A stretch of DNA of 64,000 bases from Actinospica acidithermotolerans (GTDB lineage: Bacteria; Actinomycetota; Actinomycetes; Streptomycetales; Catenulisporaceae). Below are positions 1 through 64,000 of the stretch, one piece after another. Under the pieces are notes generated by a model. That model saw only the letters and a list, made by a program, of their open reading frames with translations, was not told the DNA's origin and ran no database searches. The translations under genes and the position numbers were made by a program. Numbering within the stretch: position 1 is the stretch's first letter; every line of letters begins with the position of its first letter. The stretch spans positions 1 through 64,000 of the forward strand of contig NZ_JAGSOH010000029.1 of the NCBI RefSeq assembly GCF_018139625.1, written 5' to 3'.

Positions 1-320
1 GCGTCGCCCGCGGCGACCCCGAGTTCCCGTTCCACGTCGCCGACGTGGCGGCCGCCGGTCGCCGCGAAGCACCCCGTCCCCGAGCACACCCGGACATGCC
101 GCCGACCGCGCGCGGTGGCGAGATCCGCGTAGAACGAGGCGGGCCCGAGAGCCGCGGCGCGCGGCAGTCCGAGCCGCCCGGCCACCGCGGGCGCCCACCG
201 CTCCGGCGGATCCGGCGTCCGCGCCCGCTCCAGGGCCAGTTCGTCCGTCAACGCGCCAACGACCGGACCGCGCCGCCTCGCCAGCGCGCGGAACGCGTCC
301 GAACCCCGGTCTGCGCTCAT
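1..320 (-). CDS. NuoE/HoxE-like thioredoxin-fold [2Fe-2S] subunit, truncated at window edge
   Basis: Reading the minus strand from the ATG at 320 gives an open frame of 106 codons that leaves the window. The segment GPASFYADLATARGR is followed by HVRVCSGTGCFAATGG, the signature of the thioredoxin-like ferredoxin subunit of NAD-dependent dehydrogenases (NuoE, HoxE and formate dehydrogenase gamma types). The Cys in VCSGTGCF would be part of the [2Fe-2S] site; the remaining ligands lie outside the window. GGAGGG stands just upstream of the ATG. The gene follows the baeRF-operon on the same strand and has its own DevR-like palindrome 37 bp upstream. Whether it belongs to a formate dehydrogenase, a hydrogenase or a diaphorase cannot be decided from this fragment. 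Confidence 0.75.
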   Translation of the reverse strand, partial: MSADRGSDAFRALARRRGPVVGALTDELALERARTPDPPERWAPAVAGRLGLPRAAALGPASFYADLATARGRRHVRVCSGTGCFAATGGRHVGDVERELGVAAGD

Positions 321-356
321 GCCCTCCATCCTCGATCCGGCAGCCGAGCCGGAGAT

Positions 357-370
357 GGGCCGAAGGTCAC
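357..370. promoter_or_regulatory. DevR/DosR-like box upstream of the NuoE-like gene
   Basis: GGGCCGAAGGTCAC matches 12 of 14 positions of the stronger site at 7184-7197 and fits the GGGNC-N4-GNCNC pattern of DosR/DevR-type operators. It lies 37 bp upstream of the minus-strand start at 320, just past the end of the preceding gene. The assignment rests on pattern resemblance and on the same motif at other promoters in this block. Confidence 0.45.
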
Positions 371-397
371 TATCCGTCCGACCTCACGGCGAACTGG

Positions 398-1534
398 TCA
401 CTTGGCGCTCGTGCGGGCGTAGCGGCACAGGCCGCCGATACCCTGGGATGGTCCCCCGGCGGGTTCGGGGTCGATGACACGGATCGCGGCTCCGCTCAAC
501 ACCGCCGCGCGCACCGCGACGTCCACGAGCTCGCCGCGCACATGCGGGCTCGCGTCCGCGGGCAGGTCGCCGCGGCGCCCCGCGACGTCTGTCGGGCCCG
601 TGCCGAACCAGGCGGTGTGGTGCGCCTCCGAGCCGTCCGAGATCAGCAGGGTGCGCAGCCGGCCTTGGGCGAGCGCGCTCAGCGTCGCGTAGCCGCCTTC
701 GATCGCGGTTCCGTTCGGCGATCGCCGCTCGGCGAATTCACTCATCACGGCTTCGGTTTCCTCTCGCCCCGCCCGGCGCGCGGCATCCTCCACCTGGCGC
801 GCCCGATAAGCCTGCGCTCCGTCGGCGCTGCGGCTCCCGCTGACGGGGTGGACGGCCACACGCTCGCGCACCCAGGTCGGCAGGTGCTTGAGCAGATACT
901 GCCGTGCCCGCACGTCGCCGGCGAGCATCAGCGTGTGAGCGTCCACCTTCTCCAGGGCTTCGGCCACGGCCTGCGCCACGGCGGCGGCATTGTGCTCCCA
1001 CGAATCCTCGGCACGGTGCTGAAAGCGCATCTGCGACATGCCGCCGGGGCGGTTGCGCTCGATCTCGTCGTCCGGCCCCGCCACCCGCACCTGCTGCGCC
1101 GCGGTGGCCCCGTCGGCGTAGAGCTGCAGGTCGGCGCCCGCGCGGTCGACCACGGCGACGACGTGCGCGGGGTGCTGCTGCCGCCAGGCGAGCAGTGGCA
1201 GCAGGTGCGGAAGCGATCCCCACGTGGCCTGGTCCTCGATCTCGTCGGCGTTCTCGGGGAGGATCACGGAGAGGATGACGGCGCCGTCGGCGGCGATCGC
1301 CACGAGCCGGCCGGCCTCGAACCGGTGAACGTCGTACTCAAGGCTCAACGCGGCGAGGTCCTCCCGCTTCGCGCCGTGTGCCGCGAGACGGTGGCAGAGG
1401 TCCCGCCAGCGCGCTCCGGCGGTCAGTTCACGTTCGGGATGCGCCTCCAGGGCGAAGTAGACGGTCGCGAACGGCCCGTGCGAGGCGTAGAGGGAACGCA
1501 GGGCGTCAGTGCCGATCTCATTGCCAACGGTCAT
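398..1534 (-). CDS. baeRF family (Rv2629-like) eRF1-fold protein
   Basis: This 378-residue protein resembles the bacterial archaeo-eukaryotic release factor (baeRF) family typified by mycobacterial Rv2629, a member of the DosR dormancy regulon. The segment GGMSQMRFQHRAEDSWEHNA matches the conserved middle region, where an eRF1-like protein would carry its GGQ-type loop; here the residues are GGM. The C-terminal part contains the LLISDGSEAHHTAW strand typical of the eRF1 domain 3 fold. I chose the ATG at 1534, preceded by GAGGTGAG, over a longer frame that would enter the ACP gene. It is the last gene of the acs-E1-E2-ACP operon, 7 nt after the ACP stop. A role on stalled or hibernating ribosomes is inferred from the family. 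Confidence 0.7.
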   Translation of the reverse strand: MTVGNEIGTDALRSLYASHGPFATVYFALEAHPERELTAGARWRDLCHRLAAHGAKREDLAALSLEYDVHRFEAGRLVAIAADGAVILSVILPENADEIEDQATWGSLPHLLPLLAWRQQHPAHVVAVVDRAGADLQLYADGATAAQQVRVAGPDDEIERNRPGGMSQMRFQHRAEDSWEHNAAAVAQAVAEALEKVDAHTLMLAGDVRARQYLLKHLPTWVRERVAVHPVSGSRSADGAQAYRARQVEDAARRAGREETEAVMSEFAERRSPNGTAIEGGYATLSALAQGRLRTLLISDGSEAHHTAWFGTGPTDVAGRRGDLPADASPHVRGELVDVAVRAAVLSGAAIRVIDPEPAGGPSQGIGGLCRYARTSAK

Positions 1535-1541
1535 TCTGCGC

Positions 1542-1790
1542 TCACCTCGCCGCGTTCTGAGTGAGGAAGTCGGCAAAGGCCGAGAGGGTGGTCAGCTTCG
1601 GGTAGTCGTCCTCGTCGATGCGTACGCCGGTGCGCTTGGTCACCGTCTCGACGAGGGTGAGGAAGTCGAGGGAGTCGAGTTCGAGGGCGTCGCGGTACGG
1701 GTCGTCGAGCCCGAGGGCGGTGAAGTCGGCGTCGGGGACGATCCGTCGGATCGCGTCGCGGACGAGGTCGAGGGCTTCGTCGCGGGTCAT
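1542..1790 (-). CDS. Free-standing acyl carrier protein
   Basis: An 82-residue acidic helical protein with ELDSLDFLTLVE, the acyl carrier protein signature; the Ser of the DSL motif, at about residue 40, would carry 4'-phosphopantetheine. Length and motif fit ACPs of type II fatty acid or polyketide systems. Its ATG overlaps the E2 stop codon by 4 nt, so it is translationally coupled to a 2-oxoacid dehydrogenase operon. No ketosynthase, acyltransferase or phosphopantetheinyl transferase is nearby, so its acyl partner is unclear. It could accept acyl groups from the ligase or dehydrogenase encoded upstream, but that is inference. Confidence 0.85.
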   Translation of the reverse strand: MTRDEALDLVRDAIRRIVPDADFTALGLDDPYRDALELDSLDFLTLVETVTKRTGVRIDEDDYPKLTTLSAFADFLTQNAAR

Positions 1791-3226
1791 AGCTCCTCCG
1801 GTTTCTGGAGCAGTCGGTCGAGTGCGGTCAGGAAGCGTGCGCCGACGGCGCCGTCGCTGGCGCGGTGGTCGGCCGAGAGTGTCGCGGTCACGGTCGGGTG
1901 CACCCCGAGCAGGCCGTCGACGGCGACGGGCCGCTCGGTGATCCTCCCGAGGCCCAGCAGGGCGACCTGGGGCGGATAGATGACGCCGTATACGCGTTCC
2001 ACGCCCTGCTCCCCCAGATTGGTCACGGTCATCGTCGGGTCCGCGGTCTCGCTCGCGCGCAGTCGCCCGGCGCGCGCCCGGTTCGTCAGGTCCCTGAGGG
2101 CGGCCATGACTTCGGGCAACGGGAGCCGATCGGCGTCGTGCAGAGCGGGGGCGATCAGCCCTCCGCTGCGCAGCGAGATCGCCACGCCCAGGTGCACGCC
2201 CGCGCCGGGGACGAAACGGTCGTCGAGCCAATAGCCGTTGAGTTCGGGCACCTCGGTGAGGGCCCGGGCGGCCGCCTTGAGCACGAGTGCGGCGGGAACG
2301 AGCCGGTCGGCCACGTCAAGGCGACGGTTGCGCTCCCGCATCCAGGTCAGCGCGGCGTTCATGTCCGTCTCGGCCGCCAAGTAGTAATGGGGGATCTCGC
2401 GCTTGGACCGGCTCATCAGTTCGGCGATGGATCTGCGCATCGCCGCCGCGCGGTCCGACTGCGCGTTGCGCGGTTGCGGCTGCCGCGCCGTGGGAGCGGC
2501 CGCTTCGGGCACCACCGCGGACGGCGCGGAAGCAGCGGGAGCAGCGGGACCGGCAGACGGTGCGGCAGCGGCGGGAGCGGCGGGAGCAGCGGGAGCAGCG
2601 GGAGCGGCAGACGGTGCGGCAGCGGCGGGGGCGGCGGCCGCGCGCACGTCTTGCGCCCTGATCACGCCGTTCTTCCCGGTACCTCGGACGCGGCTGAGGT
2701 CGATGTGCAGCTCCTGCGCCAGTCGGCGCGCGAGGGGCGATGTGCGCGGACGGGCCCGCCGGGCGCGCGAAGCCTGTTCGACATCGGCGTGCGTGAGCCT
2801 TCCGCCCGGCCCGGTGCCCTTGACCCCCGCGAGATCGACGTGGAGGTCGTGGGCGAGGCGCCGCAGGATCGGGGAGACCTCCGCCTGCTCACGTGCGGAC
2901 GACACGGGTGCCGGCGCGGGTGCCGGCGCGGCCACGGGCGCTGTCCGGCGCGGCACGGTCTCCCGACGCTTCGCCGGGGCCTGCGCGCCCGTCTCGCTCT
3001 CGATGACGGCCAGCGGAGTGCCGACCGGGACGGTCGTCGCCGGCTCGACGAGCAGCCGGTCGATCGTGCCGGTGTCGAAGCACTCGATCTCGATGGTGGA
3101 TTTCGCCGTTTCGACCACCGCGACGATGTCCCCGCGCTTGACGTGGTCGCCTGGGTGCACGAGCCATTCGATCAGAGTGCCTTCGTCCATGTCGGCGCCC
3201 AACGAGGGCATGGTGAACTCGGCCAT
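1787..3226 (-). CDS. Dihydrolipoamide acyltransferase (E2) of a 2-oxoacid dehydrogenase complex
   Basis: The 479-residue protein transfers the acyl group made by E1 from its lipoyl arm to CoA. The N-terminal lipoyl domain (residues 1-78) has the lipoylated Lys42 in VETAKSTIEIE. Two successive peripheral subunit-binding domains follow, near residues 115-150 and 160-198 (SPILRRLAHDLHVDL and SPLARRLAQELHIDL); one is usual. An Ala/Pro-rich swinging linker leads to the catalytic domain (about 255-479) with SADHRASDGAVG, the HxxxDG active site. The gene sits 4 bp after E1beta and overlaps the ACP start. No E3 dihydrolipoamide dehydrogenase is in the window. The substrate (pyruvate, acetoin or branched-chain) cannot be read from the sequence. 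Confidence 0.9.
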   Translation of the reverse strand: MAEFTMPSLGADMDEGTLIEWLVHPGDHVKRGDIVAVVETAKSTIEIECFDTGTIDRLLVEPATTVPVGTPLAVIESETGAQAPAKRRETVPRRTAPVAAPAPAPAPVSSAREQAEVSPILRRLAHDLHVDLAGVKGTGPGGRLTHADVEQASRARRARPRTSPLARRLAQELHIDLSRVRGTGKNGVIRAQDVRAAAAPAAAAPSAAPAAPAAPAAPAAAAPSAGPAAPAASAPSAVVPEAAAPTARQPQPRNAQSDRAAAMRRSIAELMSRSKREIPHYYLAAETDMNAALTWMRERNRRLDVADRLVPAALVLKAAARALTEVPELNGYWLDDRFVPGAGVHLGVAISLRSGGLIAPALHDADRLPLPEVMAALRDLTNRARAGRLRASETADPTMTVTNLGEQGVERVYGVIYPPQVALLGLGRITERPVAVDGLLGVHPTVTATLSADHRASDGAVGARFLTALDRLLQKPEEL

Positions 3227-3230
3227 GGCA

Positions 3231-4232
3231 TCAACTCACTGCCTTCTGCACGGCGGCGACGATATCTGCGGTCTGCGGCAGCGCGGCTTCCTCGAGTTGG
3301 CGGGCGTAGGGAATCGGCACCTCGGCGCTGCACACTCGCTCCACCGGCGCGTCGAGCTCGTAGAAGACCTGCTCGGTGATCCGCGCCGAGATCTCGGCGG
3401 CCAGGCTGCCGGTGCGCCAGGCCTCGTCCACGACGACCGCGTGGTGGGTGCGCGCCACTGAGGACATGATGGCGGCGTCGTCGAGCGGCCGCAGCGAGCG
3501 CAGGTCGATCACCTCGGCGCTCACGTCGAGCCGGGCGAGCTCCTCGGCGGCTTCGAGGGCCTTGGGAAGGCAGCCGCCGAACGTGACGATCGTGGCGTCG
3601 GTGCCGGGCCTCCGGATCGCGGCACGGCCCAGATCGACCGGGTCCGCCCCGGGATCCGGGTCGCCGGAGAGGTTGTAGAGGCTGCCGTGCTCGAAGATCA
3701 GCACCGGGTCGGGGTCGGCGAGGGCCGCGGCGAGCACGGTGCGGGCGTCGGCCACCGTGGCGGGCGCCAGTACGCGGATTCCCGGGATGTGCGCGTACCA
3801 GCCTTCGAGGCTGTGCGAGTGCTGCGCCGCGACCTGACGGCCGGCGCCGGTGGTCATCCGGATCACCAGCGGCACGGCGAGTTGACCGCCGGACATGTGC
3901 AGCAGCGTCGCGGCGTTGTTGAGGATCTGGTCGAGGGCGAGCAGGCTGAAGTTGACGGTCATGATCTCGACGATCGGCCGCATACCGGCCACGGCCGCGC
4001 CGATGCCCGCGCCGACGAATGCGGACTCGGACAGCGGGGTGTCGCGGATGCGTTCGGGGCCGAACTCCTCGAGCAGGCCGAGGCTGACGCCGAAGCAGCC
4101 GCCGTAGCGCCCGACGTCCTCGCCCATGAGGAACACGCGCTCATCGGCGCGCAGGGCCTCGCGCATCGCCTCCCGCATCGCTTCGCGGTAGGTGGTCTGC
4201 TGCGGCTTCGTGGCCGCCGATCCGGCGGTCAT
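3231..4232 (-). CDS. 2-oxoacid dehydrogenase E1 component, beta subunit
   Basis: A 333-residue transketolase-type pyrimidine-binding and C-terminal protein, the usual length for PdhB/AcoB/BkdB. It shows [20 protein letters not shown] near the N-terminus and the E1beta-typical [20 protein letters not shown]. It pairs with the alpha subunit encoded upstream to form the thiamin-diphosphate active site, and its start overlaps the alpha-subunit stop by 4 nt. An [20 protein letters not shown] segment matches the acetoin/pyruvate dehydrogenase group. Substrate class is inferred only. Confidence 0.9.
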
Positions 4233-5301
4233 GAGGGCTCCGTCGCGCTGGTCACGTACCGCAGCAGGTTCTCGACGGGCTCGTACGGTGCCTGCTCGGC
4301 GGACTGCACGGCGTCATCGATCTCCGCGTCCACCGCCTTAGCGATCTCGTCGACGCCCCCTTCGGGTTCGCCGCCGGCGCGCAGCACGGCCGCGAGGGCG
4401 TCGACGGGGTCGCGGGACTTCCAGCGTTCGATCTCGTCCTTGTCGCGGTACCGGTCGGGGTCGTACATGGAGTGCGCGCGGTAGCGGTAGGTGAGCGCCT
4501 CCAGGAAGTACGGGCCGCCGCCCGCCCGGACGGCTTCCGCCGCGCGGCGTGCCGCGGCCTCGACGGCCAGCACGTCCATGCCGTCCACCGGCCAGGCGGG
4601 CATGCCGTAGGAGGCCGCCCTGAGCGCGAGATCGGTCTGCGCGTGCTCCCGGGACAACGCGGTGCCCATCGCGTAGCGGTTGTTCTCGCAGACCAGCAGC
4701 AGCGGCAGCCGCCAGAGCACGGCGAGGTTCGCCACCTCGTGGAATTCGCCCTCGGCGAACGCTCCGTCGCCGAAGAAGCAACAGGTCACCCGGCCATCGC
4801 CGCGCATTCGGTCGGCCAGCGCGAGGCCGCAGGCGAGCGGTATGCCGCCGCCGACGATCGCGTTGCCTCCGTAGAAGCGCCGGGAGGCGTCGAACAGGTG
4901 CATCGAGCCGCCGCGTCCCCCGCTGCATCCGGTCGATCTGCCGTACATCTCGGCCATGATCGAGCCGGCGGACACGCCGCGGGCGAGCGCGTGGCCGTGT
5001 TCCCGGTAGGTGGCGACCACCGCGTCCTGGTCGGTCAACGCCTGATTGACTCCGACGGCGACGGCCTCCTCCCCGATGTACAGGTGGACGAACCCGCGGA
5101 TCTTCGCGGCGCTGTACAGCTCGACGCAGCGATCCTCGAACCGGCGGATCAGCAGCATCTGCCGCAGCAGTTCGCGTCGGTGCCCGGTCTCGGCATCTGC
5201 CGCCGCAGCCTTCTGCTTCGTGGCGACAGACGGCCTTCGATGCGCGGTGCGCGCCTGCCTGGATCTGGACGTGCCGCGTGCGGTGGGGGTGCGATCCGCT
5301 T

Positions 5302-5305
<4 letters not shown>
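4229..5305 (-). CDS. 2-oxoacid dehydrogenase E1 component, alpha subunit
   Basis: This 358-residue protein carries the thiamin-diphosphate motif, beginning with [12 protein letters not shown] at about residue 179 and ending in ENN near 210. It decarboxylates a 2-oxo acid with the beta subunit. It has a basic, low-complexity N-terminal extension of about 40 residues (rich in Arg, Thr, Ala) before the conserved [15 protein letters not shown] start of the fold. The phospho-loop-like [14 protein letters not shown] is present. It overlaps the ligase gene upstream and the beta gene downstream by 4 nt each, giving tight coupling. Pyruvate or acetoin are the likeliest substrates, given the neighbouring acetyl-CoA ligase. 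Confidence 0.9.
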
Positions 5306-7095
<1,790 letters not shown>

Positions 7096-7181
7096 CGGCC
7101 GGGCACCTCCTCGCGCTCCCCGCCGCCTCCCGGACGACGCGGAGCGGCTTCTTCCAGAATCGGACGCCGAGTGCGAGGAGA

Positions 7182-7199
7182 AAGGGCCGAAAGTCCCTT
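7182..7199. promoter_or_regulatory. DevR/DosR-like box in the divergent acs / phosphoribosyltransferase promoter
   Basis: AAGGGCCGAAAGTCCCTT is an 18-bp near-palindrome in the 182-bp divergent intergenic region. Its core GGGCCGAAAGTCCC read on the minus strand is GGGACTTTCGGCCC, very close to the mycobacterial DosR consensus (GGGACTTTNGNCCC). It is about equidistant from the two start codons (83 and 79 bp), so it could serve both promoters. A regulator gene is not in the window. Confidence 0.6.
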
Positions 7200-7277
7200 A
7201 TCCTCCCATTCGGGCTGATCGACTCTGGAGGTGCGGGGAAAGCGGCTCTCGCCGTACCAGCCGAAGGAGGTCGGAGC

Positions 7278-8660
7278 GTGCCCTTCATCGACCGCATCGA
7301 CGCCGGACGGCGTTTGGCGGGGTACCTGGCCTCGCGACTGCGCTCCGAGGACGTGGTGGTGCTCGGCCTGCCTCGCGGCGGTGTACCGGTCGCCGCCGAG
7401 ATCGCGGAGGCACTGCATGCGCCGCTGGACGTGCTGGTGGTGCGCAAGCTGGGCGTACCGTTCCAGCCTGAACTCGCCTTCGGGGCCATCGGCGAGGACG
7501 CGGTACGCGTGATCAATCACTCCGTCGTGCGCACGCTGCGCCTGGACGACGAGGACATCGCCGAGGTCGAGGACCGCGAGCGAGAGGAGTTGCAGCGGCG
7601 GCTGCGCCGATACCGGGACGGGCGCCCGGCGATCCCGCTGGAGGGCAGGTGCGCGCTCGTCGTGGACGACGGCATCGCCACCGGAGCGACCGCCCGCGCC
7701 GCCTGCCTCATCGCCCGGGAGCGCGGAGCGGCCCGCGTGGTCCTCGCCGTGCCGGTCGCGCCGCGCGAGTGGACCCGTCGGCTCGGGGACGCGGCGGACG
7801 AGCTCGTCTGCCTTGAGACGCCGCGCGAGTTCTACGCCATCGGCCAGTTCTACGATGACTTCGCCGCGACCTCGGACGCGGAGGTGCGCGCCTGCCTGCG
7901 GCGGGCCGGGCGGCCCGGGTCGGCCGCCGGCAGCGAGGCGGCACGGGCTCCGCGGCCTCCCGCGGCCCAGGCCGCCGATCCCGAGATCGTGCTCCCCGTG
8001 CACGACGGAAAGCTGGCCGCGCACCTGGTCACCCCGCGCGAGGGCGGCGGGATCGTGATCTTCGCGCACGGCAGCGGAAGCAGCAGGCACAGTCCGCGCA
8101 ACCGCTATGTCGCGGCGGCCCTCAACGGTGCCGGGTTCGCCACGCTGCTGCTCGATCTGCTCACCGAGCAGGAGGAACGCGGCCGGGCCGGCGTCTTCGA
8201 CATCGAGTTGCTCGCCGAGCGGCTGCGGGCGGCCACCGCCTGGGTGGGTGAATGGCTGGGCGAGCTGCCGATCGGGTACTTCGGAGCCAGCACCGGAGCG
8301 GCGGCGGCGCTGTGCGCGGCGGCCGACCCCGACTGCCCGGTGCGCGCGGTCGTGTCCCGTGGCGGACGCCCCGATCTCGCCGCCTCGTGCCTGCCGTCGG
8401 TCACGGCACCCACCCTCTTGATCGTCGGCGGCCGCGATGAGGCGGTCATCGACCTCAACCGGCGGGCTCAGGCGATGCTGCGCTGCGCGAACCGCATGGA
8501 GATCGTGCCCGGGGCCACTCACCTGTTCGAGGAGCACGGCGCGCTCGAGCAGGTCACCGAGCTGGCAACCGACTGGTTCGCCGCGAACCTCCGCGGCGCG
8601 GCGGGCGGCGGCCCGGCCGCGAGCGGAACGCCGAGCCCGAGGAGGGCGTCACGTGGTTGA
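7278..8660 (+). CDS. Phosphoribosyltransferase-alpha/beta hydrolase fusion protein
   Basis: A 460-residue two-domain protein. Residues 1-210 form a type I phosphoribosyltransferase domain with the PRPP loop CALVVDDGIATGATA. After a Pro/Ala linker, residues 230-445 form a dienelactone hydrolase-like alpha/beta hydrolase with VIFAHGSGSSRHSPRN, the nucleophile elbow GYFGASTGAAAA, the Asp in GGRDEAV and the His in PGATHLFEE. The same domain pair occurs in mycobacterial Rv0571c, a DosR-regulon protein. The start at 7278 is preceded by GAAGGAGG. It overlaps the downstream stress-protein gene by 8 nt. Substrates are unknown. Confidence 0.85.
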   Translation: MPFIDRIDAGRRLAGYLASRLRSEDVVVLGLPRGGVPVAAEIAEALHAPLDVLVVRKLGVPFQPELAFGAIGEDAVRVINHSVVRTLRLDDEDIAEVEDREREELQRRLRRYRDGRPAIPLEGRCALVVDDGIATGATARAACLIARERGAARVVLAVPVAPREWTRRLGDAADELVCLETPREFYAIGQFYDDFAATSDAEVRACLRRAGRPGSAAGSEAARAPRPPAAQAADPEIVLPVHDGKLAAHLVTPREGGGIVIFAHGSGSSRHSPRNRYVAAALNGAGFATLLLDLLTEQEERGRAGVFDIELLAERLRAATAWVGEWLGELPIGYFGASTGAAAALCAAADPDCPVRAVVSRGGRPDLAASCLPSVTAPTLLIVGGRDEAVIDLNRRAQAMLRCANRMEIVPGATHLFEEHGALEQVTELATDWFAANLRGAAGGGPAASGTPSPRRASRG

Positions 8661-9093
8661 AGACGAGATCGCGCCGTTCATCGTGGTCGGCGTCGACGGC
8701 GCCGCCTCCAGCAGGGAGGCGCTGCGATGGGCGGCCCGCCAGGCCCGGTTGACCAAGGCGGAACTGCACGCGATCCGCGCCTGGGACTTTCCGGTCACCT
8801 ACGGCTGGACGCCGGACTACTCCGACGTGGATCTCGCCGCGCAGGCGCATCAGGACCTGGCCATGACGATCACGCAAGTGCTCGGCGACCTGCCGGACGT
8901 GCCGATCGTCGTGCGGGTCGAGCAGGGGCCAGCCACGGCCGTCCTGGTCGAGGCCAGCCGCGGCGCGGACCTGCTGGTGGTCGGCAGCAGGGGCCACGGG
9001 GCTTTCGACGGCATGCTCCTGGGCTCGGTCAGCCAGCACTGTGCGCAGCACGCCGTCTGCCCCGTCGTGATCGTGCCCCCTCAGCAGGATTGA
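8653..9093 (+). CDS. Universal stress protein (UspA family)
   Basis: A single Usp domain of 146 residues with the full ATP-binding signature, GSRGHGAFDGMLLGSVS, near residue 115, so nucleotide binding is expected. The fold starts at FIVVGVDGAASSREALRWA. The GTG at 8653 lies inside the end of the previous gene, so the pair is translationally coupled; the longer upstream frame has no Usp similarity before this point. Such proteins are common members of hypoxia/dormancy regulons in actinobacteria. Confidence 0.85.
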   Translation: MVEDEIAPFIVVGVDGAASSREALRWAARQARLTKAELHAIRAWDFPVTYGWTPDYSDVDLAAQAHQDLAMTITQVLGDLPDVPIVVRVEQGPATAVLVEASRGADLLVVGSRGHGAFDGMLLGSVSQHCAQHAVCPVVIVPPQQD

Positions 9094-9162
9094 GGGTCCG
9101 TCCGGGTACGGTTCACCCGCCCCCCGAGGTGCGAATCGGGGTAAGCCGGGCAAAAGCACGGT

Positions 9163-9378
9163 ATGACGAACACGACGAACCCGGACCACGCGTACCTCGA
9201 AGGCGGCCCGAACGACCTGCCCGAGCGCATCGTCGCGATCAGCCGCCCCGGCCACGACGTGAAGATCCCCCTGCGCAACGGATACGAGCACTTCCGGGCC
9301 ACCGCGCGGGAGACCGATTCCGCCGACGGGCGGCTGCCGGTCTACGAGTGGTTCGAACGGACGGAAGCGGTGAGCTGA
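9163..9378 (+). CDS. DUF5988 family small protein
   Basis: A 71-residue protein with the DUF5988 pattern: LEGGPNDLPERIV, a KIPLRNGYEHFRATAR core and a C-terminal LPVYEWFERT. The family occurs in actinobacteria and has no assigned function. It follows the universal stress protein by 69 bp on the same strand and meets the adenosine-kinase-like gene tail to tail. The last codon and stop are included in a 20-bp tandem duplication. Confidence 0.7.
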   Translation: MTNTTNPDHAYLEGGPNDLPERIVAISRPGHDVKIPLRNGYEHFRATARETDSADGRLPVYEWFERTEAVS

Positions 9379-9412
9379 CGGGAGGCGGGCGCAGCTGACG
9401 GGAGGCGGGCGC
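9373..9412. repeat. 20-bp tandem repeat, two copies, including a stop codon
   Basis: The 20-bp unit beginning AGCTGACGGGAGG occurs twice head to tail at 9373-9392 and 9393-9412 without mismatch. The first copy contains the final Ser codon and TGA of the DUF5988 gene, so the second copy adds a spare stop downstream. It fills most of the gap between two convergent genes. Confidence 0.85.
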
Positions 9413-9423
9413 ACAGCGCACAG

Positions 9424-9906
9424 CTACAGCTTGTAGCCGATCTGACGAAGCAGGGTTTTGCGATCCGCTTCGTCGCCGTCCGTCTCCACGCCGAGCGGCG
9501 CGGCGCCGTCGACGACCCCCACGATCCCGCGGCCGAGTCCGGTCTCGGCGATGAGCGCCTCGACGGGATTGGCCGTGGCGCAGAAGATCCCGCAAACCTC
9601 GGGCACCTGCTTGATCGCGTTCAGCACGTTGACCGGATAGCCCTCGCGCAGGCAGATGACGAACACATGGCCCGCGGAGAGCGCGACCGCGTGGGAGACG
9701 GCCATCGCCACCAGGTCCGGGTCGTTACCGGAGCGCCGGACGAGACGTGCGCCGGACGCCTCGCAGAAGGCCACGCCGAATCTGAGGTGCGGGCTGGTCC
9801 CCGCGAGGCATTCGTGCAGGTCTTCGACGGTCTTGATGAAATGGCTCTGCCCGATGATCACGTTCACGTCGTCGGGTGTGTCGATGCGGACGGTGCTCAG
9901 GTCCAT
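9424..9906 (-). CDS. Adenosine-specific kinase family protein (DUF355)
   Basis: A 160-residue protein of the DUF355 / adenosine-specific kinase family known mainly from archaea. The conserved block runs through VNVIIGQSHFIKTVEDLHE, FGVAFCEASG, RLVRRSGND and FCATANPVEALIAE near the C-terminus. Structures of the family bind adenosine or AMP-like ligands; the reaction in actinobacteria is uncertain. I chose the ATG at 9906 (GGAGAA upstream), because the longer frame to 10056 runs into the divergent promoter region and lacks family similarity. It faces the CBS-protein gene across three candidate DevR-like boxes, so it may share their control. Confidence 0.8.
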   Translation of the reverse strand: MDLSTVRIDTPDDVNVIIGQSHFIKTVEDLHECLAGTSPHLRFGVAFCEASGARLVRRSGNDPDLVAMAVSHAVALSAGHVFVICLREGYPVNVLNAIKQVPEVCGIFCATANPVEALIAETGLGRGIVGVVDGAAPLGVETDGDEADRKTLLRQIGYKL

Positions 9907-9989
9907 ACGAGATTCTCCGTCGCCTGCTCGCCCGCCGACGACGGCGTGTACACCATCCAGGTGAGCGCCTGCGCACGCCGTGGACAAGC

Positions 9990-10078
9990 GGGTCCGCGGT
10001 CCCGTCGCGGTGGTCTCGGTGCGCGCTGCCGGCACTGCGAAAGGGACGATCGGCATCGCCCACCGGGCCGTTCGGCCC
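9990..10078. promoter_or_regulatory. Cluster of three DevR-like boxes in a divergent promoter region
   Basis: Three 14-bp sites fit GGGNC-N4-GNCNC or a near variant. GGGTCCGCGGTCCC is at 9990-10003, GGGACGATCGGCAT at 10043-10056 and GGGCCGTTCGGCCC at 10065-10078. The last is an inverted repeat with 6-bp perfect arms. The two right-hand sites are 22 bp apart, two helical turns, as in paired DosR sites. They precede the CBS-domain gene (start 10114) and face the adenosine-kinase-like gene (start 9906). Confidence 0.5.
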
Positions 10079-10113
10079 TGGGCGGGGCAACCACCGTGAC
10101 AGGTGATGGAAGC

Positions 10114-10767
10114 ATGAATACCGACAAATTCGTCCGTGAGGTGATGAGCGCGACGGTCGGCTCAGCCGCCCCCGATGCCACGATCGGCCGCCTGGCGAGG
10201 ACGTTGGCCGAGCACCGTGTCGGCGCCGTGCCGGTGGTCGACGGCGCGGGCCGGGTCATAGGCATCGTCACCGAGGCCGACCTGGCGCGCGGCGGCACGG
10301 CGAGCGGGTTCGCCACGGCGGCGGACGTGATGTCGGTGCCGGTCTTCGCCGTCCGGGCCGAGGATCGCGTCGATGATGCGCAGCGCGAGATGCGGCGCAA
10401 CGGCGTGGGGCACCTGCCGGTTCTCGACGGCGCCGGGCGCGTGATCGGCATGATCAGGGCAAGCGATCTCCGGCGTACCGTTTCGCCGACAGCCATCGAG
10501 GAGGCCGAACTGCGGCGCCGGGTGATCGACCGCGTCATCGACGCCGGGGGCGAGGTAAGCGCGCTCAGCGTCGAGGAGGGCGTGGTGCGTCTTTGCGTGC
10601 ATGTCGGGGACTGCGGCGAGATCCCGCTCATCGAGCAGATGCTCCGCGGTATCCCGGGCGTCGGCCAACTCGAACTGACCGTCGGCGCCGACGTCGATGT
10701 CGCACATCGGCTGTCCCCTCGGACGTCCGGCCGCCGCGTCCGTGCCCGGTCCCGAATCTCGAGCTGA
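10114..10767 (+). CDS. CBS-pair protein with C-terminal BON-like domain
   Basis: A 217-residue protein with two CBS repeats, about residues 5-60 (VREVMSATVGSAAP, AVPVVDGAGRVIGIVTEADL) and 70-125 (VGHLPVLDGAGRVIGMIRASDL). A BON-like alpha/beta domain follows (EEAELRRRVIDRVID to GVGQLELTV). CBS pairs bind adenosine nucleotides and BON domains bind membranes or ligands, so this is probably an energy-sensing or stress protein; mycobacterial Hrp1 is a two-CBS DosR-regulon relative without BON. The ATG at 10114 is chosen because similarity starts there, although the frame is open further upstream. It is followed by a stress-protein gene after 13 bp. Confidence 0.8.
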   Translation: MNTDKFVREVMSATVGSAAPDATIGRLARTLAEHRVGAVPVVDGAGRVIGIVTEADLARGGTASGFATAADVMSVPVFAVRAEDRVDDAQREMRRNGVGHLPVLDGAGRVIGMIRASDLRRTVSPTAIEEAELRRRVIDRVIDAGGEVSALSVEEGVVRLCVHVGDCGEIPLIEQMLRGIPGVGQLELTVGADVDVAHRLSPRTSGRRVRARSRISS

Positions 10768-10780
10768 CGGGAGAGGTGCC

Positions 10781-11695
10781 ATGTCGGAGCTGAATTCCCA
10801 CCGGCGAGTAGTGGCCTGGACGAACGGGTCCGACGAGGCGGCGCACGCCACCGACTGGGCCGCCCGGCACGCGATGGCCAGGGCCCTCCCACTGCACGTG
10901 CTCTACGTACCGCGCTTCGATGCCCCGGTCGGTCAGGGCAGTTCCCCAGGGCACAGTTCCCCAGGACACGCGGCCGAGGGCGGCGACCTCGCGTCGGACG
11001 CGTCGGATATGGAGCGTGTCGACGCCTGCTTGTCGCGCTTGCGGGCCCAATACCCGGACCTCGCCGTGACCGAGCAGGCCGTGCTGTACGGACGCCGTTG
11101 CCCTGGGCCCGGACTCGTCGATCCCGAGGACATCCTCGTGACGTGGCCGAGCGGATACCTCGAACTCGCCGAGCAGACGGAACTCCACGTGCACGCGGCG
11201 GCCCGGCTCCCCGCGCCGACAGTGTTCGTGCCGCTCAACGAGGCGGCCCAGCCGAGCGGCCGGCGAGTGCTGCTGCTCACGGGGCCGCGCTTCTTCCCGG
11301 CGGCCGCGTCCTTCGCCTTCGCCGCCGCGACGGACCTGGGCGTGGCGATGGACGTGGTGCGCCTGCCCTGTGCCTACGACGAGTTCTTGGACGAACCCCG
11401 ACCCGCCGCACACGGGCCGTACTCGCTGGGACCGCGGTTGCGCTCGGAGATCGCCGGCATGCAGGCCCGGTTCCTCGGCGTACCCGGCGAGTTCTACTCG
11501 CTCGGCGATCGGCCCTGGCCCGCGCTGCGCACCATGACCCGCGCGGCGCAGTTGGCCGTGCTGGGCGCGGGCGCCGGATCAGGCGTGGACATGCGCGCCG
11601 TCTATGACCTCGGCACCTGCCCGGTCGCCGTGGTGCCGGAGCGATCGAGACGCGCGGAGACGGAATCCCGGCGCGCCTTCGCGTCACTCGGCTGA
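10781..11695 (+). CDS. Tandem universal stress protein-like protein with degenerate ATP sites
   Basis: A 304-residue protein that reads as two Usp-like folds: VVAWTNGSDEAAHATDWAAR opens the first and RVLLLTGPRFFPAAASFAFA the second. Neither half has the GxxGx9G(S/T) nucleotide signature (the second ends GAGAGSGVDMRAVYDLGTC), so ATP binding is doubtful. GGGAGAGG precedes the ATG. It lies 13 bp after the CBS gene and probably shares its transcript. Function beyond a stress-linked role is unknown. Confidence 0.65.
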   Translation: MSELNSHRRVVAWTNGSDEAAHATDWAARHAMARALPLHVLYVPRFDAPVGQGSSPGHSSPGHAAEGGDLASDASDMERVDACLSRLRAQYPDLAVTEQAVLYGRRCPGPGLVDPEDILVTWPSGYLELAEQTELHVHAAARLPAPTVFVPLNEAAQPSGRRVLLLTGPRFFPAAASFAFAAATDLGVAMDVVRLPCAYDEFLDEPRPAAHGPYSLGPRLRSEIAGMQARFLGVPGEFYSLGDRPWPALRTMTRAAQLAVLGAGAGSGVDMRAVYDLGTCPVAVVPERSRRAETESRRAFASLG

Positions 11696-11706
11696 GCCGT
11701 CGGAAA

Positions 11707-11720
11707 AGGACCAACGTCCA
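11707..11720. promoter_or_regulatory. DevR-like inverted repeat upstream of the hyuAB fusion gene
   Basis: AGGACCAACGTCCA has perfect GGAC/GTCC arms with a 4-bp spacer and matches the GGGAC-N4-GTCCC pattern at 12 of 14 positions. It is 81 bp before the preferred start at 11788 and directly follows the end of the upstream stress-protein gene, so it may give the hydantoinase gene its own regulated promoter. Confidence 0.4.
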
Positions 11721-11787
11721 TGGCAAGGGCCGGTCCGGCATGGTCCGATCGAAGGAGGGGTTCGCCGCGACGATCGGAGTGGAGCGG

Positions 11788-14700
11788 ATGGCCGGGCGGT
11801 GGGAGTTCTGGGTCGATCGGGGCGGGACGTTCACAGACATGGTCGCCAGGCGCCCGGACGGAAGCCTCGTGGCGCACAAGCTGCTGTCCGAGGATCCGGC
11901 GCGGTACGAGGACGCGGTGATCGCGGGAATCCGCGAACTGCTCGGCGTCCGCTCCGGGCAGCCGGTTCCGGCGGAGCTGATCGGCTCGGTGAGACTGGGG
12001 ACCACGGTCGCGACCAACGCGCTGCTGGAGCGCCGGGGCGAGCCGACGATCCTCGTCATCACGCGCGGTTTCGCCGATGCTCTGAGGATCGGCTACCAGA
12101 ACCGGCCGCGCATCTTCGCGCGCGAGATCGTCCTGCCGGAACTTCTGTACGCTCGCGTGATCGAGGCCGACGAACGGCTCGGAGCGCACGGTGAGATCGT
12201 CGTGCCGCTCAACGAGGACGCGGTCGCGGACGGGCTCAGGAGCGGCTACGCGGAGGGTTTCCGCTCGGTGGCCGTGGTGTGCGTACACGGATACCGCTAT
12301 CCCGAGCACGAATCGCGGATCGGGCAGATCGCGCGGGCGATCGGGTTCACCCAGGTCTCCGAGTCCCATCGGACGATCCCCCTGATGAAGCTGGTCTCCC
12401 GCGGGGACACGACCGTCGTCGACGCGTATCTTTCGCCGATCCTGGCACGCTACGTGGACAGCGTGGCACGGGAGCTCGGCGGTGTCAGGCTGCTGTTCAT
12501 GCAGTCCAACGGCGGGCTCGCGGACGCCCTGAGGTTCCGCGGCAAGGACTCGGTGCTCTCCGGGCCGGCCGGCGGGATCGTCGGAATGGCCCGCACCAGC
12601 GCGGCGGCCGGCTTCGAGCGCGTGATCGGCTTCGACATGGGCGGCACCTCGACGGACGTGTCGCACTACGCCGGCGAGTTCGAGCGGCAGTACGAGACGG
12701 AGGTGGCCGGGGTGCGGATGCGCGCGCCCATGCTGAGCATCCACACCGTGGCAGCCGGAGGCGGCTCGATCCTGCACTTCGACGGGGCCCGGTATCGGGT
12801 CGGGCCCGACTCGGCGGGGGCGCATCCAGGCCCGGCCGCCTATCGCATGGGCGGTCCGCTCACGGTCACCGACGCCAACCTCCTGCTCGGCCGCATCCAG
12901 CCCGAGTGCTTTCCGCGGGTCTTCGGCCCCTCGGGCGACCAGCCGCTCGACACGGCGGTCGTCGGTGCCGGCTTCGCCGCGCTGGCGCGTCGGATCACCG
13001 CGGCCACCGGCGATCGGCGCGGTGCGGAGCAGGTGGCGGCAGGATTCCTGCGGATCGCGGTGGCCAACATGGCGAGTGCGATCAAACGGATCTCGATCCA
13101 GCGCGGTTACGACGTCACGCGCTACGCTCTCGCGACATTCGGCGGTGCCGGCGGGCAGCATGCGTGCGCCGTCGCAGACGAGCTCGGCATCACCCGGGTG
13201 CTGGCCCATCCGCTCGCCGGCGTCCTGTCCGCCTACGGCATGGGCCTGGCCGACGTCATCGCGATGCGTGAACGGGCGGTGGAGGAGGCGCTCTCGCCCA
13301 GCGTGGAACCGAGGCTTGAGGAGGTGGCCCGCGAACTCGAGGCCGACGGCCTCGCGGAACTGCGCGCGGCCGGAATCCCCGACGACCGGATCCGCAGCGA
13401 GCGCCGTGTGCAGCTGCGCTATGCGGGGACCGACACGGCGCTGCCCGTCGTCATGGGCCCGGCGGCCGAGATGCTCAGCGCGTTCGAGGCGACGTATCGC
13501 CGGAGGTTCTCCTTCCTGATGCCCGACAAGCCGATCGTGGCGGAGGCGGTATCGGTCGAACTCATCGGGGGACCCGGGCTGCTGTCGGGGGCGGAGGCGG
13601 TATCGGTCGAACTCGTCGAGGGACCCGGGCTGCCGTCCGGGGCGGAGGCGGAATCGGTCGAACTCGTCGAGGGATCCGGGCTGCCGTCGGGGGCGGGCGC
13701 CCGGCCCGCGCACTCGGGCGCGGCCGCACGCGGCACGCCCGTCCCGGCGGGGCGGGTCCGGATGTTCGCGGACGACGCGTGGCGCGAGGTGGACCTGTTC
13801 CATCGCGCCGACCTGCGGCCCGGAGACGCGGTGCCCGGCCCGGCCGTCATCGCGGAGCGGTTTGCCACAACGGTCGTCGAGCCGGGCTGGCGTGCCGAGG
13901 TGACCGATCTCGGCGATCTGCTGCTGTCCCGGTCGAGCGCGCCCCCGCGGGCGGCGGCCGTGGGCACCCGGGCCGATCCGGTCATGCTGGAGATCTTCAA
14001 CAACCTATTCATGTCAGTTGCCGAACAGATGGGGGCGCGCCTGCGCGGGACCGCGCACTCGGTCAACATCAAGGAGCGTCTCGACTTCTCCTGCGCCGTC
14101 TTCGATGCCGAGGGCAACCTGATCGCCAACGCGCCGCACATCCCGGTCCACCTCGGATCGATGGGCGAGAGCATCAAGATGGTCGTCCGCCGGAACGCGG
14201 GTCGCATCAAGCCAGGCGACGTGTACGTGCTCAACGACCCGTACCACGGGGGCACGCACCTGCCCGACGTCACCGTCGTCACCCCCGTCTTCGACGAACA
14301 GGGCTCTGAACTCCTCTTCTTCGTCGCCTCGCGCGGCCACCACGCCGAGATCGGCGGCATGACGCCGGGATCGATGCCTGCCTTCAGCACCCGCGTCGAG
14401 CAGGAGGGTGTGTTGATCGACAATTGGCTGCTCATCGAGAATGGCGTGCTGCGTGAAGACGAGACGCTTCAACTGCTGGCCTCTGCGGAGTACCCGTCGC
14501 GCAATCCGGTCACGAACGTCGCGGACCTGCGCGCCGAGGTCGCGGCCAATGAGAAGGGCGTGCGTGAACTGGGCCGCATGGTCGAGACCTTCGGCCTCGA
14601 CGTCGTCCACGCGTACATGGGCCACGTGCAGGACAACGCGGAGGAGTCGGTGCGCCGCGTCATCTCCGCCCTGCACGACGGCGAATACGCGTACGAGATG

Positions 14701-15513
14701 GACAACGGCGCCGTGATCAGGGTTGCCGTCCGGGTGGATCGCGCGGCACGCGAAGCGGAGATCGACTTCACCGGCACCTCGGCGCAACTGCGCGGCAACT
14801 TCAATGCGCCCTCGTCGGTCGTCATGGCCGCGGTGCTCTACGTCTTCCGCACGCTGGTGGACGACGAGATCCCGCTGAACGCCGGGTGCCTCAAGCCGAT
14901 CCGCGTCACGATCCCGCCCGGCAGCATGCTCGCGCCCGCGTACCCCGCGGCCGTCGTCGCGGGCAATGTCGAGACCTCCCAGGCGGTCACCGGAGCGCTC
15001 TACGCGGCACTCGGGGTGATGGCGGAGGGAGCCGGGACGATGAACAACCTCACCTTCGGCGACGATCGGTATCAGTACTATGAGACTCTGGCGAGCGGCT
15101 CGGGCGCCGGAGACGGATTCGACGGCACCGACACCGTGCAGACCCACATGACCAACTCCCGGCTGACCGATCCCGAAGTGCTCGAGTGGCGCTACCCGGT
15201 TCGCGTGGAGTCCTACGAGATCCGCCGGGGCAGCGGCGGCGCGGGACGCCGGCACGGCGGCGACGGCGGCCGGCGGCGACTCCGCTTCCTGCAGCCGATG
15301 ACCGTCAGCCTCATCAGCGGCCACCGGCGCGTGCCGCCGTACGGCATGGCCGGCGGCCAGCCCGGAGACCTCGGCCGAGGCCGCGTCGAACACGCCGACG
15401 GCCGGGTGACCGAGCTGCGCGGCTGCGACACGGTGCGCGTGGAGGCGGACGACCTTCTCGTGATCGAGACCCCCGGCGGAGGCGGCTACGGACCGCCCGC
15501 CGCCGGAGGCTGA
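11788..15513 (+). CDS. HyuA-HyuB fusion: hydantoinase/oxoprolinase-type ATP-dependent amidohydrolase
   Basis: A 1241-residue fusion of the two subunits of N-methylhydantoinase/5-oxoprolinase/acetophenone carboxylase-type enzymes. Residues 1-700 are HyuA-like, starting [16 protein letters not shown] with the nucleotide-binding [12 protein letters not shown] and GGAGGQHA motifs. From about residue 730 ([20 protein letters not shown]) the HyuB part follows, with [16 protein letters not shown] and [14 protein letters not shown]. 5-Oxoprolinase is a natural fusion of this order, but the substrate here is open. The start at 11788 fits the family N-terminus and has GGAG nearby; an in-frame ATG at 11740 adds 16 residues. 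A 17-residue segment of the HyuA part is triplicated (13540-13692). Confidence 0.8.
13540..13692 (+). repeat. 51-bp in-frame tandem repeat, three copies, inside hyuAB
   Basis: Three head-to-tail 51-bp units (13540-13590, 13591-13641, 13642-13692) each encode 17 residues: [34 protein letters not shown] and [17 protein letters not shown]. The unit begins with the strand that normally follows the F-L-x-P-x-x-P segment of HyuA, so a beta strand and loop have been multiplied. The copies differ by only a few bases, which suggests a recent origin. Confidence 0.9.
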
Positions 15514-15544
15514 AGCCGCGCCGAGAGGTTCGCGCGCCTGCCCC

Positions 15545-15585
15545 GGCCCCGGAACACCGCACGGACGGCCCCGGAACACCGCACG
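15545..15585. repeat. Short direct repeat, 22-bp period, after hyuAB
   Basis: The 19-bp sequence GGCCCCGGAACACCGCACG occurs at 15545-15563 and again at 15567-15585. It lies in the 211-bp non-coding stretch between the hyuAB stop and the next gene. No function is evident. Confidence 0.8.
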
Positions 15586-15680
15586 AACCACCCCGTCGAC
15601 CGCACGCTGCTCTCCGTGGGCGGCGGACGCCACCCTGGAGGTGACGCGGGGCGCGGCATTGACGCGATAGCATGCGGCGG

Positions 15681-15699
15681 ACACTGAGGGAGTCAGTGT
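15681..15699. promoter_or_regulatory. Inverted repeat upstream of the DUF6159-like gene
   Basis: ACACTGA-GGGAG-TCAGTGT is a perfect 7-bp inverted repeat ending 25 bp before the preferred GTG start. It could be an operator or an mRNA hairpin near the ribosome site; the regulator is not apparent. Confidence 0.4.
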
Positions 15700-15724
15700 C
15701 TTGTCACTGGTGAGGGGAACCGTC

Positions 15725-16525
15725 GTGAGCACGACGTCCGTGATGCTGAAAGCGTCGTTCCGGGTCTTGCGGGAGCACAGGCGTCTGCTCGTGCTCCCGG
15801 CACTGTCGATCACGGCGGAGGCCGTCGTCGGCGCGTCGTTCGCGGTGCCCTACATCATGACCGGTCACGGCTCGTCCGCCGACGCGACGCACCTGACACC
15901 GGCGACGGACGTTCTGCTCGGCCTCTTCTCGCTGATCGCTACGACCATCAGCCTGTTCTTCAGCGCGGCCCTGTTCCTGGCCGTGGCCGACGCGATGAAC
16001 GGCGACGAGGTGAGGCTGAAGACGGCACTGCGCGGCGCGCTGCGGCGGCTCCCGACGATCTTCGCGTGGGCAATCGTGTCGTGCACGGTCTCGCTCGTCG
16101 TGCGGACCATCGACAAGCGAGTGCCGCTCTCAAGCCTCGTACTCAGCATCTCCTGGACGTGCGTCAGCATGCTCGCCCTGCCGATGATGATCTTCGAGGG
16201 AGTCGGCGCCGTCGAAGGAGTCCGCAGGTCCATGGCGGTCTTCAAGAGCACGTGGCGTGAGCAGGCCATCGGAACCATGCGGCTCGGCGTGTACGCGCTG
16301 CTAATGTTCCTCCCGGCGCTGCTCGTGTTCGTCGCGGGCCTCACGACGGCCGACGGCCCCGACATCGTCCTGTCGATCGCGATCTGCGCACTCTGGCTCG
16401 GCCTGTGCTCCCTCATCGTGTCCTGCCTCAACGGCGTCTACCGGGTCGCGGTCTACCGCTTCGCGACCACCGGCGTCGCGCCGGAGCACTTCAGCGCGCT
16501 GGGTCTCGGCAAGGCGTTCCGGTAA
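15725..16525 (+). CDS. DUF6159-like integral membrane protein
   Basis: A 266-residue membrane protein with about six hydrophobic segments. It begins ASFRVLREHRRLLVLPALS and carries the LPMMIFEGVGAVEGVRRSM motif before a cytoplasmic helix, a pattern seen in the DUF6159 family. Function is unknown. I prefer the GTG at 15725, which has GAGGGGAA upstream, over the TTG at 15701, which abuts the inverted repeat. It stands alone, converging on the thioredoxin gene with a terminator-like hairpin between. Confidence 0.6.
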   Translation: MSTTSVMLKASFRVLREHRRLLVLPALSITAEAVVGASFAVPYIMTGHGSSADATHLTPATDVLLGLFSLIATTISLFFSAALFLAVADAMNGDEVRLKTALRGALRRLPTIFAWAIVSCTVSLVVRTIDKRVPLSSLVLSISWTCVSMLALPMMIFEGVGAVEGVRRSMAVFKSTWREQAIGTMRLGVYALLMFLPALLVFVAGLTTADGPDIVLSIAICALWLGLCSLIVSCLNGVYRVAVYRFATTGVAPEHFSALGLGKAFR

Positions 16526-16576
16526 GCCGTGAACCGAGCTGTGCGGCGCTCGCCGGCGCAAGGGCGATCGGCGGTT

Positions 16577-16608
16577 AGGGGGACCTGCCACGTACGGCCG
16601 GTCCCCCT
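16577..16608. terminator. Hairpin between convergent DUF6159-like and thioredoxin genes
   Basis: AGGGGGACC (16577-16585) and GGTCCCCCT (16600-16608) form a perfect 9-bp stem with a 14-nt loop. It sits between two convergent stop codons and could end transcription from both sides. There is no T-tract, as is usual in high-GC actinobacteria. Confidence 0.6.
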
Positions 16609-16627
16609 CACTGCTTGCGTCGGTCGC

Positions 16628-17011
16628 TCAGTTCGCGGCCTTGGCCGCGGCGATCTCGCGGCGGACCTCGTCCATGTCCAGGGCGCGGGCCTGGCCGATG
16701 AGGTCGTCGAGGGCGGCCTCGGGCAGGGCGCCGGGCTGCGAGTAGACGACGACGCCGTCGCGGACGATCATCAGGGTCGGGATCGAGCGGATCTCGAAGG
16801 CGGCGGCGAGCTCGGGCTGGGCCTCGGTGTCGACCTTGCCGAACATCAGGTCCGGGTTGCCCTCGGCGGCGCGCTCGTACACCGGGCCGAACTGGCGGCA
16901 GGGGCCGCACCAGGACGCCCAGAAGTCCAGCAGGATCAGTCCGTCGTTGCCGACCTTCTCGTCGAAGTTCTCCTTCGTCAGTTCCACCGTGTGCGCACCG
17001 TTGCCTGCCAT
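16628..17011 (-). CDS. Thioredoxin
   Basis: A 127-residue thioredoxin that would reduce protein disulfides in the cytoplasm. The active site FWASWCGPCRQF and the cis-Pro in IRSIPTLMIVRDG are both intact. After the fold, a short helical tail ending in AAAKAAN extends it slightly beyond the classical length. I chose the ATG at 17011 because AAGGAA lies 6 nt upstream; the earlier in-frame ATG at 17026 has no ribosome site. It is divergent from the MFS transporter, and a CsoR/CstR-like palindrome stands 52 bp upstream. Confidence 0.9.
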   Translation of the reverse strand: MAGNGAHTVELTKENFDEKVGNDGLILLDFWASWCGPCRQFGPVYERAAEGNPDLMFGKVDTEAQPELAAAFEIRSIPTLMIVRDGVVVYSQPGALPEAALDDLIGQARALDMDEVRREIAAAKAAN

Positions 17012-17062
17012 GCCCGTTCCTTCCATCCGTGCCGTGCCCCGTGGCCGGCTGCCTGGGGGGCG

Positions 17063-17078
17063 ATACCCTGCCGGGTAT
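17063..17078. promoter_or_regulatory. ATACCC-N4-GGGTAT palindrome resembling a CsoR/CstR operator
   Basis: ATACCCTGCCGGGTAT is a perfect inverted repeat with 6-bp arms and a 4-bp spacer in the 143-bp region between the divergent thioredoxin and MFS genes. It resembles the pseudo-palindromic TACCC...GGGTA operators of the CsoR/RcnR/CstR family, which answer to copper or persulfides. The link to thioredoxin makes sulfur or redox control attractive, but no CsoR gene is in the window. Confidence 0.4.
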
Positions 17079-17154
17079 AGCGGGCATAGGTCGTTATTTA
17101 TTTCGTCTTTGTCGGCGGCGTCTGCCAGGATGGGTCAGGAAGTAGGAGACCCAC

Positions 17155-18417
17155 ATGCATCTCGCCCGTTACAAGTCCGTTCTCGCGCTGCCCGGAATGC
17201 GCACCTTCATGCTGGTCTCGCTGATCGCCCGGATCCCGGGGACGGCGTGGACGACGGCGCTCACGCTGAGCGTCGTGCTCGACCGGCACCGCAGCTACGC
17301 CGAGGCGGGCGCGGCCACCGCCGCGTTCACCGTCGGGCTCGCGCTCGGTTCGCCGCTGCTCGGGCGGGCAATAGACCGGGGCGGGCCGCGGCCGGTGCTG
17401 CTGCTGACCGGGCTGGTCTCGCTGCTGTTCTGGAACCTGGTGCCGATACTGCCGTATTCCGCGGTGCTCGCCCTCGCTGTTCCGTGCGGCGCGCTGCAGG
17501 TGCCGGTGACGACGCTGGTGCGGCAGTCGCTGGCCGCGCGCGTGCCGGAGCAGGTGCGGCGGCAGGCGTACTCGCTGGACTCGATGGCCGTCGAGCTGTC
17601 CTTCATGGTCGGCCCGGCGCTCGCGGTACTGGCGATCACGCAGCTCGGCGAGGCGACGTCGACGCTGCGGGTGCTCGGCGTCGGGCTCGGGCTGAGTGCG
17701 GCGGTCCTGTACGCGTACAACCCGCGGCTGCACGACGGCGCTTCTTCCGTCGGCAAGGCGGGCGCGGAAGGTGCGGAGCACGCCGCCGCGCGGCCGAAGG
17801 CCAAGGCGGCTTGGCTCGCTCCGGGCTTCCTGATGATCCTCGCCGTCTGCGCGGCCGCCTGCATGATGCTGGCGTCCACGGACGTCGCGATCGTCGCCGT
17901 GCTGCGCGGGCACGGGCAGATCGAGTGGGCCGGCATCGTCGTGATCACCTGGTGCGCGGCGTCGATGGTCGGCGGATTCGTGCATGGCGCGATGCCGCGG
18001 CCGCTGCCGATGACGGTGCTGCTGCTCGCACTGGGAGCGCTGAGCATCCCGATCGGCCTGGCCGGTTCGTGGTGGCTGCTGTGCCTCGTGGTGATCCCCG
18101 CCGGGCTCGCCTGCGCTCCGACGATCGCCTCGACGGTGGACGGCGTGAGCCGCGCGGTGCCGGCCGAGCGCCGCGGTCAGGCGATGGGCATGCACAGCGC
18201 GGCGCTGACCGTCGGCGGCGCGATCGGCTCCCCGCTGGTCGGCATCGTCATCGACAGCGGCGGCACCGGCTGGGGCATGGCCGTGATGGGCGCGATGGTG
18301 TGCGTGCTCGCACTGGTCGGGATCACGGCCCAGTTCCTGCGACGCCAGCAGGTCGCGGCGGCGCGCGTGTTCGAGGACTACTCCCCCGCCCGCGCCGCCT
18401 ACGAGACCGGGTCTTGA
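17155..18417 (+). CDS. MFS transporter
   Basis: A 420-residue major facilitator with about 12 membrane segments. Hydrophobic helices run from FMLVSLIARIPGTAWTTALT to VMGAMVCVLALVGITAQFL, with a central basic loop near residue 205 (AAARPKAKAAW). The loop-2/3-like GSPLLGRAIDRGGPRPVLL is conserved. GGAGACCCAC precedes the ATG. No drug- or sugar-specific motif is evident, so the substrate is unknown; the family is often annotated as a drug or sugar efflux pump. Confidence 0.8.
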   Translation: MHLARYKSVLALPGMRTFMLVSLIARIPGTAWTTALTLSVVLDRHRSYAEAGAATAAFTVGLALGSPLLGRAIDRGGPRPVLLLTGLVSLLFWNLVPILPYSAVLALAVPCGALQVPVTTLVRQSLAARVPEQVRRQAYSLDSMAVELSFMVGPALAVLAITQLGEATSTLRVLGVGLGLSAAVLYAYNPRLHDGASSVGKAGAEGAEHAAARPKAKAAWLAPGFLMILAVCAAACMMLASTDVAIVAVLRGHGQIEWAGIVVITWCAASMVGGFVHGAMPRPLPMTVLLLALGALSIPIGLAGSWWLLCLVVIPAGLACAPTIASTVDGVSRAVPAERRGQAMGMHSAALTVGGAIGSPLVGIVIDSGGTGWGMAVMGAMVCVLALVGITAQFLRRQQVAAARVFEDYSPARAAYETGS

Positions 18418-18460
18418 CCGCGCGGCGGGCTTGGGGATGGGCCGCCGGTCCGGCTCGACG

Positions 18461-18505
18461 GATTCGACGGAATCGACGGAATCGACGGATTCGACGGAAT
18501 CGCCG
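18461..18505. repeat. 9-bp tandem repeat, five units
   Basis: Five consecutive 9-bp units alternate GATTCGACG and GAATCGACG, the last being GAATCGCCG, in the gap between the MFS gene and the Pr6Pr membrane protein gene. In the plus frame it would encode a Ser/Thr/Asp/Glu-rich stretch, but the downstream protein is better started at 18611. A simple-sequence expansion. Confidence 0.75.
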
Positions 18506-18610
18506 GAATGGGATTCGACATCGGCCCGCACGCGTGTCCGGCGCGAATTCGACGTCGGCGCGACACGTGCCGCTGGCGCCGCGGGGCTACCGGCCCTTAC
18601 CTTTGCTCGC

Positions 18611-19261
18611 GTGACTAAGCAGAGAACCGTGGGCGTACTCCGGGTGGTGTTCGGGCTGCTCGGCCTCGTCGCGCTCACGGTCGGATACGACCGGGACATC
18701 CACACCGGCGACGCGGTGAACTTCTGGTTCTACTTCACCGACCTGTCCAACATGTTCGCCGCGGGCGTGTTCCTGTACGGCGGGATCGCGGTGCTGCGCG
18801 GACGTCCTGGCGTGCCGGACCTGATGCGCGGGGCGGCGGTGCTCTACCTGGTGATCACTGGGCTGGTGTACTGGACGCTGCTCGCCAACACGATCAACGC
18901 GCAGACGATCGTGTGGGAGAACGACATCGTGCACGGGGTGATGCCCACCGTGCTGGTGATCGACTGGCTCGTCTCACCGCCCGCCAGGCGCCTCGGTTTC
19001 GGCAAGGCCAGCCGCTGGCTCGCCTTCCCGATCCTCTACCTCGCGGTCTCGCTCATCCGCGGGCCGATAGTGCGCTGGTGGCCCTACGACTTCCTGGACC
19101 CGACCCAGCCCGGCGGATACACGCACGTGACGACCTGGTCGTTCATCGTCACCGGCGTCTTCGTGGTCTTCATGCTGCTGATCGTGTGGGCGGGCAATCA
19201 GCTCGGCTCCTCGTCCGGCAGCCCGAGCAGCGACCGCAGCCTCTCGACGCGGTCCGCGTAG
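18611..19261 (+). CDS. Pr6Pr-like integral membrane protein
   Basis: A 216-residue membrane protein with six predicted helices: [19 protein letters not shown] first, then [19 protein letters not shown], the recognisable Pr6Pr (FAR-17a/AIG1-like) motif with N-x-F between helices. Its biochemical role is unknown. I start it at the GTG at 18611, 7 bp after a TACCTT hexamer, which suggests a leaderless mRNA; the longer frame from 18431 adds only a low-complexity repeat. Its last 21 codons overlap the 3' end of the convergent rarA gene by 64 bp. Confidence 0.65.
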
Positions 19262-20556
19262 CGCTCCTCGACGCCGTGGCGCGTCGGGCGGTAGTAGCGG
19301 GTTCCGTGGATCGAGTCCGGCGCGTACTGCTGGGCGGCGACGGCGTTCGGCAGGTCGTGCGGATAGACGTACTCCTGGCCGTGGCCCAGCTTCTTGGCGC
19401 CCTTGTAGTGCGCGTCGCGCAGATGTGGCGGGACCGGGCCGGCCTTGCCCGCACGGACATCGGCGAGCGCCGCACCGATGGCGAGCGTGGCAGCGTTTGA
19501 CTTGGGGGCCAGCGCGAGCGCGATCACGGCCTGGGACAGCGAGAGCTGCGCCTCGGGCCAGCCGATGAAGGACACCGCCTGCATCGCGGCGACAGCCGTG
19601 GGCAGCGCGGACGGGTCGGCCAGGCCGATGTCCTCGCTGGCCGAGATGACCAGCCGGCGGGCGATGAAGCGCGGGTCCTCGCCCGCCTCGATCATCCGCG
19701 CCAGGTAGTGCAGCGCGGCGTCCACATCCGAACCGCGGATCGACTTGATCAGCGCCGAGGCCACGTCGTAGTGCTGGTCGCCGTCCTTGTCGTAGCGCAC
19801 GGCGGCCCGGTCGACGGCCTGCTCCAGGATGGCGACGGTGATCTCGTCCGAACCGCTGTCCTTCGCCGCTCCCGCCCCGGCCTCCAGCGCGGTCAGCGCC
19901 CGGCGCGCGTCTCCCCCGGCCATCCGCAGCAGGTGGCCGCGCGCCTCCTCGGCGAGGGTGACGGTGCCGGCCAGGCCGCGCTCGTCGGCCAGCGCCCGGT
20001 CGATCAGGGAGCTGATGTCGGCCTCGTCGAGCTGCTCCAGGGTGAGCAGCAGGGACCGGGACATCAGCGGGGAGATGACCGAGAAGTAGGGGTTCTCGGT
20101 CGTGGCCGCGATGAGGGTGACCGTGCGGTTTTCCACCGCGGGCAGCAGGGAGTCCTGCTGGGCCTTGGAGAAGCGGTGGATCTCGTCGAGGAACAGCACC
20201 GTCTCCCGGCCGTAGCCGGCGAGCTGGGTGCGCGCCTCGTCCAGGGCAGCGCGCACCTCCTTGACGCCGGCGGTGATCGCCGAGAGCTCCAGGAAGTGCC
20301 GGTCGGTGCTCTGCGCCACGACGTGCGCCAGCGTGGTCTTGCCGGTGCCGGGCGGGCCCCAGAGGATCACCGAGGCGGGCACGGCGCGGGACTGCGCGGA
20401 GGCCTCGACGAGCCGGCGCAGCGGGGAGCCGGGACGCAGCAGCTTGGCCTGGCCGACGACTTCGTCGAGGGTGCGCGGGCGCATGCGCGCGGCGAGCGGG
20501 GCGCGGGATTCGCCCTGCTCGCGGCTCGCGTAGTCGAAGAGGCTGTCGGCCGGCAT
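19198..20556 (-). CDS. rarA: Replication-associated recombination protein A (RarA/MgsA)
   Basis: A 452-residue clamp-loader-like AAA+ ATPase that acts at stalled replication forks. It has the Walker [15 protein letters not shown], the Walker [21 protein letters not shown], the sensor [10 protein letters not shown] and the C-terminal tetramerisation/SSB-linked region with [16 protein letters not shown]. Length matches the family. A TAGGCT hexamer 6 bp before the ATG suggests leaderless transcription. Its tail overlaps the Pr6Pr gene on the other strand. In Streptomyces the gene is commonly found near aspS/hisS; here they are 40 kb apart in the same window. Confidence 0.93.
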
Positions 20557-20589
20557 GGCACGAGCCTAATACGCGGCGCCGACAAATCC

Positions 20590-20720
20590 GGATCAAGGAG
20601 TAGGCGCGGGCCCGCGCGAGCGCCGTACCGGATCAAGGAGTACGTGCAGGGCCCGCGCGAGCGCCGTACCGGATCAAGGAGTACGCGCATGGCTCGCGCG
20701 AGCGCCGTACCGGATCAAGC
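20590..20720. repeat. 40-41-bp tandem repeat, three full copies and a partial one
   Basis: Units starting GGATCAAGGAGTA and ending GAGCGCCGTACC occupy 20590-20629, 20630-20670 and 20671-20711, followed by a partial GGATCAAG. They fill most of the 194-bp gap between the divergent rarA and GNAT genes. The copies differ at a few internal bases. They could affect either promoter. Confidence 0.9.
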
Positions 20721-20750
20721 TTGTCGGTGCCGGATGCGAGAATCGTCGCC

Positions 20751-21737
<987 letters not shown>

Positions 21738-21778
21738 GCCCTGGGCCCGGGCGAGTGATGTGGGACACAATAAGATCC

Positions 21779-23083
21779 ATGACGAGAGCCTGGAAGATCG
21801 AGCCGACCGGTCCGCTGCGCGGGGACGTCACGGTCCGCGGGTCGAAGAACGCCGTCACCAAGCACATGGTCGCCGCGCTGCTCGGCGAGGGTCCGAGCAG
21901 GATCGCGAACGCGCCGCGGGTCGGCGACGTGGAGATCACCGGATCGATGCTGCGATCGGTCGGCGCGAGCGTGGAGCGCGAGGGTGACACGCTGGTCATC
22001 GAGCGCGGCGCCGAACTCTCCGCCGCGGTGCCCACCACGTTCACCGGGCGCAACCGGATCCCGGTGCTGCTGCTCGGCCCGCTGCTCAACCTCACCGGCG
22101 AGGCGTTCGTGCCGCTGGTCGGCGGGGACGCGATCGGCCCGCGCCCGCTGGACTTCCACATCGACGCGCTGACCAAGATGGGCGCGAACATCGTCGTCGA
22201 CGAGACGGGCATCCACGCGACCGCGCGGCGGCTGCAGGGCACGAAGGTGCAGCTGCCGTATCCGAGCGTCGGCGCGACCGAGTCGGTCATGCTGAGCGCG
22301 GTGCTCGCCGAGGGCCGGACCGTGATCCAGAACGCGGCCGTGGAGCCGGAGATCATGGAGCTCGCGCTGTTCCTGCAGCGGATGGGAGCCGGCATCCAGC
22401 TCCAGCCGGACCGCAGGATCCTGATCGAGGGCGTCGAGAAGCTGCACGGCGCCGCGACGACGCTGGCGGGCGACCGGCTCGAGGCCTTCAGCTACCTCGT
22501 CGCGGGCCTGCTGACCGGCGGGCAGGTGCGCGTCCACGGCTGCGCGCAGGAGCGCCTCGTGACCGCGATCGAGACGCTGCGGAAGATGGGCACGCACTTC
22601 GAGATCAGCGACCAGTACATCACCGCCTCGGCGCCGAACGGCCTGCGCTCGGCGGCCGTGCACACCGACACCCACCCCGGGTTCGCCACCGACTGGCAGC
22701 AGCCGCTGCTCGTGCTGATGAGCCAGGCGCGGGGCCTGTCCGTGCTGCACGAGACGGTGTTCGAGAACCGGTTCGTGTACGTCAAGGCGCTGCAGCAGCT
22801 GGGCTGCGAGATCGAGCTGTTCCCGATGTGCCTGGGCGGCAACGCCTGCCGCTTCCACGACACCAACCACCTGCACTCGGCGGTCGTGCACGGCCCCTCG
22901 AAGCTGGTGGGCGCGGAGGTGCACGTCCCGGACGTGCGCACCGGCTACTCCTCGGTCATCGCCGCGTCCATCGCCGACGGCCCCTCGGTGCTGCTGGACG
23001 TCGAATCCCTCGAACGCGGCTACGACGAGCCGCTGAATCGGCTACAGTCGCTCGGCATGGCGATCACCGTCATCGGGTCCTGA
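21779..23083 (+). CDS. MurA-type UDP-GlcNAc 1-carboxyvinyltransferase, Cys-to-Asp variant
   Basis: A 434-residue EPSP-synthase-fold enzyme that transfers enolpyruvate to UDP-GlcNAc, the first committed step of peptidoglycan synthesis. RGSKNAVTKH contains the conserved Lys-Asn pair. The active-site loop reads GGDAIGPRPLD, with Asp117 where most MurA proteins have the Cys that fosfomycin alkylates; the mycobacterial enzyme has the same Asp at the same number. Some loop regions differ from classical MurA (for example FPMCLGGNACRFH), so it could be the second paralogue found in many actinobacteria rather than the sole MurA. Start at the ATG immediately after AAGATCC, since similarity begins there. 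Confidence 0.8.
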   Translation: MTRAWKIEPTGPLRGDVTVRGSKNAVTKHMVAALLGEGPSRIANAPRVGDVEITGSMLRSVGASVEREGDTLVIERGAELSAAVPTTFTGRNRIPVLLLGPLLNLTGEAFVPLVGGDAIGPRPLDFHIDALTKMGANIVVDETGIHATARRLQGTKVQLPYPSVGATESVMLSAVLAEGRTVIQNAAVEPEIMELALFLQRMGAGIQLQPDRRILIEGVEKLHGAATTLAGDRLEAFSYLVAGLLTGGQVRVHGCAQERLVTAIETLRKMGTHFEISDQYITASAPNGLRSAAVHTDTHPGFATDWQQPLLVLMSQARGLSVLHETVFENRFVYVKALQQLGCEIELFPMCLGGNACRFHDTNHLHSAVVHGPSKLVGAEVHVPDVRTGYSSVIAASIADGPSVLLDVESLERGYDEPLNRLQSLGMAITVIGS

Positions 23084-23124
23084 TCGCCAGACTGTAGAGA
23101 TAAACCACCTTGGGGGAGAGAGAC

Positions 23125-23577
23125 GTGTCCGTGTTCCAGGACGCAGCCGCGGCCCAGTTCGGGCCGGCGCCGGTCGGCAAGCAGATGAAGAAGCGCAACG
23201 TGGTCGCCGTGTGGATCGGGCTTCCGCTGATCACGCTGGGCATTTACCACCTCGTCTGGTACTACACGATCCAGGCCGAGATGAAGGAGTTCGACCCGCG
23301 CGAGGAGAAGATCAACCCGGTCGGCTCGCTGCTGACCGTGATGTTCGGCTGGATCCTGTGCTACGTCCCGCCGCTCGTGTCGTACTACAACACCGGCAAG
23401 CGGATCGCGAACGCGCAGCGCGCGGCCGGCCTGGCGCAGACCTGCAGCCCGGTCGTGGGGCTGCTGCTGATGTTCGTGTTCGGCCTGGGCACGCTGTACT
23501 ACCAGGGCGAGCTGAACAAGGTCGTCGAGCACTACGGCGACGCCCCGGCCGGTTCGCCGGTCCAGCTCGCCGCGTAG
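23125..23577 (+). CDS. DUF4234 membrane protein
   Basis: A 150-residue protein with three or four hydrophobic segments. KKRNVVAVWIGLPLITLGIY leads into HLVWYYTIQAEMKEFD, the DUF4234 signature. The GTG at 23125 follows GGGGGAGAG. Family members are membrane proteins of unknown role. It stands 41 bp after murA on the same strand. Confidence 0.75.
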   Translation: MSVFQDAAAAQFGPAPVGKQMKKRNVVAVWIGLPLITLGIYHLVWYYTIQAEMKEFDPREEKINPVGSLLTVMFGWILCYVPPLVSYYNTGKRIANAQRAAGLAQTCSPVVGLLLMFVFGLGTLYYQGELNKVVEHYGDAPAGSPVQLAA

Positions 23578-23591
23578 CCGGCCCGTCAGCG

Positions 23592-23789
23592 GGTGGCCGG
23601 CGCGTCGGCGCGTAGCCGGCGCGTCAGCCGCCGTGCGCCAGCCGGCGCAGGGTCTCCTCGGGCTCGCGGCAGAGCCCGAGGTGCACCGGCGGTGGCCGGC
23701 GCGTCGGCGCGTAGCCGGCGCGTCAGCCGCCGTGCGCCAGCCGGCGCAGGGTCTCCTCGGGCTCGCGGCAGAGCCCGAGGTGCACCGGC
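23592..23789. repeat. Perfect 99-bp tandem duplication of the DUF3037 gene end
   Basis: Positions 23592-23690 and 23691-23789 are identical over 99 bp. The right copy holds the last 21 codons and the stop (23723-23725) of the minus-strand DUF3037 gene; the left copy repeats the same codons and stop downstream as non-coding sequence. Complete identity points to a recent event or ongoing slippage or conversion. Confidence 0.95.
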
Positions 23790-24175
23790 CCCGGCTGCAG
23801 CACGGCCGAGCGGGGGGCCGTCAGCCAGCGGAAGCGCTGCCCGAGCGAGATCTCCCCGGCCGGACCGGCGGGCGCCCCGCCGCGGCAGATCTTCGCGATC
23901 GCGCCGAGCGCGGCGGCCAGGCCGTCGATGTCGGCGTCCGGATCGAGGGCGCGCACGCGGTCGGGGTCGAGCCACGTCGCGCAGGCCAGGAAGTCGCGGG
24001 CCTGGCAGTACACGAGCACGCCGACGTTCACCGCCTCGCCGAGCTCCACCCGCGGAACCGCGCGCAGGTACGCGTACTCCACCGCGTTCGAGGCGGCGTC
24101 CTTCGCGGCTGCGGTGTCCGCGGTGTGCGCGGAGTCCGCGGAGGTGGCGGCAGCGTGCTGAGCGGCAGTCATCAT
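23723..24175 (-). CDS. DUF3037 family protein, partner of the HipA-like kinase
   Basis: A 150-residue protein of the DUF3037 family. After an Ala/Ser/Asp-rich N-terminal 30 residues, the domain starts EYAYLRAVPRVELGEAVNVG and continues VLVYCQARDFLACATWLDPD. It begins 2 nt after the stop of the HipA-family gene, so the pair is one transcriptional unit, an arrangement I recall in many actinobacteria. Function is unknown; a regulatory or substrate role for the kinase is inferred from context. Its 3' end is duplicated downstream. Confidence 0.75.
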   Translation of the reverse strand: MMTAAQHAAATSADSAHTADTAAAKDAASNAVEYAYLRAVPRVELGEAVNVGVLVYCQARDFLACATWLDPDRVRALDPDADIDGLAAALGAIAKICRGGAPAGPAGEISLGQRFRWLTAPRSAVLQPGPVHLGLCREPEETLRRLAHGG

Positions 24176-24177
24176 CG

Positions 24178-24969
24178 TCACCGGGCCGCCTTCGCGTCCA
24201 CCGGCGCAAGCCACTCGGAGCGCGGCTCGCGGAGCCGGACCGCGAACCAGTCCACGAAGGCCTTGCGCACGGCGTCCGGCGAGTCGAAGCCCGGCTCGTC
24301 CGCCAGCCACTCGTCCGGAACCAGCGCCGCCGCGGCGGCGACCGCGTCCGGGGTCACCAGGGGCGCCAACGCCGCGTCCGCCGCCCGCAGATCCGGCTCG
24401 AACCGGGCCAGCACGTGCTCCCCGGGCGCCATCCGGGACGGCCGGCGCGCGGAGCGCTCGATCGCCGCCGCGTCCTGCGGCCAGGAGTGCTGGAAGATCA
24501 ACGACGCGCCGTGGTCGATGAGGTAGAGCCTGCCGTGCCAGCGCATCAGGTTCGGGTTGCGCCACGAGCGGTCCACGTTGCCGACCAGGAGGTCGAACCA
24601 GACGACGCGTCCGGCGAACCCGGCGTCCACCTCGAACGCGAGCGGGTCGAAGTTGAGCGAGCCCGGCAGGTAGTCCATGCCGAGGTTGAGCCCGACGCTG
24701 TTGAGGAGAAGCTCCTGAATCTCCTGGTCCGGCTCGCCCTTGCCGATGGCCGCGTCCAGCTGCACCGTCACCAGCTCCGGCACCGGGAGCCCGAGCGCGC
24801 GGCCCAGCTCCCCCGCCACGACCTCCGCGATCAGCGCCTTGCGGCCCTGCCCCGCGCCGCGGAACTTCACGACGTACATCCCGAGGTCGTCCGCCTCCAC
24901 GATCGCGGGAAGCGAGCCGCCCTCCTTCAACGGCGTGACGTATCTGGTCGCGGTGACATGTCTGAGCAC
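24178..24969 (-). CDS. HipA-family kinase-like protein
   Basis: A 263-residue protein similar to the stand-alone HipA-like kinase family. It contains GMYVVKFRGAGQGRKALIAE (nucleotide-binding Lys), FDLLVGNVDRSWRNPNLM (catalytic Asp-Asn segment) and YLIDHGASLIF, where the DFG-like metal-binding motif reads DHG. It is much shorter than HipA toxins and lacks the usual N-terminal subdomain 1. The GTG at 24969 is preceded by TAGGCT with a 7-bp gap and no ribosome site, indicating a leaderless mRNA. It is coupled to DUF3037. No HipB-like antitoxin is adjacent, so a classical toxin-antitoxin role is unproven. Confidence 0.75.
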   Translation of the reverse strand: MLRHVTATRYVTPLKEGGSLPAIVEADDLGMYVVKFRGAGQGRKALIAEVVAGELGRALGLPVPELVTVQLDAAIGKGEPDQEIQELLLNSVGLNLGMDYLPGSLNFDPLAFEVDAGFAGRVVWFDLLVGNVDRSWRNPNLMRWHGRLYLIDHGASLIFQHSWPQDAAAIERSARRPSRMAPGEHVLARFEPDLRAADAALAPLVTPDAVAAAAALVPDEWLADEPGFDSPDAVRKAFVDWFAVRLREPRSEWLAPVDAKAAR

Positions 24970-25023
24970 GGGGACAAGCCTAACCGCAGATTCCTGTCGG
25001 ACCCCTCCGGTAGAACCGGGGTC

Positions 25024-25758
25024 ATGAAGGCTCTTCTCACCTCGGCCGGGATCAAGAACCGCAGCATCCACGATGAGCTGGTGGAGCTGCTGGGCAAACC
25101 GATCGCCGAGTCCAGCGCCCTGTTCATTCCGACCGCGATCCACCCCTTCCCCGGCGGGCCGGGCATGGCCTGGCGGGCGGTCACCGGCGCGTCGGCGTCA
25201 CCGCTGGTCCAGCTGGGGTGGAGGTCGCTGGGCCTGTTGGAGCTGACGGCCCTGCCGCACATCGAGCAGGCCGCGTGGCTGCCGTCGGTCCAGGAGGCCG
25301 ATGCGCTGCTGGTGTGGGGCGGCGATCCGATCTTCCTCGCCGAGTGGCTGCGGCGCTCCGGGCTGGCGGAGGCACTGCCGACGCTGCGCCCCGAGTCGGT
25401 CTACGTCGGGGTGAGTGCCGGGAGCATCGCCGCCACCACCACGTTCGCGGAGACATATCCCGAGCCGCCGCGCGGGAACGACGGCCCGCTGGAGTCGGAG
25501 CAGGTCGTCTTCGCGACGCCCCAGGGCGATGTCGAAAGGCTCCTGGTCGCGGGGCGGGGCGCGGGCCTCGTCGACTTCGCGGTGATCCCGCATCTGGAGA
25601 ACCCCGACCACCCCGACGCCTCGCTGCCTAACGCGGAGAAGTGGGCGGCTCGCATCCCCGTCCCCACATACGCGATCGACGATCAGAGCGCGGTCTCGGT
25701 GGTCGACGGGGTCGCCCGCGTCGTCTCGGAAGGGCAGTGGAAGCTCTTCAGGCCGTGA
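25024..25758 (+). CDS. Peptidase S51 (dipeptidase E-like) family protein
   Basis: A 244-residue class I glutamine-amidotransferase-like protein of the peptidase S51 family. The nucleophile Ser lies in VYVGVSAGSIAATTTF, with VWGGDPIFLAEWLRRSG before it and VIPHLENPDHPD providing the His. Members hydrolyse N-terminal Asp dipeptides, isoAsp peptides or cyanophycin fragments; the substrate here is not determined. The ATG lies 7 bp after TAGAAC, compatible with leaderless expression, and the gene is divergent from hipA across only 54 bp. Confidence 0.8.
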   Translation: MKALLTSAGIKNRSIHDELVELLGKPIAESSALFIPTAIHPFPGGPGMAWRAVTGASASPLVQLGWRSLGLLELTALPHIEQAAWLPSVQEADALLVWGGDPIFLAEWLRRSGLAEALPTLRPESVYVGVSAGSIAATTTFAETYPEPPRGNDGPLESEQVVFATPQGDVERLLVAGRGAGLVDFAVIPHLENPDHPDASLPNAEKWAARIPVPTYAIDDQSAVSVVDGVARVVSEGQWKLFRP

Positions 25759-25784
25759 TCGGCGGGAGCATGCCGACGCCGGAT

Positions 25785-25832
25785 GGTGACGCGGGCCGGG
25801 TCCCTTGGCACAGGGGCCCGGCCCGCGTGACC
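25785..25832. terminator. Bidirectional terminator hairpin between S51 peptidase and galactanase genes
   Basis: A 21-bp stem with two imperfect positions (25785-25805 with 25812-25832) and a 6-nt loop lies between the two convergent stop codons. The stem is very GC-rich and lacks a T-tract. Confidence 0.7.
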
Positions 25833-25872
25833 GGCGGCTCGCCGGAGTGCGCAACCGCCGCGCGGCGCGTGC

Positions 25873-27498
25873 TTAACGCGGCGCGTAGTCGTCGATGACC
25901 GGCAGAGCCTTGTCGCTGTAGTCGAACATGGCCTGGTTCTCCCACCCGTCGCCGGAGCTCGGGTCGGTCGGATCCCAGCCGTTGCCCTGCACGACGGTCC
26001 AGGTCGGCTCCCAGTAGAAGGCGCCGAGACCGAGGCCGTTCGGGACGGCCTGGACGATGCTGAGGGTGTCGCGGAACATCGCGGCCTGGCCGGCCGGCGT
26101 GGCGGCGTAGCCGGTCTCCAGCTCGCTCGCGGTGCTGAAGCTGAGCGAGGCGGTGGGGTCGCCGCTGTCGAGGGTGAACGGGTACGCGGTCTCGGCGAGG
26201 ATGATCGGCTTGCCGTAGCGCTCGGCGGTCTGGTCGAGCGTGGACTGCAGCTCGTCCAGGTATCCGTGCCAGTAGGAGTAGTACGACAGCGCGATCACGT
26301 CGAACGGGATGCCCTGCGCGACCGCGTTGTCGAAGAACCACTCGACGCCGCCCCAGCTGGCCGCGTTCGCGATGTGCAGCGCGATCTTCGCGTGCGGATC
26401 CGCCGACTTCACGCCGGCGATCGCCGACTTGAGCAGCGCGCCGAACGTGGTCCAGGCGGTGCTGGAGCCGTAGTCGAGGCCGGTCGGCCACAGGAAGCCG
26501 CCGTTGACCTCGTTGCCGGTCTGCACCATGTCGGGCGGGGTGCCCTGGCGCACGAGGTCGCCGACCACCTTCGCCGAGTAGCCGTAGATGTCGGTCTCGA
26601 GCTGGCTCAGGCTGTCGTTCGCCCACGCCGCGGGGGTCGCCTGGTGGCCGGGGTCGGTCCAGGTGTCGGAGTAGTGGAAGTCGAGGAACAGCTTCATGTG
26701 GTGCGCCTTGGCCTCGCGGGCGCCCTCAAGCAGCTGCTGCTCGTCGTTCATGCCGTCTTCCGGGTTCACCCACACGCGCAGCCGGACGTAGTTCATGCCC
26801 GCGCTGCCGAGGATGTCGAGTGCGTTCTCCTGCTGCCCGTCGGCGTTGTAGTAGGTGCCGCCGAGCTGCTCGGAGCGCACCAGCGTGGAGACGTCGCCGC
26901 CGCGGATCGGCAGCGAGGCGTAGCCCGGGGTCAGGGTGACCAGGCCGTAGTTGGTCCAGTCGCCCGCCGCGCTGTTCGAGACCAGGTGGATGGTGGCCTC
27001 GTGGTTCGTCACGTGCACCGAGGTGACGATGTGGATCCAGCTGCCGTCCGAGATCACCGGGACGGCGGTCCGGTTGCTCTGCCGACCGGACTGGAGCTCG
27101 ATGTAGTCCGCGGTGTCGCCGCCGCCCGACTTCACCCAGGCGCCGAGCGTGTAGGCGCCGTCGTCCAGGCCGGTCACGCGCTGCCAGGTGTCCACGTCGT
27201 ACGCGGACGAGGACCAGTGCGTGAGCTGGTACGCGTCGCCGTCGTAGCCGTACCCGGTCGCCTCCGTGAACGAGGCGCCCGCGGTTCCGGTCGTGCTCCA
27301 GCCGGCGGGGGTCGCGGTGCCGGTGCCGTCGACGTCGAAGCCCGGGTTGACGACCTGGCCGTCGCCGGCTTCGGCGCCGCCGCGGCCGCCGTTCGCATCC
27401 GCGTGGGCCACTGCGGGGAACGCGGTCAACGCGAGGGCGGCGACGCCCGCGCACAGTCCGCGCGTCCATATCCGTGGCTGTGCCTTCGCATGCTGCAT
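25873..27498 (-). CDS. Secreted GH53 arabinogalactan endo-beta-1,4-galactanase
   Basis: A 541-residue secreted enzyme that cleaves beta-1,4-galactan. A signal peptide with a GLCAGVAALALTAFPAVAHA core ends near residue 33. A carbohydrate-binding beta-sandwich follows (about 45-195, from VVNPGFDVDGTGTATPAGWS), and then the GH53 barrel from LPIRGGDVSTLVRSEQLGG. The barrel holds VRLRVWVNPEDG, the acid/base Glu in VQTGNEVNGGFLWP and the nucleophile Glu in PIILAETAYPF. The start is preceded by GGGAG. It stands alone, without galactoside transporter or GH42 partner, and two LacI-family-like operator sites lie upstream. Confidence 0.92.
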   Translation of the reverse strand: MQHAKAQPRIWTRGLCAGVAALALTAFPAVAHADANGGRGGAEAGDGQVVNPGFDVDGTGTATPAGWSTTGTAGASFTEATGYGYDGDAYQLTHWSSSAYDVDTWQRVTGLDDGAYTLGAWVKSGGGDTADYIELQSGRQSNRTAVPVISDGSWIHIVTSVHVTNHEATIHLVSNSAAGDWTNYGLVTLTPGYASLPIRGGDVSTLVRSEQLGGTYYNADGQQENALDILGSAGMNYVRLRVWVNPEDGMNDEQQLLEGAREAKAHHMKLFLDFHYSDTWTDPGHQATPAAWANDSLSQLETDIYGYSAKVVGDLVRQGTPPDMVQTGNEVNGGFLWPTGLDYGSSTAWTTFGALLKSAIAGVKSADPHAKIALHIANAASWGGVEWFFDNAVAQGIPFDVIALSYYSYWHGYLDELQSTLDQTAERYGKPIILAETAYPFTLDSGDPTASLSFSTASELETGYAATPAGQAAMFRDTLSIVQAVPNGLGLGAFYWEPTWTVVQGNGWDPTDPSSGDGWENQAMFDYSDKALPVIDDYAPR

Positions 27499-27542
27499 CG
27501 CTGCATCACTCCCAAGATCGGGGCCCGCCGCTCACCCTTCGT

Positions 27543-27644
27543 TGGGATCGTTCACAGGCCCGGCCGTAAGAAATACCACTGCAGCTGCAATTCGTCGAGA
27601 TGTGCCAAGGGGTTTTGAAGGACACAATTCCGTGAACGCTCCCA
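27543..27644. promoter_or_regulatory. Two LacI-family-like operator sites before the galactanase gene
   Basis: TGGGATCGTTCACA (27543-27556) and, on the opposite strand, TGGGAGCGTTCACG (27631-27644) share 12 of 14 bases and form an inverted pair 88 bp apart. Each is an imperfect palindrome around a central CG, the form of LacI-family operators such as TGNGANCGNTCNCA. They flank the galactanase promoter (start 27498, minus) and the second also precedes sigJ. Galactan genes in Streptomyces are controlled by a LacI-type repressor; none is encoded here. Confidence 0.4.
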
Positions 27645-27689
27645 GCCTGCGGCGACCGTCCGGCGCCGCGCCGGACTAGGCTGCGGGAC

Positions 27690-28568
27690 ATGGCGGCTGC
27701 GGAGGACTTCGAGGAGCACCGGCGCTATCTCGGCGCGGTGGCCTACCGGATGCTCGGCTCGATCGCCGACGCCGAGGACGTCGTCCAGGAGGCCTGGCTG
27801 CGCTGGCGGGACGTGGACCACGCGGGCGTCGAGAATCCGCGCGCCTACCTCACGACCGTCGTCACGCGGCTGTGCTGCAACGAGCTCGATTCGGCGCGTA
27901 CGCGGCGCGAGTCCTACTACGGCGAGTGGCTGCCGGAGCCGCTGCTCGACGAGGCGCCGGGCCCGCAGGATCGGGCCGAGGTCGGCGAGCAGATCTCGTA
28001 CGCGGTCACGGCGCTGCTGGAGCGGCTGAGTCCGGCCGAGCGCGCCGCCTTCGTGCTGCACGACGTGTTCGGCGTGGACTTCGCGCTGATCGCCTCGGCG
28101 CTCGACCGCTCGGAGCAGGCCGTCCGCCAGCTCGCCTCGCGGGCCCGCCGGCAGATCAAGGACGACGGACCGCGACGGACCGCCGACCGGGCCGTGCAGC
28201 GGCGGGCCGTCGAGGCGTTCGCCGGAGCCGTGACGCAGGGCGACATCATGGCTCTGATGCGGGTCCTTGACCCGGACACCGTCTGGCACTCGGACGGCGG
28301 CGGCATCGTGCGGGCCGGGGTGCGCCCGATCCTGGGCGCGGACAAGGTGGCTCGGCTCGTCCTCGGACTGGTCAGGAACTTCGTGGAGCCGGGCACGACG
28401 ATGGGATTCGTCGAGCTCGACGGCGAGACGGGGATCGTCGTGCACGGCCCGGACGGCGCGCCGATCGCCGTGTTCGGCTTCTGCGTCGATGACAGCGGCC
28501 TGATCTGCGAGTCCCATGCCGTGGTGACCCCGGAGAAGCTGACGCGGGTGCCGTCCGCGGCGGTCTGA
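27690..28568 (+). CDS. ECF41-group (SigJ-like) RNA polymerase sigma factor
   Basis: A 292-residue extracytoplasmic-function sigma factor with a C-terminal SnoaL/NTF2-like extension, the layout of the ECF41 group. Region 2 is FEEHRRYLGAVAYRMLGSIADAEDVVQ (split here as FEEHRRYLGAVAYRM and LGSIADAEDVVQ), and region 4 includes LDRSEQAVRQLASRARRQ. The extension carries WHSDGGGIVRAG, the DGGG loop known to control activity. It has no anti-sigma gene beside it. A TAGGCT hexamer 7 bp before the ATG points to a leaderless mRNA. The oxidoreductase gene downstream has an ECF41-like promoter and is the likely target. Confidence 0.85.
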   Translation: MAAAEDFEEHRRYLGAVAYRMLGSIADAEDVVQEAWLRWRDVDHAGVENPRAYLTTVVTRLCCNELDSARTRRESYYGEWLPEPLLDEAPGPQDRAEVGEQISYAVTALLERLSPAERAAFVLHDVFGVDFALIASALDRSEQAVRQLASRARRQIKDDGPRRTADRAVQRRAVEAFAGAVTQGDIMALMRVLDPDTVWHSDGGGIVRAGVRPILGADKVARLVLGLVRNFVEPGTTMGFVELDGETGIVVHGPDGAPIAVFGFCVDDSGLICESHAVVTPEKLTRVPSAAV

Positions 28569-28619
28569 GCGCAGCCGGCCAGGGTGCAGTCGGTGTGAGC
28601 GCAGTGGGTGTGAGCGCGG
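28566..28619. repeat. Stop-codon-proximal short repeat, three units
   Basis: TGAGCGCAG occurs at 28566-28574, where the TGA is the sigJ stop, and at 28596-28604; TGAGCGCGG follows at 28611-28619. The second and third lie within GGTGTGAGCGC repeats. It is another case of duplication at a gene's 3' end. Confidence 0.55.
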
Positions 28620-28623
28620 TCAC

Positions 28624-28650
28624 TGTCACATTCACGGGCCCGGCCCGGTC
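28624..28650 (+). promoter_or_regulatory. Candidate ECF41 promoter before the oxidoreductase gene
   Basis: TGTCACA (28624-28630), a 16-bp spacer and GGTC (28647-28650) match the published ECF41 target pattern TGTCACA-N16/17-CGTC at all but one base. It ends 39 bp before the oxidoreductase start, while sigJ itself has a different, housekeeping-like start region. Confidence 0.5.
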
Positions 28651-28689
28651 CCCCTCTCGTAGACACGCTCACGAGAGGACGAACAGAAC

Positions 28690-29757
28690 ATGGACAGGCA
28701 CATCGTGGTCATCGGTGCCGGCTACGCGGGCCTCGCCGCGGCGACCCGCGCGGGCCGCAAGCAGCGGGTGACGCTGATCGCTCCCGAGGACCGCTTCCTC
28801 AACCGCGTCCGCCAGCACGAGGTGGCGGCCGGCCACGCCGAGCACCGGCCAACGATCGCGCACGTGCTGCGGGGCCGGAACGTCACGCACGTCCAGGCGC
28901 GGGCCACCGAGCTGGACCTGGCCGGGCGCAAGGTGTTCACCGACGGCGGCCGCACGCCGATCAGCTACGACACACTCGTCTACGCGCTCGGCAGCCGCAC
29001 CGCGTTCCACTCCGTGCCCGGAGCCCGCGAGCACTCCTACCCGATGGAGCGGGCCGAGGAGCTGCGCGACCGGCTGCGGCGCCAGGACGACGCGGCGGTG
29101 GTCGTGGTCGGCGGCGGCGCGACCGGGATCGAGCTGGCCACCGAGCTCGCCGAGGCGTACCCGGAGCGGCGGGTGGCGATCGTGGACGCGGGCGAGGTCG
29201 GCGGCCGGTACTCGGCGAAGGGCCGCGCTCTCGTGCACGAGACGCTGGGGAGGCTCGGTGTCGAGGTGCACGAGCACACCGAGGTCACGGCCGTGGACGA
29301 CGAGGGCCTGACGACCGCGAGCGGCCGCATCGAGGCGGGGATCGTGGCGTGGACCGCGTCGCTCGAGGTCGGGCCGCTCGCGGCGCAGAGCGGGCTCGCG
29401 GTCAACGAGCAGGGCGAGGCGCTCGTGGACGAGTACCTGCGCTCGGTCTCGCACCCCGACGTGTACGTCGTGGGCGACGCGGCGGCCGTGACGCTGCCGG
29501 GGATCGGCCGGCTGCGCAAGGCGTGCGCGACGGCCCAGCCGATGGGCTGGTACGTCGGACGGGCGCTCGCGCGCGGCGGCGCGTCGAAGCCCTACACGTA
29601 CCGCTACGTGGTCCAGTGCATGAGCCTCGGCCGGAACTCCGGGATGGTGCAGGTGGTCGGCAAGGACGACGCGATGACCGGCCGCGTGTTCGGCGGCCGG
29701 ACCGGCAGGCTGATCAAGGCCGCGATCGTGCGGTACGTCGTGCTGGGGCTGCGATAG
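28690..29757 (+). CDS. FAD-dependent NAD(P)H dehydrogenase (NDH-2-like)
   Basis: A 355-residue two-dinucleotide-binding-domain flavoprotein. The FAD motif is IVVIGAGYAGLAAATRAG at residue 4, and the NAD(P) motif VVVVGGGATGIELATELAE is near residue 138. The FAD-ribityl motif is VYVVGDAAAV near 258. It lacks a C-terminal membrane helix, so membrane attachment is uncertain. ECF41 sigma factors are usually genetically linked to an oxidoreductase, epimerase or carboxymuconolactone decarboxylase, and this gene fills that slot. GAGAGGACG precedes the ATG. Confidence 0.85.
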   Translation: MDRHIVVIGAGYAGLAAATRAGRKQRVTLIAPEDRFLNRVRQHEVAAGHAEHRPTIAHVLRGRNVTHVQARATELDLAGRKVFTDGGRTPISYDTLVYALGSRTAFHSVPGAREHSYPMERAEELRDRLRRQDDAAVVVVGGGATGIELATELAEAYPERRVAIVDAGEVGGRYSAKGRALVHETLGRLGVEVHEHTEVTAVDDEGLTTASGRIEAGIVAWTASLEVGPLAAQSGLAVNEQGEALVDEYLRSVSHPDVYVVGDAAAVTLPGIGRLRKACATAQPMGWYVGRALARGGASKPYTYRYVVQCMSLGRNSGMVQVVGKDDAMTGRVFGGRTGRLIKAAIVRYVVLGLR

Positions 29758-29822
29758 CGCCGTGCGCCGGGGCCGAGGCAGGTCTCAGCGCTCGTTCAGG
29801 CGGTCGGGGCTAGAGTTCGGTT

Positions 29823-31373
29823 ATGAGCAGCGAAGGGTCCAGATCCGGGCGGTCCGGCCACCTCGTCCGCGGCGGCCTCGTCGGCCTGGTCGCGGGCGGT
29901 GCCGGCCTCGCGGTGGGCGAACTTGTGGCGGTGGTCACGGGCGAGGCGTCCTCGCCCGCGGTGGCGGTCGGCCAGTGGGCCATCGGCCACACGCCGACCT
30001 GGCTCGAGCAGTTCGCGATCCGCAACTTCGGCACCGGCGACAAGCGGATGCTGCTGATCGGCGTGTACGCGGTGCTGGCGCTGGCCTCGGCGGGCGCCGG
30101 AGTCCTGGCGCGCACCCGCCTGACGGCGGCGAGCTGGGTCGCCGCGTGCTTCGGGCTCGTCGGCATGCTCGCCGCGGCGACCCGGCCGAACGCCGGTCTC
30201 AGCTATCTGCTTCCCTCGCTGCTGGCCGGGGTCACGGCGGTGCTCGTGCTGCGCTGGCTGACGATCCTGGCCGCGGCGGACTCGGACGAGCGGGCCGGCC
30301 GCGAGGAGCGGCGCCGCTTCCTGCTGGGGATCCTCGGCACCGCGGCGGGCGCGCTGGTCGGCGGGTTCGGCGCGAAGGCCTGGATCGACAGCCGGTACGA
30401 CGCCGAGGCCGCGCGGTCCACGGTCGTGCTGCCGAAGCCGGAGACCGCCCTCGCCGAACCGCCCGCCTCGGTGCATCCGAACGTCTCCGGGCTCGGGCCG
30501 TTCTTCACGCCGAACTCGCAGTTCTACCGCGTGGACACGGCGCTCTCGATCCCGCAGGTGAATCCGGACACCTGGAAGCTGCGGATCCACGGCATGGTGA
30601 GCCGGCCGTTCGAGATCACCTTCGATGAGCTGCTCAAGTACGCGTTCGAAGAGCACGACATGACACTCACCTGCGTGTCCAACCCGGTAGGCGGCTCGTA
30701 CTGCGGCAACGCGCGCTGGCTCGGCACGCCGCTGGCGCCGCTGCTGCGCCGGGCCGGAGTGCAGTCGGGCGCGGACATGATCCTCTCGACGTCGACCGAC
30801 GGCATGACGATCGGCTCGCCGGTCGAGGCGACGCTGGACGGCCGCCAGGCGATGCTCGCGGTGGCGATGAACGGCGAGGTGCTGCCGGTCGAGCACGGCT
30901 TCCCGTGCAGGATGCTGATTCCGGGCCTGTACGGGTACGTGTCGGCGACGAAGTGGGTGACGGACCTCAACATCACCACGTTCGCCTCGTCGTCCGCGTA
31001 CTGGACGCAGAACGGCTGGTCTCCGCAGGGCCCGGTGAAGACGGCGTCGCGGATCGACGTGCCGAGCGACAACGGCACGGTCTCGGCGGGTACCGTCACG
31101 CTCGCGGGTACGGCGTGGGCCACGCACCGCGGCATCGCGGCGGTCGAGGTGCAGATCGACAAGGGCGCCTGGCAGGAGGCGTCGCTCGCGGCCTCCGACA
31201 CGCCGGACACCTGGCGCCAGTGGGTGTATCAGTGGCCGAACGCCGCGCGCGGCTCGCACACGGTCGCCGTGCGCGCGACCGACGGCACCGGGACCACGCA
31301 GACCTCCGTGGTCGCCGACCCGGTTCCGGACGGCGCGACGGGTTACCACACGATCACGGTCCAGGTGGCGTAG
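29823..31373 (+). CDS. Membrane-anchored molybdopterin-dependent oxidoreductase (sulfite oxidase family)
   Basis: A 516-residue protein. Residues 1-195 contain about five membrane helices (for example LVRGGLVGLVAGGAGLAVG and LLPSLLAGVTAVLVLRWL), the last following a basic RRRFLLG that looks like an internal twin-arginine-type signal. The SuoX-like molybdopterin domain (about 235-400) has MTLTCVSNPVGGSYCGNARW, whose first Cys should ligate Mo, and a C-terminal Ig-like dimerisation domain follows (VSAGTVTLAGTAWATHRG). The exoplasmic substrate is unknown; sulfite or S-/N-oxides are family possibilities. TAGAGT 6 bp before the ATG suggests a leaderless mRNA. Confidence 0.85.
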   Translation: MSSEGSRSGRSGHLVRGGLVGLVAGGAGLAVGELVAVVTGEASSPAVAVGQWAIGHTPTWLEQFAIRNFGTGDKRMLLIGVYAVLALASAGAGVLARTRLTAASWVAACFGLVGMLAAATRPNAGLSYLLPSLLAGVTAVLVLRWLTILAAADSDERAGREERRRFLLGILGTAAGALVGGFGAKAWIDSRYDAEAARSTVVLPKPETALAEPPASVHPNVSGLGPFFTPNSQFYRVDTALSIPQVNPDTWKLRIHGMVSRPFEITFDELLKYAFEEHDMTLTCVSNPVGGSYCGNARWLGTPLAPLLRRAGVQSGADMILSTSTDGMTIGSPVEATLDGRQAMLAVAMNGEVLPVEHGFPCRMLIPGLYGYVSATKWVTDLNITTFASSSAYWTQNGWSPQGPVKTASRIDVPSDNGTVSAGTVTLAGTAWATHRGIAAVEVQIDKGAWQEASLAASDTPDTWRQWVYQWPNAARGSHTVAVRATDGTGTTQTSVVADPVPDGATGYHTITVQVA

Positions 31374-31500
31374 TTCCGGCGTCAACGGCGTTCGGGCACG
31401 ATGCTCTTCGCGTGCTGCACGATGGCGTCCAAGTGGCGTAGTACCGGCGTCAACGGCGTTCGGGCACGATGCTCTTCGCGTGCTGCACGATGGCGTCCAG
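31365..31500. repeat. 68-bp tandem duplication at the Mut7-C gene end
   Basis: Copies at 31365-31432 and 31433-31500 differ at two bases. The right copy contains the last 16 codons and the TGA of the minus-strand Mut7-C gene (stop at 31450-31452); the left copy repeats them downstream and overlaps the final codons of the convergent oxidoreductase. Confidence 0.9.
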
Positions 31501-32187
31501 GTGGCCGGCGTGCGCCCCGCGCCAGTAGGCCTGACCGCACTCGGAGCACTCGGCGAAGGTCTCGTACGTGCGCTGGGTGCCGGAGGGCAGCCGGTCGCCC
31601 ATCTCCTCCTTGGAGATCTCGCGCAGCTCGCCGTTGCAGGAGGTGCAGCGCGTCCACGGCGCGAGCGGCGGCGCGAAGCGGGTGAGCACCTCATCGAGCT
31701 GCTGAGCCGGGCGGTTGCTGTAGATGTAGGCGCCCGCGAACAGCTCGCGGCGGTGCAGCAGGCCGCGGTCGCGCGAGAGCATGATGCGCTCCTCGGCCGC
31801 CGATTTCGCGGCGAGGGCCGCGTCACCGACGTCAGGGTTCTCATATGCCGTGTCCAGGCCGAGCAGCCGCATCCGCCGAGCGAGCGTGCCGAGGTGGATG
31901 TCGAGCAGGAAGCGCAGCGGCGCACCCGCGCCCGGTGCCGGCTGCGGCAGGCCGACGGCCTCGACCTCGAGGTACTCCCCCGCCGCCGGAACGTGCCCGG
32001 CGCTCACCGCGGCGCCGTCCACCCGCAGCGCGCCGACCTCGGTCAACGGCACGCCGAGCGACTCGACGACGTGGCCCAGCGTCGAAACGCCGTCGCAGCG
32101 AACCGTCGCCCCGGCCGTGCGCTGCGCGGGACCGACGAACAGGTGCAGGCGCGGGTCGAAGGCGACCTGGATCTCCACGGGCTCCAT
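31450..32187 (-). CDS. Mut7-C RNase-domain protein with N-terminal ubiquitin-like domain
   Basis: A 245-residue protein. Residues 1-85 form a ThiS/ubiquitin-like domain (Mut7-C ubiquitin), and the PIN-like Mut7-C RNase domain follows, beginning RFLLDIHLGTLARRMRLLGL with acidic residues in IMLSRDRGLL. It ends in a zinc ribbon with CTSCNGEL and CSECGQAYW. The combination is conserved in bacteria and is thought to be an RNA nuclease; no target is known. It is divergent from the HAD gene across 68 bp. Its 3' end is tandemly duplicated. Confidence 0.85.
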   Translation of the reverse strand: MEPVEIQVAFDPRLHLFVGPAQRTAGATVRCDGVSTLGHVVESLGVPLTEVGALRVDGAAVSAGHVPAAGEYLEVEAVGLPQPAPGAGAPLRFLLDIHLGTLARRMRLLGLDTAYENPDVGDAALAAKSAAEERIMLSRDRGLLHRRELFAGAYIYSNRPAQQLDEVLTRFAPPLAPWTRCTSCNGELREISKEEMGDRLPSGTQRTYETFAECSECGQAYWRGAHAGHLDAIVQHAKSIVPERR

Positions 32188-32255
32188 CCGACCAGCATGC
32201 CAGCGGCGCGCAGCCGCACGCCAACGGCTTTATCGCGCGTGAGATGATCGGGCCC

Positions 32256-33110
32256 ATGCTGCTGCCCCGCCTGATCGCCACGGACCTCGACGGCACGCTG
32301 CTCGACCACCGGAAGGAGCTCACGCCGCGCACGGTCGCGGCGGTGCGCGCGGTGATGGCCGCGGGGATCGGGTTCGTGCTGGTCACGGCGCGCCCGCCGC
32401 GGACCGTCGGGCACCTCGCCGAGCAGCTGGGCGGCCGGATCGCGGCGCTGTGCGGAAACGGCACGATACTCGCCGAGTTCGACACCTCCGCGGCCGCCTC
32501 CGATCAGGCGGCGTCGGCCGGCACCCTGACCTTCATCCGCTCCTTCGCCGCGTCCGACGCCGTGGCGATCGTGGAGCAGCTCAAGCCGGTGTTCCCGGAG
32601 GCCGGGTTCGCCATCGAGACCGGGCTCGACGTGTACTTCGAGACCGGGTTCGGCCTCGGCTCGGTCACCGACGAACGCAGGGTCCTGACGGACAGCCTGG
32701 CCGCGATAGCCCCGCAGATGCGCAGCATCATCAAGATCCTGGCCAGATCCGGGCAGCGCACCGCCGACGACATGGTCGCCCTCGCCGCCGAGAAGCTCAC
32801 CGTCCAGGCCGAGGTCAGCCACTCGGGCGGGGCCGGCCTGCTGGAGATCGCCCCGCTCGGCGCCTCGAAGGCGAGCGCGCTGGCCTGGCTGTGCGAGAGG
32901 CGCGGCATCGACGCCGCCGACGTCGCCGCGTTCGGCGACATGCCCAACGACCTCCCGATGCTGCGCTGGGCCGGCCGCGGCTACGCCGTGGCCAACGCGC
33001 ACGACGAGGTCCTGGCCGCCGCCGACCACGTGGTCGGCCACCACGCCGAGGACGGCGTCGCCCTCGCGCTCGAGATGCTGCTCGACGGGGTATCGAAGAC
33101 CTCTGCTTAA
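32256..33110 (+). CDS. HAD-superfamily Cof-type phosphatase
   Basis: A 284-residue haloacid dehalogenase-family phosphatase of the Cof/SupH type: the nucleophile motif is LIATDLDGTLLDHRKEL, motif II is FVLVTARPPRTV, and motif IV is VAAFGDMPNDLPMLRWAG. A C2-type cap sits in the middle. Such enzymes dephosphorylate sugar phosphates or nucleotides, here unassigned. The ATG at 32256 follows GATGAT by 7 bp, again compatible with leaderless expression; an in-frame ATG 12 nt earlier is possible. Confidence 0.85.
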   Translation: MLLPRLIATDLDGTLLDHRKELTPRTVAAVRAVMAAGIGFVLVTARPPRTVGHLAEQLGGRIAALCGNGTILAEFDTSAAASDQAASAGTLTFIRSFAASDAVAIVEQLKPVFPEAGFAIETGLDVYFETGFGLGSVTDERRVLTDSLAAIAPQMRSIIKILARSGQRTADDMVALAAEKLTVQAEVSHSGGAGLLEIAPLGASKASALAWLCERRGIDAADVAAFGDMPNDLPMLRWAGRGYAVANAHDEVLAAADHVVGHHAEDGVALALEMLLDGVSKTSA

Positions 33111-33261
33111 ACCCGCGGCTCCGTCAAGCGGCGCGGACGGAGATTTTGCGATGGAAACGCCTTTCTTAGGCCGCTTTCAAGCTTGTTTCATGCGGCGCGG
33201 CAGGATGCGTACTTAAGTGGGCACCGGTCCCCGCGCGCGCCCCGGCGCCGACCGGAGACCA

Positions 33262-33309
33262 CCCCCTCCGCCGCCGGGAGCGGCGGCCCCGGCGGCGGAG
33301 GCGGAGGGG
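33262..33309. terminator. Large GC-rich inverted repeat after the HAD gene
   Basis: CCCCTCCGCCGCCGGG and its near complement (CCCGGCGGCGG, AGGCGGAGGGG) form a long imperfect stem. It lies in the 346-bp gene-free stretch 33111-33456, whose left part holds only an AT-richer patch with TTTCTTAGGCC and no ORF. It could end transcription from the HAD gene. Confidence 0.4.
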
Positions 33310-33385
33310 CGCGGGCGGGCGACGTGGTGATCGCCGCCCCGGGAGAGGTCCGCGTAATCCCGTTGATGGCACCCCGGCCGGATGC

Positions 33386-33443
33386 TTGACTGGGTAGCCA
33401 CGGTGCCCTACTGTGACCTCGAAAAGTAAGGAAACTTTCCTTA
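33386..33443 (+). promoter_or_regulatory. Promoter and ROK-type operator of the aminosugar operon
   Basis: A good sigma-70-type promoter, TTGACT (33386-33391), 17-bp spacer and TACTGT (33409-33414), is followed just past the expected start point by TAAGGAAACTTTCCTTA (33427-33443). That is a perfect 17-bp palindrome with 8-bp arms around a central C. It closely resembles the operator motif I recall for the ROK repressor CsnR of Streptomyces lividans (AGGAAACTTTCCT-like). Its position favours roadblock repression, probably autoregulation by the ROK gene that starts at 33457. Confidence 0.75.
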
Positions 33444-33456
33444 TTAGAGAGGTGCG

Positions 33457-34665
33457 ATGGACCAGGTCCCCGGAACCCCGAGCCTGCTGCGCGCGATCAA
33501 CGATAGGACCGCGCTGCAACTGCTCAGCGAGCAGGGTCCGCTCACCCGAGCCCGGCTCGGCGCGCTGACCGGGCTGTCCAAGCCGACCGCCACCCAGCTG
33601 ATGGACCGCCTCGAGGCGGCCGGCCTGGTGGAGGCGCTGCCCGGGGAGGGGCGCACCGCGCGACTGTACCGGGTGCGGCCGGGCGCCGCCTACGTGGCGG
33701 GGATCGACGTGACGCCGGCCCGGCTGCGGGTGCGGCTGTGCGATCTGACCGGCGAGATCATCGCCGAGACCTCGCTCGCCACGCCGCGCCGCGAGGTGAA
33801 GGACGCGGTGGACCGGGTCCGCGAGGCGCTCACCGAGGCGTGTGCCGCGGCCGGGATCACCGTGCCGCAGCTCAACCGCGTCGTCATCGGGCTCGGCGGC
33901 GCGCCGGATCCGCAGACCGGCCGGATCCGGTACGCCCCGCACCTACCCGGCTGGCACGACCCGAACCTCCCGGCCCGGCTGCGCTCGGAGCTGACCGGGC
34001 AGAACGAGCCGGATCCGGCCGTGGACGTGGAGAACGACGTCAACCTGGCCGCGATCGCCGAGCAGTCCCTCGGCGTGACCCGCAAGGGCGCGCCGCTGGA
34101 GTGCCGCGACTTCGCGGTGCTGTGGATCGGCGACGGCATCGGCGCGGCGATCGTGATCGACGGCCGGCTGCACCGCGGCTACACCGGCGGCGCGGGCGAG
34201 CTCGGCTACATGCCGGTCTCCGGCCAGCCGCTGACGCGCAACATCCGGCGCAACGTCAACGGCGGCTTCCAGTCCATCGGCGGCGCGCCGGCGGTGCTGA
34301 AGCTGGCGCGCTCCAAGGGGTTCTCCGGCTCGGACGCGGCCACCGCGGTGCGCCGCGCGGCCGAGGCCGGACCGCTCGGCACGCCGCTGCTGCAGGAGCT
34401 CGCCGAGCGGTTGGCCGTGGGCCTCGCGCCGCTGGTCGCGGTGATCGACCCGGAGCTGATCGTGCTGACCGGCGCGATGCTGCAGGCCGGCGGCGAGCCG
34501 CTGCGCGAGCTGATGACCGCCGCGCTGCACGACATCGTCATCCCGCGCCCCAAGCTCGTGCTCTCCGAACTCGCGGAGGCACCCGTGCTCGCGGGCGCGA
34601 TCGAGTCGGCGCTCGCGCAGACGAAGCAGGAACTCTTCGACAACACCCGCAGAGGAAACAGATGA
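33457..34665 (+). CDS. ROK-family transcriptional repressor (CsnR-like)
   Basis: A 402-residue repressor with an N-terminal MarR-like winged helix (LLSEQGPLTRARLGALTGLS, then KPTATQLMDRLEAAGLV) and a ROK sugar-kinase-fold effector domain (VAGIDVTPARLRVRLCDLTG, VENDVNLAAIAE, GGAGELGYMPV). The ROK zinc motif CxCGxxGCxE is absent: after GELGYMPV no Cys cluster follows. GAGAGGTGCG precedes the ATG. It is the first gene of an operon with GH4 and kinase genes, and a perfect palindrome overlaps its 5' leader. By analogy with the csnR-K operon it may sense aminosugar breakdown products. Confidence 0.85.
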   Translation: MDQVPGTPSLLRAINDRTALQLLSEQGPLTRARLGALTGLSKPTATQLMDRLEAAGLVEALPGEGRTARLYRVRPGAAYVAGIDVTPARLRVRLCDLTGEIIAETSLATPRREVKDAVDRVREALTEACAAAGITVPQLNRVVIGLGGAPDPQTGRIRYAPHLPGWHDPNLPARLRSELTGQNEPDPAVDVENDVNLAAIAEQSLGVTRKGAPLECRDFAVLWIGDGIGAAIVIDGRLHRGYTGGAGELGYMPVSGQPLTRNIRRNVNGGFQSIGGAPAVLKLARSKGFSGSDAATAVRRAAEAGPLGTPLLQELAERLAVGLAPLVAVIDPELIVLTGAMLQAGGEPLRELMTAALHDIVIPRPKLVLSELAEAPVLAGAIESALAQTKQELFDNTRRGNR

Positions 34666-35954
34666 AGCTGGCCATCATCGGAGGCGGCTCGACGTACACG
34701 CCCGAACTCGTCGACGGGTTCGCGCGGCTGCGCGACCAGCTGCCGGTCGAGCAGCTCGCCCTGGTCGATCCGGACCAGGAGCGGCTGGACGCGGTGGGCG
34801 CGATATCCCGCCGCATCCTCGCCAAGCAGGGGCATCCCGGCGAGGTGCTGGCCACCTCGGACGTGGCCGCCGGAATCGAGGGCGCGGACGCCGTGCTCTT
34901 CCAGCTGCGCGTCGGCGGGCAGGCCGCGCGCAACGTGGACGAGACGCTGCCGCTCGACTTCTGCTGCCTGGGCCAGGAGACCACCGGCGCGGGCGGCCTG
35001 GCCAAGGCGATGCGCACCGTCCCGGTCGTGCTGGAGCTGGCCGAGCAGGTGCGCAAGCACGCGCCGAACGCGCGGATCGTGGACTTCACCAACCCGGTCG
35101 GCATCGTCACCCGCGCGCTGCTGGACGCGGGCCACGACGCGGTCGGGCTGTGCAACGTGGCGATCGGCTTCCAGCGCCGCTTCGCCGCCGCGGCCGGAGT
35201 GGCACCCGAGCAGGTGGCGCTGGACCACGTCGGCCTCAACCACCTGACGTGGATCCGCGGCGTGCGGATCGGCGGCGAGGAGCGGCTCGACGAGATCATC
35301 GCCGAGCAGGGCGCCGAGATCGCCGGGAACCTGCACCTGCCGGCCCGGATCCTCACCGATCTGCACGCGATCCCCTCGTACTACCTGCGCTACTTCTACG
35401 AGCACGACGCCGTGGTGCAGGAGCTCAAGACCTCCGAGTCGCGGGCCGAGAAGGTCGCGGCGATGGAGCGCCGGCTCATCGAGATGTACAACGATCCGTC
35501 GGTGGACGAGAAGCCGCAGCTGCTCGCCGAGCGCGGCGGCGCGTTCTACTCCGAGGCGGCCGTCGAGCTCATCGCATCGCTGACGGGTCCGGCGGGCACC
35601 GCGGAAGGCGGGCAGCACACGGCGGAGCCGGACGTGCGCGTCGTGAACCTGCGCAACAACGGCACGCTGCCGTTCCTGTCCGACGAGACGGTGATCGAGG
35701 TGTCCGCCGAGGTCGGCCCGAGCGGCATCAAGGCCCTGCCGCAGGCGCCGCTGCCGGCGCACATGCGGGGCCTGATCGCGCACGTGAGCGCGTACGAGGA
35801 GCTGGCCCTGGACGCCGCGATCCACGGCGGCCGGGACCGAGTCGTGCAGGCGCTGCTGGCGCACCCCCTGATCGGCCAGTACGACCTGGCCAACCGCCTG
35901 GGCGACGCGCTGATCGCCGCGAACGAGAAGTTCCTGCCGTGGGCAGCGCGTTGA
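34662..35954 (+). CDS. GH4 NAD-dependent 6-phospho-beta-glucosidase-like glycosidase
   Basis: A 430-residue family 4 glycosidase, a redox-mechanism enzyme needing NAD and a divalent metal. It has the dinucleotide motif KLAIIGGGSTYTPELVDGF, then LFQLRVGGQAAR, FTNPVGIVT, the metal-site Cys in GLCNVAIGFQRR and the partner His in VGLNHLTWIRG. These match the 6-phospho-beta-glucosidase (LicH/ChbF-like) branch. The ATG overlaps the ROK stop by 4 nt. With the kinase downstream it suggests phosphorylation then hydrolysis of a beta-linked disaccharide such as chitobiose or cellobiose. Confidence 0.88.
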   Translation: MKLAIIGGGSTYTPELVDGFARLRDQLPVEQLALVDPDQERLDAVGAISRRILAKQGHPGEVLATSDVAAGIEGADAVLFQLRVGGQAARNVDETLPLDFCCLGQETTGAGGLAKAMRTVPVVLELAEQVRKHAPNARIVDFTNPVGIVTRALLDAGHDAVGLCNVAIGFQRRFAAAAGVAPEQVALDHVGLNHLTWIRGVRIGGEERLDEIIAEQGAEIAGNLHLPARILTDLHAIPSYYLRYFYEHDAVVQELKTSESRAEKVAAMERRLIEMYNDPSVDEKPQLLAERGGAFYSEAAVELIASLTGPAGTAEGGQHTAEPDVRVVNLRNNGTLPFLSDETVIEVSAEVGPSGIKALPQAPLPAHMRGLIAHVSAYEELALDAAIHGGRDRVVQALLAHPLIGQYDLANRLGDALIAANEKFLPWAAR

Positions 35955-36943
35955 GCACCGCGCCCGCCGTCGCCGACCGGAGCGCGGCCGGGCGTTACCC
36001 CGGCCTGGTGCTCGCGGTGGACGGCGGCAACAGCAAGACCGACATCGCGCTCGCCACCGCGGACGGCGAGGTGCTGGCGCACGCGCGGTCAGGTCCGTTC
36101 ATCCCGCAGACCATCGGCGTCGACCCGGCGATCGACACCGTCGCCAAGGCGATCGGCGAGATCCGCACGCAACTCGGGCTCCCGGACGACGAACCGCTCG
36201 CGCAGCATCTGTCGGCGTTCGTCGCCGGAGCCGACCTCCCGCAGGAGGAGGCGGCCCTGACGGCGGCGTTCGCGCGACGCGGCTGGGCCGAGACCCTCGA
36301 GGTCGGCAACGACACGTTCGCGCTGCTGCGGGCCGGCGCCTCGCATCCCTGGGGCGTCGCGGTCGTCTGCGGCGCCGGAACGAACTGCGCGGGCATCGGC
36401 CCCGACGGACGGCGCGTGCGCTATCCGGCGATCGGCATCCTGACCGGCGACTGGGGCGGCGGCCACGCACTCGGGCAGCGTGCGATGTACGCGGCCGTGC
36501 GCGGCGAGGACGGGCGCGGCGATCCGACGGCGCTCACCGCGGCCGTCGCGGAGCACTTCGGCACCGACACGGCCATCGACGCGGCGCTCAGCTTCCACGT
36601 CGGCACCTTCGCGGAAAGCCGGATCCATGAACTCTCGCCGCTGCTGCTGCGCGTCGCGGCGGCGGGTGACGCGGTCGCCCTCGGCTACGTCGACAGGCAG
36701 GCGCACGAGGTCGTCGTTTGGGCGCGCACCACGTTGAACCGGCTCGACCTGCTCGATCGCGAGACGGAGGTCGTCCTCGGCGGCGGCGTCCTGCGCGCGA
36801 ATGTACCGGTGCTGATGGACCGGATCGCCGCGCTCGCCGCGGCCCGGATCCCGGCGGCCCGCCTCGTCGTACCGGCCCGGAGGCCCGTGCACGGCGCGGT
36901 GCTGCTCGGCCTCGACCGGCTGGGGCTCACTCCCTCGGGCTGA
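35939..36943 (+). CDS. BadF/BadG-type N-acetylglucosamine kinase-like protein
   Basis: A 334-residue sugar-kinase-fold protein of the BadF/BadG/BcrA/BcrD ATPase family, to which GlcNAc kinases belong. It has the phosphate-1 motif LAVDGGNSKTDIALATADG, the middle VVCGAGTNCAGIGPDGR and the C-terminal EVVLGGGVLRANVPVL. The GTG at 35939 lies inside the end of the GH4 gene (16-nt overlap); a TTG at 35951 is the alternative. It would phosphorylate the free aminosugar or the disaccharide used by the GH4 enzyme. Confidence 0.8.
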   Translation: MGSALSTAPAVADRSAAGRYPGLVLAVDGGNSKTDIALATADGEVLAHARSGPFIPQTIGVDPAIDTVAKAIGEIRTQLGLPDDEPLAQHLSAFVAGADLPQEEAALTAAFARRGWAETLEVGNDTFALLRAGASHPWGVAVVCGAGTNCAGIGPDGRRVRYPAIGILTGDWGGGHALGQRAMYAAVRGEDGRGDPTALTAAVAEHFGTDTAIDAALSFHVGTFAESRIHELSPLLLRVAAAGDAVALGYVDRQAHEVVVWARTTLNRLDLLDRETEVVLGGGVLRANVPVLMDRIAALAAARIPAARLVVPARRPVHGAVLLGLDRLGLTPSG

Positions 36944-37035
36944 GCCCGCGGGAGCCTCGCCGGGCCCGCCGGCCGGCGGCCGAACCGCCCCGCACCGGCG
37001 TTGCCCACCCGTTATTAATCCTTTGCCCGGGAGCA

Positions 37036-37071
37036 TTGCACTCCCTCGCACCGGGCAGTTAACTTTACTTA
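37036..37071 (+). promoter_or_regulatory. Promoter with degenerate ROK operator before the ABC transporter
   Basis: TTGCAC (37036-37041), a 17-bp spacer and TTAACT (37059-37064) form a plausible promoter. GTTAACTTTACTTA (37058-37071) overlaps the -10 and matches GGAAACTTTCCTTA, the right part of the strong operator at 33427-33443, at 11 of 14 bases. It implies the transporter operon is co-regulated with the ROK operon. Confidence 0.5.
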
Positions 37072-37122
37072 CCTTTCTGGCACGTGGTCCGATCCCCCCT
37101 TTTCACTCGTGAGGTTTCCAGG

Positions 37123-38832
37123 ATGAGGCGCACAAAGATCCTCGCCGCCGGCGCGGCGATAGGCTTGGCCGCCGCGGTGGCCGGCTGCAGCTCGACCAAG
37201 CACACCGGGGCGTCCGGGGGCTCGAACGCCTCCGGCAACGCCGTCCCGGCGCTCAGCGCGAACCTCAAGGCAGGCGGCACGGTCACCATCGCGAACGAGA
37301 CCGGCGCCACCTGGAACTGCCAGTTCAACCCGCTCACCACGAACCAGCAGGAGGCGAACGGCTACCTCTACGAGTCGCTCCTGTACGTCAACCCCCTGCA
37401 GAGCACCGCGGCCCCGACGCCGATGCTGGCGACCGGCTACAGCTGGAACTCCACCGACACCCAGCTCACCTTCGACATCCGCCCGGGCGTGAAGTGGAGC
37501 GACGGCACCGCCTTCTCGGCCCAGGACGTCGCCTACACCTTCAACCTCGTCAAGCAGTACAGCTCGCTGGACACCTTCGCGCTGTGGACGGCGCCCGCCG
37601 GCGGCGGCGCCGGACTGACCGGCGTGACCGCGAGCGGCGACAAGGTCACGATGACCTTCTCGGCCAACGCGTCGGTGTTCTTCTACGACGTGGCCAACAT
37701 GATGCCGATCGTGCCCGAGCACATCTGGTCGAAGGTCGGCAACCCGACCAACTACACCGACACCAAGCCCGTCGGCACCGGGCCCTTCGTGGTCAGCTCG
37801 TGCAGCGCGGACAACATCAAGTACACCGCGAACAAGACGTACTGGATGCCGAACGAGCCGCACGTCCAGACGATCGACTACCCGGCCTACCTGAGCAACG
37901 ACCCGGCGAACAACGACCTGGCCAGCGGCAAGGCGAACTGGGGCGGCCAGTACATCCCGAGCGTCAACAGCTTCTACGTGTCGAAGTCCACGAACAACCA
38001 CATCTGGTCGCCGCCGGTCGCCAACGTGTCGCTGATCCCGAACACGGCCCAGGGCCCGACCGCGAACCTCGGCGTGCGCCAGGCCATCGCCTACGCCCTC
38101 GACCGCGCGCAGATCGCCTCGATCGGCGAGCAGGGCGAGGAGCCGGCGGCGAACCAGACCGGCGTGGTCACCCCGACCTTCAACGCGTTCCTGAACTCCT
38201 CGGCGCTCTCCTCCTCGGGCTACGCGTCGCAGAACCTGACGAAGGCCGCCGCCGCGCTCAAGACCGCCGGCTACTCGCCCTCGCACCCGCTCAGCCTGAC
38301 CGTCAAGACCGTGACCGGCTACACCGACTGGGACGCCGACCTGCAGGTGATCAAGCAGGAGCTCGCGGGCATCGGCATCGACGTCACCGTGCTCGACGAG
38401 GCGGACAACACGTTCACCAGCGACCTGCAGAACGGCAACTTCCAGGTCATCATGTACGGCCCGCCCGCCGGCCCGACGCCGTACTACGAACTGCACCTGA
38501 TGCTCGACTCGGCCAACGACCAGGCGATCGGCACCGCCGCGCAGGGCGACTACGGCCGCTACAAGAACTCCGCGGTGGACGCGGCCTTCGGCCAGTACGC
38601 CGCCGCCACGTCGGCCTCCGCGCAGCAGGCGGCGCTCGAGCAGGTCGAGACCTACATGATCAACGACGTGCCGCTGATCCCGGTCGTCGAGTCCGTGGAC
38701 TGGTACCAGTACTCCACCGCCGACCTCGAGGGCTGGCCGTCCGCGGCCGACGCCTACGCGCAGCCCTCGCCCTGGACGTACCCGGATGTCGAGCAGGTGC
38801 TGCTGCGCCTGTACTCGAAGAGCGCTCAGTAA
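37123..38832 (+). CDS. ABC transporter substrate-binding lipoprotein, family 5
   Basis: A 569-residue lipoprotein of the oligopeptide/nickel/oligosaccharide-binding family 5. The signal peptide ends in AAAVAGC with the lipid-modified Cys22, followed by a Ser/Gly-rich linker. The fold shows LTFDIRPGVKWSDGTAFSAQ, DVAYTFNLVKQ and MPIVPEHIWSKVG, typical of the family. The ATG is at 37123. Family 5 proteins bind peptides, but several bind beta-glucans or chito-oligosaccharides. The neighbouring glycosidase and kinase make a sugar ligand likely. Confidence 0.88.
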   Translation: MRRTKILAAGAAIGLAAAVAGCSSTKHTGASGGSNASGNAVPALSANLKAGGTVTIANETGATWNCQFNPLTTNQQEANGYLYESLLYVNPLQSTAAPTPMLATGYSWNSTDTQLTFDIRPGVKWSDGTAFSAQDVAYTFNLVKQYSSLDTFALWTAPAGGGAGLTGVTASGDKVTMTFSANASVFFYDVANMMPIVPEHIWSKVGNPTNYTDTKPVGTGPFVVSSCSADNIKYTANKTYWMPNEPHVQTIDYPAYLSNDPANNDLASGKANWGGQYIPSVNSFYVSKSTNNHIWSPPVANVSLIPNTAQGPTANLGVRQAIAYALDRAQIASIGEQGEEPAANQTGVVTPTFNAFLNSSALSSSGYASQNLTKAAAALKTAGYSPSHPLSLTVKTVTGYTDWDADLQVIKQELAGIGIDVTVLDEADNTFTSDLQNGNFQVIMYGPPAGPTPYYELHLMLDSANDQAIGTAAQGDYGRYKNSAVDAAFGQYAAATSASAQQAALEQVETYMINDVPLIPVVESVDWYQYSTADLEGWPSAADAYAQPSPWTYPDVEQVLLRLYSKSAQ

Positions 38833-38837
38833 TCGCG

Positions 38838-38881
38838 CGCCGGGTGCGGACGCCGGCGTCTGCCGGCGTCCGCACCCGGCG
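38838..38881 (+). terminator. Perfect 20-bp-stem hairpin between binding protein and permease genes
   Basis: Arms at 38838-38857 and 38862-38881 are exactly complementary over 20 bp with a 4-nt loop. It starts 5 bp after the binding-protein stop and ends 24 bp before the permease start. Such hairpins usually stabilise or partly terminate the transcript so that the binding protein is made in excess. Confidence 0.75.
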
Positions 38882-38905
38882 ATCAACGAAGGATCGTGAC
38901 ACGCC

Positions 38906-39892
38906 GTGAGATTCGTCGTGCGCCGACTGAGCATGTTCCTGTTCACGCTCTGGGCGGCAATGACTCTGAACTTCTTCATCCCGCGCTTCATGCCGGGCAA
39001 TCCAGTGCAGGCGCTCCAGGCGCGCATCCGCGTGAAGGAGTCCCCCGCCGCCCTCGCGTCGATCCTGTCCAGCTTCGGCTACAAGCCGAACGCCGGGCTG
39101 GTCCCGCAGTACCTCACCTACCTCAAGGACATGCTCACCGGCCAGTGGGGCGCCTCCATCGGCCTCTCGCTCGGCGAACCGGTCCGCGACATCATCCTCC
39201 AGGCTGCGCCCTGGACGCTCGGGCTGATCGGCCTGACCACGGTCGTCGCGTTCGCGCTGGGCAACGTGGCGGGCATCGTGGCCGGCTGGCGGCGCGGCGG
39301 CACGCTCGACTCGTGGCTGCCCTCGACGCTCGTGGTCACCGCGAACCTGCCGTACTACTGGGTCGGCATGCTGCTGATCCTGCTGTTCGCCACGACGCTC
39401 AACTGGCTGCCCCCCGACTTCAACTACGACCCGACGATCCTGCCCGGCTTCTCGCCCGGCTTCATCGGCAGCGTCCTGCAGCACGCCGTGCTGCCCGCGT
39501 TCACGCTGCTGGTCACCTCGATCGGCGGCTGGATCCTGACGATGCGCAATAACATGATCACCACGGTGGCCGAGGACTACGTGCGGATGGCCCGCGCGAA
39601 GGGCCTCGCCGACCGGAAGATCATGTTCGGCTACGCGGCCCGCAACGCGATGCTGCCGAACATCTCCGGCTTCGCGATGTCGCTCGGCTTCGTGCTCTCC
39701 GGCTCGGTGCTCGTCGAGTACGTGTTCAACTACCCGGGCCTCGGCTACCAGCTGCTGAACGCCGTGGACAACAACGACTACCCGCTGATGCAGGTGCTGT
39801 TCATGCTCTACACCGTCGCGGTTCTGGTCGCGCTGCTGGCCGCGGACTTCTTCATGGTGTGGCTCGACCCGCGCGCCCGAGAGAAGGGGTGA
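38906..39892 (+). CDS. ABC transporter permease, DppB/OppB type
   Basis: A 328-residue permease with about six membrane helices and the cytoplasmic EAA-like loop VRMARAKGLADRKIMFGYAA. The N-terminus VRRLSMFLFTLWAAMTLNFF matches the DppB/OppB subfamily, with the long periplasmic loop after helix 1. GTG start with GAAGGAT upstream. It pairs with the next permease. Confidence 0.9.
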   Translation: MRFVVRRLSMFLFTLWAAMTLNFFIPRFMPGNPVQALQARIRVKESPAALASILSSFGYKPNAGLVPQYLTYLKDMLTGQWGASIGLSLGEPVRDIILQAAPWTLGLIGLTTVVAFALGNVAGIVAGWRRGGTLDSWLPSTLVVTANLPYYWVGMLLILLFATTLNWLPPDFNYDPTILPGFSPGFIGSVLQHAVLPAFTLLVTSIGGWILTMRNNMITTVAEDYVRMARAKGLADRKIMFGYAARNAMLPNISGFAMSLGFVLSGSVLVEYVFNYPGLGYQLLNAVDNNDYPLMQVLFMLYTVAVLVALLAADFFMVWLDPRAREKG

Positions 39893-39900
39893 GGCGCACG

Positions 39901-40824
39901 ATGAAGTTCGCTTCCCTGGTCAAGAACCGCAAGGCCCTGATCGGCCTGATCCTGTTCGGGATCACCGTCGTGGTGTCCCTGTTCCCCGGCCTGTTCGCGT
40001 CGCAGTCCGACGCGGACGTGATCGGCGCCTTCGCGCCGAACCTCGGCCCGTCCACCGCGCACCTGCTCGGCACCACGTCGTACGGCGAGGACATCTTCAG
40101 CCAGCTCGTCTTCGGCGCGCGCCAGGTGCTGGTGATCGCGCTGGCGGCGGGCGGGTTCGCCACCGTGCTGTCCGTGCTGATCGGGATCACCGCCGCGTAC
40201 CTCGGCGGCGTCGTGGACGAGTTCCTGTCGCTGATCACGAACGTGGTGCTGATCCTGCCGACGTTCCCGCTGATGATCATCCTGGCCCGGTACGCGGGCA
40301 CCTCGAACTGGGTGATGATCTTCGTGCTGGTGGCCACGGGCTGGTCGTACGGCGCGAACCAGATGCGCGCGCAGGCGCTCTCGCTGCGCAACCGGGACTT
40401 CCTGGAGGCCGCGCGGGTGCGCGGCGAGCGGCGCGCGTACGTCATCCTGTTCGAGATGATGCCGACGATGACCTCGCTCATCGTCGCCAACTTCCTCGGC
40501 TCGGCGCTCTACTCGGTGCTCGCCGCCTCGGGCCTGCAGTTCATCGGCCTGGGCAACCGGAGCTCGGACAGCTGGGGCACGATGCTCTACTGGGCCGACA
40601 GCCAGGAGGCGCTGCAGGCCGGCAACGCGATGTGGATCATCGCGCCGGGCCTGGCGATCGCCGTGCTGAGCGCCGCGTTCGCGCTGATGAACTACGCCTT
40701 CGACGAGATCGGCAACCCGGCGCTGCGCCCGGTGCGCCGCAAGGACGTGCGCAGGGCGAAGAAGGGCGCCGCGGCGCTCGAGGAGAAGGGAGCGGGCCAT
40801 GACGCCTACGTCGAGGCCGTCTGA
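39901..40824 (+). CDS. ABC transporter permease, DppC/OppC type
   Basis: A 307-residue permease with six helices and the coupling loop FLEAARVRGERRAYVILFEM. The N-terminal region KNRKALIGLILFGITVVVSL and the LGTTSYGEDIFSQL segment are DppC/OppC signatures. The ATG lies 8 bp after the previous stop. Its 3' end overlaps the next ATPase gene by 26 nt. Confidence 0.9.
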   Translation: MKFASLVKNRKALIGLILFGITVVVSLFPGLFASQSDADVIGAFAPNLGPSTAHLLGTTSYGEDIFSQLVFGARQVLVIALAAGGFATVLSVLIGITAAYLGGVVDEFLSLITNVVLILPTFPLMIILARYAGTSNWVMIFVLVATGWSYGANQMRAQALSLRNRDFLEAARVRGERRAYVILFEMMPTMTSLIVANFLGSALYSVLAASGLQFIGLGNRSSDSWGTMLYWADSQEALQAGNAMWIIAPGLAIAVLSAAFALMNYAFDEIGNPALRPVRRKDVRRAKKGAAALEEKGAGHDAYVEAV

Positions 40825-41842
40825 GGACACGGCCGCGCTGCTCGATGTGCGCGACCTGCGGATCGTCTACGACTCGCCGCGCGGCCCGGTGGAGGCCTGC
40901 TCCGGGGTGAACCTGACGGTGCGTCCGGGCGAGTTCGTCGGCATCGTCGGCGAATCCGGCTGCGGCAAGTCCACGCTGCTGTTCGGCATCGCGCAGCTGC
41001 ACACCGCCCCCGCGCGGATCGCCGGCGGCGAGGTGCTCTTCCTGGGCAAGGACCTCGTCACCCTGCCGCCGAAGGAGCTGGGCGACCTGCGCTGGCGCAA
41101 CCTGGCGGTCGTGATGCAGAGTGCGATGAACGCGCTGAACCCGGTGCGCACGATCGGGGACCAGTTCGAGGACGCGATCCTGGCGCACGAGAAGTGGACC
41201 GACGAGCGCATCCGCGAGCGCTCCGCCGAGGTGCTGCGCCTGGTCGCGATCGACCCCGTGCACCTGGGCAGCTATCCGCACCAGCTGTCCGGCGGCATGC
41301 GGCAGCGCGCGATGATCGCGATGGCCCTGCTGTTCACGCCGGACCTGATCGTCATGGACGAGCCGACCTCCGCGCTCGACGTGGTGGCGCAGCGTTCGCT
41401 GATGGTGCAGATCAAGGAACTGCAGCAGAAGCTGGGCTTCGCGGTCGTCTTCGTCACGCACGACATGTCCCTGGTGAGCCACTTCTCGGACCGGCTGCTG
41501 GTGATGTACGCGGGCCAGGTCGTCGAGTTCGGCCCGACCCGCACGGTCTTCGACACCCCCTCGCACCCGTACAGCCGCTCCCTGCTCGACGCCTTCCCGT
41601 CGATCCGCGGCCCGAAGGTCCCGCTGCTCGGCATCCCCGGCGACCCGCCGAACCTGGCGGACCCGCCGGCAGGATGCCGCTTCAACCCGCGCTGCCCGGT
41701 GGTCCAGGACGCGTGCCGCAGCGAGGCCCCCGAGCTCTACCCGCTCGAAGCGTCGCCCGGCGTGCAATCCCGCTGCCTCGCGCACCGTCCGACCGATCCG
41801 ATCGACATCTCCTCTCCCGCCACGGAGGTGACGGCGTCATGA
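40799..41842 (+). CDS. ABC transporter ATPase, DppD/OppD type
   Basis: A 347-residue ATPase with Walker [15 protein letters not shown], signature [17 protein letters not shown], Walker [13 protein letters not shown] and H-loop [10 protein letters not shown]. The C-terminal oligopeptide-transporter domain carries [15 protein letters not shown], a [4Fe-4S]-type Cys motif of this subfamily. It starts inside the end of the permease gene and overlaps the next ATPase by 4 nt. Confidence 0.93.
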
Positions 41843-42831
41843 GCCCCCTGCTCGAGACGAAGGACCTCAGCCGCCACTTCAAGGTCGGCGGCAAGCTCTT
41901 CTCGCACCGACTGCTGCACGCCGTCGACGACGTGAACCTGACGATCAACGAGCGCGAGATCGTCGCGCTGGTCGGCGAGAGCGGCAGCGGCAAGAGCACC
42001 ATGGCCCGCCTGCTCGCGCAGGTGTACAAGCCGACCGCCGGCCAGATCACGTTCCAGGGCAAGGACCTCGCGCAGCTGCGCGGCCGCAAGCAGCACCTGC
42101 AGTACCGCAGCGACGTGCCCATGGTCTTCCAGGACCCGTTCGCCTCGCTCAACCCGGTCTACAAGGTCTCGCACGGCATCAAGCGCGGCCTGAAGCTGCA
42201 CCGCCCCGAACTGTCCGCGCAGGAGCGGCACCAGGAGCTGCTGCGCGTCGTCGCGGCGGTGGGCCTCAACCCGCCCGAAGAGATCATCGAGCGCTACCCC
42301 TACGAGCTCAGCGGCGGCCAGCGCCAGCGCATCGGCTTCGCCCAGGCCCTGGCCTACCGCCCGAAGCTGATCCTCGCCGACGAGCCCGTCTCCATGCTCG
42401 ACGTCTCGATCCGCATCGGCCTGCTGAACGTCATGGCGAAGCTGCGGGACGAGGAGGGCGTGTCCATCCTCTACATCACCCACGACATCGCGAGCGCGAG
42501 GTACGTCTCCGACCGCGTCATGGTGATGTACGGAGGCCACGTCGTCGAATCCGGTCCCACCGAGTCTCTCCTCGCGGACCCTCAGCACCCGTACACCCAG
42601 CTCCTGCTCTCCGCCGTGCCCGACCCCCGAGCCCCGCTGGAGGTGACCACGGAGGCGGCCAAGGCAGAGCCCCCGGCCGTCATCGACCCCAAGCCCGGCT
42701 GCCGCTTCCGCGCCCGCTGCCCTCTCGCCGTCGACGTGTGCGCCCATGTGACGCCGGTGCTCCGGCCTGTGGTGCCGGAGCACGCGGCAGCCTGTCACGT
42801 GACGGCACCGGCGGAGGTGGCTGCGGCTTAG
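41839..42831 (+). CDS. ABC transporter ATPase, DppF/OppF type
   Basis: A 330-residue ATPase with Walker A VGESGSGKSTMARLL, signature YELSGGQRQRIGFAQAL, Walker B LILADEPVSMLD and the C-terminal GCRFRARCPLAVDVCAHV. The DppF/OppF-like SRHFKVGGKLFSHRLLHAVD N-terminus is present. Its ATG overlaps the stop of the previous gene. It is the last gene before a strong hairpin, closing the uptake operon. Confidence 0.93.
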   Translation: MSPLLETKDLSRHFKVGGKLFSHRLLHAVDDVNLTINEREIVALVGESGSGKSTMARLLAQVYKPTAGQITFQGKDLAQLRGRKQHLQYRSDVPMVFQDPFASLNPVYKVSHGIKRGLKLHRPELSAQERHQELLRVVAAVGLNPPEEIIERYPYELSGGQRQRIGFAQALAYRPKLILADEPVSMLDVSIRIGLLNVMAKLRDEEGVSILYITHDIASARYVSDRVMVMYGGHVVESGPTESLLADPQHPYTQLLLSAVPDPRAPLEVTTEAAKAEPPAVIDPKPGCRFRARCPLAVDVCAHVTPVLRPVVPEHAAACHVTAPAEVAAA

Positions 42832-42844
42832 GGATGTACCTCTG

Positions 42845-42887
42845 CATCGGGTCGTGTCCGCAATCATCGCGCGGACACGACCCGATG
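42845..42887. terminator. Strong hairpin ending the transporter operon
   Basis: Perfect 17-bp arms (42845-42861, 42871-42887) with a 9-nt loop lie 13 bp after the last ATPase stop. The XRE regulator gene converges from the other side, 84 bp away, so it may work in both directions. Confidence 0.8.
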
Positions 42888-42971
42888 GTCTGAGAATCCA
42901 CCTGGAGCTGTTCGGGCACGTCAAGACCAGCAAGAAGCGCACCAAATTGGGTGCGCAGCCTGGTTGGCAGG

Positions 42972-43709
42972 CTACAGGGCCGACTCCACCGTGATCACGA
43001 TCGTGCTGAGGCCGTGGCGCAGGTCGCGGAAGACGAGGCAGCCGTCCCGGTCGACCATCTTCCACACCGCGAAGCTCGTACCGGCGACCAGCGGGGCGCG
43101 CAAGGGGACGCTGACGTCGACCACTTCTCCGGGTTCGGTGCGCGGGATCGGGACGCTTGGCGCAGATGCGAGGACCGTCGGGCCGTCACACGGGCCGACA
43201 CGTGCCAGTTGCATGCCCACCCAGGGTTGGCCGCCGTCGTTCCGGATGCGCCAAGTCTTGGTGATCTCCGCGCCCCGCTCGACTACTGCGCCGTCCGGTG
43301 TCACGTCCGCTATAAAGCTGCTGCGCTCGCCGTGAACTCCGACCGCGGCTCCGGATGGTTCCTCCGTCGGCCAAAGTTGTAGCGGAGTCTGCCCTGGCGG
43401 CAGGGGCCTGCCCCCGATCATGGGAGCTCGGGCTGTCAGGTACATCGTGCTCAGCATCCCGTCACCGCCGAAACACGTGTCGTAGCGGGTCACCAGTACA
43501 TGGCTGGGCCGATCGCGTCCGCGCTCCACCAGGGAGAGGTGGCTCTTGCTCGCGCCTACCCTTTCGGCAGCGGCGGCGAGGCTGGCCCCCGCCCGTTCAC
43601 GCAGGAGCCTCATCGAGTGCCCGAGCAGTAGCCAGGTTTCGCTCTTGTCGACCAAGATCCGATTCACCCCCACGTTTGGGCATCGCCAAACCTCATCAGC
43701 AGCGTACAT
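42972..43709 (-). CDS. XRE-family regulator with NBR1 FW-like (four-tryptophan) domain
   Basis: A protein of about 245 residues. An N-terminal helix-turn-helix of the XRE type (MRLLRERAGASLAAAAERVG, then ASKSHLSLVERGRDRPS) is followed by an Ig-like domain (VVERGAEITKTWRIRNDGGQ, then PGEVVDVSVPLRAPLVAG). The latter resembles the NBR1 FW domain, known in eukaryotic autophagy receptors and found in some bacterial DNA-binding proteins. The start is uncertain: the ATG at 43709 is used, but GTG codons near 43667 are possible, and the frame is open to 43874. An inverted repeat TTTGG-N6-CCAAA at 43675-43690 could be an autoregulatory site. It borders an atypical patch on its upstream side. Confidence 0.6.
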   Translation of the reverse strand: MYAADEVWRCPNVGVNRILVDKSETWLLLGHSMRLLRERAGASLAAAAERVGASKSHLSLVERGRDRPSHVLVTRYDTCFGGDGMLSTMYLTARAPMIGGRPLPPGQTPLQLWPTEEPSGAAVGVHGERSSFIADVTPDGAVVERGAEITKTWRIRNDGGQPWVGMQLARVGPCDGPTVLASAPSVPIPRTEPGEVVDVSVPLRAPLVAGTSFAVWKMVDRDGCLVFRDLRHGLSTIVITVESAL

Positions 43710-43979
43710 TCTGGCAAGTGTCCGAGGCGAGAATATCCCTGATCCGGCGACGCGGCTTCCTACTCTGAGATGTACAGGCGTCCAGGGAAAGGAGAGTTTG
43801 GTTCCGCGCAGCGCACAGCCCGTTCTGCTCCTGCTCTGACCACGCACCCTGCCAGTCGTACGAATGTCGCCCATCAGACCCCGGCAACATCACAGGCCAC
43901 ACCAATCTCGCAGGCGGCCAGGGCAGTAGATTTTTTCGCACCACTTATTGCGGCATCTGTAGAGGTGAGGAGGAAATTC
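43710..43979. other. Gene-free, AT-richer stretch between the divergent XRE and zinc-ribbon genes
   Basis: No convincing ORF is found in these 270 bp; the plus-strand frame open from 43770 has no recognisable protein before 43980. The stretch holds a T6 run (TAGATTTTTTCGC) and is visibly poorer in GC than its surroundings near the right end. It probably holds the promoters of both neighbouring genes. Confidence 0.5.
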
Positions 43980-44141
43980 GTGACCGTGCACGAGGAGCGT
44001 TATTGCCCTCAATGCAAAAAGAAAGTTAGAATGATTCGCTGCGAAGTCTGCAAGGGGAGGGGCGGCACCGCGACAACGCAGTGTCGTAATGCGTGCAAGC
44101 AGCATGGCTGGCTGTGCCCTAAGCATGGCAAGGACTACTGA
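43980..44141 (+). CDS. Small zinc-ribbon protein, unknown function
   Basis: A 53-residue protein from the GTG at 43980, with AGGAGGAAATTC placed ideally upstream. It has three metal-ligand pairs: RYCPQCKKK, IRCEVCKGRGG and a C-terminal CRNACKQHGWLCPKHGK. The middle CxxCxGxG resembles one half of a DnaJ zinc finger. Codons ending in A or T (AAA, TAT, ATT, AGA) are much more frequent than in neighbouring genes, suggesting foreign origin. It precedes another unknown gene by 91 bp. It may bind nucleic acid or protein; no family name can be given. Confidence 0.6.
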   Translation: MTVHEERYCPQCKKKVRMIRCEVCKGRGGTATTQCRNACKQHGWLCPKHGKDY

Positions 44142-44232
44142 AAGATAAGCCGCGGCCAGGCCGCGCGAATTTCCGCGGTTCCGCAATCTCGTATTTAGTT
44201 TCAGCTGGGGCAAAGGCATCTTGGAGGTCGTA

Positions 44233-44673
44233 ATGCGGCAAAAGGGCGTCGTTTTCACTACAACGCTGGATATACCGGCGTTGGCCAATGTCTTCAAGGG
44301 AACGGGCGAGGCCGCCATGGGCGGGGTGAGGAGGGTACTCAAGGTGGCCCCCCGGCTGACCGGAGCGGGAGATAAGATTGGTTTCTACACGCCGAAGTTC
44401 GACCCGGTTTGGTCCGGCGTACAGGAGCAGCCCGACTTTGCGGTGGGGGTAAACATCCTCAAGTTTGGCCCAGGTTTCGCTCCCGGCAGCGGTCCGGGTG
44501 ACGGTACGCACGTTCACATGTATGTGAAGAACAATGGAAATGCGCGCAACGTTGAACTGGTAGCCCAGCATGGGATGACGGATGCCAGGCTTGCCACCAA
44601 GCTCGTCTCGCGATTCCTTGATTCGTTTCGGGCGGCGGACCCAGGTCTGAGAATCAACGAATCAAACATCTGA
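44233..44673 (+). CDS. Protein of unknown function in the low-GC patch
   Basis: A 146-residue protein that I do not recognise. GGAGG lies 7 bp before the ATG at 44233, so it is likely translated. It starts RQKGVVFTTTLDIPALANVF, has a Gly/Pro-rich middle (FGPGFAPGSGPGDGTHVHMY) and an amphipathic C-terminal helix (RLATKLVSRFLDSFRAADPG). No signal peptide or membrane segment is seen. Codon use is less GC-biased than the neighbours. It may form a small unit with the zinc-ribbon gene upstream. The 223 bp between it and the helicase gene hold no recognisable element. Confidence 0.55.
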   Translation: MRQKGVVFTTTLDIPALANVFKGTGEAAMGGVRRVLKVAPRLTGAGDKIGFYTPKFDPVWSGVQEQPDFAVGVNILKFGPGFAPGSGPGDGTHVHMYVKNNGNARNVELVAQHGMTDARLATKLVSRFLDSFRAADPGLRINESNI

Positions 44674-44896
44674 GTCCGTGCCCACCGCCGAACCCGCTGC
44701 AAAACGCAGACTGACGCCACCGCAGGCAGCCGACGCGGAGTGAGCCCGCTGGGACCGGGGCGGGCGGGTGGGTAACGCACAGCACGCCGAACCTACGAAC
44801 ACTGGCCCCAGCGGCACGACGCAGCGCCCATAACCACCCCGCTGCCGAGGCGAAAAATCACAGCGCCGACCACAGGAATCGCGGCCCGGTCTCTCC

Positions 44897-46231
44897 CTAT
44901 CCCGCGCCCAAGTGCGCAAGCACTGCCTGGTGCGCGGCCCAGCCGTCCGGAAACTTGACGGCGACGCCCAGGCGGACGGGCTCGGCGTGGGGGTGGGCGT
45001 CGAGGAGGTCGGCGATGCCGGCGCGGCCTACGACGATGCACGCGTGACGATGCCTCGATAGCAGGACGCAGAGGCGGCCGGTCTCGAGGTGGAAGGCGGT
45101 CGCGTCGCGGCGGCCGGACAGGGGGTGCAAGACGATGGTGACGTCGTACTCGCGGCCCTGGAGGCGGTTCGCGGTGTCGACGGTGACGTCGGCCAGGCCG
45201 CGTGCGGCTCGGTCGGGGCGGGCGAGAGCGGCGCGGACCGCGGCGGCCTGGTCGCGGTGGGCGGTGCCGATGGCGATGCGGTCGGGGGTGACTTCGCGCT
45301 CGTAGCCGGCGGCGCGGTCCACGGCGATGGCACGGCGCTGGACCAGGCGGTCCGCCAGCGCCGCGCAGGCCTCGACAGCCTCGGCGTCGGTGCGGATGGT
45401 GTGAGCGGCAGGGAGGCCGTGCCAGGACCAGCCGGTCTCGGCGGCCAGTTCGAGCGATTCGTCGAGATCGGAGGACGAGGCCGCGACCGCGAAGCTCAGG
45501 GCTCTGTCTTCCAGGTCGCTGCCCGCGTCGAACGGGGTGAAAGGGTAGAACGCCTTCGCGACCAGCGGCGCGGCCGTCGCGGGCAGGCGCCAGGAGTACG
45601 GGAGGCGGTGCACCGGCAGGTGCGGGTTGTGGGCGCGGACGACGGCTACGGCGCTGTCGCTCGGGTCCCAGGGCGATCCGGCCCACGCGTCCGTGTCGAC
45701 TGTCGCGAAGGGATCGAGTTGGCCGGGGTCGCCCACGAACAGGGCGGTGCCGTTCGCGAAGCGCGGGGCTACGGCGAGCAGGCCGTCGGAGCGCATCTGG
45801 TACGCCTCGTCGAGGATCGCCCAGGGGAACTCGCCCTCTTTGACCAGCGCCCACTTGGCGGCGGTGGCGAGGACGATGCCGGCCGCCGCGAGTTCGGGGA
45901 GCTTGGAGGAGAACGCCAGGTTCGGGCCGCGGAACGGGGCCAGCCGCTCGGGGACCTCGTAGTCGCCCGCGGTCAGGCGGCCGAGGACGAGCGCCGGGTG
46001 CTTCTGGGCGATCTTCTCGACGAGGTCGTCGACCTGCTCGTTCGTCTGGGCGACGATCATCACGCGCTCGCCGTCTCTGGCCAGGCGTTCGGAGAGTTCG
46101 ACGACGAGGGTGGACTTGCCGGCCCCGGGCGGCGAATCGACGATGACGCCGCGGTGGGCGCGGGAGAGCAGGTCGGCGGCCACGGCCTCGATGACGGCCC
46201 GCGCTTCAATGGATCGGGTTGACGCCGTCAT
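44897..46231 (-). CDS. Upf1-like SF1 DNA/RNA helicase
   Basis: A 444-residue SF1-type helicase. Motifs in order: Walker A VIVDSPPGAGKSTLVVEL, motif Ia VMIVAQTNEQVDDL, Walker B WAILDEAYQMRSDG, motif III LFVGDPGQLDPFA, motif IV YSWRLPATAAPLV, motif V TVDTANRLQGREYDVTIV and motif VI LLSRHRHACIVVGRAG. The helicase core is nearly the whole protein, without accessory domains. The ATG at 46231 is preceded by GAAGGGGG. It is the last gene of an operon with a Cas4-like nuclease and an unknown protein. It probably unwinds DNA in repair or defence; an RNA role cannot be excluded. Confidence 0.8.
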   Translation of the reverse strand: MTASTRSIEARAVIEAVAADLLSRAHRGVIVDSPPGAGKSTLVVELSERLARDGERVMIVAQTNEQVDDLVEKIAQKHPALVLGRLTAGDYEVPERLAPFRGPNLAFSSKLPELAAAGIVLATAAKWALVKEGEFPWAILDEAYQMRSDGLLAVAPRFANGTALFVGDPGQLDPFATVDTDAWAGSPWDPSDSAVAVVRAHNPHLPVHRLPYSWRLPATAAPLVAKAFYPFTPFDAGSDLEDRALSFAVAASSSDLDESLELAAETGWSWHGLPAAHTIRTDAEAVEACAALADRLVQRRAIAVDRAAGYEREVTPDRIAIGTAHRDQAAAVRAALARPDRAARGLADVTVDTANRLQGREYDVTIVLHPLSGRRDATAFHLETGRLCVLLSRHRHACIVVGRAGIADLLDAHPHAEPVRLGVAVKFPDGWAAHQAVLAHLGAG

Positions 46232-46464
46232 CACAGGACCCCCTTCCCGGAGCGACGGGCGGGTCGGGTGCCGGCACGGCCAACGGCTCCAGTGCCAGCG
46301 GGGCGATCGGCTCCGGCGCGGCCAGCGGCTCCAGTGCCAGCGCGGCGATCGGCTGCGGCACGGCAATCGGCTCCGGCACGGCCAACGGCTCCGGCTCCGC
46401 CCCGGCCAACAACTCCGGCGCCGGCGCTCTCTTCGGCGGGTGACAGTGCCATCGCTAGCGCCAC
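46231..46464 (-). CDS. Possible 77-residue Ala/Gly/Arg repeat ORF between operon genes
   Basis: A GTG at 46464 inside the end of the 504-residue gene opens a frame whose TGA overlaps the helicase ATG (TGATG). The product is almost entirely Ala, Gly, Arg and Asp, with 14-residue repeats such as RAGADRPAGTGAVG encoded by 42-bp DNA repeats. The exact end-to-end overlap would couple translation through the gap. It may simply be an open frame in repeat DNA, so the call is tentative. Confidence 0.25.
   Translation of the reverse strand: MALAMALSPAEESAGAGVVGRGGAGAVGRAGADCRAAADRRAGTGAAGRAGADRPAGTGAVGRAGTRPARRSGKGVL
46273..46394. repeat. 42-bp tandem repeats between the unknown gene and the helicase
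   Basis: Two 42-bp units (46273-46314, 46315-46356) that differ at a few bases are followed by partial units at 46357-46374 and 46375-46394. All share GGCACGGCCAACGGCTCC-like cores. They occupy the 223-bp gap inside the nuclease-helicase operon. Confidence 0.85.
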
Positions 46465-47969
46465 TCCTCGGCCTGGTCCTCAGCGCGGGCGACGTGCGGC
46501 CACGGGGGGCCGCCGTGCGTCCACGGGGTCTGATCGGCGTCCGGGAGCTCGGGGCGGGTGCCGCGCTGCTCGGCGAGGAACGTGGCGTAGCAGCGCTCCT
46601 CGCCGACCGCCGGGACGCTGCCCGCCTCCGGCGTCTTGCCGCGGCCCATGCCGCTCTGCAGCTCGAGTTCGACCTCGAAGCCGCCCGCCTCGGCCGGCCG
46701 CACGGCGAGCAGCCGGACGGTCTGGTTGACGCGCGCGGGGCTGGCGAGCTTGACGCCGGGGCGCAGGATCACCTCGTCCTGCGTCTGCATGACCACCAGC
46801 GGACGGGGCCAGGCGCGCTTGCCCTTGATCTCCTGGCGCTCGGCGTCGACGAAGGTGATCCGGCCCGCGAACGCCTCGCCGCCGACGCGGTAGCGGGCGA
46901 GGACGAGCGGGTCGTCGATGGCCTGAGTGCGGTCGTAGCTCTGCTGCGCGGATTCCAGGTCGGCGAGCCTGCGCGCGGCGGCTACGGCGCTGGGGCGCTT
47001 GGGCTGCGGCGGGGCGCCGTCTTCTATCCCTGTCATGAAGTCGGTGAAGCGGCCGCGGTCCACCTGCCAGCGCAGTTCGTCGGACGCCGCCGCGGGCATC
47101 GCGCGCAGCACGTCGATGCCGCGCCAGACCGTTTCCCACGTGGGCTCCAGCTGCGCGGCGAGCGCGGCCCGCAGCTCCTCCTCGGCCTTCGCGACGGCGC
47201 GCATGTCGTCCGCCGCACGGGCCTCCTCCTGCGCGCGCACGAGGGGCGCGAGGACTCCGGTGTCGAAGGCGGGGTCGGTGGCCGGGCCGGCCGGGGGCAC
47301 CGCGTCGGGGTCCTCGGCGAGCAGGGCCGCGGCCGCGCCGCTCATACCGTCCGGCGGGTCGATCCAGCTCAGCAGCGCGGGCAGGTGCTGGTCCTCCAGC
47401 GCGCTCTGGCCGGTCGCCCAGTGCTGGGCGAGCACGGACGTCAGGGCCAGGCAGACGCTCGATCCGGGCATCGGCGCGCGGTCGTCGGCGAACCAGGTGA
47501 GGTAGCGTCCGAGCAGCGGCACCCGCGCGTCCACCGGGTACGGTCCGTCCACGGTCCGGAAGCGCGCGGAGCGGCCGAGCAGCCGCAGCGCCTCGACGCC
47601 GCCGGGATTGGGCAGGATCAGCTGCGGCGCGTCGGTGCAGCGCTCCCACTCCTCGTGGTTCTTCGTCGCCTCGACGGTCTCCGTGTGCTGACGCCGCGCG
47701 TCGATGTACGGCACGAGCAGTTCGGCGAACGCGGTCAGGAACTCGAAACGCTGGTCGCGGTTGCGCGGCTGGGCCACGACGAGCAGCGTCGGCGCGTCGC
47801 GATCCGTACCGGCCATCACCGCGAGCGGCGCCGCCGCCTCGCCGGCCTGCATCAGCGGGATGACGACGAGCGGTTCGTCGGAGACGTGCACGTGCCGCAC
47901 CGCGGTGATCGGCACGGCGCGGCCGCCGCGAGCCGCCCGCGCCCGCGCGAGCGCCGTCAGGGTGCTCAT
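46455..47969 (-). CDS. Protein of unknown function in the nuclease-helicase operon
   Basis: A 504-residue protein I do not recognise. It opens with an alpha/beta region (TAVRHVHVSDEPLVVIPLMQ, APTLLVVAQPRNRDQRFEFL). The middle is helical and Ala/Glu-rich (VRAQEEARAADDMRAVAKAE), and it ends in a beta-rich part (RITFVDAERQEIKG, VILRPGVKLASPARVNQTVR) that could be an OB- or SH3-like nucleic-acid-binding fold. No signal peptide or membrane helix is seen. The ATG overlaps the stop of the nuclease gene by 4 nt, so it is tightly linked with it and with the helicase. A bridging role in a complex is inference. Confidence 0.6.
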   Translation of the reverse strand: MSTLTALARARAARGGRAVPITAVRHVHVSDEPLVVIPLMQAGEAAAPLAVMAGTDRDAPTLLVVAQPRNRDQRFEFLTAFAELLVPYIDARRQHTETVEATKNHEEWERCTDAPQLILPNPGGVEALRLLGRSARFRTVDGPYPVDARVPLLGRYLTWFADDRAPMPGSSVCLALTSVLAQHWATGQSALEDQHLPALLSWIDPPDGMSGAAAALLAEDPDAVPPAGPATDPAFDTGVLAPLVRAQEEARAADDMRAVAKAEEELRAALAAQLEPTWETVWRGIDVLRAMPAAASDELRWQVDRGRFTDFMTGIEDGAPPQPKRPSAVAAARRLADLESAQQSYDRTQAIDDPLVLARYRVGGEAFAGRITFVDAERQEIKGKRAWPRPLVVMQTQDEVILRPGVKLASPARVNQTVRLLAVRPAEAGGFEVELELQSGMGRGKTPEAGSVPAVGEERCYATFLAEQRGTRPELPDADQTPWTHGGPPWPHVARAEDQAEEWR

Positions 47970-49234
47970 CCGTCGGCCTCGGACCCGCCGGCGGCCCGGG
48001 GCGCGACCCGCAGCGCCTCGTCGTACGCTCGGGCCGCGGCACGCAGCAGCCGCGCCGCTTCGTGCTGGCCGGAGCCGGCTCCCGCGGTCCCGTCCGCGAT
48101 CTCAAGGGCCTCGGACAGGGATTCGATCCCGCCGAGCGCGTCGCGCACCGAGCGGCCGAGCGCGTCGGCGGCGCCCGCGGCCCTGGCCTCGGAGCGGCAG
48201 TGGAACGCCATCTCGCAGTTCGTCACGCACTCCGGGGCGTATCTGGCCTCGATCATCGTGAGCGACTTGGTCAGCTCGACGGCGCTGCGGTGCTCGCGTC
48301 CCGGCTCGCCCTTCGCCTCGGGCGGGTCGACCGCGAGGTCGAAGTCGACGGCCGGATCGAGATCCGCGATCAGCGCGCCTATCCGCGGCAGCCTGGCCAG
48401 CTGGCGTTCCACGGCGGCGATCTGCCGGCGCACGTCGAGCAGGTGCGCGCTGGGCTTGTTCGCGAAGTCCGTCGGGCAGATCAGCAGCACGTCGTCGGCG
48501 ACGATCGCGGGATCGACGCCGAGTTCGGTGAAGAGTCTGCGCAGCGCGAGGACGTACACGGCGGCCTGGGTGGCGGCGGCGCCCACCTTCGCCGGATCGG
48601 CCTGGCCGTCGATGACCGCGAAGGACTTCACCTCGGCGACGTAGAGCCGCGCGGGGGCGCTCGCGGACGCGTCGGCGGGACGGGCGCTGAGGGCGACAAC
48701 ATCGGGTTCGACGTACGCGGTGCGCCCGCCGACGTCGAGCCGCAGCAGCGGATGGTCGGCGAGCAGCGGCTCACCGGCCGCGACCCGCGCGAACGCCTGG
48801 CGGGTGCGCTCGTAGCGCGCGGCGCGGTCGAGGTTCACCGGCGCGGCCGGATCGGCTTCCGGTTCGACGCCGAGGTCGACGTATTCGTGCTCGGGGACGT
48901 CGAAGCGCAGCGGCTCGGCGCGCAGCAGTTCGAGCAGTGCGGCGCAGTTGTCGGCCTTGACCTGCTTCTCGAAGGCGAGGCCGCGGGTGATCGCGAACGG
49001 CGACTGGCCGTATCGCGCCGGGAAGCCGATCCGCTCCGCGAGCTTGCGCTTGTCCACGCCCGCCGCGTCCAGCACGGCCCGGCGCGAGCAGCCGGGATTC
49101 ACGGTGAGCGCCGCGATCGTGCGCGCGTCGTGGCTGCGCGGCGGTACCGGTCCGCGCAGAGCGTCGAGCCGCGCCGCGGTGCCGGCGGGCCCCGGTGCGG
49201 CTGTGGCCTGAGGAACGGAAGGTGACATGGGCAT
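47966..49234 (-). CDS. Cas4/RecB-like PD-(D/E)XK nuclease with Cys cluster
   Basis: A 422-residue protein with a RecB/Cas4-type nuclease core: AYVEPDVVALSARP supplies the metal-binding Asp, LYVAEVKSFAVIDG the ExK pair, and AATQAAVYVLALRR the QxxxY motif. The C-terminal CVTNCEMAFHC, with an earlier GCSRRAVLD Cys, could hold a [4Fe-4S] cluster as in Cas4, AddB and Dna2. The ATG at 49234 is preferred; a TATCGT hexamer lies about 10 bp upstream. It is the first gene of a three-gene operon ending in an SF1 helicase. No CRISPR array or cas genes are present, so a CRISPR adaptation role is unlikely. Confidence 0.75.
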   Translation of the reverse strand: MPMSPSVPQATAAPGPAGTAARLDALRGPVPPRSHDARTIAALTVNPGCSRRAVLDAAGVDKRKLAERIGFPARYGQSPFAITRGLAFEKQVKADNCAALLELLRAEPLRFDVPEHEYVDLGVEPEADPAAPVNLDRAARYERTRQAFARVAAGEPLLADHPLLRLDVGGRTAYVEPDVVALSARPADASASAPARLYVAEVKSFAVIDGQADPAKVGAAATQAAVYVLALRRLFTELGVDPAIVADDVLLICPTDFANKPSAHLLDVRRQIAAVERQLARLPRIGALIADLDPAVDFDLAVDPPEAKGEPGREHRSAVELTKSLTMIEARYAPECVTNCEMAFHCRSEARAAGAADALGRSVRDALGGIESLSEALEIADGTAGAGSGQHEAARLLRAAARAYDEALRVAPRAAGGSEADG

Positions 49235-49348
49235 TTGCCTGCCCACGATAGCCCAAAGCGGCGTTCCCGGGCTGATTAAGGGGCGTTTCAAGGGCGTTTT
49301 CGGCACCGGGAGCCGGCGCCGACCCCGAGCCGCCGCAGTGCTCTGCGG

Positions 49349-51817
49349 TCAGCAGGCCAGCTGCGGAGACGGTTCGGAGTCGGCGGAGCGGCTGAGCTCG
49401 ACCGGCTGCTCGCACCAGATCGTCTTGCCGCCCGCGACGGGCCGGCTGCCCCAGCGGCGGGAGAGCGCGGCGACCAGCATCAGGCCGCGGCCCCCCTCGT
49501 CGAAGGCGTGGGCGCGGCGCACGTGCGGCGCGGTCTCGCCGGCGTCGTAGACCTCGCAGATGAGCGTCCCGTCGAGCTTGCCGGCGCGGCGGCGCGGCTG
49601 ATCGAGGATCAGGCGCAGCCGGATCGGCGCGCTGCCGTAGCGGATCGCGTTGGTCACCAGCTCGCTGACGATCAGTTCGGTGGTGAAGGCGAGTTCGTCG
49701 AGGCCCCAGCCGGAAAGGCACCGGCTGACCCGCGCGCGCATCTCGCCGACGATCGCCGGGTCGACGGGCACGTCCCACGTGGCGACCTGGTCCGGGTCGA
49801 GGGCGTGGGTGCGGGCGACGAGCAGGGCCACGTCGTCGCTCGGCGGCGTCGTGAGCATCGCGTCGAGCAGCGAGTCGCACAGGTCCTCGAGGACCGCGCG
49901 GGGCTCGGTCATCGCCTCGCGCAGCTGCGCGAGGCCGTCCTCGGGGTTGTTCTCGCGCGACTCGATCAGCCCGTCGGTGTAGAGCACGAGGGTGCTGTCC
50001 GGCGGGAGCTCGACCTCCGTGCTCTCGAACGGGACGCCGCCGACGCCGAGCGGCGGCCCGGTCGGCACTACGAGGATCTCGGGCGCGGCCCCGGGGCTCG
50101 CCACGATGGGCGGCGGGTGTCCTGCGGAGGCGATCGTGTACCGGCGGGTGACGGGGTCGTACACGGTGTAGAGGCAGGTGGCGCCGGTCTCGCCGTCGCC
50201 GGACTCGGCGAGCGCCTCCTCGTCGGCCTCGCCGGACAGCTGGGTGACGATGTCGTCGAGATGGGTGAGCAGCTCGTCCGGCGGCAGGTCGACGTCGGCG
50301 AGGGTGCGCACGGCGCCGCGCAGCCTGGCCATGGTCGCCGAGGCGTGCACGCCGTGCCCGACCACGTCGCCGACGGCGAGCGCGACCCGGCCGCCGGAGA
50401 GCGGGATGACGTCGTACCAATCGCCGCCCACGCCGATCTCGGCGTCGCCGGAGAGGTACGGCAGGTACCGGCTGGCCACGTCCACGGCGGCCAGCTCGGG
50501 CGGCCTGCTCGGCAGCAGGCTCCGCTGCAGCAGGACGGCGGTGTTGCGCTCGCGGGTGTAGCGGCGGGCGTTGTCCAGCGAGAGCGCCGCCCGCGCGGCC
50601 AGCTCCCCGGCGACGCGCAGGTCGCCCTCGGCGAAGTGCTCGGGACGGCTGCGGACGCACATCAGAACGCCAAGCAGCGTCCCCCGGGCACGCAGCGGCA
50701 CGGCGATCATCGTGTTCAGCCCGTAGTTCACGTAGCTGTCGGTCCGCTCGGGGCTCTGCGCTATCCAGCGGGTGAACCCGGGCTCGTCTCCCCGGCTGAG
50801 CACCCCGCGGCCGAGGGAGAGGCAGCGCGCGACCGGCGAGAAGTCGGGGTAGCTGTGCACCTCGTCGAGCTGCACGCCGAAGGGGGTGTCCGCGGGTTCG
50901 GCCCGCTGCGCGACCCGGCGCAGCGTGATCTGCTGCGAGGACTGCGCCGGGGTCAGCTCGCTGCCGGTCAGGACCGCGTCCAGCAGGTCGACCGTGGCCA
51001 GGTCGGCGAACTTGGGGACGATCACCTCGGTGAGCTCCTGCGCCGTCTTGGCCACGTCCAGCGAGGTGCCGACGCGGGTGCCGGCCTCGCTGAGCATGTC
51101 GAGCCAGGTGCGTGCCCAGTACTGGGTGGTGTCGTCGAGCATCGCGGCGACCACGCCGGTCACCCGTCCGTGCGCGTCCCGGAGCGGCGAGAACCAGACG
51201 ATCCAGGAGCGTGCGGAGGTCTCCCCCGGCGGGGTGTGGCGGACGCTGCGCTCCAACGCCCGTCCGGACCGCACGACGCGCGCCATCCGGTTGTCGACGT
51301 CGCGGTAGAAGTCGCTCGGATGCATCTCGGACAGCCGGCGGCCCTGCACGTCCTCGGGAAGGGCGAGCAGGCGGCGCAGCTCCTTGCTCACGCACACGAA
51401 GCGCAGATCGGCGTCGTGGACGCCGACCGCGATCGGGAACTGGTCGATCGCGCGTTCCAGCAGATGCGGGTCGGTGAGGCCGGTGCCGAGCGGTTTTGCC
51501 ACGAGCACGCGGCGCAACTGCGGCGTACCGGGGTCGGCGTCGTCGACGGTGACCTCGGCCGGCACCGGGTGGCCGTCCCGATGGCGCAGCAGGAGTGCGG
51601 CGCCGCTCGGCTCGGCCGCGTGGTCCGCGGACGGCTCGGCGAACAGCAGTTCCCGCAGCGGCCGGCCGACCGCCTCGGCGGCCTCGTAGCCGAGCAGCGA
51701 TCGGGCGCCGGATCCCCACCCCGTGACGACGTCGCCCTCTCCGAGCATGACGAGGGCGACCTCGGGTGCACCGGAGACATCGCGGCCTCGATCCCCCGCG
51801 CCGACGTCTGAGGTCAT
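49349..51817 (-). CDS. SpoIIE-type PP2C phosphatase with PAS, GAF and HATPase domains
   Basis: An 822-residue multidomain regulator of partner-switching signalling. Order: two PAS-like domains (about 20-110 and 115-235, HDADLRFVCVSKELRRLL), a GAF domain (about 255-410), a SpoIIE phosphatase domain (about 440-650, GVGGDWYDVIPLSGGRVALA and VLYTDGLIESREN) and a C-terminal RsbW-like HATPase domain (ELIVSELVTNAIRYGS, DEGGRGLMLVAAL). It can therefore both dephosphorylate STAS antagonists and bind ATP or a sigma factor. GGAAGCTC precedes the ATG. The STAS and sigma genes upstream on the same strand are likely partners. The 235 bp before it hold no recognisable gene. Confidence 0.92.
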   Translation of the reverse strand: MTSDVGAGDRGRDVSGAPEVALVMLGEGDVVTGWGSGARSLLGYEAAEAVGRPLRELLFAEPSADHAAEPSGAALLLRHRDGHPVPAEVTVDDADPGTPQLRRVLVAKPLGTGLTDPHLLERAIDQFPIAVGVHDADLRFVCVSKELRRLLALPEDVQGRRLSEMHPSDFYRDVDNRMARVVRSGRALERSVRHTPPGETSARSWIVWFSPLRDAHGRVTGVVAAMLDDTTQYWARTWLDMLSEAGTRVGTSLDVAKTAQELTEVIVPKFADLATVDLLDAVLTGSELTPAQSSQQITLRRVAQRAEPADTPFGVQLDEVHSYPDFSPVARCLSLGRGVLSRGDEPGFTRWIAQSPERTDSYVNYGLNTMIAVPLRARGTLLGVLMCVRSRPEHFAEGDLRVAGELAARAALSLDNARRYTRERNTAVLLQRSLLPSRPPELAAVDVASRYLPYLSGDAEIGVGGDWYDVIPLSGGRVALAVGDVVGHGVHASATMARLRGAVRTLADVDLPPDELLTHLDDIVTQLSGEADEEALAESGDGETGATCLYTVYDPVTRRYTIASAGHPPPIVASPGAAPEILVVPTGPPLGVGGVPFESTEVELPPDSTLVLYTDGLIESRENNPEDGLAQLREAMTEPRAVLEDLCDSLLDAMLTTPPSDDVALLVARTHALDPDQVATWDVPVDPAIVGEMRARVSRCLSGWGLDELAFTTELIVSELVTNAIRYGSAPIRLRLILDQPRRRAGKLDGTLICEVYDAGETAPHVRRAHAFDEGGRGLMLVAALSRRWGSRPVAGGKTIWCEQPVELSRSADSEPSPQLAC

Positions 51818-52052
51818 GAGCTTCCGTTGTAGGAGGTCGAACTACCTGCTCAATTCTCCTCCGGCGCACAGGTGCCTGCATCCCGCTGGGTCCGGATGGC
51901 TCAAGGCCCGCCGCTCGGTCCCCCAGGTCGTCGGCGCCTCGGTCCTCCGGCGGGACCCACAGGATGCCGCCGAACTCGCTGCAGGAGTACGAGGTAGCCG
52001 AGGCGGCGGTCGGCATGGAAGGAAGCGCTCCTCGAAGATCTTCTGGTGCCGC

Positions 52053-52571
52053 CTAAGGCACGCTGTGGGGCATCGCGCCTTCGATTGCGAAGACCGGCAG
52101 CAGCGTCCGGGCCCGGGCGAGGGTCAGCAGCCGCTGAAGCTGAGGATTGACACCGGTCAGCCGCAGCCAGCCGCCGGCGGCGACCGCCCTGGCCGCGGCC
52201 GCACGCAGGATCCCGAGGCCGGCGGCGTCCGTGAAGACGAGACCGGTGACCTCGATCGCAACCCTCGGGCAGTCGTCGAGAACGCCGCGCAGGACGTAGT
52301 GCAGCTTGCAGCCGGTCGCGAGATCGAGTTCGCCCGTCAGGATCAACCGGGCGTAGCCCTCCCGAAGCTCGACCTCGACGGCCAGCGGCCGGACCATCGA
52401 GTCCACGTGCGCCGCGTCGTACGGCAGGCTGGACGTGGGCAGGCCGAACGGGCACGCCGCATCCGTTTCACCGGTGAAGTGGAACGCGCAGCCCTGGCAG
52501 GGCAATCGCCGGTTCACGGCGTGCGGAGCCGGCCTGCGCACGAGGTCGCGGGTGATTCGGGAACTGAGCAC
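52053..52571 (-). CDS. STAS-domain anti-sigma factor antagonist with N-terminal Cys cluster
   Basis: A 172-residue protein. Residues 20-45 contain LPCQGCAFHFTG and ACPFG, three cysteines that could bind a metal; the STAS domain follows (EVELREGYARLILTGELD, then VTGLVFTDAAGLGILRAA). The loop that normally reads DSSG, with the phosphorylated Ser, is DAAG here, so control by a canonical RsbW-type kinase is doubtful. The GTG at 52571 lies 4 nt after the previous stop. It is the third gene of a sigma-unknown-STAS run, with a SpoIIE phosphatase after it. Confidence 0.75.
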   Translation of the reverse strand: MLSSRITRDLVRRPAPHAVNRRLPCQGCAFHFTGETDAACPFGLPTSSLPYDAAHVDSMVRPLAVEVELREGYARLILTGELDLATGCKLHYVLRGVLDDCPRVAIEVTGLVFTDAAGLGILRAAAARAVAAGGWLRLTGVNPQLQRLLTLARARTLLPVFAIEGAMPHSVP

Positions 52572-52575
52572 CAGA

Positions 52576-53262
52576 TCACGCTGCGATCGCCAGGACGCCG
52601 GGCAGCTGTGCGGAGGGCCACGGGATGTCCCCGAACTCCGCCTCGTCGGAGTCGACCAGGACCTGGTTGACGGCGACCTCGACATCGATCGGCAGCAGCG
52701 GCTTCATGCCGCGCCGGCACTGCGCGAGCAGCGCGTGGTAGACGGAATCCGGCAGCAGCGGCCCGCGCGGGACGGCCCGGCTCGGCGTGGAGTCGCCCTC
52801 GCGCAGCGCGTTCGACTCGGCGTGCCAGTACTCGGCCTGGTCGCTCTCCCCGCGCTGCGCATGGTTCAGGTACAGGCAGTACGCGCCGAGGTGCACGCCG
52901 GCCCCGGCGGCGAAGCGCCACCAGAACCGGCTGGCCGCGACACGGCCGGTCAGGTGAAGCAGGCAGCCGAAGACGAGCGCGCCCTCGGGCTCCGGGTCGT
53001 CCTTGTCGAACAGCCGGGCGAGCACCGCCGCCGCCTTCGTGTCGCCGATGACGAGGGCGCTGGTGAGATTGAGCTCGTATTCGAACTGCTCACGCCTGGC
53101 CTGCGGCGCCCCGTCGATCGACGTCGGGAGTTCCAGGTCGCGGGCCGCGCGCACGATCCGCTCGGCGGCGCTCGGCCGCCCGCACACGTCGCGGGCCGGC
53201 GCGATGTACGCGTCGGCTAGAAGCCTGTCGATCGGCCGGATCGGGCCGTTGCTGGAGTACAC
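52576..53262 (-). CDS. Conserved sigma-factor partner protein, unknown function
   Basis: A 228-residue helical protein with a Trp/Tyr-rich core, AASRFWWRFAAGAGVHLGAY, then CLYLNHAQRGESDQAEYWHA. I recall this pattern in Streptomyces genes placed next to sigma factors, but there is no assigned role. The helix-loop-helix spacing looks TPR-like. The GTG at 53262 follows the sigma stop by 10 nt; GAGGG stands upstream. It may modulate the sigma factor. Confidence 0.6.
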   Translation of the reverse strand: MYSSNGPIRPIDRLLADAYIAPARDVCGRPSAAERIVRAARDLELPTSIDGAPQARREQFEYELNLTSALVIGDTKAAAVLARLFDKDDPEPEGALVFGCLLHLTGRVAASRFWWRFAAGAGVHLGAYCLYLNHAQRGESDQAEYWHAESNALREGDSTPSRAVPRGPLLPDSVYHALLAQCRRGMKPLLPIDVEVAVNQVLVDSDEAEFGDIPWPSAQLPGVLAIAA

Positions 53263-53272
53263 GATTCTTCGC

Positions 53273-53836
53273 CTATCCCTCGGAGTCGGTGATGTGCAGG
53301 AGATGGCGCGCATTGGCTTCCTGCTCGAGCCTGTTGCGGGCATGGCGCAGGTTCGACCGCACCGAACCGGCCGCGATGCCCAGGGTCTCGGCGATGCGCT
53401 CCTCATCGAGGTGCATCACGTACATCAGCACCATCACCTCGTGCTGCCGCTCGGGCAGGTCGAATATGCCGCGGTAGAGCCACAGCGACTCCTGAAGGGC
53501 CTCGAACTGGCCGGACCAGGCCACCGCGCGCACCGCACGCTCGAACGCCGCGAACCGCACGAAGTCGGAACCGGCGTCGCGCTCCTCGAGCCACCGCTCC
53601 AGCACCTCCTTGTACAGATCCCACGCGAAGCGCTCGACGCTCTCCTGCGCCAGCGCCTGCGACCAGGAGTTCACCAGCCGCCAGGTGAAGTAGTTGGTGA
53701 TGTTCTCGGCGTCCCGCCCGTCGGCGGTGTGCAGGAACGCGTAGTGGCTCCACGTGCCCTGGTGCTTCTGGTAGAACGCCTCGAAGGTGATCCGGTCGCG
53801 ATCCGAGCGCGACCGGGGGTCCGTGCCGCCGGTCAC
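53273..53836 (-). CDS. ECF-like sigma-70 family factor
   Basis: A 187-residue sigma-70-like protein. Region 4 is clear: LPERQHEVMVLMYVMHLDEE, then RIAETLGIAAGSVRSNLRHA. Region 2 (FEAFYQKHQGTWSHYAFLHT and ADGRDAENITNYFTWRLV) is divergent, with only remnants of the usual core-binding motif. The GTG at 53836 is chosen because similarity begins at DRITFEAFY. No anti-sigma gene with a zinc motif is adjacent; the following gene and the STAS/SpoIIE proteins are candidates for its control. Confidence 0.75.
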   Translation of the reverse strand: MTGGTDPRSRSDRDRITFEAFYQKHQGTWSHYAFLHTADGRDAENITNYFTWRLVNSWSQALAQESVERFAWDLYKEVLERWLEERDAGSDFVRFAAFERAVRAVAWSGQFEALQESLWLYRGIFDLPERQHEVMVLMYVMHLDEERIAETLGIAAGSVRSNLRHARNRLEQEANARHLLHITDSEG

Positions 53837-54152
53837 GGGTGCTCCCGCGCGGGCCCGCGGGCCCCGTGGTGATCTCTGTCGATGGTCACTTGCGGGTTCG
53901 CTCCATATCTCTGTCCGCGGCGCTCCGACGGAGGCCGAACGACGGGATACGAGCCCTGCGAAAGGGCCGCGCGACCAGCAAATCAGCCGGATCGCCGATT
54001 TGTGCAAAACTCCGTGCGAGAAATCCGCGCGCGACGGAGGCCGCGCGCCCCCGCCGGCGACCGCGACATCCGACTCAGTGTAATGAGACACTGGGACGGC
54101 CCCGGTTCCGGGGCCAGGGTGAAGGATCGACACGGTCAACCGAGGAGACCAC
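53837..54152. other. 316-bp divergent intergenic region with two inverted repeats
   Basis: Between the divergent sigma and methyltransferase genes lie CAGTGT-N6-ACACTG (54076-54093) and GGCCCCGG-TT-CCGGGGCC (54098-54115). The first could be an operator. The second is a perfect 8-bp-arm hairpin 38 bp before the methyltransferase start. The left part has an AT-richer patch (AGCAAATCAGCC, GATTTGTGCAAAAC) likely to hold promoters. No ORF is convincing. Confidence 0.5.
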
Positions 54153-54971
54153 GTGGACGCGAACGCCATCGACCTCCAGCTGGACCGTCCGCACTCGGCG
54201 CGGATGTACGACTACTACCTCGGCGGACGCACGAACTTCACCGCCGACCGCGAGGCGGTCGGCAAGGTGATGGCCGCCTTCCCGGCCGCGCTGGTCGCCG
54301 CCCGCGCCAACCGCGACTTCATGCACCGCTCCGTCCGCTACCTCGCGGAGCACGGCATGGACCAGTTCCTCGACATCGGCACCGGCATCCCGACCAGCCC
54401 GAACCTGCACGAGGTCGCCCAGAGCGTCACCCCCGGCGCGCGGATCGTCTACGTCGACAACGACCCGATCGTGCTCACCCACGCGCAGGCGCTGCTCACC
54501 AGCAGCCCCGAGGGCCGCACCGCCTACGTCCACGCGGACCTCGGCGAGCCCGAGTCGATCCTCGCCTCCCCCGAACTGGCCAAGACCCTCGACCTCGGCC
54601 GCCCGGTCGCCCTGAGCCTGAACGCCGTGCTGCACTTCATCGCCGACGGCCGCGAGGGCCTCAGCGCCCACCAGATCGTCGACACGCTCAAGGACGCCCT
54701 GGCCCCCGGCAGCGCGCTGGTGATCTCGCACGGCACCGCGGACTTCTCCCCGGTCGAGGCGACCGAGACGACCCAGATCTACCGCGCCGTCGGTACCTCG
54801 GCCCAACCGCGCAGCCGCAAGGAGATCGAGGCCTTCTTCGAGGGCTGGGACCTCGTCGAGCCCGGCATCGCCGTCACCCACCGCTGGCGCCCCGACGAGG
54901 CCGACCTGCTCTCCGACATCAGCGACGCAGAAGCCTGCTGCTACGCCGCCGTCGCCATCAAGCCCGCCTGA
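54153..54971 (+). CDS. DUF574-type SAM-dependent methyltransferase
   Basis: A 272-residue methyltransferase of the family abundant in actinomycetes (DUF574). It starts IDLQLDRPHSARMYDYYLGG, with the family signature YDYYLGG, and has the SAM motif FLDIGTGIPTSPNLHEVAQ near residue 71. A GTG start with GAGGAG upstream is used. Family members number dozens per streptomycete genome and their substrates are unknown. It is divergent from the sigma cluster and convergent with the P450. Its 3' end is partly duplicated downstream. Confidence 0.9.
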   Translation: MDANAIDLQLDRPHSARMYDYYLGGRTNFTADREAVGKVMAAFPAALVAARANRDFMHRSVRYLAEHGMDQFLDIGTGIPTSPNLHEVAQSVTPGARIVYVDNDPIVLTHAQALLTSSPEGRTAYVHADLGEPESILASPELAKTLDLGRPVALSLNAVLHFIADGREGLSAHQIVDTLKDALAPGSALVISHGTADFSPVEATETTQIYRAVGTSAQPRSRKEIEAFFEGWDLVEPGIAVTHRWRPDEADLLSDISDAEACCYAAVAIKPA

Positions 54972-55090
54972 TCAGGAACCTCCCACTCAGGCCGCCAACC
55001 GCACATCACCCGAACGAGCCCGACCTGCTCTCCGACATCAGCGACGCAGAAGCCTGCTGCTGCGCCGCGCTCAGGCCGCCAACCGCACGC
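54901..55090. repeat. Partial duplication of the methyltransferase 3' end and spacer
   Basis: About 47 bp at 54901-54947, within the last codons of the methyltransferase, recur at 55020-55066 with one mismatch (period 119). CTCAGGCCGCCAACCGCAC then occurs at 54986-55004 and 55070-55088 (period 84), so the second copy has lost 35 bp. The TCAGGCCGCC piece also matches the end of the convergent P450 gene at 55147. Confidence 0.85.
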
Positions 55091-55146
55091 GAGACAGCAA
55101 GGTCTCACCGCCGCACTCCACGGCGCACGGAGCCGCCGCGACCCGC

Positions 55147-56382
55147 TCAGGCCGCCGGGGCGCCCGTCCGCACCGGCAATGTCTCGTAACCGCGGAGCAC
55201 GAGGCGGTCGCGCCGTTCCGGCTCGGCCGCCTGCTCGATCTCGGGGAAGCGGGCGAGCAGCTTCTCGAAGGCCACCCTGCCCTCCAGGCGGGCCAGGCCC
55301 TGGCCCAGGCAGTAGTGGATGCCGGCGCCGAAGCTGAGCGGGACGTTGTCGGGGCGCGTCGGGTCGAAAACGTCGGGGTTCGCGAAGCGCTTCGGATCGC
55401 GGTGTGCGGCGCCGATCAGCAGCATCACCTGCTCGCCGCGGGCCACCGGGTGGCCGCCCACGTGCGCGTCCTCGGTGAGCGCGAAGCGGCTGGTGAGCTG
55501 TACCGGGGAGTCGTAGCGGAGCACCTCTTCGACGTACGCGGCCACCGGGATCTCGCCCTTGCGCACGCGGCCGAGCACCTCGGGGTGCCGGAAGCCGAGG
55601 TAGAGCCCGTTGCCGAGCAGGTTCGTCGTGGTCTCGAAGCCGGCGACCAGCAGCAGCAGGAGGTTGCCGAGCAGCTCGGCGTCGCTGAGCCTGCCGTCGT
55701 GCGCGTCGTTGGCCTGGACCATGGCGCTGACGAGGTCGTCCTGCGGCTGCTCGCGACGGCGGGCGGCGAGCTCGGTGAAGTAGGCGCGCAACTCCAGGGT
55801 CGCGGCGTCGGCGGGGCCGAAGTCGTCGAAGCTGTCGGTCAGCTCCAGCACGAAGGTCAGGTCGTGAGCGAGCGGGCGGAAGCGGTAGCGGTCCGCCTCG
55901 GGGACGCCGAGCATCTCGCAGATCACGCTCACCGGCATCCGGAACGCGAAGTTCTCCATGAAGTCGACCGGCTCGCCGCCGGCGCCGAGCGCGGCCAGCT
56001 CGTCGAGCAGCGCGTCGGTCATCCGCTCGATCGCCGGTTCGAGCCCGGCGACGCGGCGCTGCGTGAACGCGGAGCTGACCAGCGAGCGGACGCGGCGGTG
56101 GCCGGGCGGGTTCATCAGCAGCATCGAGCGCGAGATGCTCTCCATCGCGCCGTCCGGCAGGAGCAGGCCGCGCCACTCCGCGGGCAGCATGTCGAAGTCC
56201 ATCTTGCCGAACGCGTTGTCGCGCAGGATCGCGTTGATCTCGTCGTAGCCGGTGCACAGGTGCATCGGCCAGTCCTTGACCTTCCTGATCGCGCCGAGCT
56301 CCCGCGCGGCGGCGTAGAGCGGATAGGGCTCGCCCCTGCCCTCCGGCGTCATCAAGGCGCCGATGATCGCTTCGGCCTCCAT
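55147..56382 (-). CDS. Cytochrome P450
   Basis: A 411-residue soluble bacterial P450. It has the I-helix motif LLVAGFETTTNLLGN, the K-helix EEVLRYDSPVQL (ExxR) and the heme-binding loop LSFGAGIHYCLGQGLARLEG with the proximal Cys. The I-helix has the usual acid-Thr pair as E-T. Substrate is unknown. No ferredoxin gene is adjacent. It is the only P450 in the window and is not part of a recognisable biosynthetic cluster; the convergent methyltransferase might act in the same pathway. Confidence 0.92.
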   Translation of the reverse strand: MEAEAIIGALMTPEGRGEPYPLYAAARELGAIRKVKDWPMHLCTGYDEINAILRDNAFGKMDFDMLPAEWRGLLLPDGAMESISRSMLLMNPPGHRRVRSLVSSAFTQRRVAGLEPAIERMTDALLDELAALGAGGEPVDFMENFAFRMPVSVICEMLGVPEADRYRFRPLAHDLTFVLELTDSFDDFGPADAATLELRAYFTELAARRREQPQDDLVSAMVQANDAHDGRLSDAELLGNLLLLLVAGFETTTNLLGNGLYLGFRHPEVLGRVRKGEIPVAAYVEEVLRYDSPVQLTSRFALTEDAHVGGHPVARGEQVMLLIGAAHRDPKRFANPDVFDPTRPDNVPLSFGAGIHYCLGQGLARLEGRVAFEKLLARFPEIEQAAEPERRDRLVLRGYETLPVRTGAPAA

Positions 56383-56436
56383 CTGCCCCGAACCCCTCTC
56401 CCCGCGGTCACCGTCGACCTTCCTCGGTATGCAGGC

Positions 56437-56985
56437 TCAACGATCCTCGGCGGGCGCGGAGTTCCCGTCCTCGTCGTCGTCCGGGAGCAGCGCGATGAGC
56501 GGGATCTTGGTCAGCCGGATCGGTTTCCCGCGCTCGTCCGTCTCGGGGTAGTAGCGCATCATCGTCAACCGCATCAGCAGGGTGACACGGTGGATGAGGA
56601 AGAACGCGAGCGGCAGCTCGATCAGCACGGCCGAGCCGACCGACCACCAGACCTGCGGCGTGCCGAGGTTCAGCGTGATGTCGAACCAGGCGTCGCACAC
56701 CAGCAGCGTGGCGGCGGCGACCGCCGTGCCGATCAAAGCCTGCCGCCGCTTCCAGCCGAAGTACGCGGTCGCCGCGAGGGCCATCAGCTCCAGGACGTCG
56801 AAGCCGGTCCACGCCACGGCCCAGTGCCGGGTGCTGAAGTCGGCGGGCAGGGACACGCCGAGGTAGATCGTCCACGGGACCAGGGCCCCGGCGCAGACCC
56901 AGAGCAGCTCGACGGTCGCCTTGCGGCGGCGCCTGGCCTGCTCCGGCGTCAGCCTGGTCAGTTTCGTCAGCCGGGTCCCCGTCAT
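56437..56985 (-). CDS. Four-helix integral membrane protein, unknown function
   Basis: A 182-residue protein with four hydrophobic segments (ELLWVCAGALVPWTIYLGV, FDVLELMALAATAYFGW, IGTAVAAATLLVCDAWFD, WSVGSAVLIELPLAFFLIH) between a basic N-terminus and an acidic C-terminus (LPDDDEDGNSAPAEDR). Unnamed relatives are expected in other actinobacteria. It starts 10 nt after the dehydrogenase stop and is likely co-transcribed with it. Confidence 0.7.
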   Translation of the reverse strand: MTGTRLTKLTRLTPEQARRRRKATVELLWVCAGALVPWTIYLGVSLPADFSTRHWAVAWTGFDVLELMALAATAYFGWKRRQALIGTAVAAATLLVCDAWFDITLNLGTPQVWWSVGSAVLIELPLAFFLIHRVTLLMRLTMMRYYPETDERGKPIRLTKIPLIALLPDDDEDGNSAPAEDR

Positions 56986-56995
56986 CGTCGGCGCC

Positions 56996-57925
56996 TCAGT
57001 ACCCGTGCTCGACCCGGTTCTTCGGCGCGCCGCCGTTCACCCAGGTGGTCAGGTTCTCGCGGACGACCTGGAAGCAGCGCTCCCGGTTGTCGGCGACCAG
57101 CGAGCCGATGTGCGGGGTGATGAACACGCCCGGCGCGCTCCAGAGCGGGTGCCCGGCCGGCAGCGGCTCGGGGTCGGTGACGTCGAGGAACGCCTGGATG
57201 CCGCGCTCCCGGGTCGCCTCGAGCAGCGCCTCGCTCTCCACGCAGGCGCCGCGCGCGCCGTTGACCAGCAGCGATCCGGGCTTCATCCGTGCCAGGAAGT
57301 CCGCGCCCACCAGGCCGCGGGTCTGCTCGGTCAGCGGCGTGAGCAGCACGACGATATCGGCCTCGGGCAGCAGGCCGGGCAGCTCCTCCAGCGACGCGAT
57401 GTCCCCGCGCCTGGTCCGCGCGACTTTCAGGGTCCTGACCTGGAACGGTGCCAGGTAGCGCTCCAGGCACCGCGAGATCGAGCCGTACCCGACGTAGAGC
57501 ACCGTCTTTCCCTGCACGACGCGCACCTGCTCGGGCGCCCACGAGCCCGCGTCCTGCGCGTGCACGTAGTGCGGGATCTCCTTGTAGACGGTCAGGATCC
57601 CGGTCAGCAGCAGCTCGGCCATCAGCTCGTCGTACGCGCCGCGCACGGAGCAGAGCAGCACGCCGTCCGGCACCGCGTGCACGATGTTGTCCACGCCGGC
57701 GGACAGCGCCTGCACGTACTCGAGGTTCTTGGCGCCGGCCATGAGCGCCGTGAGGTCGAAGTCCTCGTCGGCCGCGTTCCGCATCAGCGGCGGAATCAGA
57801 ACCCTTACCTCGTTCAGGCGCGGGTCGGCGAGCGGCTCGGCCGGCACCTCGACGACCTCGAGCCGCTCATCGAGGCCCGCCAGCCATTCGGCCGTGCCCT
57901 TCGCCGTCCACACCAGTGCGCTCAT
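56996..57925 (-). CDS. D-2-hydroxyacid dehydrogenase family protein
   Basis: A 309-residue NAD(P)-dependent dehydrogenase of the D-isomer 2-hydroxyacid family. The NAD loop is VLYVGYGSISRCLERYL, the catalytic Arg lies in VNGARGACVESEAL, the Glu in LDVTDPEPLPAGHP and the His in VFITPHIGSL. The nucleotide loop GxGSIS is slightly atypical. The ATG at 57925 lies 7 bp after GATAAT, indicating a leaderless mRNA. The substrate is unresolved (glyoxylate, phosphoglycerate or erythronate-type acids). Confidence 0.85.
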   Translation of the reverse strand: MSALVWTAKGTAEWLAGLDERLEVVEVPAEPLADPRLNEVRVLIPPLMRNAADEDFDLTALMAGAKNLEYVQALSAGVDNIVHAVPDGVLLCSVRGAYDELMAELLLTGILTVYKEIPHYVHAQDAGSWAPEQVRVVQGKTVLYVGYGSISRCLERYLAPFQVRTLKVARTRRGDIASLEELPGLLPEADIVVLLTPLTEQTRGLVGADFLARMKPGSLLVNGARGACVESEALLEATRERGIQAFLDVTDPEPLPAGHPLWSAPGVFITPHIGSLVADNRERCFQVVRENLTTWVNGGAPKNRVEHGY

Positions 57926-57975
57926 GGTCACCATTATCCGGCAGAGGTCCGACAAGTCCGCGGATGGTCCGCCGC

Positions 57976-59211
57976 TCAGAAGATCATCGGGTTGTGCGGC
58001 GCGATCCCGACGGCGAACAGCGCGCTCAGCCGCTCGACCGCGCCGCTCGTGTGCTCCTCGACCAGGCCCGACGCCGCGAGCCTGGCCGCGGTGAAGCCGC
58101 CCAGGTAGATCGAGCCGAGCCGATCCACCGGAAGGGTGACGTCCGCGGGCTCCAGGGTGAGCGCGCACCGGGCACCGCCGTCCGCCTCGGCCTGCAGCGC
58201 GTAGGTGCCGGCCGCGTAGCCGTCCTTGTCCTCGACGCGCAGGACGATCCGATCAGCCCTCGCATACGTGCGGGCGGCGAGCGCGGCGGCCGGGTCGAGC
58301 ACGCGCAGCCACAGGAAGTCCCAGCCGTTCGCCGGAACGGCCATCCGCCGGTCGACCAGCAGATCCCGCCAGATCGCGTCGGCGCGGTCGAATTCCGGCC
58401 CGACGATGTTCGTCACCCAGTCGTGGTCGGCGAGGTGCTTCCACAGCCTGGCCTCGTAAACCGGGTCGGTCGCGATGAGCGCGACCACGTGCAGCGTGTT
58501 GTCCGGGCGCTGATTCGTCCACTTCTCCGTGAAACGGTAGGCGGCATAGCCGACGATCTGCCCCCGCTCGTCGCGGCACACGGCGTGCAGCACGCTCTTC
58601 GCCGGCGCGTCCCCGTCGCGCGGTGACTGGCCGGTGTCCCGGTCCCAGCGCCAGCCCTCGCGGCTGACCATGCCGACGCCGTCGGCGCGGACCCGGTCGT
58701 AGAGCGCGGCGGCCTCGAAGCGGGCGGCGGCCGCGTCGATCAGCTCGATCCGGCCGGGCAGTTCCCGACGGAACCGCAGGTCGCGCGCGTCCACCAGCCA
58801 CTGCGCGGTCTCGGTCGCCGGCCCGAAGCCGAACCGCCCGTAGATCGGGTACTCGGCGGCGACCAGCGCGGCGATCGACTCGCCGCGCTCCTTCGCCCGG
58901 CCCAGCTCCGCGGCCATCAGCTGCCGGGCCAGGCCCTGGCGCCGGTGCGTGGCCGCGACCGTGACGGCGCTAATGCCGTCCAGCGGGATCTGCGCGCGGC
59001 CGGGCACGGTCAGCCGCAGGTCCAGGCTGGCGAGCGTGCCGACGAGCTGGTCGCCGTCGAATCCCGCCCACACCCTGCCGAGGTCCTGGTAGCGCTCGCG
59101 CCGGCGCGGACCCTCGCCGCGGTGCTGCGGCAGGTAGAAGCCGACGTCCATGGCGTCGCACCAGGCGTTGAACTCTTCATCGGTGCGGACATTGCGTACC
59201 TCGATGGCCAT
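57976..59211 (-). CDS. Eis-like GNAT N-acetyltransferase
   Basis: A 411-residue protein with the Eis layout: an N-terminal GNAT domain (SAVTVAATHRRQGLARQLMA, acetyl-CoA loop), a second degenerate GNAT domain and an SCP2-like C-terminal domain. It ends in ...HNPMIF; the C-terminal Phe carboxylate acts as base in Eis enzymes. Family members acetylate many amines, including aminoglycosides. The start at 59211 follows TAGGGT by 7 bp, so it is probably leaderless, although it lies only 10 nt after the MFS stop. Confidence 0.85.
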   Translation of the reverse strand: MAIEVRNVRTDEEFNAWCDAMDVGFYLPQHRGEGPRRRERYQDLGRVWAGFDGDQLVGTLASLDLRLTVPGRAQIPLDGISAVTVAATHRRQGLARQLMAAELGRAKERGESIAALVAAEYPIYGRFGFGPATETAQWLVDARDLRFRRELPGRIELIDAAAARFEAAALYDRVRADGVGMVSREGWRWDRDTGQSPRDGDAPAKSVLHAVCRDERGQIVGYAAYRFTEKWTNQRPDNTLHVVALIATDPVYEARLWKHLADHDWVTNIVGPEFDRADAIWRDLLVDRRMAVPANGWDFLWLRVLDPAAALAARTYARADRIVLRVEDKDGYAAGTYALQAEADGGARCALTLEPADVTLPVDRLGSIYLGGFTAARLAASGLVEEHTSGAVERLSALFAVGIAPHNPMIF

Positions 59212-59221
59212 GACCCCGACC

Positions 59222-60427
59222 CTAAGCCGGACTTCGTATCCCGGCCAAATGATTTGACGACTCGCCCAGCCCGACCCGCAGCGTGAACGCCGAGAGCACG
59301 ATGCCGACCGAGAGCAGCGCGACGATGCCGAAGGCGAAGGGCAGGGAGACGGCAGATCCGAGCGCGCCGACCGACGGTCCGGCCAGCAGCCCCGCGGAGT
59401 AGGTGACGGTGGTGATCCCGGCGACGGCGGACTCGGTGTTGCCGCCACTGCGTCCGGCCGCGGCGATCGCCAGCGGCACGCCGGTCGCGATTCCCAGTCC
59501 CATGGCCGCGAATCCGGCGATGCCCAGCCACGGGGTGCGGGCCAGGACGATCGCGACGCCGCCGAGCACGGCCAGCACGCCGCCGATCTGCACCGTGCGC
59601 ACCGGTCCGAGCCGGCGCACGATCGCGTCGCCGGTGAGCCGGCCGACGGCCATGGTCACGGCGAATCCGGTGACGCAGTACGCGCCGACCGCGGCGGAGG
59701 CGTGCGTGACGGTGATGAGGTAGACGGCCGACCAGTTCGTCCCGGAGCCCTCCGCGAAGATGGCGCAGAACCCGACGATGCCGATGCCGATCACCGCCCT
59801 GGTCGGACGGGCGAAGCGCGGCGGCCGGATCGCCTCTTCGGCGACCCCGCCGAGTTCGGCGTCCGCGGGAAGGAGGGCGGTGACGGCGGCGGCCGCCGCC
59901 GTGAGGATCAGGGCCGTGACGAGGAACTCCGGCAGCGCGCTGATCCCGGCGCCCGCGCACAGCGCCCCGAACAGCGCTCCGACGATGACACCGACCGACC
60001 ACAGGCCGTGCAGCCCGGACATGATGGACTTGCCGGCGCGCCGCTCGATCCGGACCGCCTCGGCGTTCATCATCACGTCGGCGACACCGGAGATCGAGCC
60101 GTAGAAGAACATCCCGACCGCGAGCAGGCCGACGTTCGGCATCACCCCGGGGATCACCAGCGCCGCGGTCCACAGCATGAGCATCACGCGCAGCGCTCTG
60201 CGGGCGCCGAGCCGGTGCACGACGCCGCCCGCGAGCGGCATCGAGAGCAATGCTCCGGCCGTGGGCGCGATCATCACGGCGCCGAGCACACCGGGCGTGG
60301 CGTGCACATGAGCCTCGACCCACGGGATCCGGGACGCGTAGCTTCCCTCCACCGCGCCGTGCACGGAGAAGATCAGACTGATCGCTACCCGGTCCCGGCG
60401 CCCCCGCGGAGCAAGTTCTCTCTGCAC
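59222..60427 (-). CDS. MFS transporter
   Basis: A 401-residue major facilitator with about 12 helices. It begins VAISLIFSVHGAVEGSYASR and has the loop SMPLAGGVVHRLGARRALRV between helices 2 and 3. The subgroup resembles FucP/bypass-of-stop-codon-6-like transporters, but the substrate is unknown. GTG start at 60427, 4 nt after the gtrA-like stop, so the pair is one operon; eis-like follows after 10 nt. Confidence 0.8.
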   Translation of the reverse strand: MQRELAPRGRRDRVAISLIFSVHGAVEGSYASRIPWVEAHVHATPGVLGAVMIAPTAGALLSMPLAGGVVHRLGARRALRVMLMLWTAALVIPGVMPNVGLLAVGMFFYGSISGVADVMMNAEAVRIERRAGKSIMSGLHGLWSVGVIVGALFGALCAGAGISALPEFLVTALILTAAAAAVTALLPADAELGGVAEEAIRPPRFARPTRAVIGIGIVGFCAIFAEGSGTNWSAVYLITVTHASAAVGAYCVTGFAVTMAVGRLTGDAIVRRLGPVRTVQIGGVLAVLGGVAIVLARTPWLGIAGFAAMGLGIATGVPLAIAAAGRSGGNTESAVAGITTVTYSAGLLAGPSVGALGSAVSLPFAFGIVALLSVGIVLSAFTLRVGLGESSNHLAGIRSPA

Positions 60428-60431
60428 CGAA

Positions 60432-60878
60432 TCATGGTATAGACCTCGCGAGCTGCCTCGTCTCCGGGAAGACGAACCGGTGGCAGGCCCAGAAGCGGAA
60501 GAGCGAGCCGAGCACCTGGCCGGCGCCGAGCTGCGCGAGGTTCACCGCGAGCCGTGAGTCGGCGCCGAGCACGTGCTCGGTGAACCACACGCAGCCGACG
60601 GTGATCAGGAACCCGCCCGCCGAGACCAGCGCGAACAGGCCGAACTCGGCCCGCGTCTCGCGCCGGTCGCGACGGCGGAAGGTCCAGAAGCGGTTGCCCA
60701 GGTACGCGATGACCGTCGAGACGGATATCGCGATCGCCGAGGCGAGCACCGAGGGCACGCGGTGGTAGAGCAGGTTGATGACCAGCGCGTCGCCGGCGTA
60801 GCCGACGACGCCCACCGCCCCGAATCCCAGCAGTTCGCGCCACAGACGCCGGATCAGCGCCACCGAACGGGCCACCAC
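60432..60878 (-). CDS. GtrA-family membrane protein
   Basis: A 148-residue protein with four membrane helices and the GtrA pattern FGAVGVVGYAGDALVINLLY, then IAYLGNRFWTFRRRDRRET. GtrA proteins are implicated in moving lipid-linked sugars in cell-surface polysaccharide assembly; no glycosyltransferase is adjacent. The GTG at 60878 follows GGGAGG. It stands 37 bp after aspS on the same strand. Confidence 0.8.
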   Translation of the reverse strand: MVARSVALIRRLWRELLGFGAVGVVGYAGDALVINLLYHRVPSVLASAIAISVSTVIAYLGNRFWTFRRRDRRETRAEFGLFALVSAGGFLITVGCVWFTEHVLGADSRLAVNLAQLGAGQVLGSLFRFWACHRFVFPETRQLARSIP

Positions 60879-60915
60879 CGCCCCATGCCTCCCGCCCTCG
60901 GTCCGTCCGCCCGCG

Positions 60916-62706
60916 CTACTCGGCCGCGTCCGCGGACTTCGGCTCGGCGGCCTTGGGCTTCGGCGTGAAGTCGATCCCGGCCTCCTTGCGCTGCTCCGCG
61001 GTGATCGGCGCCGGGGCGCCGGTCAGCGGGTCGCCGCCGGAGGCGGTCTTCGGGAACGCGATCACGTCGCGGATCGTGTCGGCGCCGGTGATCAGCGCGA
61101 CCGTCCGGTCCAGGCCGAAGGCGATGCCGCCGTGCGGCGGCGGCCCGTAGTTGAACGCGTCGAGCAGGAAACCGAACTTCGACTCGGCCTCCTCCTGGCT
61201 CAGCCCGATCGCCTTGAAGGCCCGCTGCTGCACCTCGCGCTGGTGGATACGGATCGAGCCGCCGCCCAGCTCCGTGCCGTTGAGCACGAGGTCGTAGGCG
61301 TTGGACAGGGCGCTGCCCGGGTCCTTCTCGAAACCCTCGAGCCACTCCGGGGTCGGCGCGGTGAACGGGTGGTGCATCGCGTGCCAGCCCGCGAAGGCGC
61401 CCTTGTCGTCGGTGAGCGGCTCGAACATCGGGAAGTCGACGACCCACAGGAACGCCCAGCGCCCCTCGTCGATCAGCGCGCAGCGGCGGCCGATCTCCAG
61501 CCGCGCCGCGCCGAGCAGCTCCTGCGAGGCGGTCTTGGCGCCGGCCGCGAAGAACACGGCGTCGCCGTTCTTCGCGCCGACGGCGGCGGCCAGCCCGGAC
61601 AGGTGCGCCTCGGAGAGGTTCTTGGCGACCGGGCCCTTCGGCTCGCCGGTCTCGGCGTCGAAGACCACGTAGGCCAGGCCGCGGGCGCCGCGCGCCTTGG
61701 CCCAGTCCTGCCAGCCGTCGAGCTCCTTGCGGGTCTGCGAGGCGCCGCCCGGCATGACGACCGCGCCGACGTACTCGGCCTGGAAGACCCGGAACTCCGT
61801 GCCCTGGAAGTACTCGGTGAGCTCGACGAGCTCCTGGCCGAAGCGCACGTCCGGCTTGTCCGAGCCGTAGCGGCCCATCGCCTCGGCGTAGGTCATCCGC
61901 GGCAGCGGGAGCGGCAGGTCGACGCCGAGGACCTCGCTCCAGATCCGGTGGTAGACCTTCTCGGCGAGCTGCAGGACGTCCTCCTGCTCGACGAAGGACA
62001 TCTCGATGTCCAGCTGGGTGAACTCCGGCTGCCGGTCGGCGCGGAAGTCCTCGTCCCGGAAGCAGCGCGCGATCTGGTAGTAGCGCTCCAGGCCGCCGAC
62101 CATCAGCAGCTGCTTGAACAGCTGCGGCGACTGCGGCAGCGCGTACCAGGAGCCCGGCTGCAGCCGGACCGGCACCAGGAAGTCGCGGGCGCCCTCGGGC
62201 GTGGCCCGGGTCAGGTACGGGGTCTCCACGTCGAGGAACCCGTTCTCGTCCATGACGTCGCGGATCACCTTGGACACCCGCGAGCGCGTCCGGATGTTGT
62301 GCGCCATGTCCTCGCGCCGCAGGTCCAGGTAGCGGTAGCGCAGCCGGACCTCCTCGTTGATGTTCGCGCTCTTGCGCTCATCGGTCGGGAACGGCAGCGG
62401 CGCGGCCTCGGAGAGCACCTCGACCGTCTCGACGACGACCTCGACCTCGCCGGTGGCCAGGTCCGGGTTGGCATTGCCCTCCGGGCGGGTGCGCACCTCG
62501 CCGGTCGCGGCCACGCAGTACTCGTTGCGCAGGTCGTGCACGGACTCCATGTCGCGGACGACGACCTGCACGACGCCGGAGCCGTCGCGCAGGTCGAGGA
62601 AGGTGACGCCGCCGTGATCGCGACGGCGTGCCACCCACCCGGCCAGAGTCACGGTGGTGCCAGCGTCGGCGGCCCTGAGGGTTCCCGCCTCGCGCGTGCG
62701 GATCAC
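60916..62706 (-). CDS. aspS: Aspartyl-tRNA synthetase
   Basis: A 596-residue class IIb synthetase of the bacterial type, charging tRNA with Asp. It has the OB-fold anticodon domain ([20 protein letters not shown]), motif 2 [18 protein letters not shown], the GAD insertion domain (about 300-430) and motif 3 [17 protein letters not shown]. The C-terminus adds a charged Lys/Ala tail ([17 protein letters not shown]). The GTG at 62706 overlaps the hisS stop (GTGA), so the two are translationally coupled, the order seen in many actinobacteria. Whether it is discriminating was not determined. Confidence 0.95.
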
Positions 62707-63965
62707 GACAGCTTCTCCTTGATCGTCGGAATGATCTGATCGACGGCCACCGGGGACTGCTCCCCGCTGGCCAGGTCCTTGAGCTGGACCACGTTCTCGG
62801 CGAGATCGCGCTCGCCGGCCACCAGCGCGTACCGCGCCCCCGACCGGTCCGCGGCCTTCATGGCGCCCTTGAGCCCGCGGCCGCCGAAGACGGTGTCCGC
62901 GCTCACGCCCCGCCTGCGCAGCTCCGTGATGACGCCGAAGAACAGCGTGCGTGCCTCGTCGTTGAGCGGCACCGCGAACACGTCGACCCGCGGCACGTCG
63001 CGCTCGAGCACGCCCTCGGCCTCCATCGCGAGCACCGTGCGGTCCACGCCGAGCGCCCATCCGACCGAAGGCAGCGAGGGGCCGCCCAGCAGCTCGGACA
63101 GGCCGTCGTAGCGCCCGCCGCCGCCGACCGCGGACTGCGAGCCGAGGCCGTCGTGCACGAACTCGAAGGTCGTCCGGGTGTAGTAGTCCAGGCCGCGCAC
63201 CAGCTTGGGGTCGTCGGTGAACGCGACGCCCGCGGCGGTCAGCAGCCCGCGCACCTCGTCGTGGTACGCCTTGCAGTCCTCGCAGAGGTAGTCGACGATC
63301 CGCGGCGCGTCGGTCAGCTGGGCCTGCACCTCGGCGCGCTTGTCGTCGAGCACCCGGAGCGGGTTGAGCTCGATGCGCGCGCGGGTCGCCTCATCCAGAT
63401 CGAGCGCGCGCAGGTAGTCCTGCAGCGCGGCCCGGTAGACGGGGCGGCAGGTCGCGTCGCCGAGCGTGTTCAGCAGCAGCCTGACGTTCTTCAGGCCCAG
63501 CGCGCGGTAGGCGTCCACCGCGAGGATGATCAGCTCGGCGTCCAGCTGCGGGTCCTGCGCGCCCAGCGCCTCGGCGCCGACCTGCGAGAAGTGCCGGTAC
63601 CGGCCCTTCTGCGGCCGCTCGTAGCGGTAGTAGGAGCCCGAGTAGTACAGCTTCACCGGCAGCTGGCCGGCCTTCTCGAGGTTCGCCTGCAGCACGGCCC
63701 GCAGCACCGACGCGGTGCCCTCGGGCCGCAGCGTCACCGAGTCCCCGCCCTGGGTGGTGAAGGTGTACATCTCCTTGTTGACGATGTCGGTCGACTCGCC
63801 GACGCCGCGCTTGAACAGGGTCGTGTCCTCGAAGGCGGGGGTCTCGACGTACTGGTACCCGGCCAGCCGCACGGTCTGCGCCATCACCTCGCGCACGCGC
63901 AGGAACGCGGCGGAGTCCGGCGGGATCAGGTCGAAGGTGCCCTTCGGCGCCCGAAAGGTGCTCAT
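62703..63965 (-). CDS. hisS: Histidyl-tRNA synthetase
   Basis: A 420-residue class IIa synthetase. Motif 2 is [20 protein letters not shown], the histidine-specific loops read [16 protein letters not shown] and [14 protein letters not shown], and motif 3 is [15 protein letters not shown]. An anticodon-binding domain occupies about 325-420. The N-terminus [18 protein letters not shown] is complete and the ATG lies 35 bp inside the right edge. It leads an operon with aspS. Confidence 0.95.
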
Positions 63966-64000
63966 CTCTCGCTGCTCGTTTCGTCTCAGGTCTTCACAGA

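Follow-up and report, generated by a model that had tools for sequence, protein, structure and literature searches.

PMC8195603 describes CATRA and GT4 domains as components of conflict systems, and PMC12657218 names CATRA. Pairs of a DUF397 gene and an HTH gene, another small arrangement relevant here, are termed toxin-antitoxin in PMC7159879. Literature cannot be searched by sequence, and by such terms we found no paper that ties them to the protein family described below.

The locus analysed here lies in a stretch of 64,000 nucleotides from Actinospica acidithermotolerans (the window). It is an islet of about 2 kb in which a regulator gene is divergent from two small genes, encoding a zinc-ribbon protein of 53 residues and a protein of 146 residues. 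That the islet is accessory is well supported; the 146-residue protein belongs to an uncurated family whose link to immunity is suggestive.

An islet absent from two related genomes

The region 43710-44673 has a GC content of 57.8%, compared with 71.3% for the whole window, and the eight lowest-GC sliding windows of 964 bp (n=3152) all start within 43601-43761. Third-position GC is 67% in the zinc-ribbon gene, 69% in the 146-residue gene and 75% in the regulator gene, versus 91-95% in two neighbouring genes. GGAGG stands 6-7 nt ahead of both GTG 43980 and ATG 44233. The first-pass annotation had described this region as a patch with sharply deviating base composition and codon use and with strong ribosome sites. 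All three features are borne out, the region being the GC minimum of the 64 kb. The patch is therefore real, but its extent was drawn too small: it measures about 2.0 kb (42.89-44.90 kb) and includes the regulator gene. Over the full islet (42892-44896) the GC content is 62.7%. Only 3 of 1240 windows of the same length lie below this value, and the lowest such window that does not overlap the islet is at 67.0%.

The boundaries were placed by comparison with two genomes of the same genus, G001 and G002:

42888-44896, no strand: islet absent from both same-genus genomes (blastn against L054 in G002 and L055 in G001, flanks collinear)
42845-42887, no strand: terminator-like perfect inverted repeat of 17 bp (loop of 9 nt) that closes the oligopeptide ABC transporter operon upstream and marks the left boundary
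42887-42901, plus strand: left copy of a 15-nt direct repeat (14/15), a possible but weak edge repeat, from a repeat search
44644-44658, plus strand: right copy of the 15-nt direct repeat (14/15), within the last codons of the 146-residue gene
44897-46366, minus strand: helicase gene, flank outside the islet, 83% and 85% identical in G001 and G002

In both sisters the oligopeptide transporter on the upstream side is collinear with that of the window and is followed, at the corresponding place, by hairpins of a similar terminator-like kind. By blastn, transporter and helicase are separated by 239 bp in G002, 147 bp in G001 and about 2.1 kb in the window. Because both flanks are conserved and collinear in the sisters, with only 0.15-0.24 kb between them, the DNA from about 42.89 to 44.90 kb, including the regulator gene, is extra. 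The left edge falls between about 42812 and 42892, its right counterpart in the interval from about 44674 to 44901. The sister genomes, whose comparison over 42.9-44.7 kb had been proposed as a check, thus both have an empty site. The regulator has no match in either of them; it had been regarded as a mere neighbour of the patch and is instead a part of the islet. The nuclease-helicase operon, put forward as a possible context, lies outside the islet and is conserved in the sisters. In G004, no transporter aligned on the left flank.

Features of an integrative element at the islet amount to one weak 15-nt direct repeat near the edges, without a recognised recombinase. The repeat was matched in 0 of 200 mononucleotide shuffles of stretches chosen post hoc, after it had been seen. 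As regards the earlier idea of mobile cargo, no integrase or transposase was recognised among the islet ORFs (ORF list, Pfam). Promoter and terminator scans of the locus gave counts not clearly above those of shuffles, and an Rfam search returned nothing useful.

Beyond the islet, the flanking helicase has a weak PADLOC match to the model MkoA (1.4e-17). Beside it, the stretch 46455-49306 encodes proteins of 504 and 446 residues without a Pfam match above cut-off, and its DNA aligns to the sisters. The window is longer than the sisters at a second place, 49257-55184, with 5.9 kb compared with 2.4 kb in G002 and 1.5 kb in G001.

The genes of the islet

The islet itself contains the following features:

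42972-43673, minus strand: regulator with HTH_31 and NBR1-type Ig domains (Pfam PF13560, 3e-11; PF16158, 1.2e-14)
43674-43979, no strand: divergent intergenic region between the regulator gene and the two-gene operon, presumed to be the promoter/operator region
43980-44141, plus strand: zinc-ribbon protein of 53 residues with 7 Cys (translation), with a 66% identical homologue in L012
44151-44165, plus strand: short GC-rich hairpin between the two small genes (from a terminator scan that listed it on the minus strand; count not above shuffles)
44233-44673, plus strand: 146-residue protein of a rare actinobacterial family (translation, homologues, structure model)

The regulator frame is open to 43874, and its likely start is a GTG near 43667-43673. 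For this protein, PADLOC returned only generic HTH models; it shares at most the HTH with the Streptomyces regulator.

The zinc-ribbon gene is separated from the 146-residue gene by 91 bp. For both small proteins, nothing was found above cut-off in Pfam or NCBIfam and nothing significant in PHROGs or PADLOC; weak sub-cut-off matches such as DZR (0.011) were disregarded, and no PADLOC model matches either protein at E <= 1. Against the sequences of solved structures, the zinc ribbon gave nine weak matches (best E 0.11) and the 146-residue protein none. The first-pass annotation could name no obvious relatives for the two proteins; matches to curated models likewise fell short of cut-off for both.

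A relative of the zinc ribbon is nevertheless present in L012, a 4.4-kb contig that also carries a DDE_Tnp_1_4 transposase gene. The two proteins are identical at 35 of 53 codons (66%), with dN 0.24 and dS 1.99, and the zinc-ribbon gene in L012 is 804 bp from, and divergent to, a homologue of the 146-residue gene. Weaker relatives occur in G011 and G026, and profile matches in G479 and G531 look like chance frames inside other genes. In three other loci (L021, L066 and L067), a 57-residue gene with 4-5 Cys is found 28-43 bp upstream of the 146-residue homologue. Small ORFs with such cysteine pairs are rare, numbering 13 in 321.8 kb (17 loci). Leaving out five that lie beside a 146-residue homologue and three in two loci fetched for the zinc ribbon, the chance background is 5 in 286.8 kb (15 loci), or about one per 57 kb. 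Homology between the 53-residue and 57-residue types is unsupported (E 0.19 in comparison), so what connects the two zinc-ribbon types is their position and kind. Most carriers of the 146-residue family have no close zinc ribbon (L007, L008, L011, L014, L015, L016 and L020).

A rare family of 146-residue proteins

A sensitive profile search of the genome collection with an alignment of the 146-residue family found six loci, compared with none in an earlier single-protein scan. These are a Micrococcales MAG (L011), a Propionibacteriaceae MAG (L012) and four named Streptomyces. Used as the sole query, the protein matched 3 of 391 genomes of the order; a ten-row profile matched 6 of 391, and a three-row profile 3 of 396 genomes across the phylum, the window's own genome being counted once in each figure. 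No homologue was found in the 13 other genomes of the host's family that were searched. The gene is thus accessory rather than core, judged by this absence and by the empty site in two sisters. The closest relatives were found in other orders. In phages and plasmids, tblastn gave no match for either small protein, and a search of viral contigs with the 146-residue alignment A1 gave no confirmed relative.

Twelve distinct loci carry the family: the window, L011, L012, L020 and eight in Streptomyces (G076, L007 and L013 are one locus counted once; L001, L017 and L062 are the window itself and were dropped). Streptomyces is given by name for four of the eight, and the genus was inferred for G016, G077, G140 and G340, which share a genus code with G076. 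Matches to the Streptomyces proteins range from E 6e-16 to 7e-21 by tblastn. A divergent subgroup joins the family by profile comparison (98.7% probability, E 1.7e-16), with both alignments shallow. Similarity extends over the whole length and includes an HMY-x7-R region; H95, M96, Y97, G102 and R105 are shared by all 10 rows of the alignment. Between the window and L011, dN is 0.45 and dS, which is saturated, 3.16. At the level of codons, the excess of third-position changes shows purifying constraint on the two small proteins.

The 146-residue protein was modelled twice from 7 sequences, with pLDDT values of 76 and 77 and a pTM of 0.74. Both models predict a beta-alpha-alpha-beta4-alpha-beta sandwich. 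Among its best structural neighbours, the spermine synthase N-domain (AdoMetDC-like) matches the model with a VIA-align Z of 10.7 (rmsd 3.4 over 99 residues, 8% identity; second model, Z 9.2), and SAD kinase KA1 with a Z of 9.7 (rmsd 3.0 over 90 residues, 4% identity; second model, Z 8.5). Many unrelated rows follow close behind these matches, and Foldseek found nothing at E <= 0.001, likewise in a viral structure library. The predicted KA1-like or AdoMetDC-like resemblance is moderate and assigns no function.

Conflict genes lie near the family in Streptomyces

Genes of conflict systems lie within 5 kb of the 146-residue homologue in all eight Streptomyces loci, but beside none of the four others (the window, L011, L012 and L020), of which L012 spans only 4.4 kb. 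A defence function, which the first-pass annotation had raised, is suggested by association in Streptomyces and finds no such support at the other loci, the window included.

Across the Streptomyces loci, just two gene arrangements are conserved. One, seen in L007, L008, L014, L015 and L016, consists of TPR, TIR_2 and HTH_31-TPR genes, and the homologue follows the HTH-TPR gene in 5/5. Three of these five TIR-type loci add a GT4-conflict gene, an NB-ARC-TPR (STAND) gene and a membrane protein of 238-263 residues. The other arrangement, represented by L021 with homologues at L066 and L067, comprises CATRA-N/C fused to GT4-conflict, CHAT, CATASP and NB-ARC-TPR, together with a divergent HTH gene. 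These assignments come from Pfam for the neighbours in L007 and L021 and for two L008 genes, and from tblastn for the other loci; CATRA-N in G140 and G340 was assigned by the CATRA-N domain model itself, and genes in the relatives' loci were called with a simple third-position script. For the Streptomyces neighbours scanned, PADLOC returned only generic HTH models.

The 238-263-residue membrane family has no Pfam match (L007 8991-9782, L014, L016, L021, L066 and L067) and adjoins GT4-conflict genes in several loci. The 238-residue protein, common to these six Streptomyces loci, is absent from the window's genome. It was rejected as a tracker of the 146-residue family, since 172 of 209 genomes in the order carry it. 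Eight conflict-type copies of the membrane protein were examined, three of them with a GT4 gene, and none has a 146-residue homologue beside it. The 146-residue family is optional even in conflict loci.

Other neighbours were noted at individual loci. In two of the three CATRA loci, the HTH gene and the zinc ribbon flank a gene for a protein of 223-237 residues that has no Pfam match (L021 9322-9993, L066 7215-7928). In L008 (G077), a DUF397 gene and a DUF5753-HTH gene are located near the homologue (6826-7913). In L011, a chloramphenicol phosphotransferase-like gene (2923-3459; PF07931, 6.4e-53) lies about 1 kb upstream of it.

The window's genome (G000) has no match to CATRA-N (PF20269), which is found in 5 of the 14 genomes searched, sister G001 among them. 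In G001, a CATRA-N + GT4-conflict gene is located at C90 14690-16945, and no 146-residue homologue was found in that genome. GT4-conflict matches in the window's genome were rejected as evidence of a conflict glycosyltransferase, the Pfam model matching 14 of 14 control genomes. Neither the CHAT, CATASP and NB-ARC proteins of L021 nor the TIR, HTH-TPR and TPR proteins of L007 match anything in the window by tblastn at 1e-3.

Discussion

Our main reading, to which we give a probability of roughly 0.45, is that the locus is an acquired islet whose HTH-Ig regulator is divergent from a zinc-ribbon and small alpha/beta pair, and that this pair serves conflict systems of actinobacteria as a stand-alone accessory. 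The insertion, of about 2.0 kb, would have separated the terminator of the oligopeptide ABC transporter operon from the end of the helicase operon. The zinc ribbon and the predicted alpha/beta protein would cooperate, probably as a complex, and may serve such systems as a sensor, adaptor or restraint. Repression by the HTH-Ig protein may keep the pair silent, to be lifted by a cue such as infection. Because the pair stands alone in the window, it would have to function unaided or with a partner whose gene lies elsewhere.

The pair could instead be regulatory or metabolic cargo with no conflict role, its context in Streptomyces stemming from one or two ancestral insertions beside conflict loci. 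The lack of conflict genes at the four non-Streptomyces loci is consistent with this, and since the Streptomyces loci form just two arrangements, they may reflect two independent events rather than eight. However, the arrangements differ both in conflict core (TIR/HTH-TPR versus CATRA/CHAT) and in family subgroup, one being divergent. The association must therefore have arisen, or been kept, at least twice, and we consider cargo without a conflict role somewhat unlikely. It is also unlikely that the islet is a selfish pair of the toxin-antitoxin kind, in which one small protein is the toxin, neutralised by the other or by the HTH protein, and addiction keeps the islet in place. Such a pair would fit two small genes in one operon beside a divergent HTH regulator, the patchy distribution of the family and the location of the L008 homologue near a DUF397-HTH pair, a type treated as toxin-antitoxin in PMC7159879. 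Yet the zinc ribbon is missing near the 146-residue gene in the seven loci listed above, so neither small protein is an obligate partner of the other, and no toxin family is matched in Pfam or PADLOC.

The large partners seen in relatives' loci are missing from the window, raising the question whether the islet is what decay has left of a larger conflict locus and is no longer functional. We doubt this strongly: all three frames are open, both small genes have good ribosome sites, L012 keeps both small proteins in an unrelated lineage, and changes between lineages are concentrated at third codon positions. An empty site by itself, here in two same-genus genomes, cannot separate insertion from deletion, and the region might be native DNA that was lost in both sisters and drifted in composition, with nothing acquired. 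This is very improbable given the lowest GC of the window, the absence of a 146-residue homologue from the 13 other genomes of the family and closest relatives that belong to other orders. Composition and this absence favour gain by the window's lineage over loss in the sisters.

If our main reading of a conflict-system accessory is correct, a protein family that no curated model covers recurs in two kinds of conflict locus in actinobacteria, and it also moves outside such loci, accompanied by a zinc ribbon. Its two proteins, of 53 and 146 residues, would offer a small experimental handle on systems built from giant STAND, CHAT and TPR proteins, and the 146-residue family would be a marker for finding further conflict loci. 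A bolder reading, which we think improbable, is that the zinc ribbon and the alpha/beta protein form a minimal, portable immunity module, present in CATRA systems of Streptomyces (its alpha/beta half in TIR systems there), working by itself in other Actinomycetota under the control of an HTH-Ig switch, and passed from lineage to lineage in an islet of about 2 kb. If so, it would be an unrecognised sub-unit common to several actinobacterial immune systems. If the conflict link is wrong, the islet is ordinary acquired accessory DNA.

Compared with known systems, the islet resembles DUF397-HTH pairs in combining small protein genes with an HTH gene in a mobile actinobacterial neighbourhood, but neither of its small proteins matches DUF397 (Pfam, E <= 1), and the pair in L008 is a separate neighbour of the homologue. 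With the TIR/HTH-TPR/TPR loci the window shares the 146-residue protein; it differs from them in that the islet has no TIR or TPR gene and its regulator carries an Ig domain in place of TPRs. Because the window locus lacks every large conflict gene, we reject the islet as a CATRA or TIR system in its own right. It has no CATRA, CHAT, CATASP, STAND or GT4 gene alongside, whereas the three Streptomyces CATRA loci encode CATRA-N/C-GT4, CHAT, CATASP and NB-ARC-TPR; what the islet has in common with all three is the 146-residue protein, a zinc-ribbon gene directly upstream and a divergent HTH regulator.

Follow-up and report, generated by a model that had tools for sequence, protein, structure and literature searches.

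A three-gene actinomycete operon that probably encodes a DNA2-like helicase-nuclease in separate subunits

The three genes described here, from Actinospica acidithermotolerans, probably encode one DNA2-like helicase-nuclease made as separate subunits, a DNA-end-processing enzyme with paralogues that appear to have been recruited against foreign DNA. This reading draws on gene order, catalytic and Fe-S motifs, the folds of predicted structures, distribution, and the contexts of the paralogues. The operon is located on the minus strand of the window (the whole stretch of DNA analyzed, 64,000 nucleotides), where a nuclease gene, a middle gene, and a helicase gene follow one another from 49234 to 44897 in the same direction (Table 1).

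Table 1. Coordinates of the window operon and of a super-cluster containing a paralogue
Feature	Coordinates	Strand	Description
Gene 1, nuclease	47966..49234	-	422 aa, Cas4/DNA2-type (iron-staple) PD-(D/E)xK
Gene 2, middle subunit	46455..47969	-	504 aa
Spacer, middle gene to helicase	46232..46454	-	42/18-bp GC-rich tandem repeat
Gene 3, helicase	44897..46231	-	444 aa, SF1 (Upf1/DNA2-like) motor
Super-cluster	L134 3289-19622		SbcCD / G4-nuclease-middle-helicase / Wadjet

The original prediction of a split DNA2-like nuclease-helicase module at this position is supported by motifs, folds, and conserved order, and the three-gene set itself is confirmed. Nuclease-middle-helicase order is kept in 75/78 loci (a few of which duplicate each other), so that the lack of conserved order that was to speak against the prediction did not materialize, and homologues with the same arrangement exclude chance open frames. 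The exceptions are a locus at a contig edge (L008) and a genome, G204, which enters the set as two overlapping loci and in which ~36 kb separates the middle gene from a helicase on the same strand (C1 3133232-3169162, part in L160). At a Micromonospora qiuiae locus (L003, 9515-10448 and 2085-5165), a RhuM-family gene separates the middle gene from the helicase, and a PLD/ResIII/DUF3427 helicase and a transposase are also found nearby. The tightness claimed for the operon stands for genes 1 and 2, which overlap by 4 nt, but not for the helicase, which is preceded by a repeat-rich spacer of 223 bp; a comparable gap is absent in most relatives outside Actinospica. The helicase most likely starts at the ATG at 46231, judging from GGAAGGGGG just 5' of it. 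The TTG at 46366, which opens the helicase frame, is a less likely start; its 45 added codons would translate the spacer repeat.

Genes neighboring the operon in the window are ordinary, encoding an ABC transporter, a SpoIIE-type phosphatase, a STAS protein, and a P450, and no cas genes were seen among the scanned flanking genes. Also present are an HTH regulator with a C-terminal NBR1-like Ig domain (N_BRCA1_IG; 42972-43874, minus strand) and, downstream of the operon on the opposite strand, a small open frame with a cysteine-rich, zinc-ribbon-like C-terminal part (43770-44141, plus strand). Elsewhere, the window contains near-perfect tandem repeats at 23592-23789 (99 bp), 13539-13696 (51 bp), 20588-20719 (41 bp), and 31359-31505 (68 bp).

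Gene 1 fits the Cas4-like nuclease with candidate Fe-S cysteines that was originally predicted. Its motifs are all intact, namely, C49, EPD at 176-178, ExK at 201-203, QxxxY, and C336-x3-C340-x5-C346. The four cysteines C49, C336, C340, and C346 are invariant in all 85-87 homologues having those columns, as expected for an iron-staple cluster, and are candidate Fe-S ligands. Absence of the nuclease motifs from homologues, likewise named as evidence against the prediction, was not seen, with D178 found in 84/86, E201 in 79/86, and K203 in 80/86 aligned sequences. Searches of Pfam, NCBIfam, PADLOC, and PDB sequences gave nothing useful for the nuclease, and matches to designed repeat proteins were set aside as they look compositional. 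The predicted structure (mean pLDDT, 85) gave a best Foldseek E of about 4e-4, and a second structure aligner matched it to Cas4 (7mi4, Z 9.9), EXO5 (Z 9.1), and DNA2 (Z 7.9), as well as to AddB.

Some copies depart from the catalytic pattern. In four duplicated second copies of Streptomyces (L036, L142, L143, and L144), ExK has become LxR with the Fe-S cysteines and helicase motifs intact, and these copies are probably nuclease dead. In Acrocarpospora, Spongiactinospora, and Herbidospora (L018, L020, and L021), ExK has become AxK and the Q of QxxxY has become E, which may mean that the catalytic acid has migrated; this change is seen in three sequences only. The loss of nuclease residues in some copies suggests that nuclease activity is not indispensable everywhere.

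Gene 3 encodes the Upf1-like SF1 helicase that had been predicted, matching Pfam AAA_11/AAA_12 and, among PDB sequences, DNA2, SMUBP-2 (IGHMBP2), and Upf1; its PADLOC matches are partial and to helicases such as MkoA. Walker A, Walker B, GDPGQLDP, SWRLP, and the core of motifs V/VI show little or no variation across 87-89 sequences. The protein comprises RecA domains 1A and 2A only. Just ~30 residues precede Walker A, which leaves no room for a Upf1-like stalk and 1B barrel, and the gene aligns with IGHMBP2 from residue 206 onward only.

The middle protein has homologues in Actinospica, Micromonospora, Planosporangium, Plantactinospora, Actinomadura, Streptomyces, Acrocarpospora, Spongiactinospora, and Herbidospora, with no significant match in Pfam, NCBIfam, PADLOC, or PDB sequence searches. 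Its predicted structure (mean pLDDT, 85.2; pTM, 0.82) returned no Foldseek match at E <= 0.001. With the second structure aligner, all high-scoring rows for residues ~31-301 are DEDD exonuclease folds, including PolB exonuclease domains (Z up to 9.9), RNase T (Z 8.2), and 3'hExo (Z 8.0). Residues ~325-480 match a helicase stalk and 1B barrel, as found in IGHMBP2 (Z 9.8), senataxin (Z 8.2), and Sen1 (Z 8.1), and unrelated beta-barrels stay at Z < 7. At the DxE site, the middle protein reads P38-L39-x, with P38 in 85/88 homologues and position 40 variable, and the DEDD-like domain is thus predicted to be inactive, in a register taken from the predicted structure. In addition, residues 325-474 align with IGHMBP2 6-149 in model comparison, and since gene 3 takes up the alignment from 206, genes 2 and 3 look like complementary pieces that would jointly make one complete Upf1-like SF1B helicase. 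The original prediction had seen a possible separate loader here; going by Z scores of 8-10 for a structure predicted from 16 sequences, the protein is instead most likely an inactive DEDD-exonuclease-like domain joined to the helicase stalk/1B, and hence the middle of the same enzyme.

Phylum-wide, the middle protein is rare (14/396 genomes, 4/237 genera); it is found in 7/14 genomes of the window's family and in 187/199 Streptomyces genomes (184/194, or ~95%, of good genomes), the counted genus being taken as Streptomyces because named Streptomyces loci fall within its clade. Folded to the nearer end, the Streptomyces copy lies at 0.36 of the chromosome (IQR, 0.34-0.39; 34 genomes, several with rounded lengths). 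None of the phage and viral contigs searched carries the middle protein. Most defense genes are neither near-universal nor positionally fixed. Near-universality in Streptomyces, a fixed place, no phage carriage, and the ordinary neighbors in the window together favor chromosomal maintenance over mobile defense.

In duplicated copies, the nuclease gene is immediately preceded by a fourth gene, G4. It encodes about 250-360 aa with an N-terminal coiled coil, has no Pfam match, and, by eye, may continue into a winged helix after the coiled coil. In Actinomadura, Micromonosporaceae, Acrocarpospora, Herbidospora, and Nonomuraea, the only copy likewise has G4 ahead of it; the gene is absent from the window operon and the core Streptomyces copies. 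Action of G4 in trans, where the operon is without it, was rejected, as it is encoded nowhere in 16/16 such genomes. In two tree clades, a second SbcCD flanks the four-gene operon divergently (12/12 loci in one clade and 4/4 in the other), with an SbcD fragment only in L149 and broken SbcCD frames in L135; the housekeeping SbcD, where checked, is located elsewhere. In 7/12 loci of the first of these clades, Wadjet follows immediately downstream and in the same direction, as type I in L134, L135, and L151 and as type II in L131, L146, L147, and L149. No Wadjet was found adjoining the window operon, the core copies, or other G4 copies. Finally, some copies are found on two Streptomyces plasmids and close to the ends of replicons, with 6.8 kb to the end in G483 and ~21 kb to either end in G443 and G517. 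With G4 and SbcCD, and sometimes Wadjet, the paralogous engine probably destroys broken or foreign DNA.

From these observations, we infer assembly into one complex, 5'-3' polarity, a DNA-end or 5'-flap substrate, and a maintenance role. In the proposed mechanism, the gene 1 Fe-S nuclease, the gene 2 scaffold (an inactive DEDD-like domain with stalk/1B), and the gene 3 ATP motor would assemble together. The motor and the 1B/stalk would translocate on single-stranded DNA, probably 5'-3' by analogy with Bad and DNA2, and would feed that strand to the nuclease for trimming of 5' flaps or for end resection in the service of chromosomal maintenance. For the paralogues, SbcCD might open or sense ends for the helicase-nuclease, in parallel to Mre11-Rad50 with DNA2 or HerA-NurA. 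Wadjet cuts circular plasmids (PMC10586767), and a helicase-nuclease beside it could degrade the linear products. More tentatively, and with considerable doubt, the split DNA2 could carry out core DNA-end resection in Streptomyces and its actinomycete relatives, and the four-gene paralogue with SbcCD and Wadjet could be a composite machine that linearizes, resects, and degrades invading circular DNA. If so, no earlier SF1 helicase known to us would take its 1B element from a dead exonuclease encoded as a separate chain.

The paralogue contexts raise the alternative that the module serves mainly in anti-phage or anti-plasmid defense, as the paralogues beside Wadjet may. Their place directly upstream of Wadjet type I or II, and the copies on plasmids and near chromosome ends, point in this direction. 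Against this, the window copy has no defense neighbors and no Wadjet nearby, the near-universal Streptomyces copy keeps its fixed position, and Wadjet is enriched at Streptomyces chromosome ends (PMC10482375), so that shared geography could explain part of the linkage, although finding both types of Wadjet in the same place speaks for something beyond it. We consider a mainly defensive module unlikely, and the antiviral role originally suggested, which does fit the duplicated paralogues elsewhere, is not supported for the window locus, a near-universal gene set in a fixed place among ordinary neighbors, with genes 1 and 2 unmatched in PADLOC.

Alternatively, the middle protein could be a DNA-binding or regulatory subunit in its own right, with gene 3 a complete motor alone and the likeness to DEDD and 1B folds reflecting only a common beta arrangement. 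The lack of sequence matches and of a Foldseek match at the threshold used is in keeping with this idea, which we nevertheless hold to be improbable: the barrel matches are to the family to which the operon partner belongs, were obtained without reference to that partner, and span the part it is missing, and unrelated barrels score lower. A similar weighing applies to action on RNA or R-loops, as known for Upf1, senataxin, and Sen1. Resemblance of the middle-protein barrel to senataxin and Sen1, and helicase scores with Upf1, agree with an RNA substrate, but DNA2 is also among the best helicase matches, the nearest nuclease folds are DNA nucleases (Cas4, EXO5, DNA2, and AddB), and SbcCD and Wadjet, with which the paralogues are paired, are both DNA systems, which makes this reading very unlikely. 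A split helicase-nuclease that processes DNA ends is the interpretation we prefer.

Streptomyces chromosomes are linear, and the handling of DNA ends is a central problem for them. The high conservation of the module in this genus offers tractable genetics for finding what bacterial DNA2-like enzymes do in the cell. In addition, the linkage of paralogues to SbcCD and Wadjet suggests a route by which Wadjet cut products may be cleared, and their pairing with SbcCD parallels that of Mre11-Rad50 with DNA2 in eukaryotes and with HerA-NurA in archaea.

We found no published description of the split operon in a literature search with thin coverage of subscription papers and no bioRxiv preprints, and several known systems resemble it in part. 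Eukaryotic DNA2 shares its nuclease and helicase folds with genes 1 and 3 of the window; it is one chain, and we know of no DEDD-like domain in it. Archaeal and bacterial HerA-NurA is described as a helicase-nuclease pair that acts with Mre11-Rad50, analogous to the SbcCD-linked paralogues. The motor and nuclease families of HerA-NurA are, however, unrelated to those of the split module. Cas4-UvrD fusions and operons likewise join a Cas4-like nuclease to an SF1 helicase, but this helicase is UvrD-like with 3'-5' polarity, and a middle protein is not described there (PMC5704561).

TM0106-type proteins (TIGR03491 plus AAA_11/AAA_12) fuse a RecB/Cas4-like nuclease, an RNase H-like domain (RNase_H_2), and a Upf1-like helicase in one chain, in an order that matches the three separate genes of the window. 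Profile comparison by hhalign of the split and fused forms gave P 5e-24 for the helicase and P 0.0013 for the nuclease, and was not significant for the middle protein against the fused middle region (P 0.14). RNase_H_2 (PF13482) has no match in the middle protein, and most fused proteins keep its DxE intact (D-F-E). None of the three window proteins matches TIGR03491 (NCBIfam), and neither the window genome nor 20 relatives had a match over the cut-off. Mutual exclusion of the two forms was considered and dropped for lack of evidence, with 14 versus 48 of 396 genomes and one shared where ~1.7 would be expected.

Bad, from Geobacillus, is the one bacterial architectural relative for which we found biochemistry. 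It is a single chain of 1245 aa with a four-cysteine Fe-S nuclease and a 5'-3' motor, rare and sporadic in its distribution, and its central domain has no known homology according to its authors (PMC7430649). By this published description, Bad and the window module are both laid out as an Fe-S PD-(D/E)xK nuclease, then a middle part, then an SF1B helicase, whereas the module is made from three genes and is near-universal in Streptomyces. With DNA2/Bad-type enzymes more generally, it shares the four-cysteine iron-staple pattern, RecB-family motifs, and an SF1B Upf1-like helicase (1B being in gene 2, by predicted structure), and differs in that nuclease and helicase are separate genes in the loci examined. 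Since it is not a single chain and does not match the TIGR03491 model, we do not file the module under Bad or the TIGR03491 family; the most fitting name for it is a split, three-gene form of the Bad kind, and in layout it is closest to Bad and the fused TM0106-type proteins.
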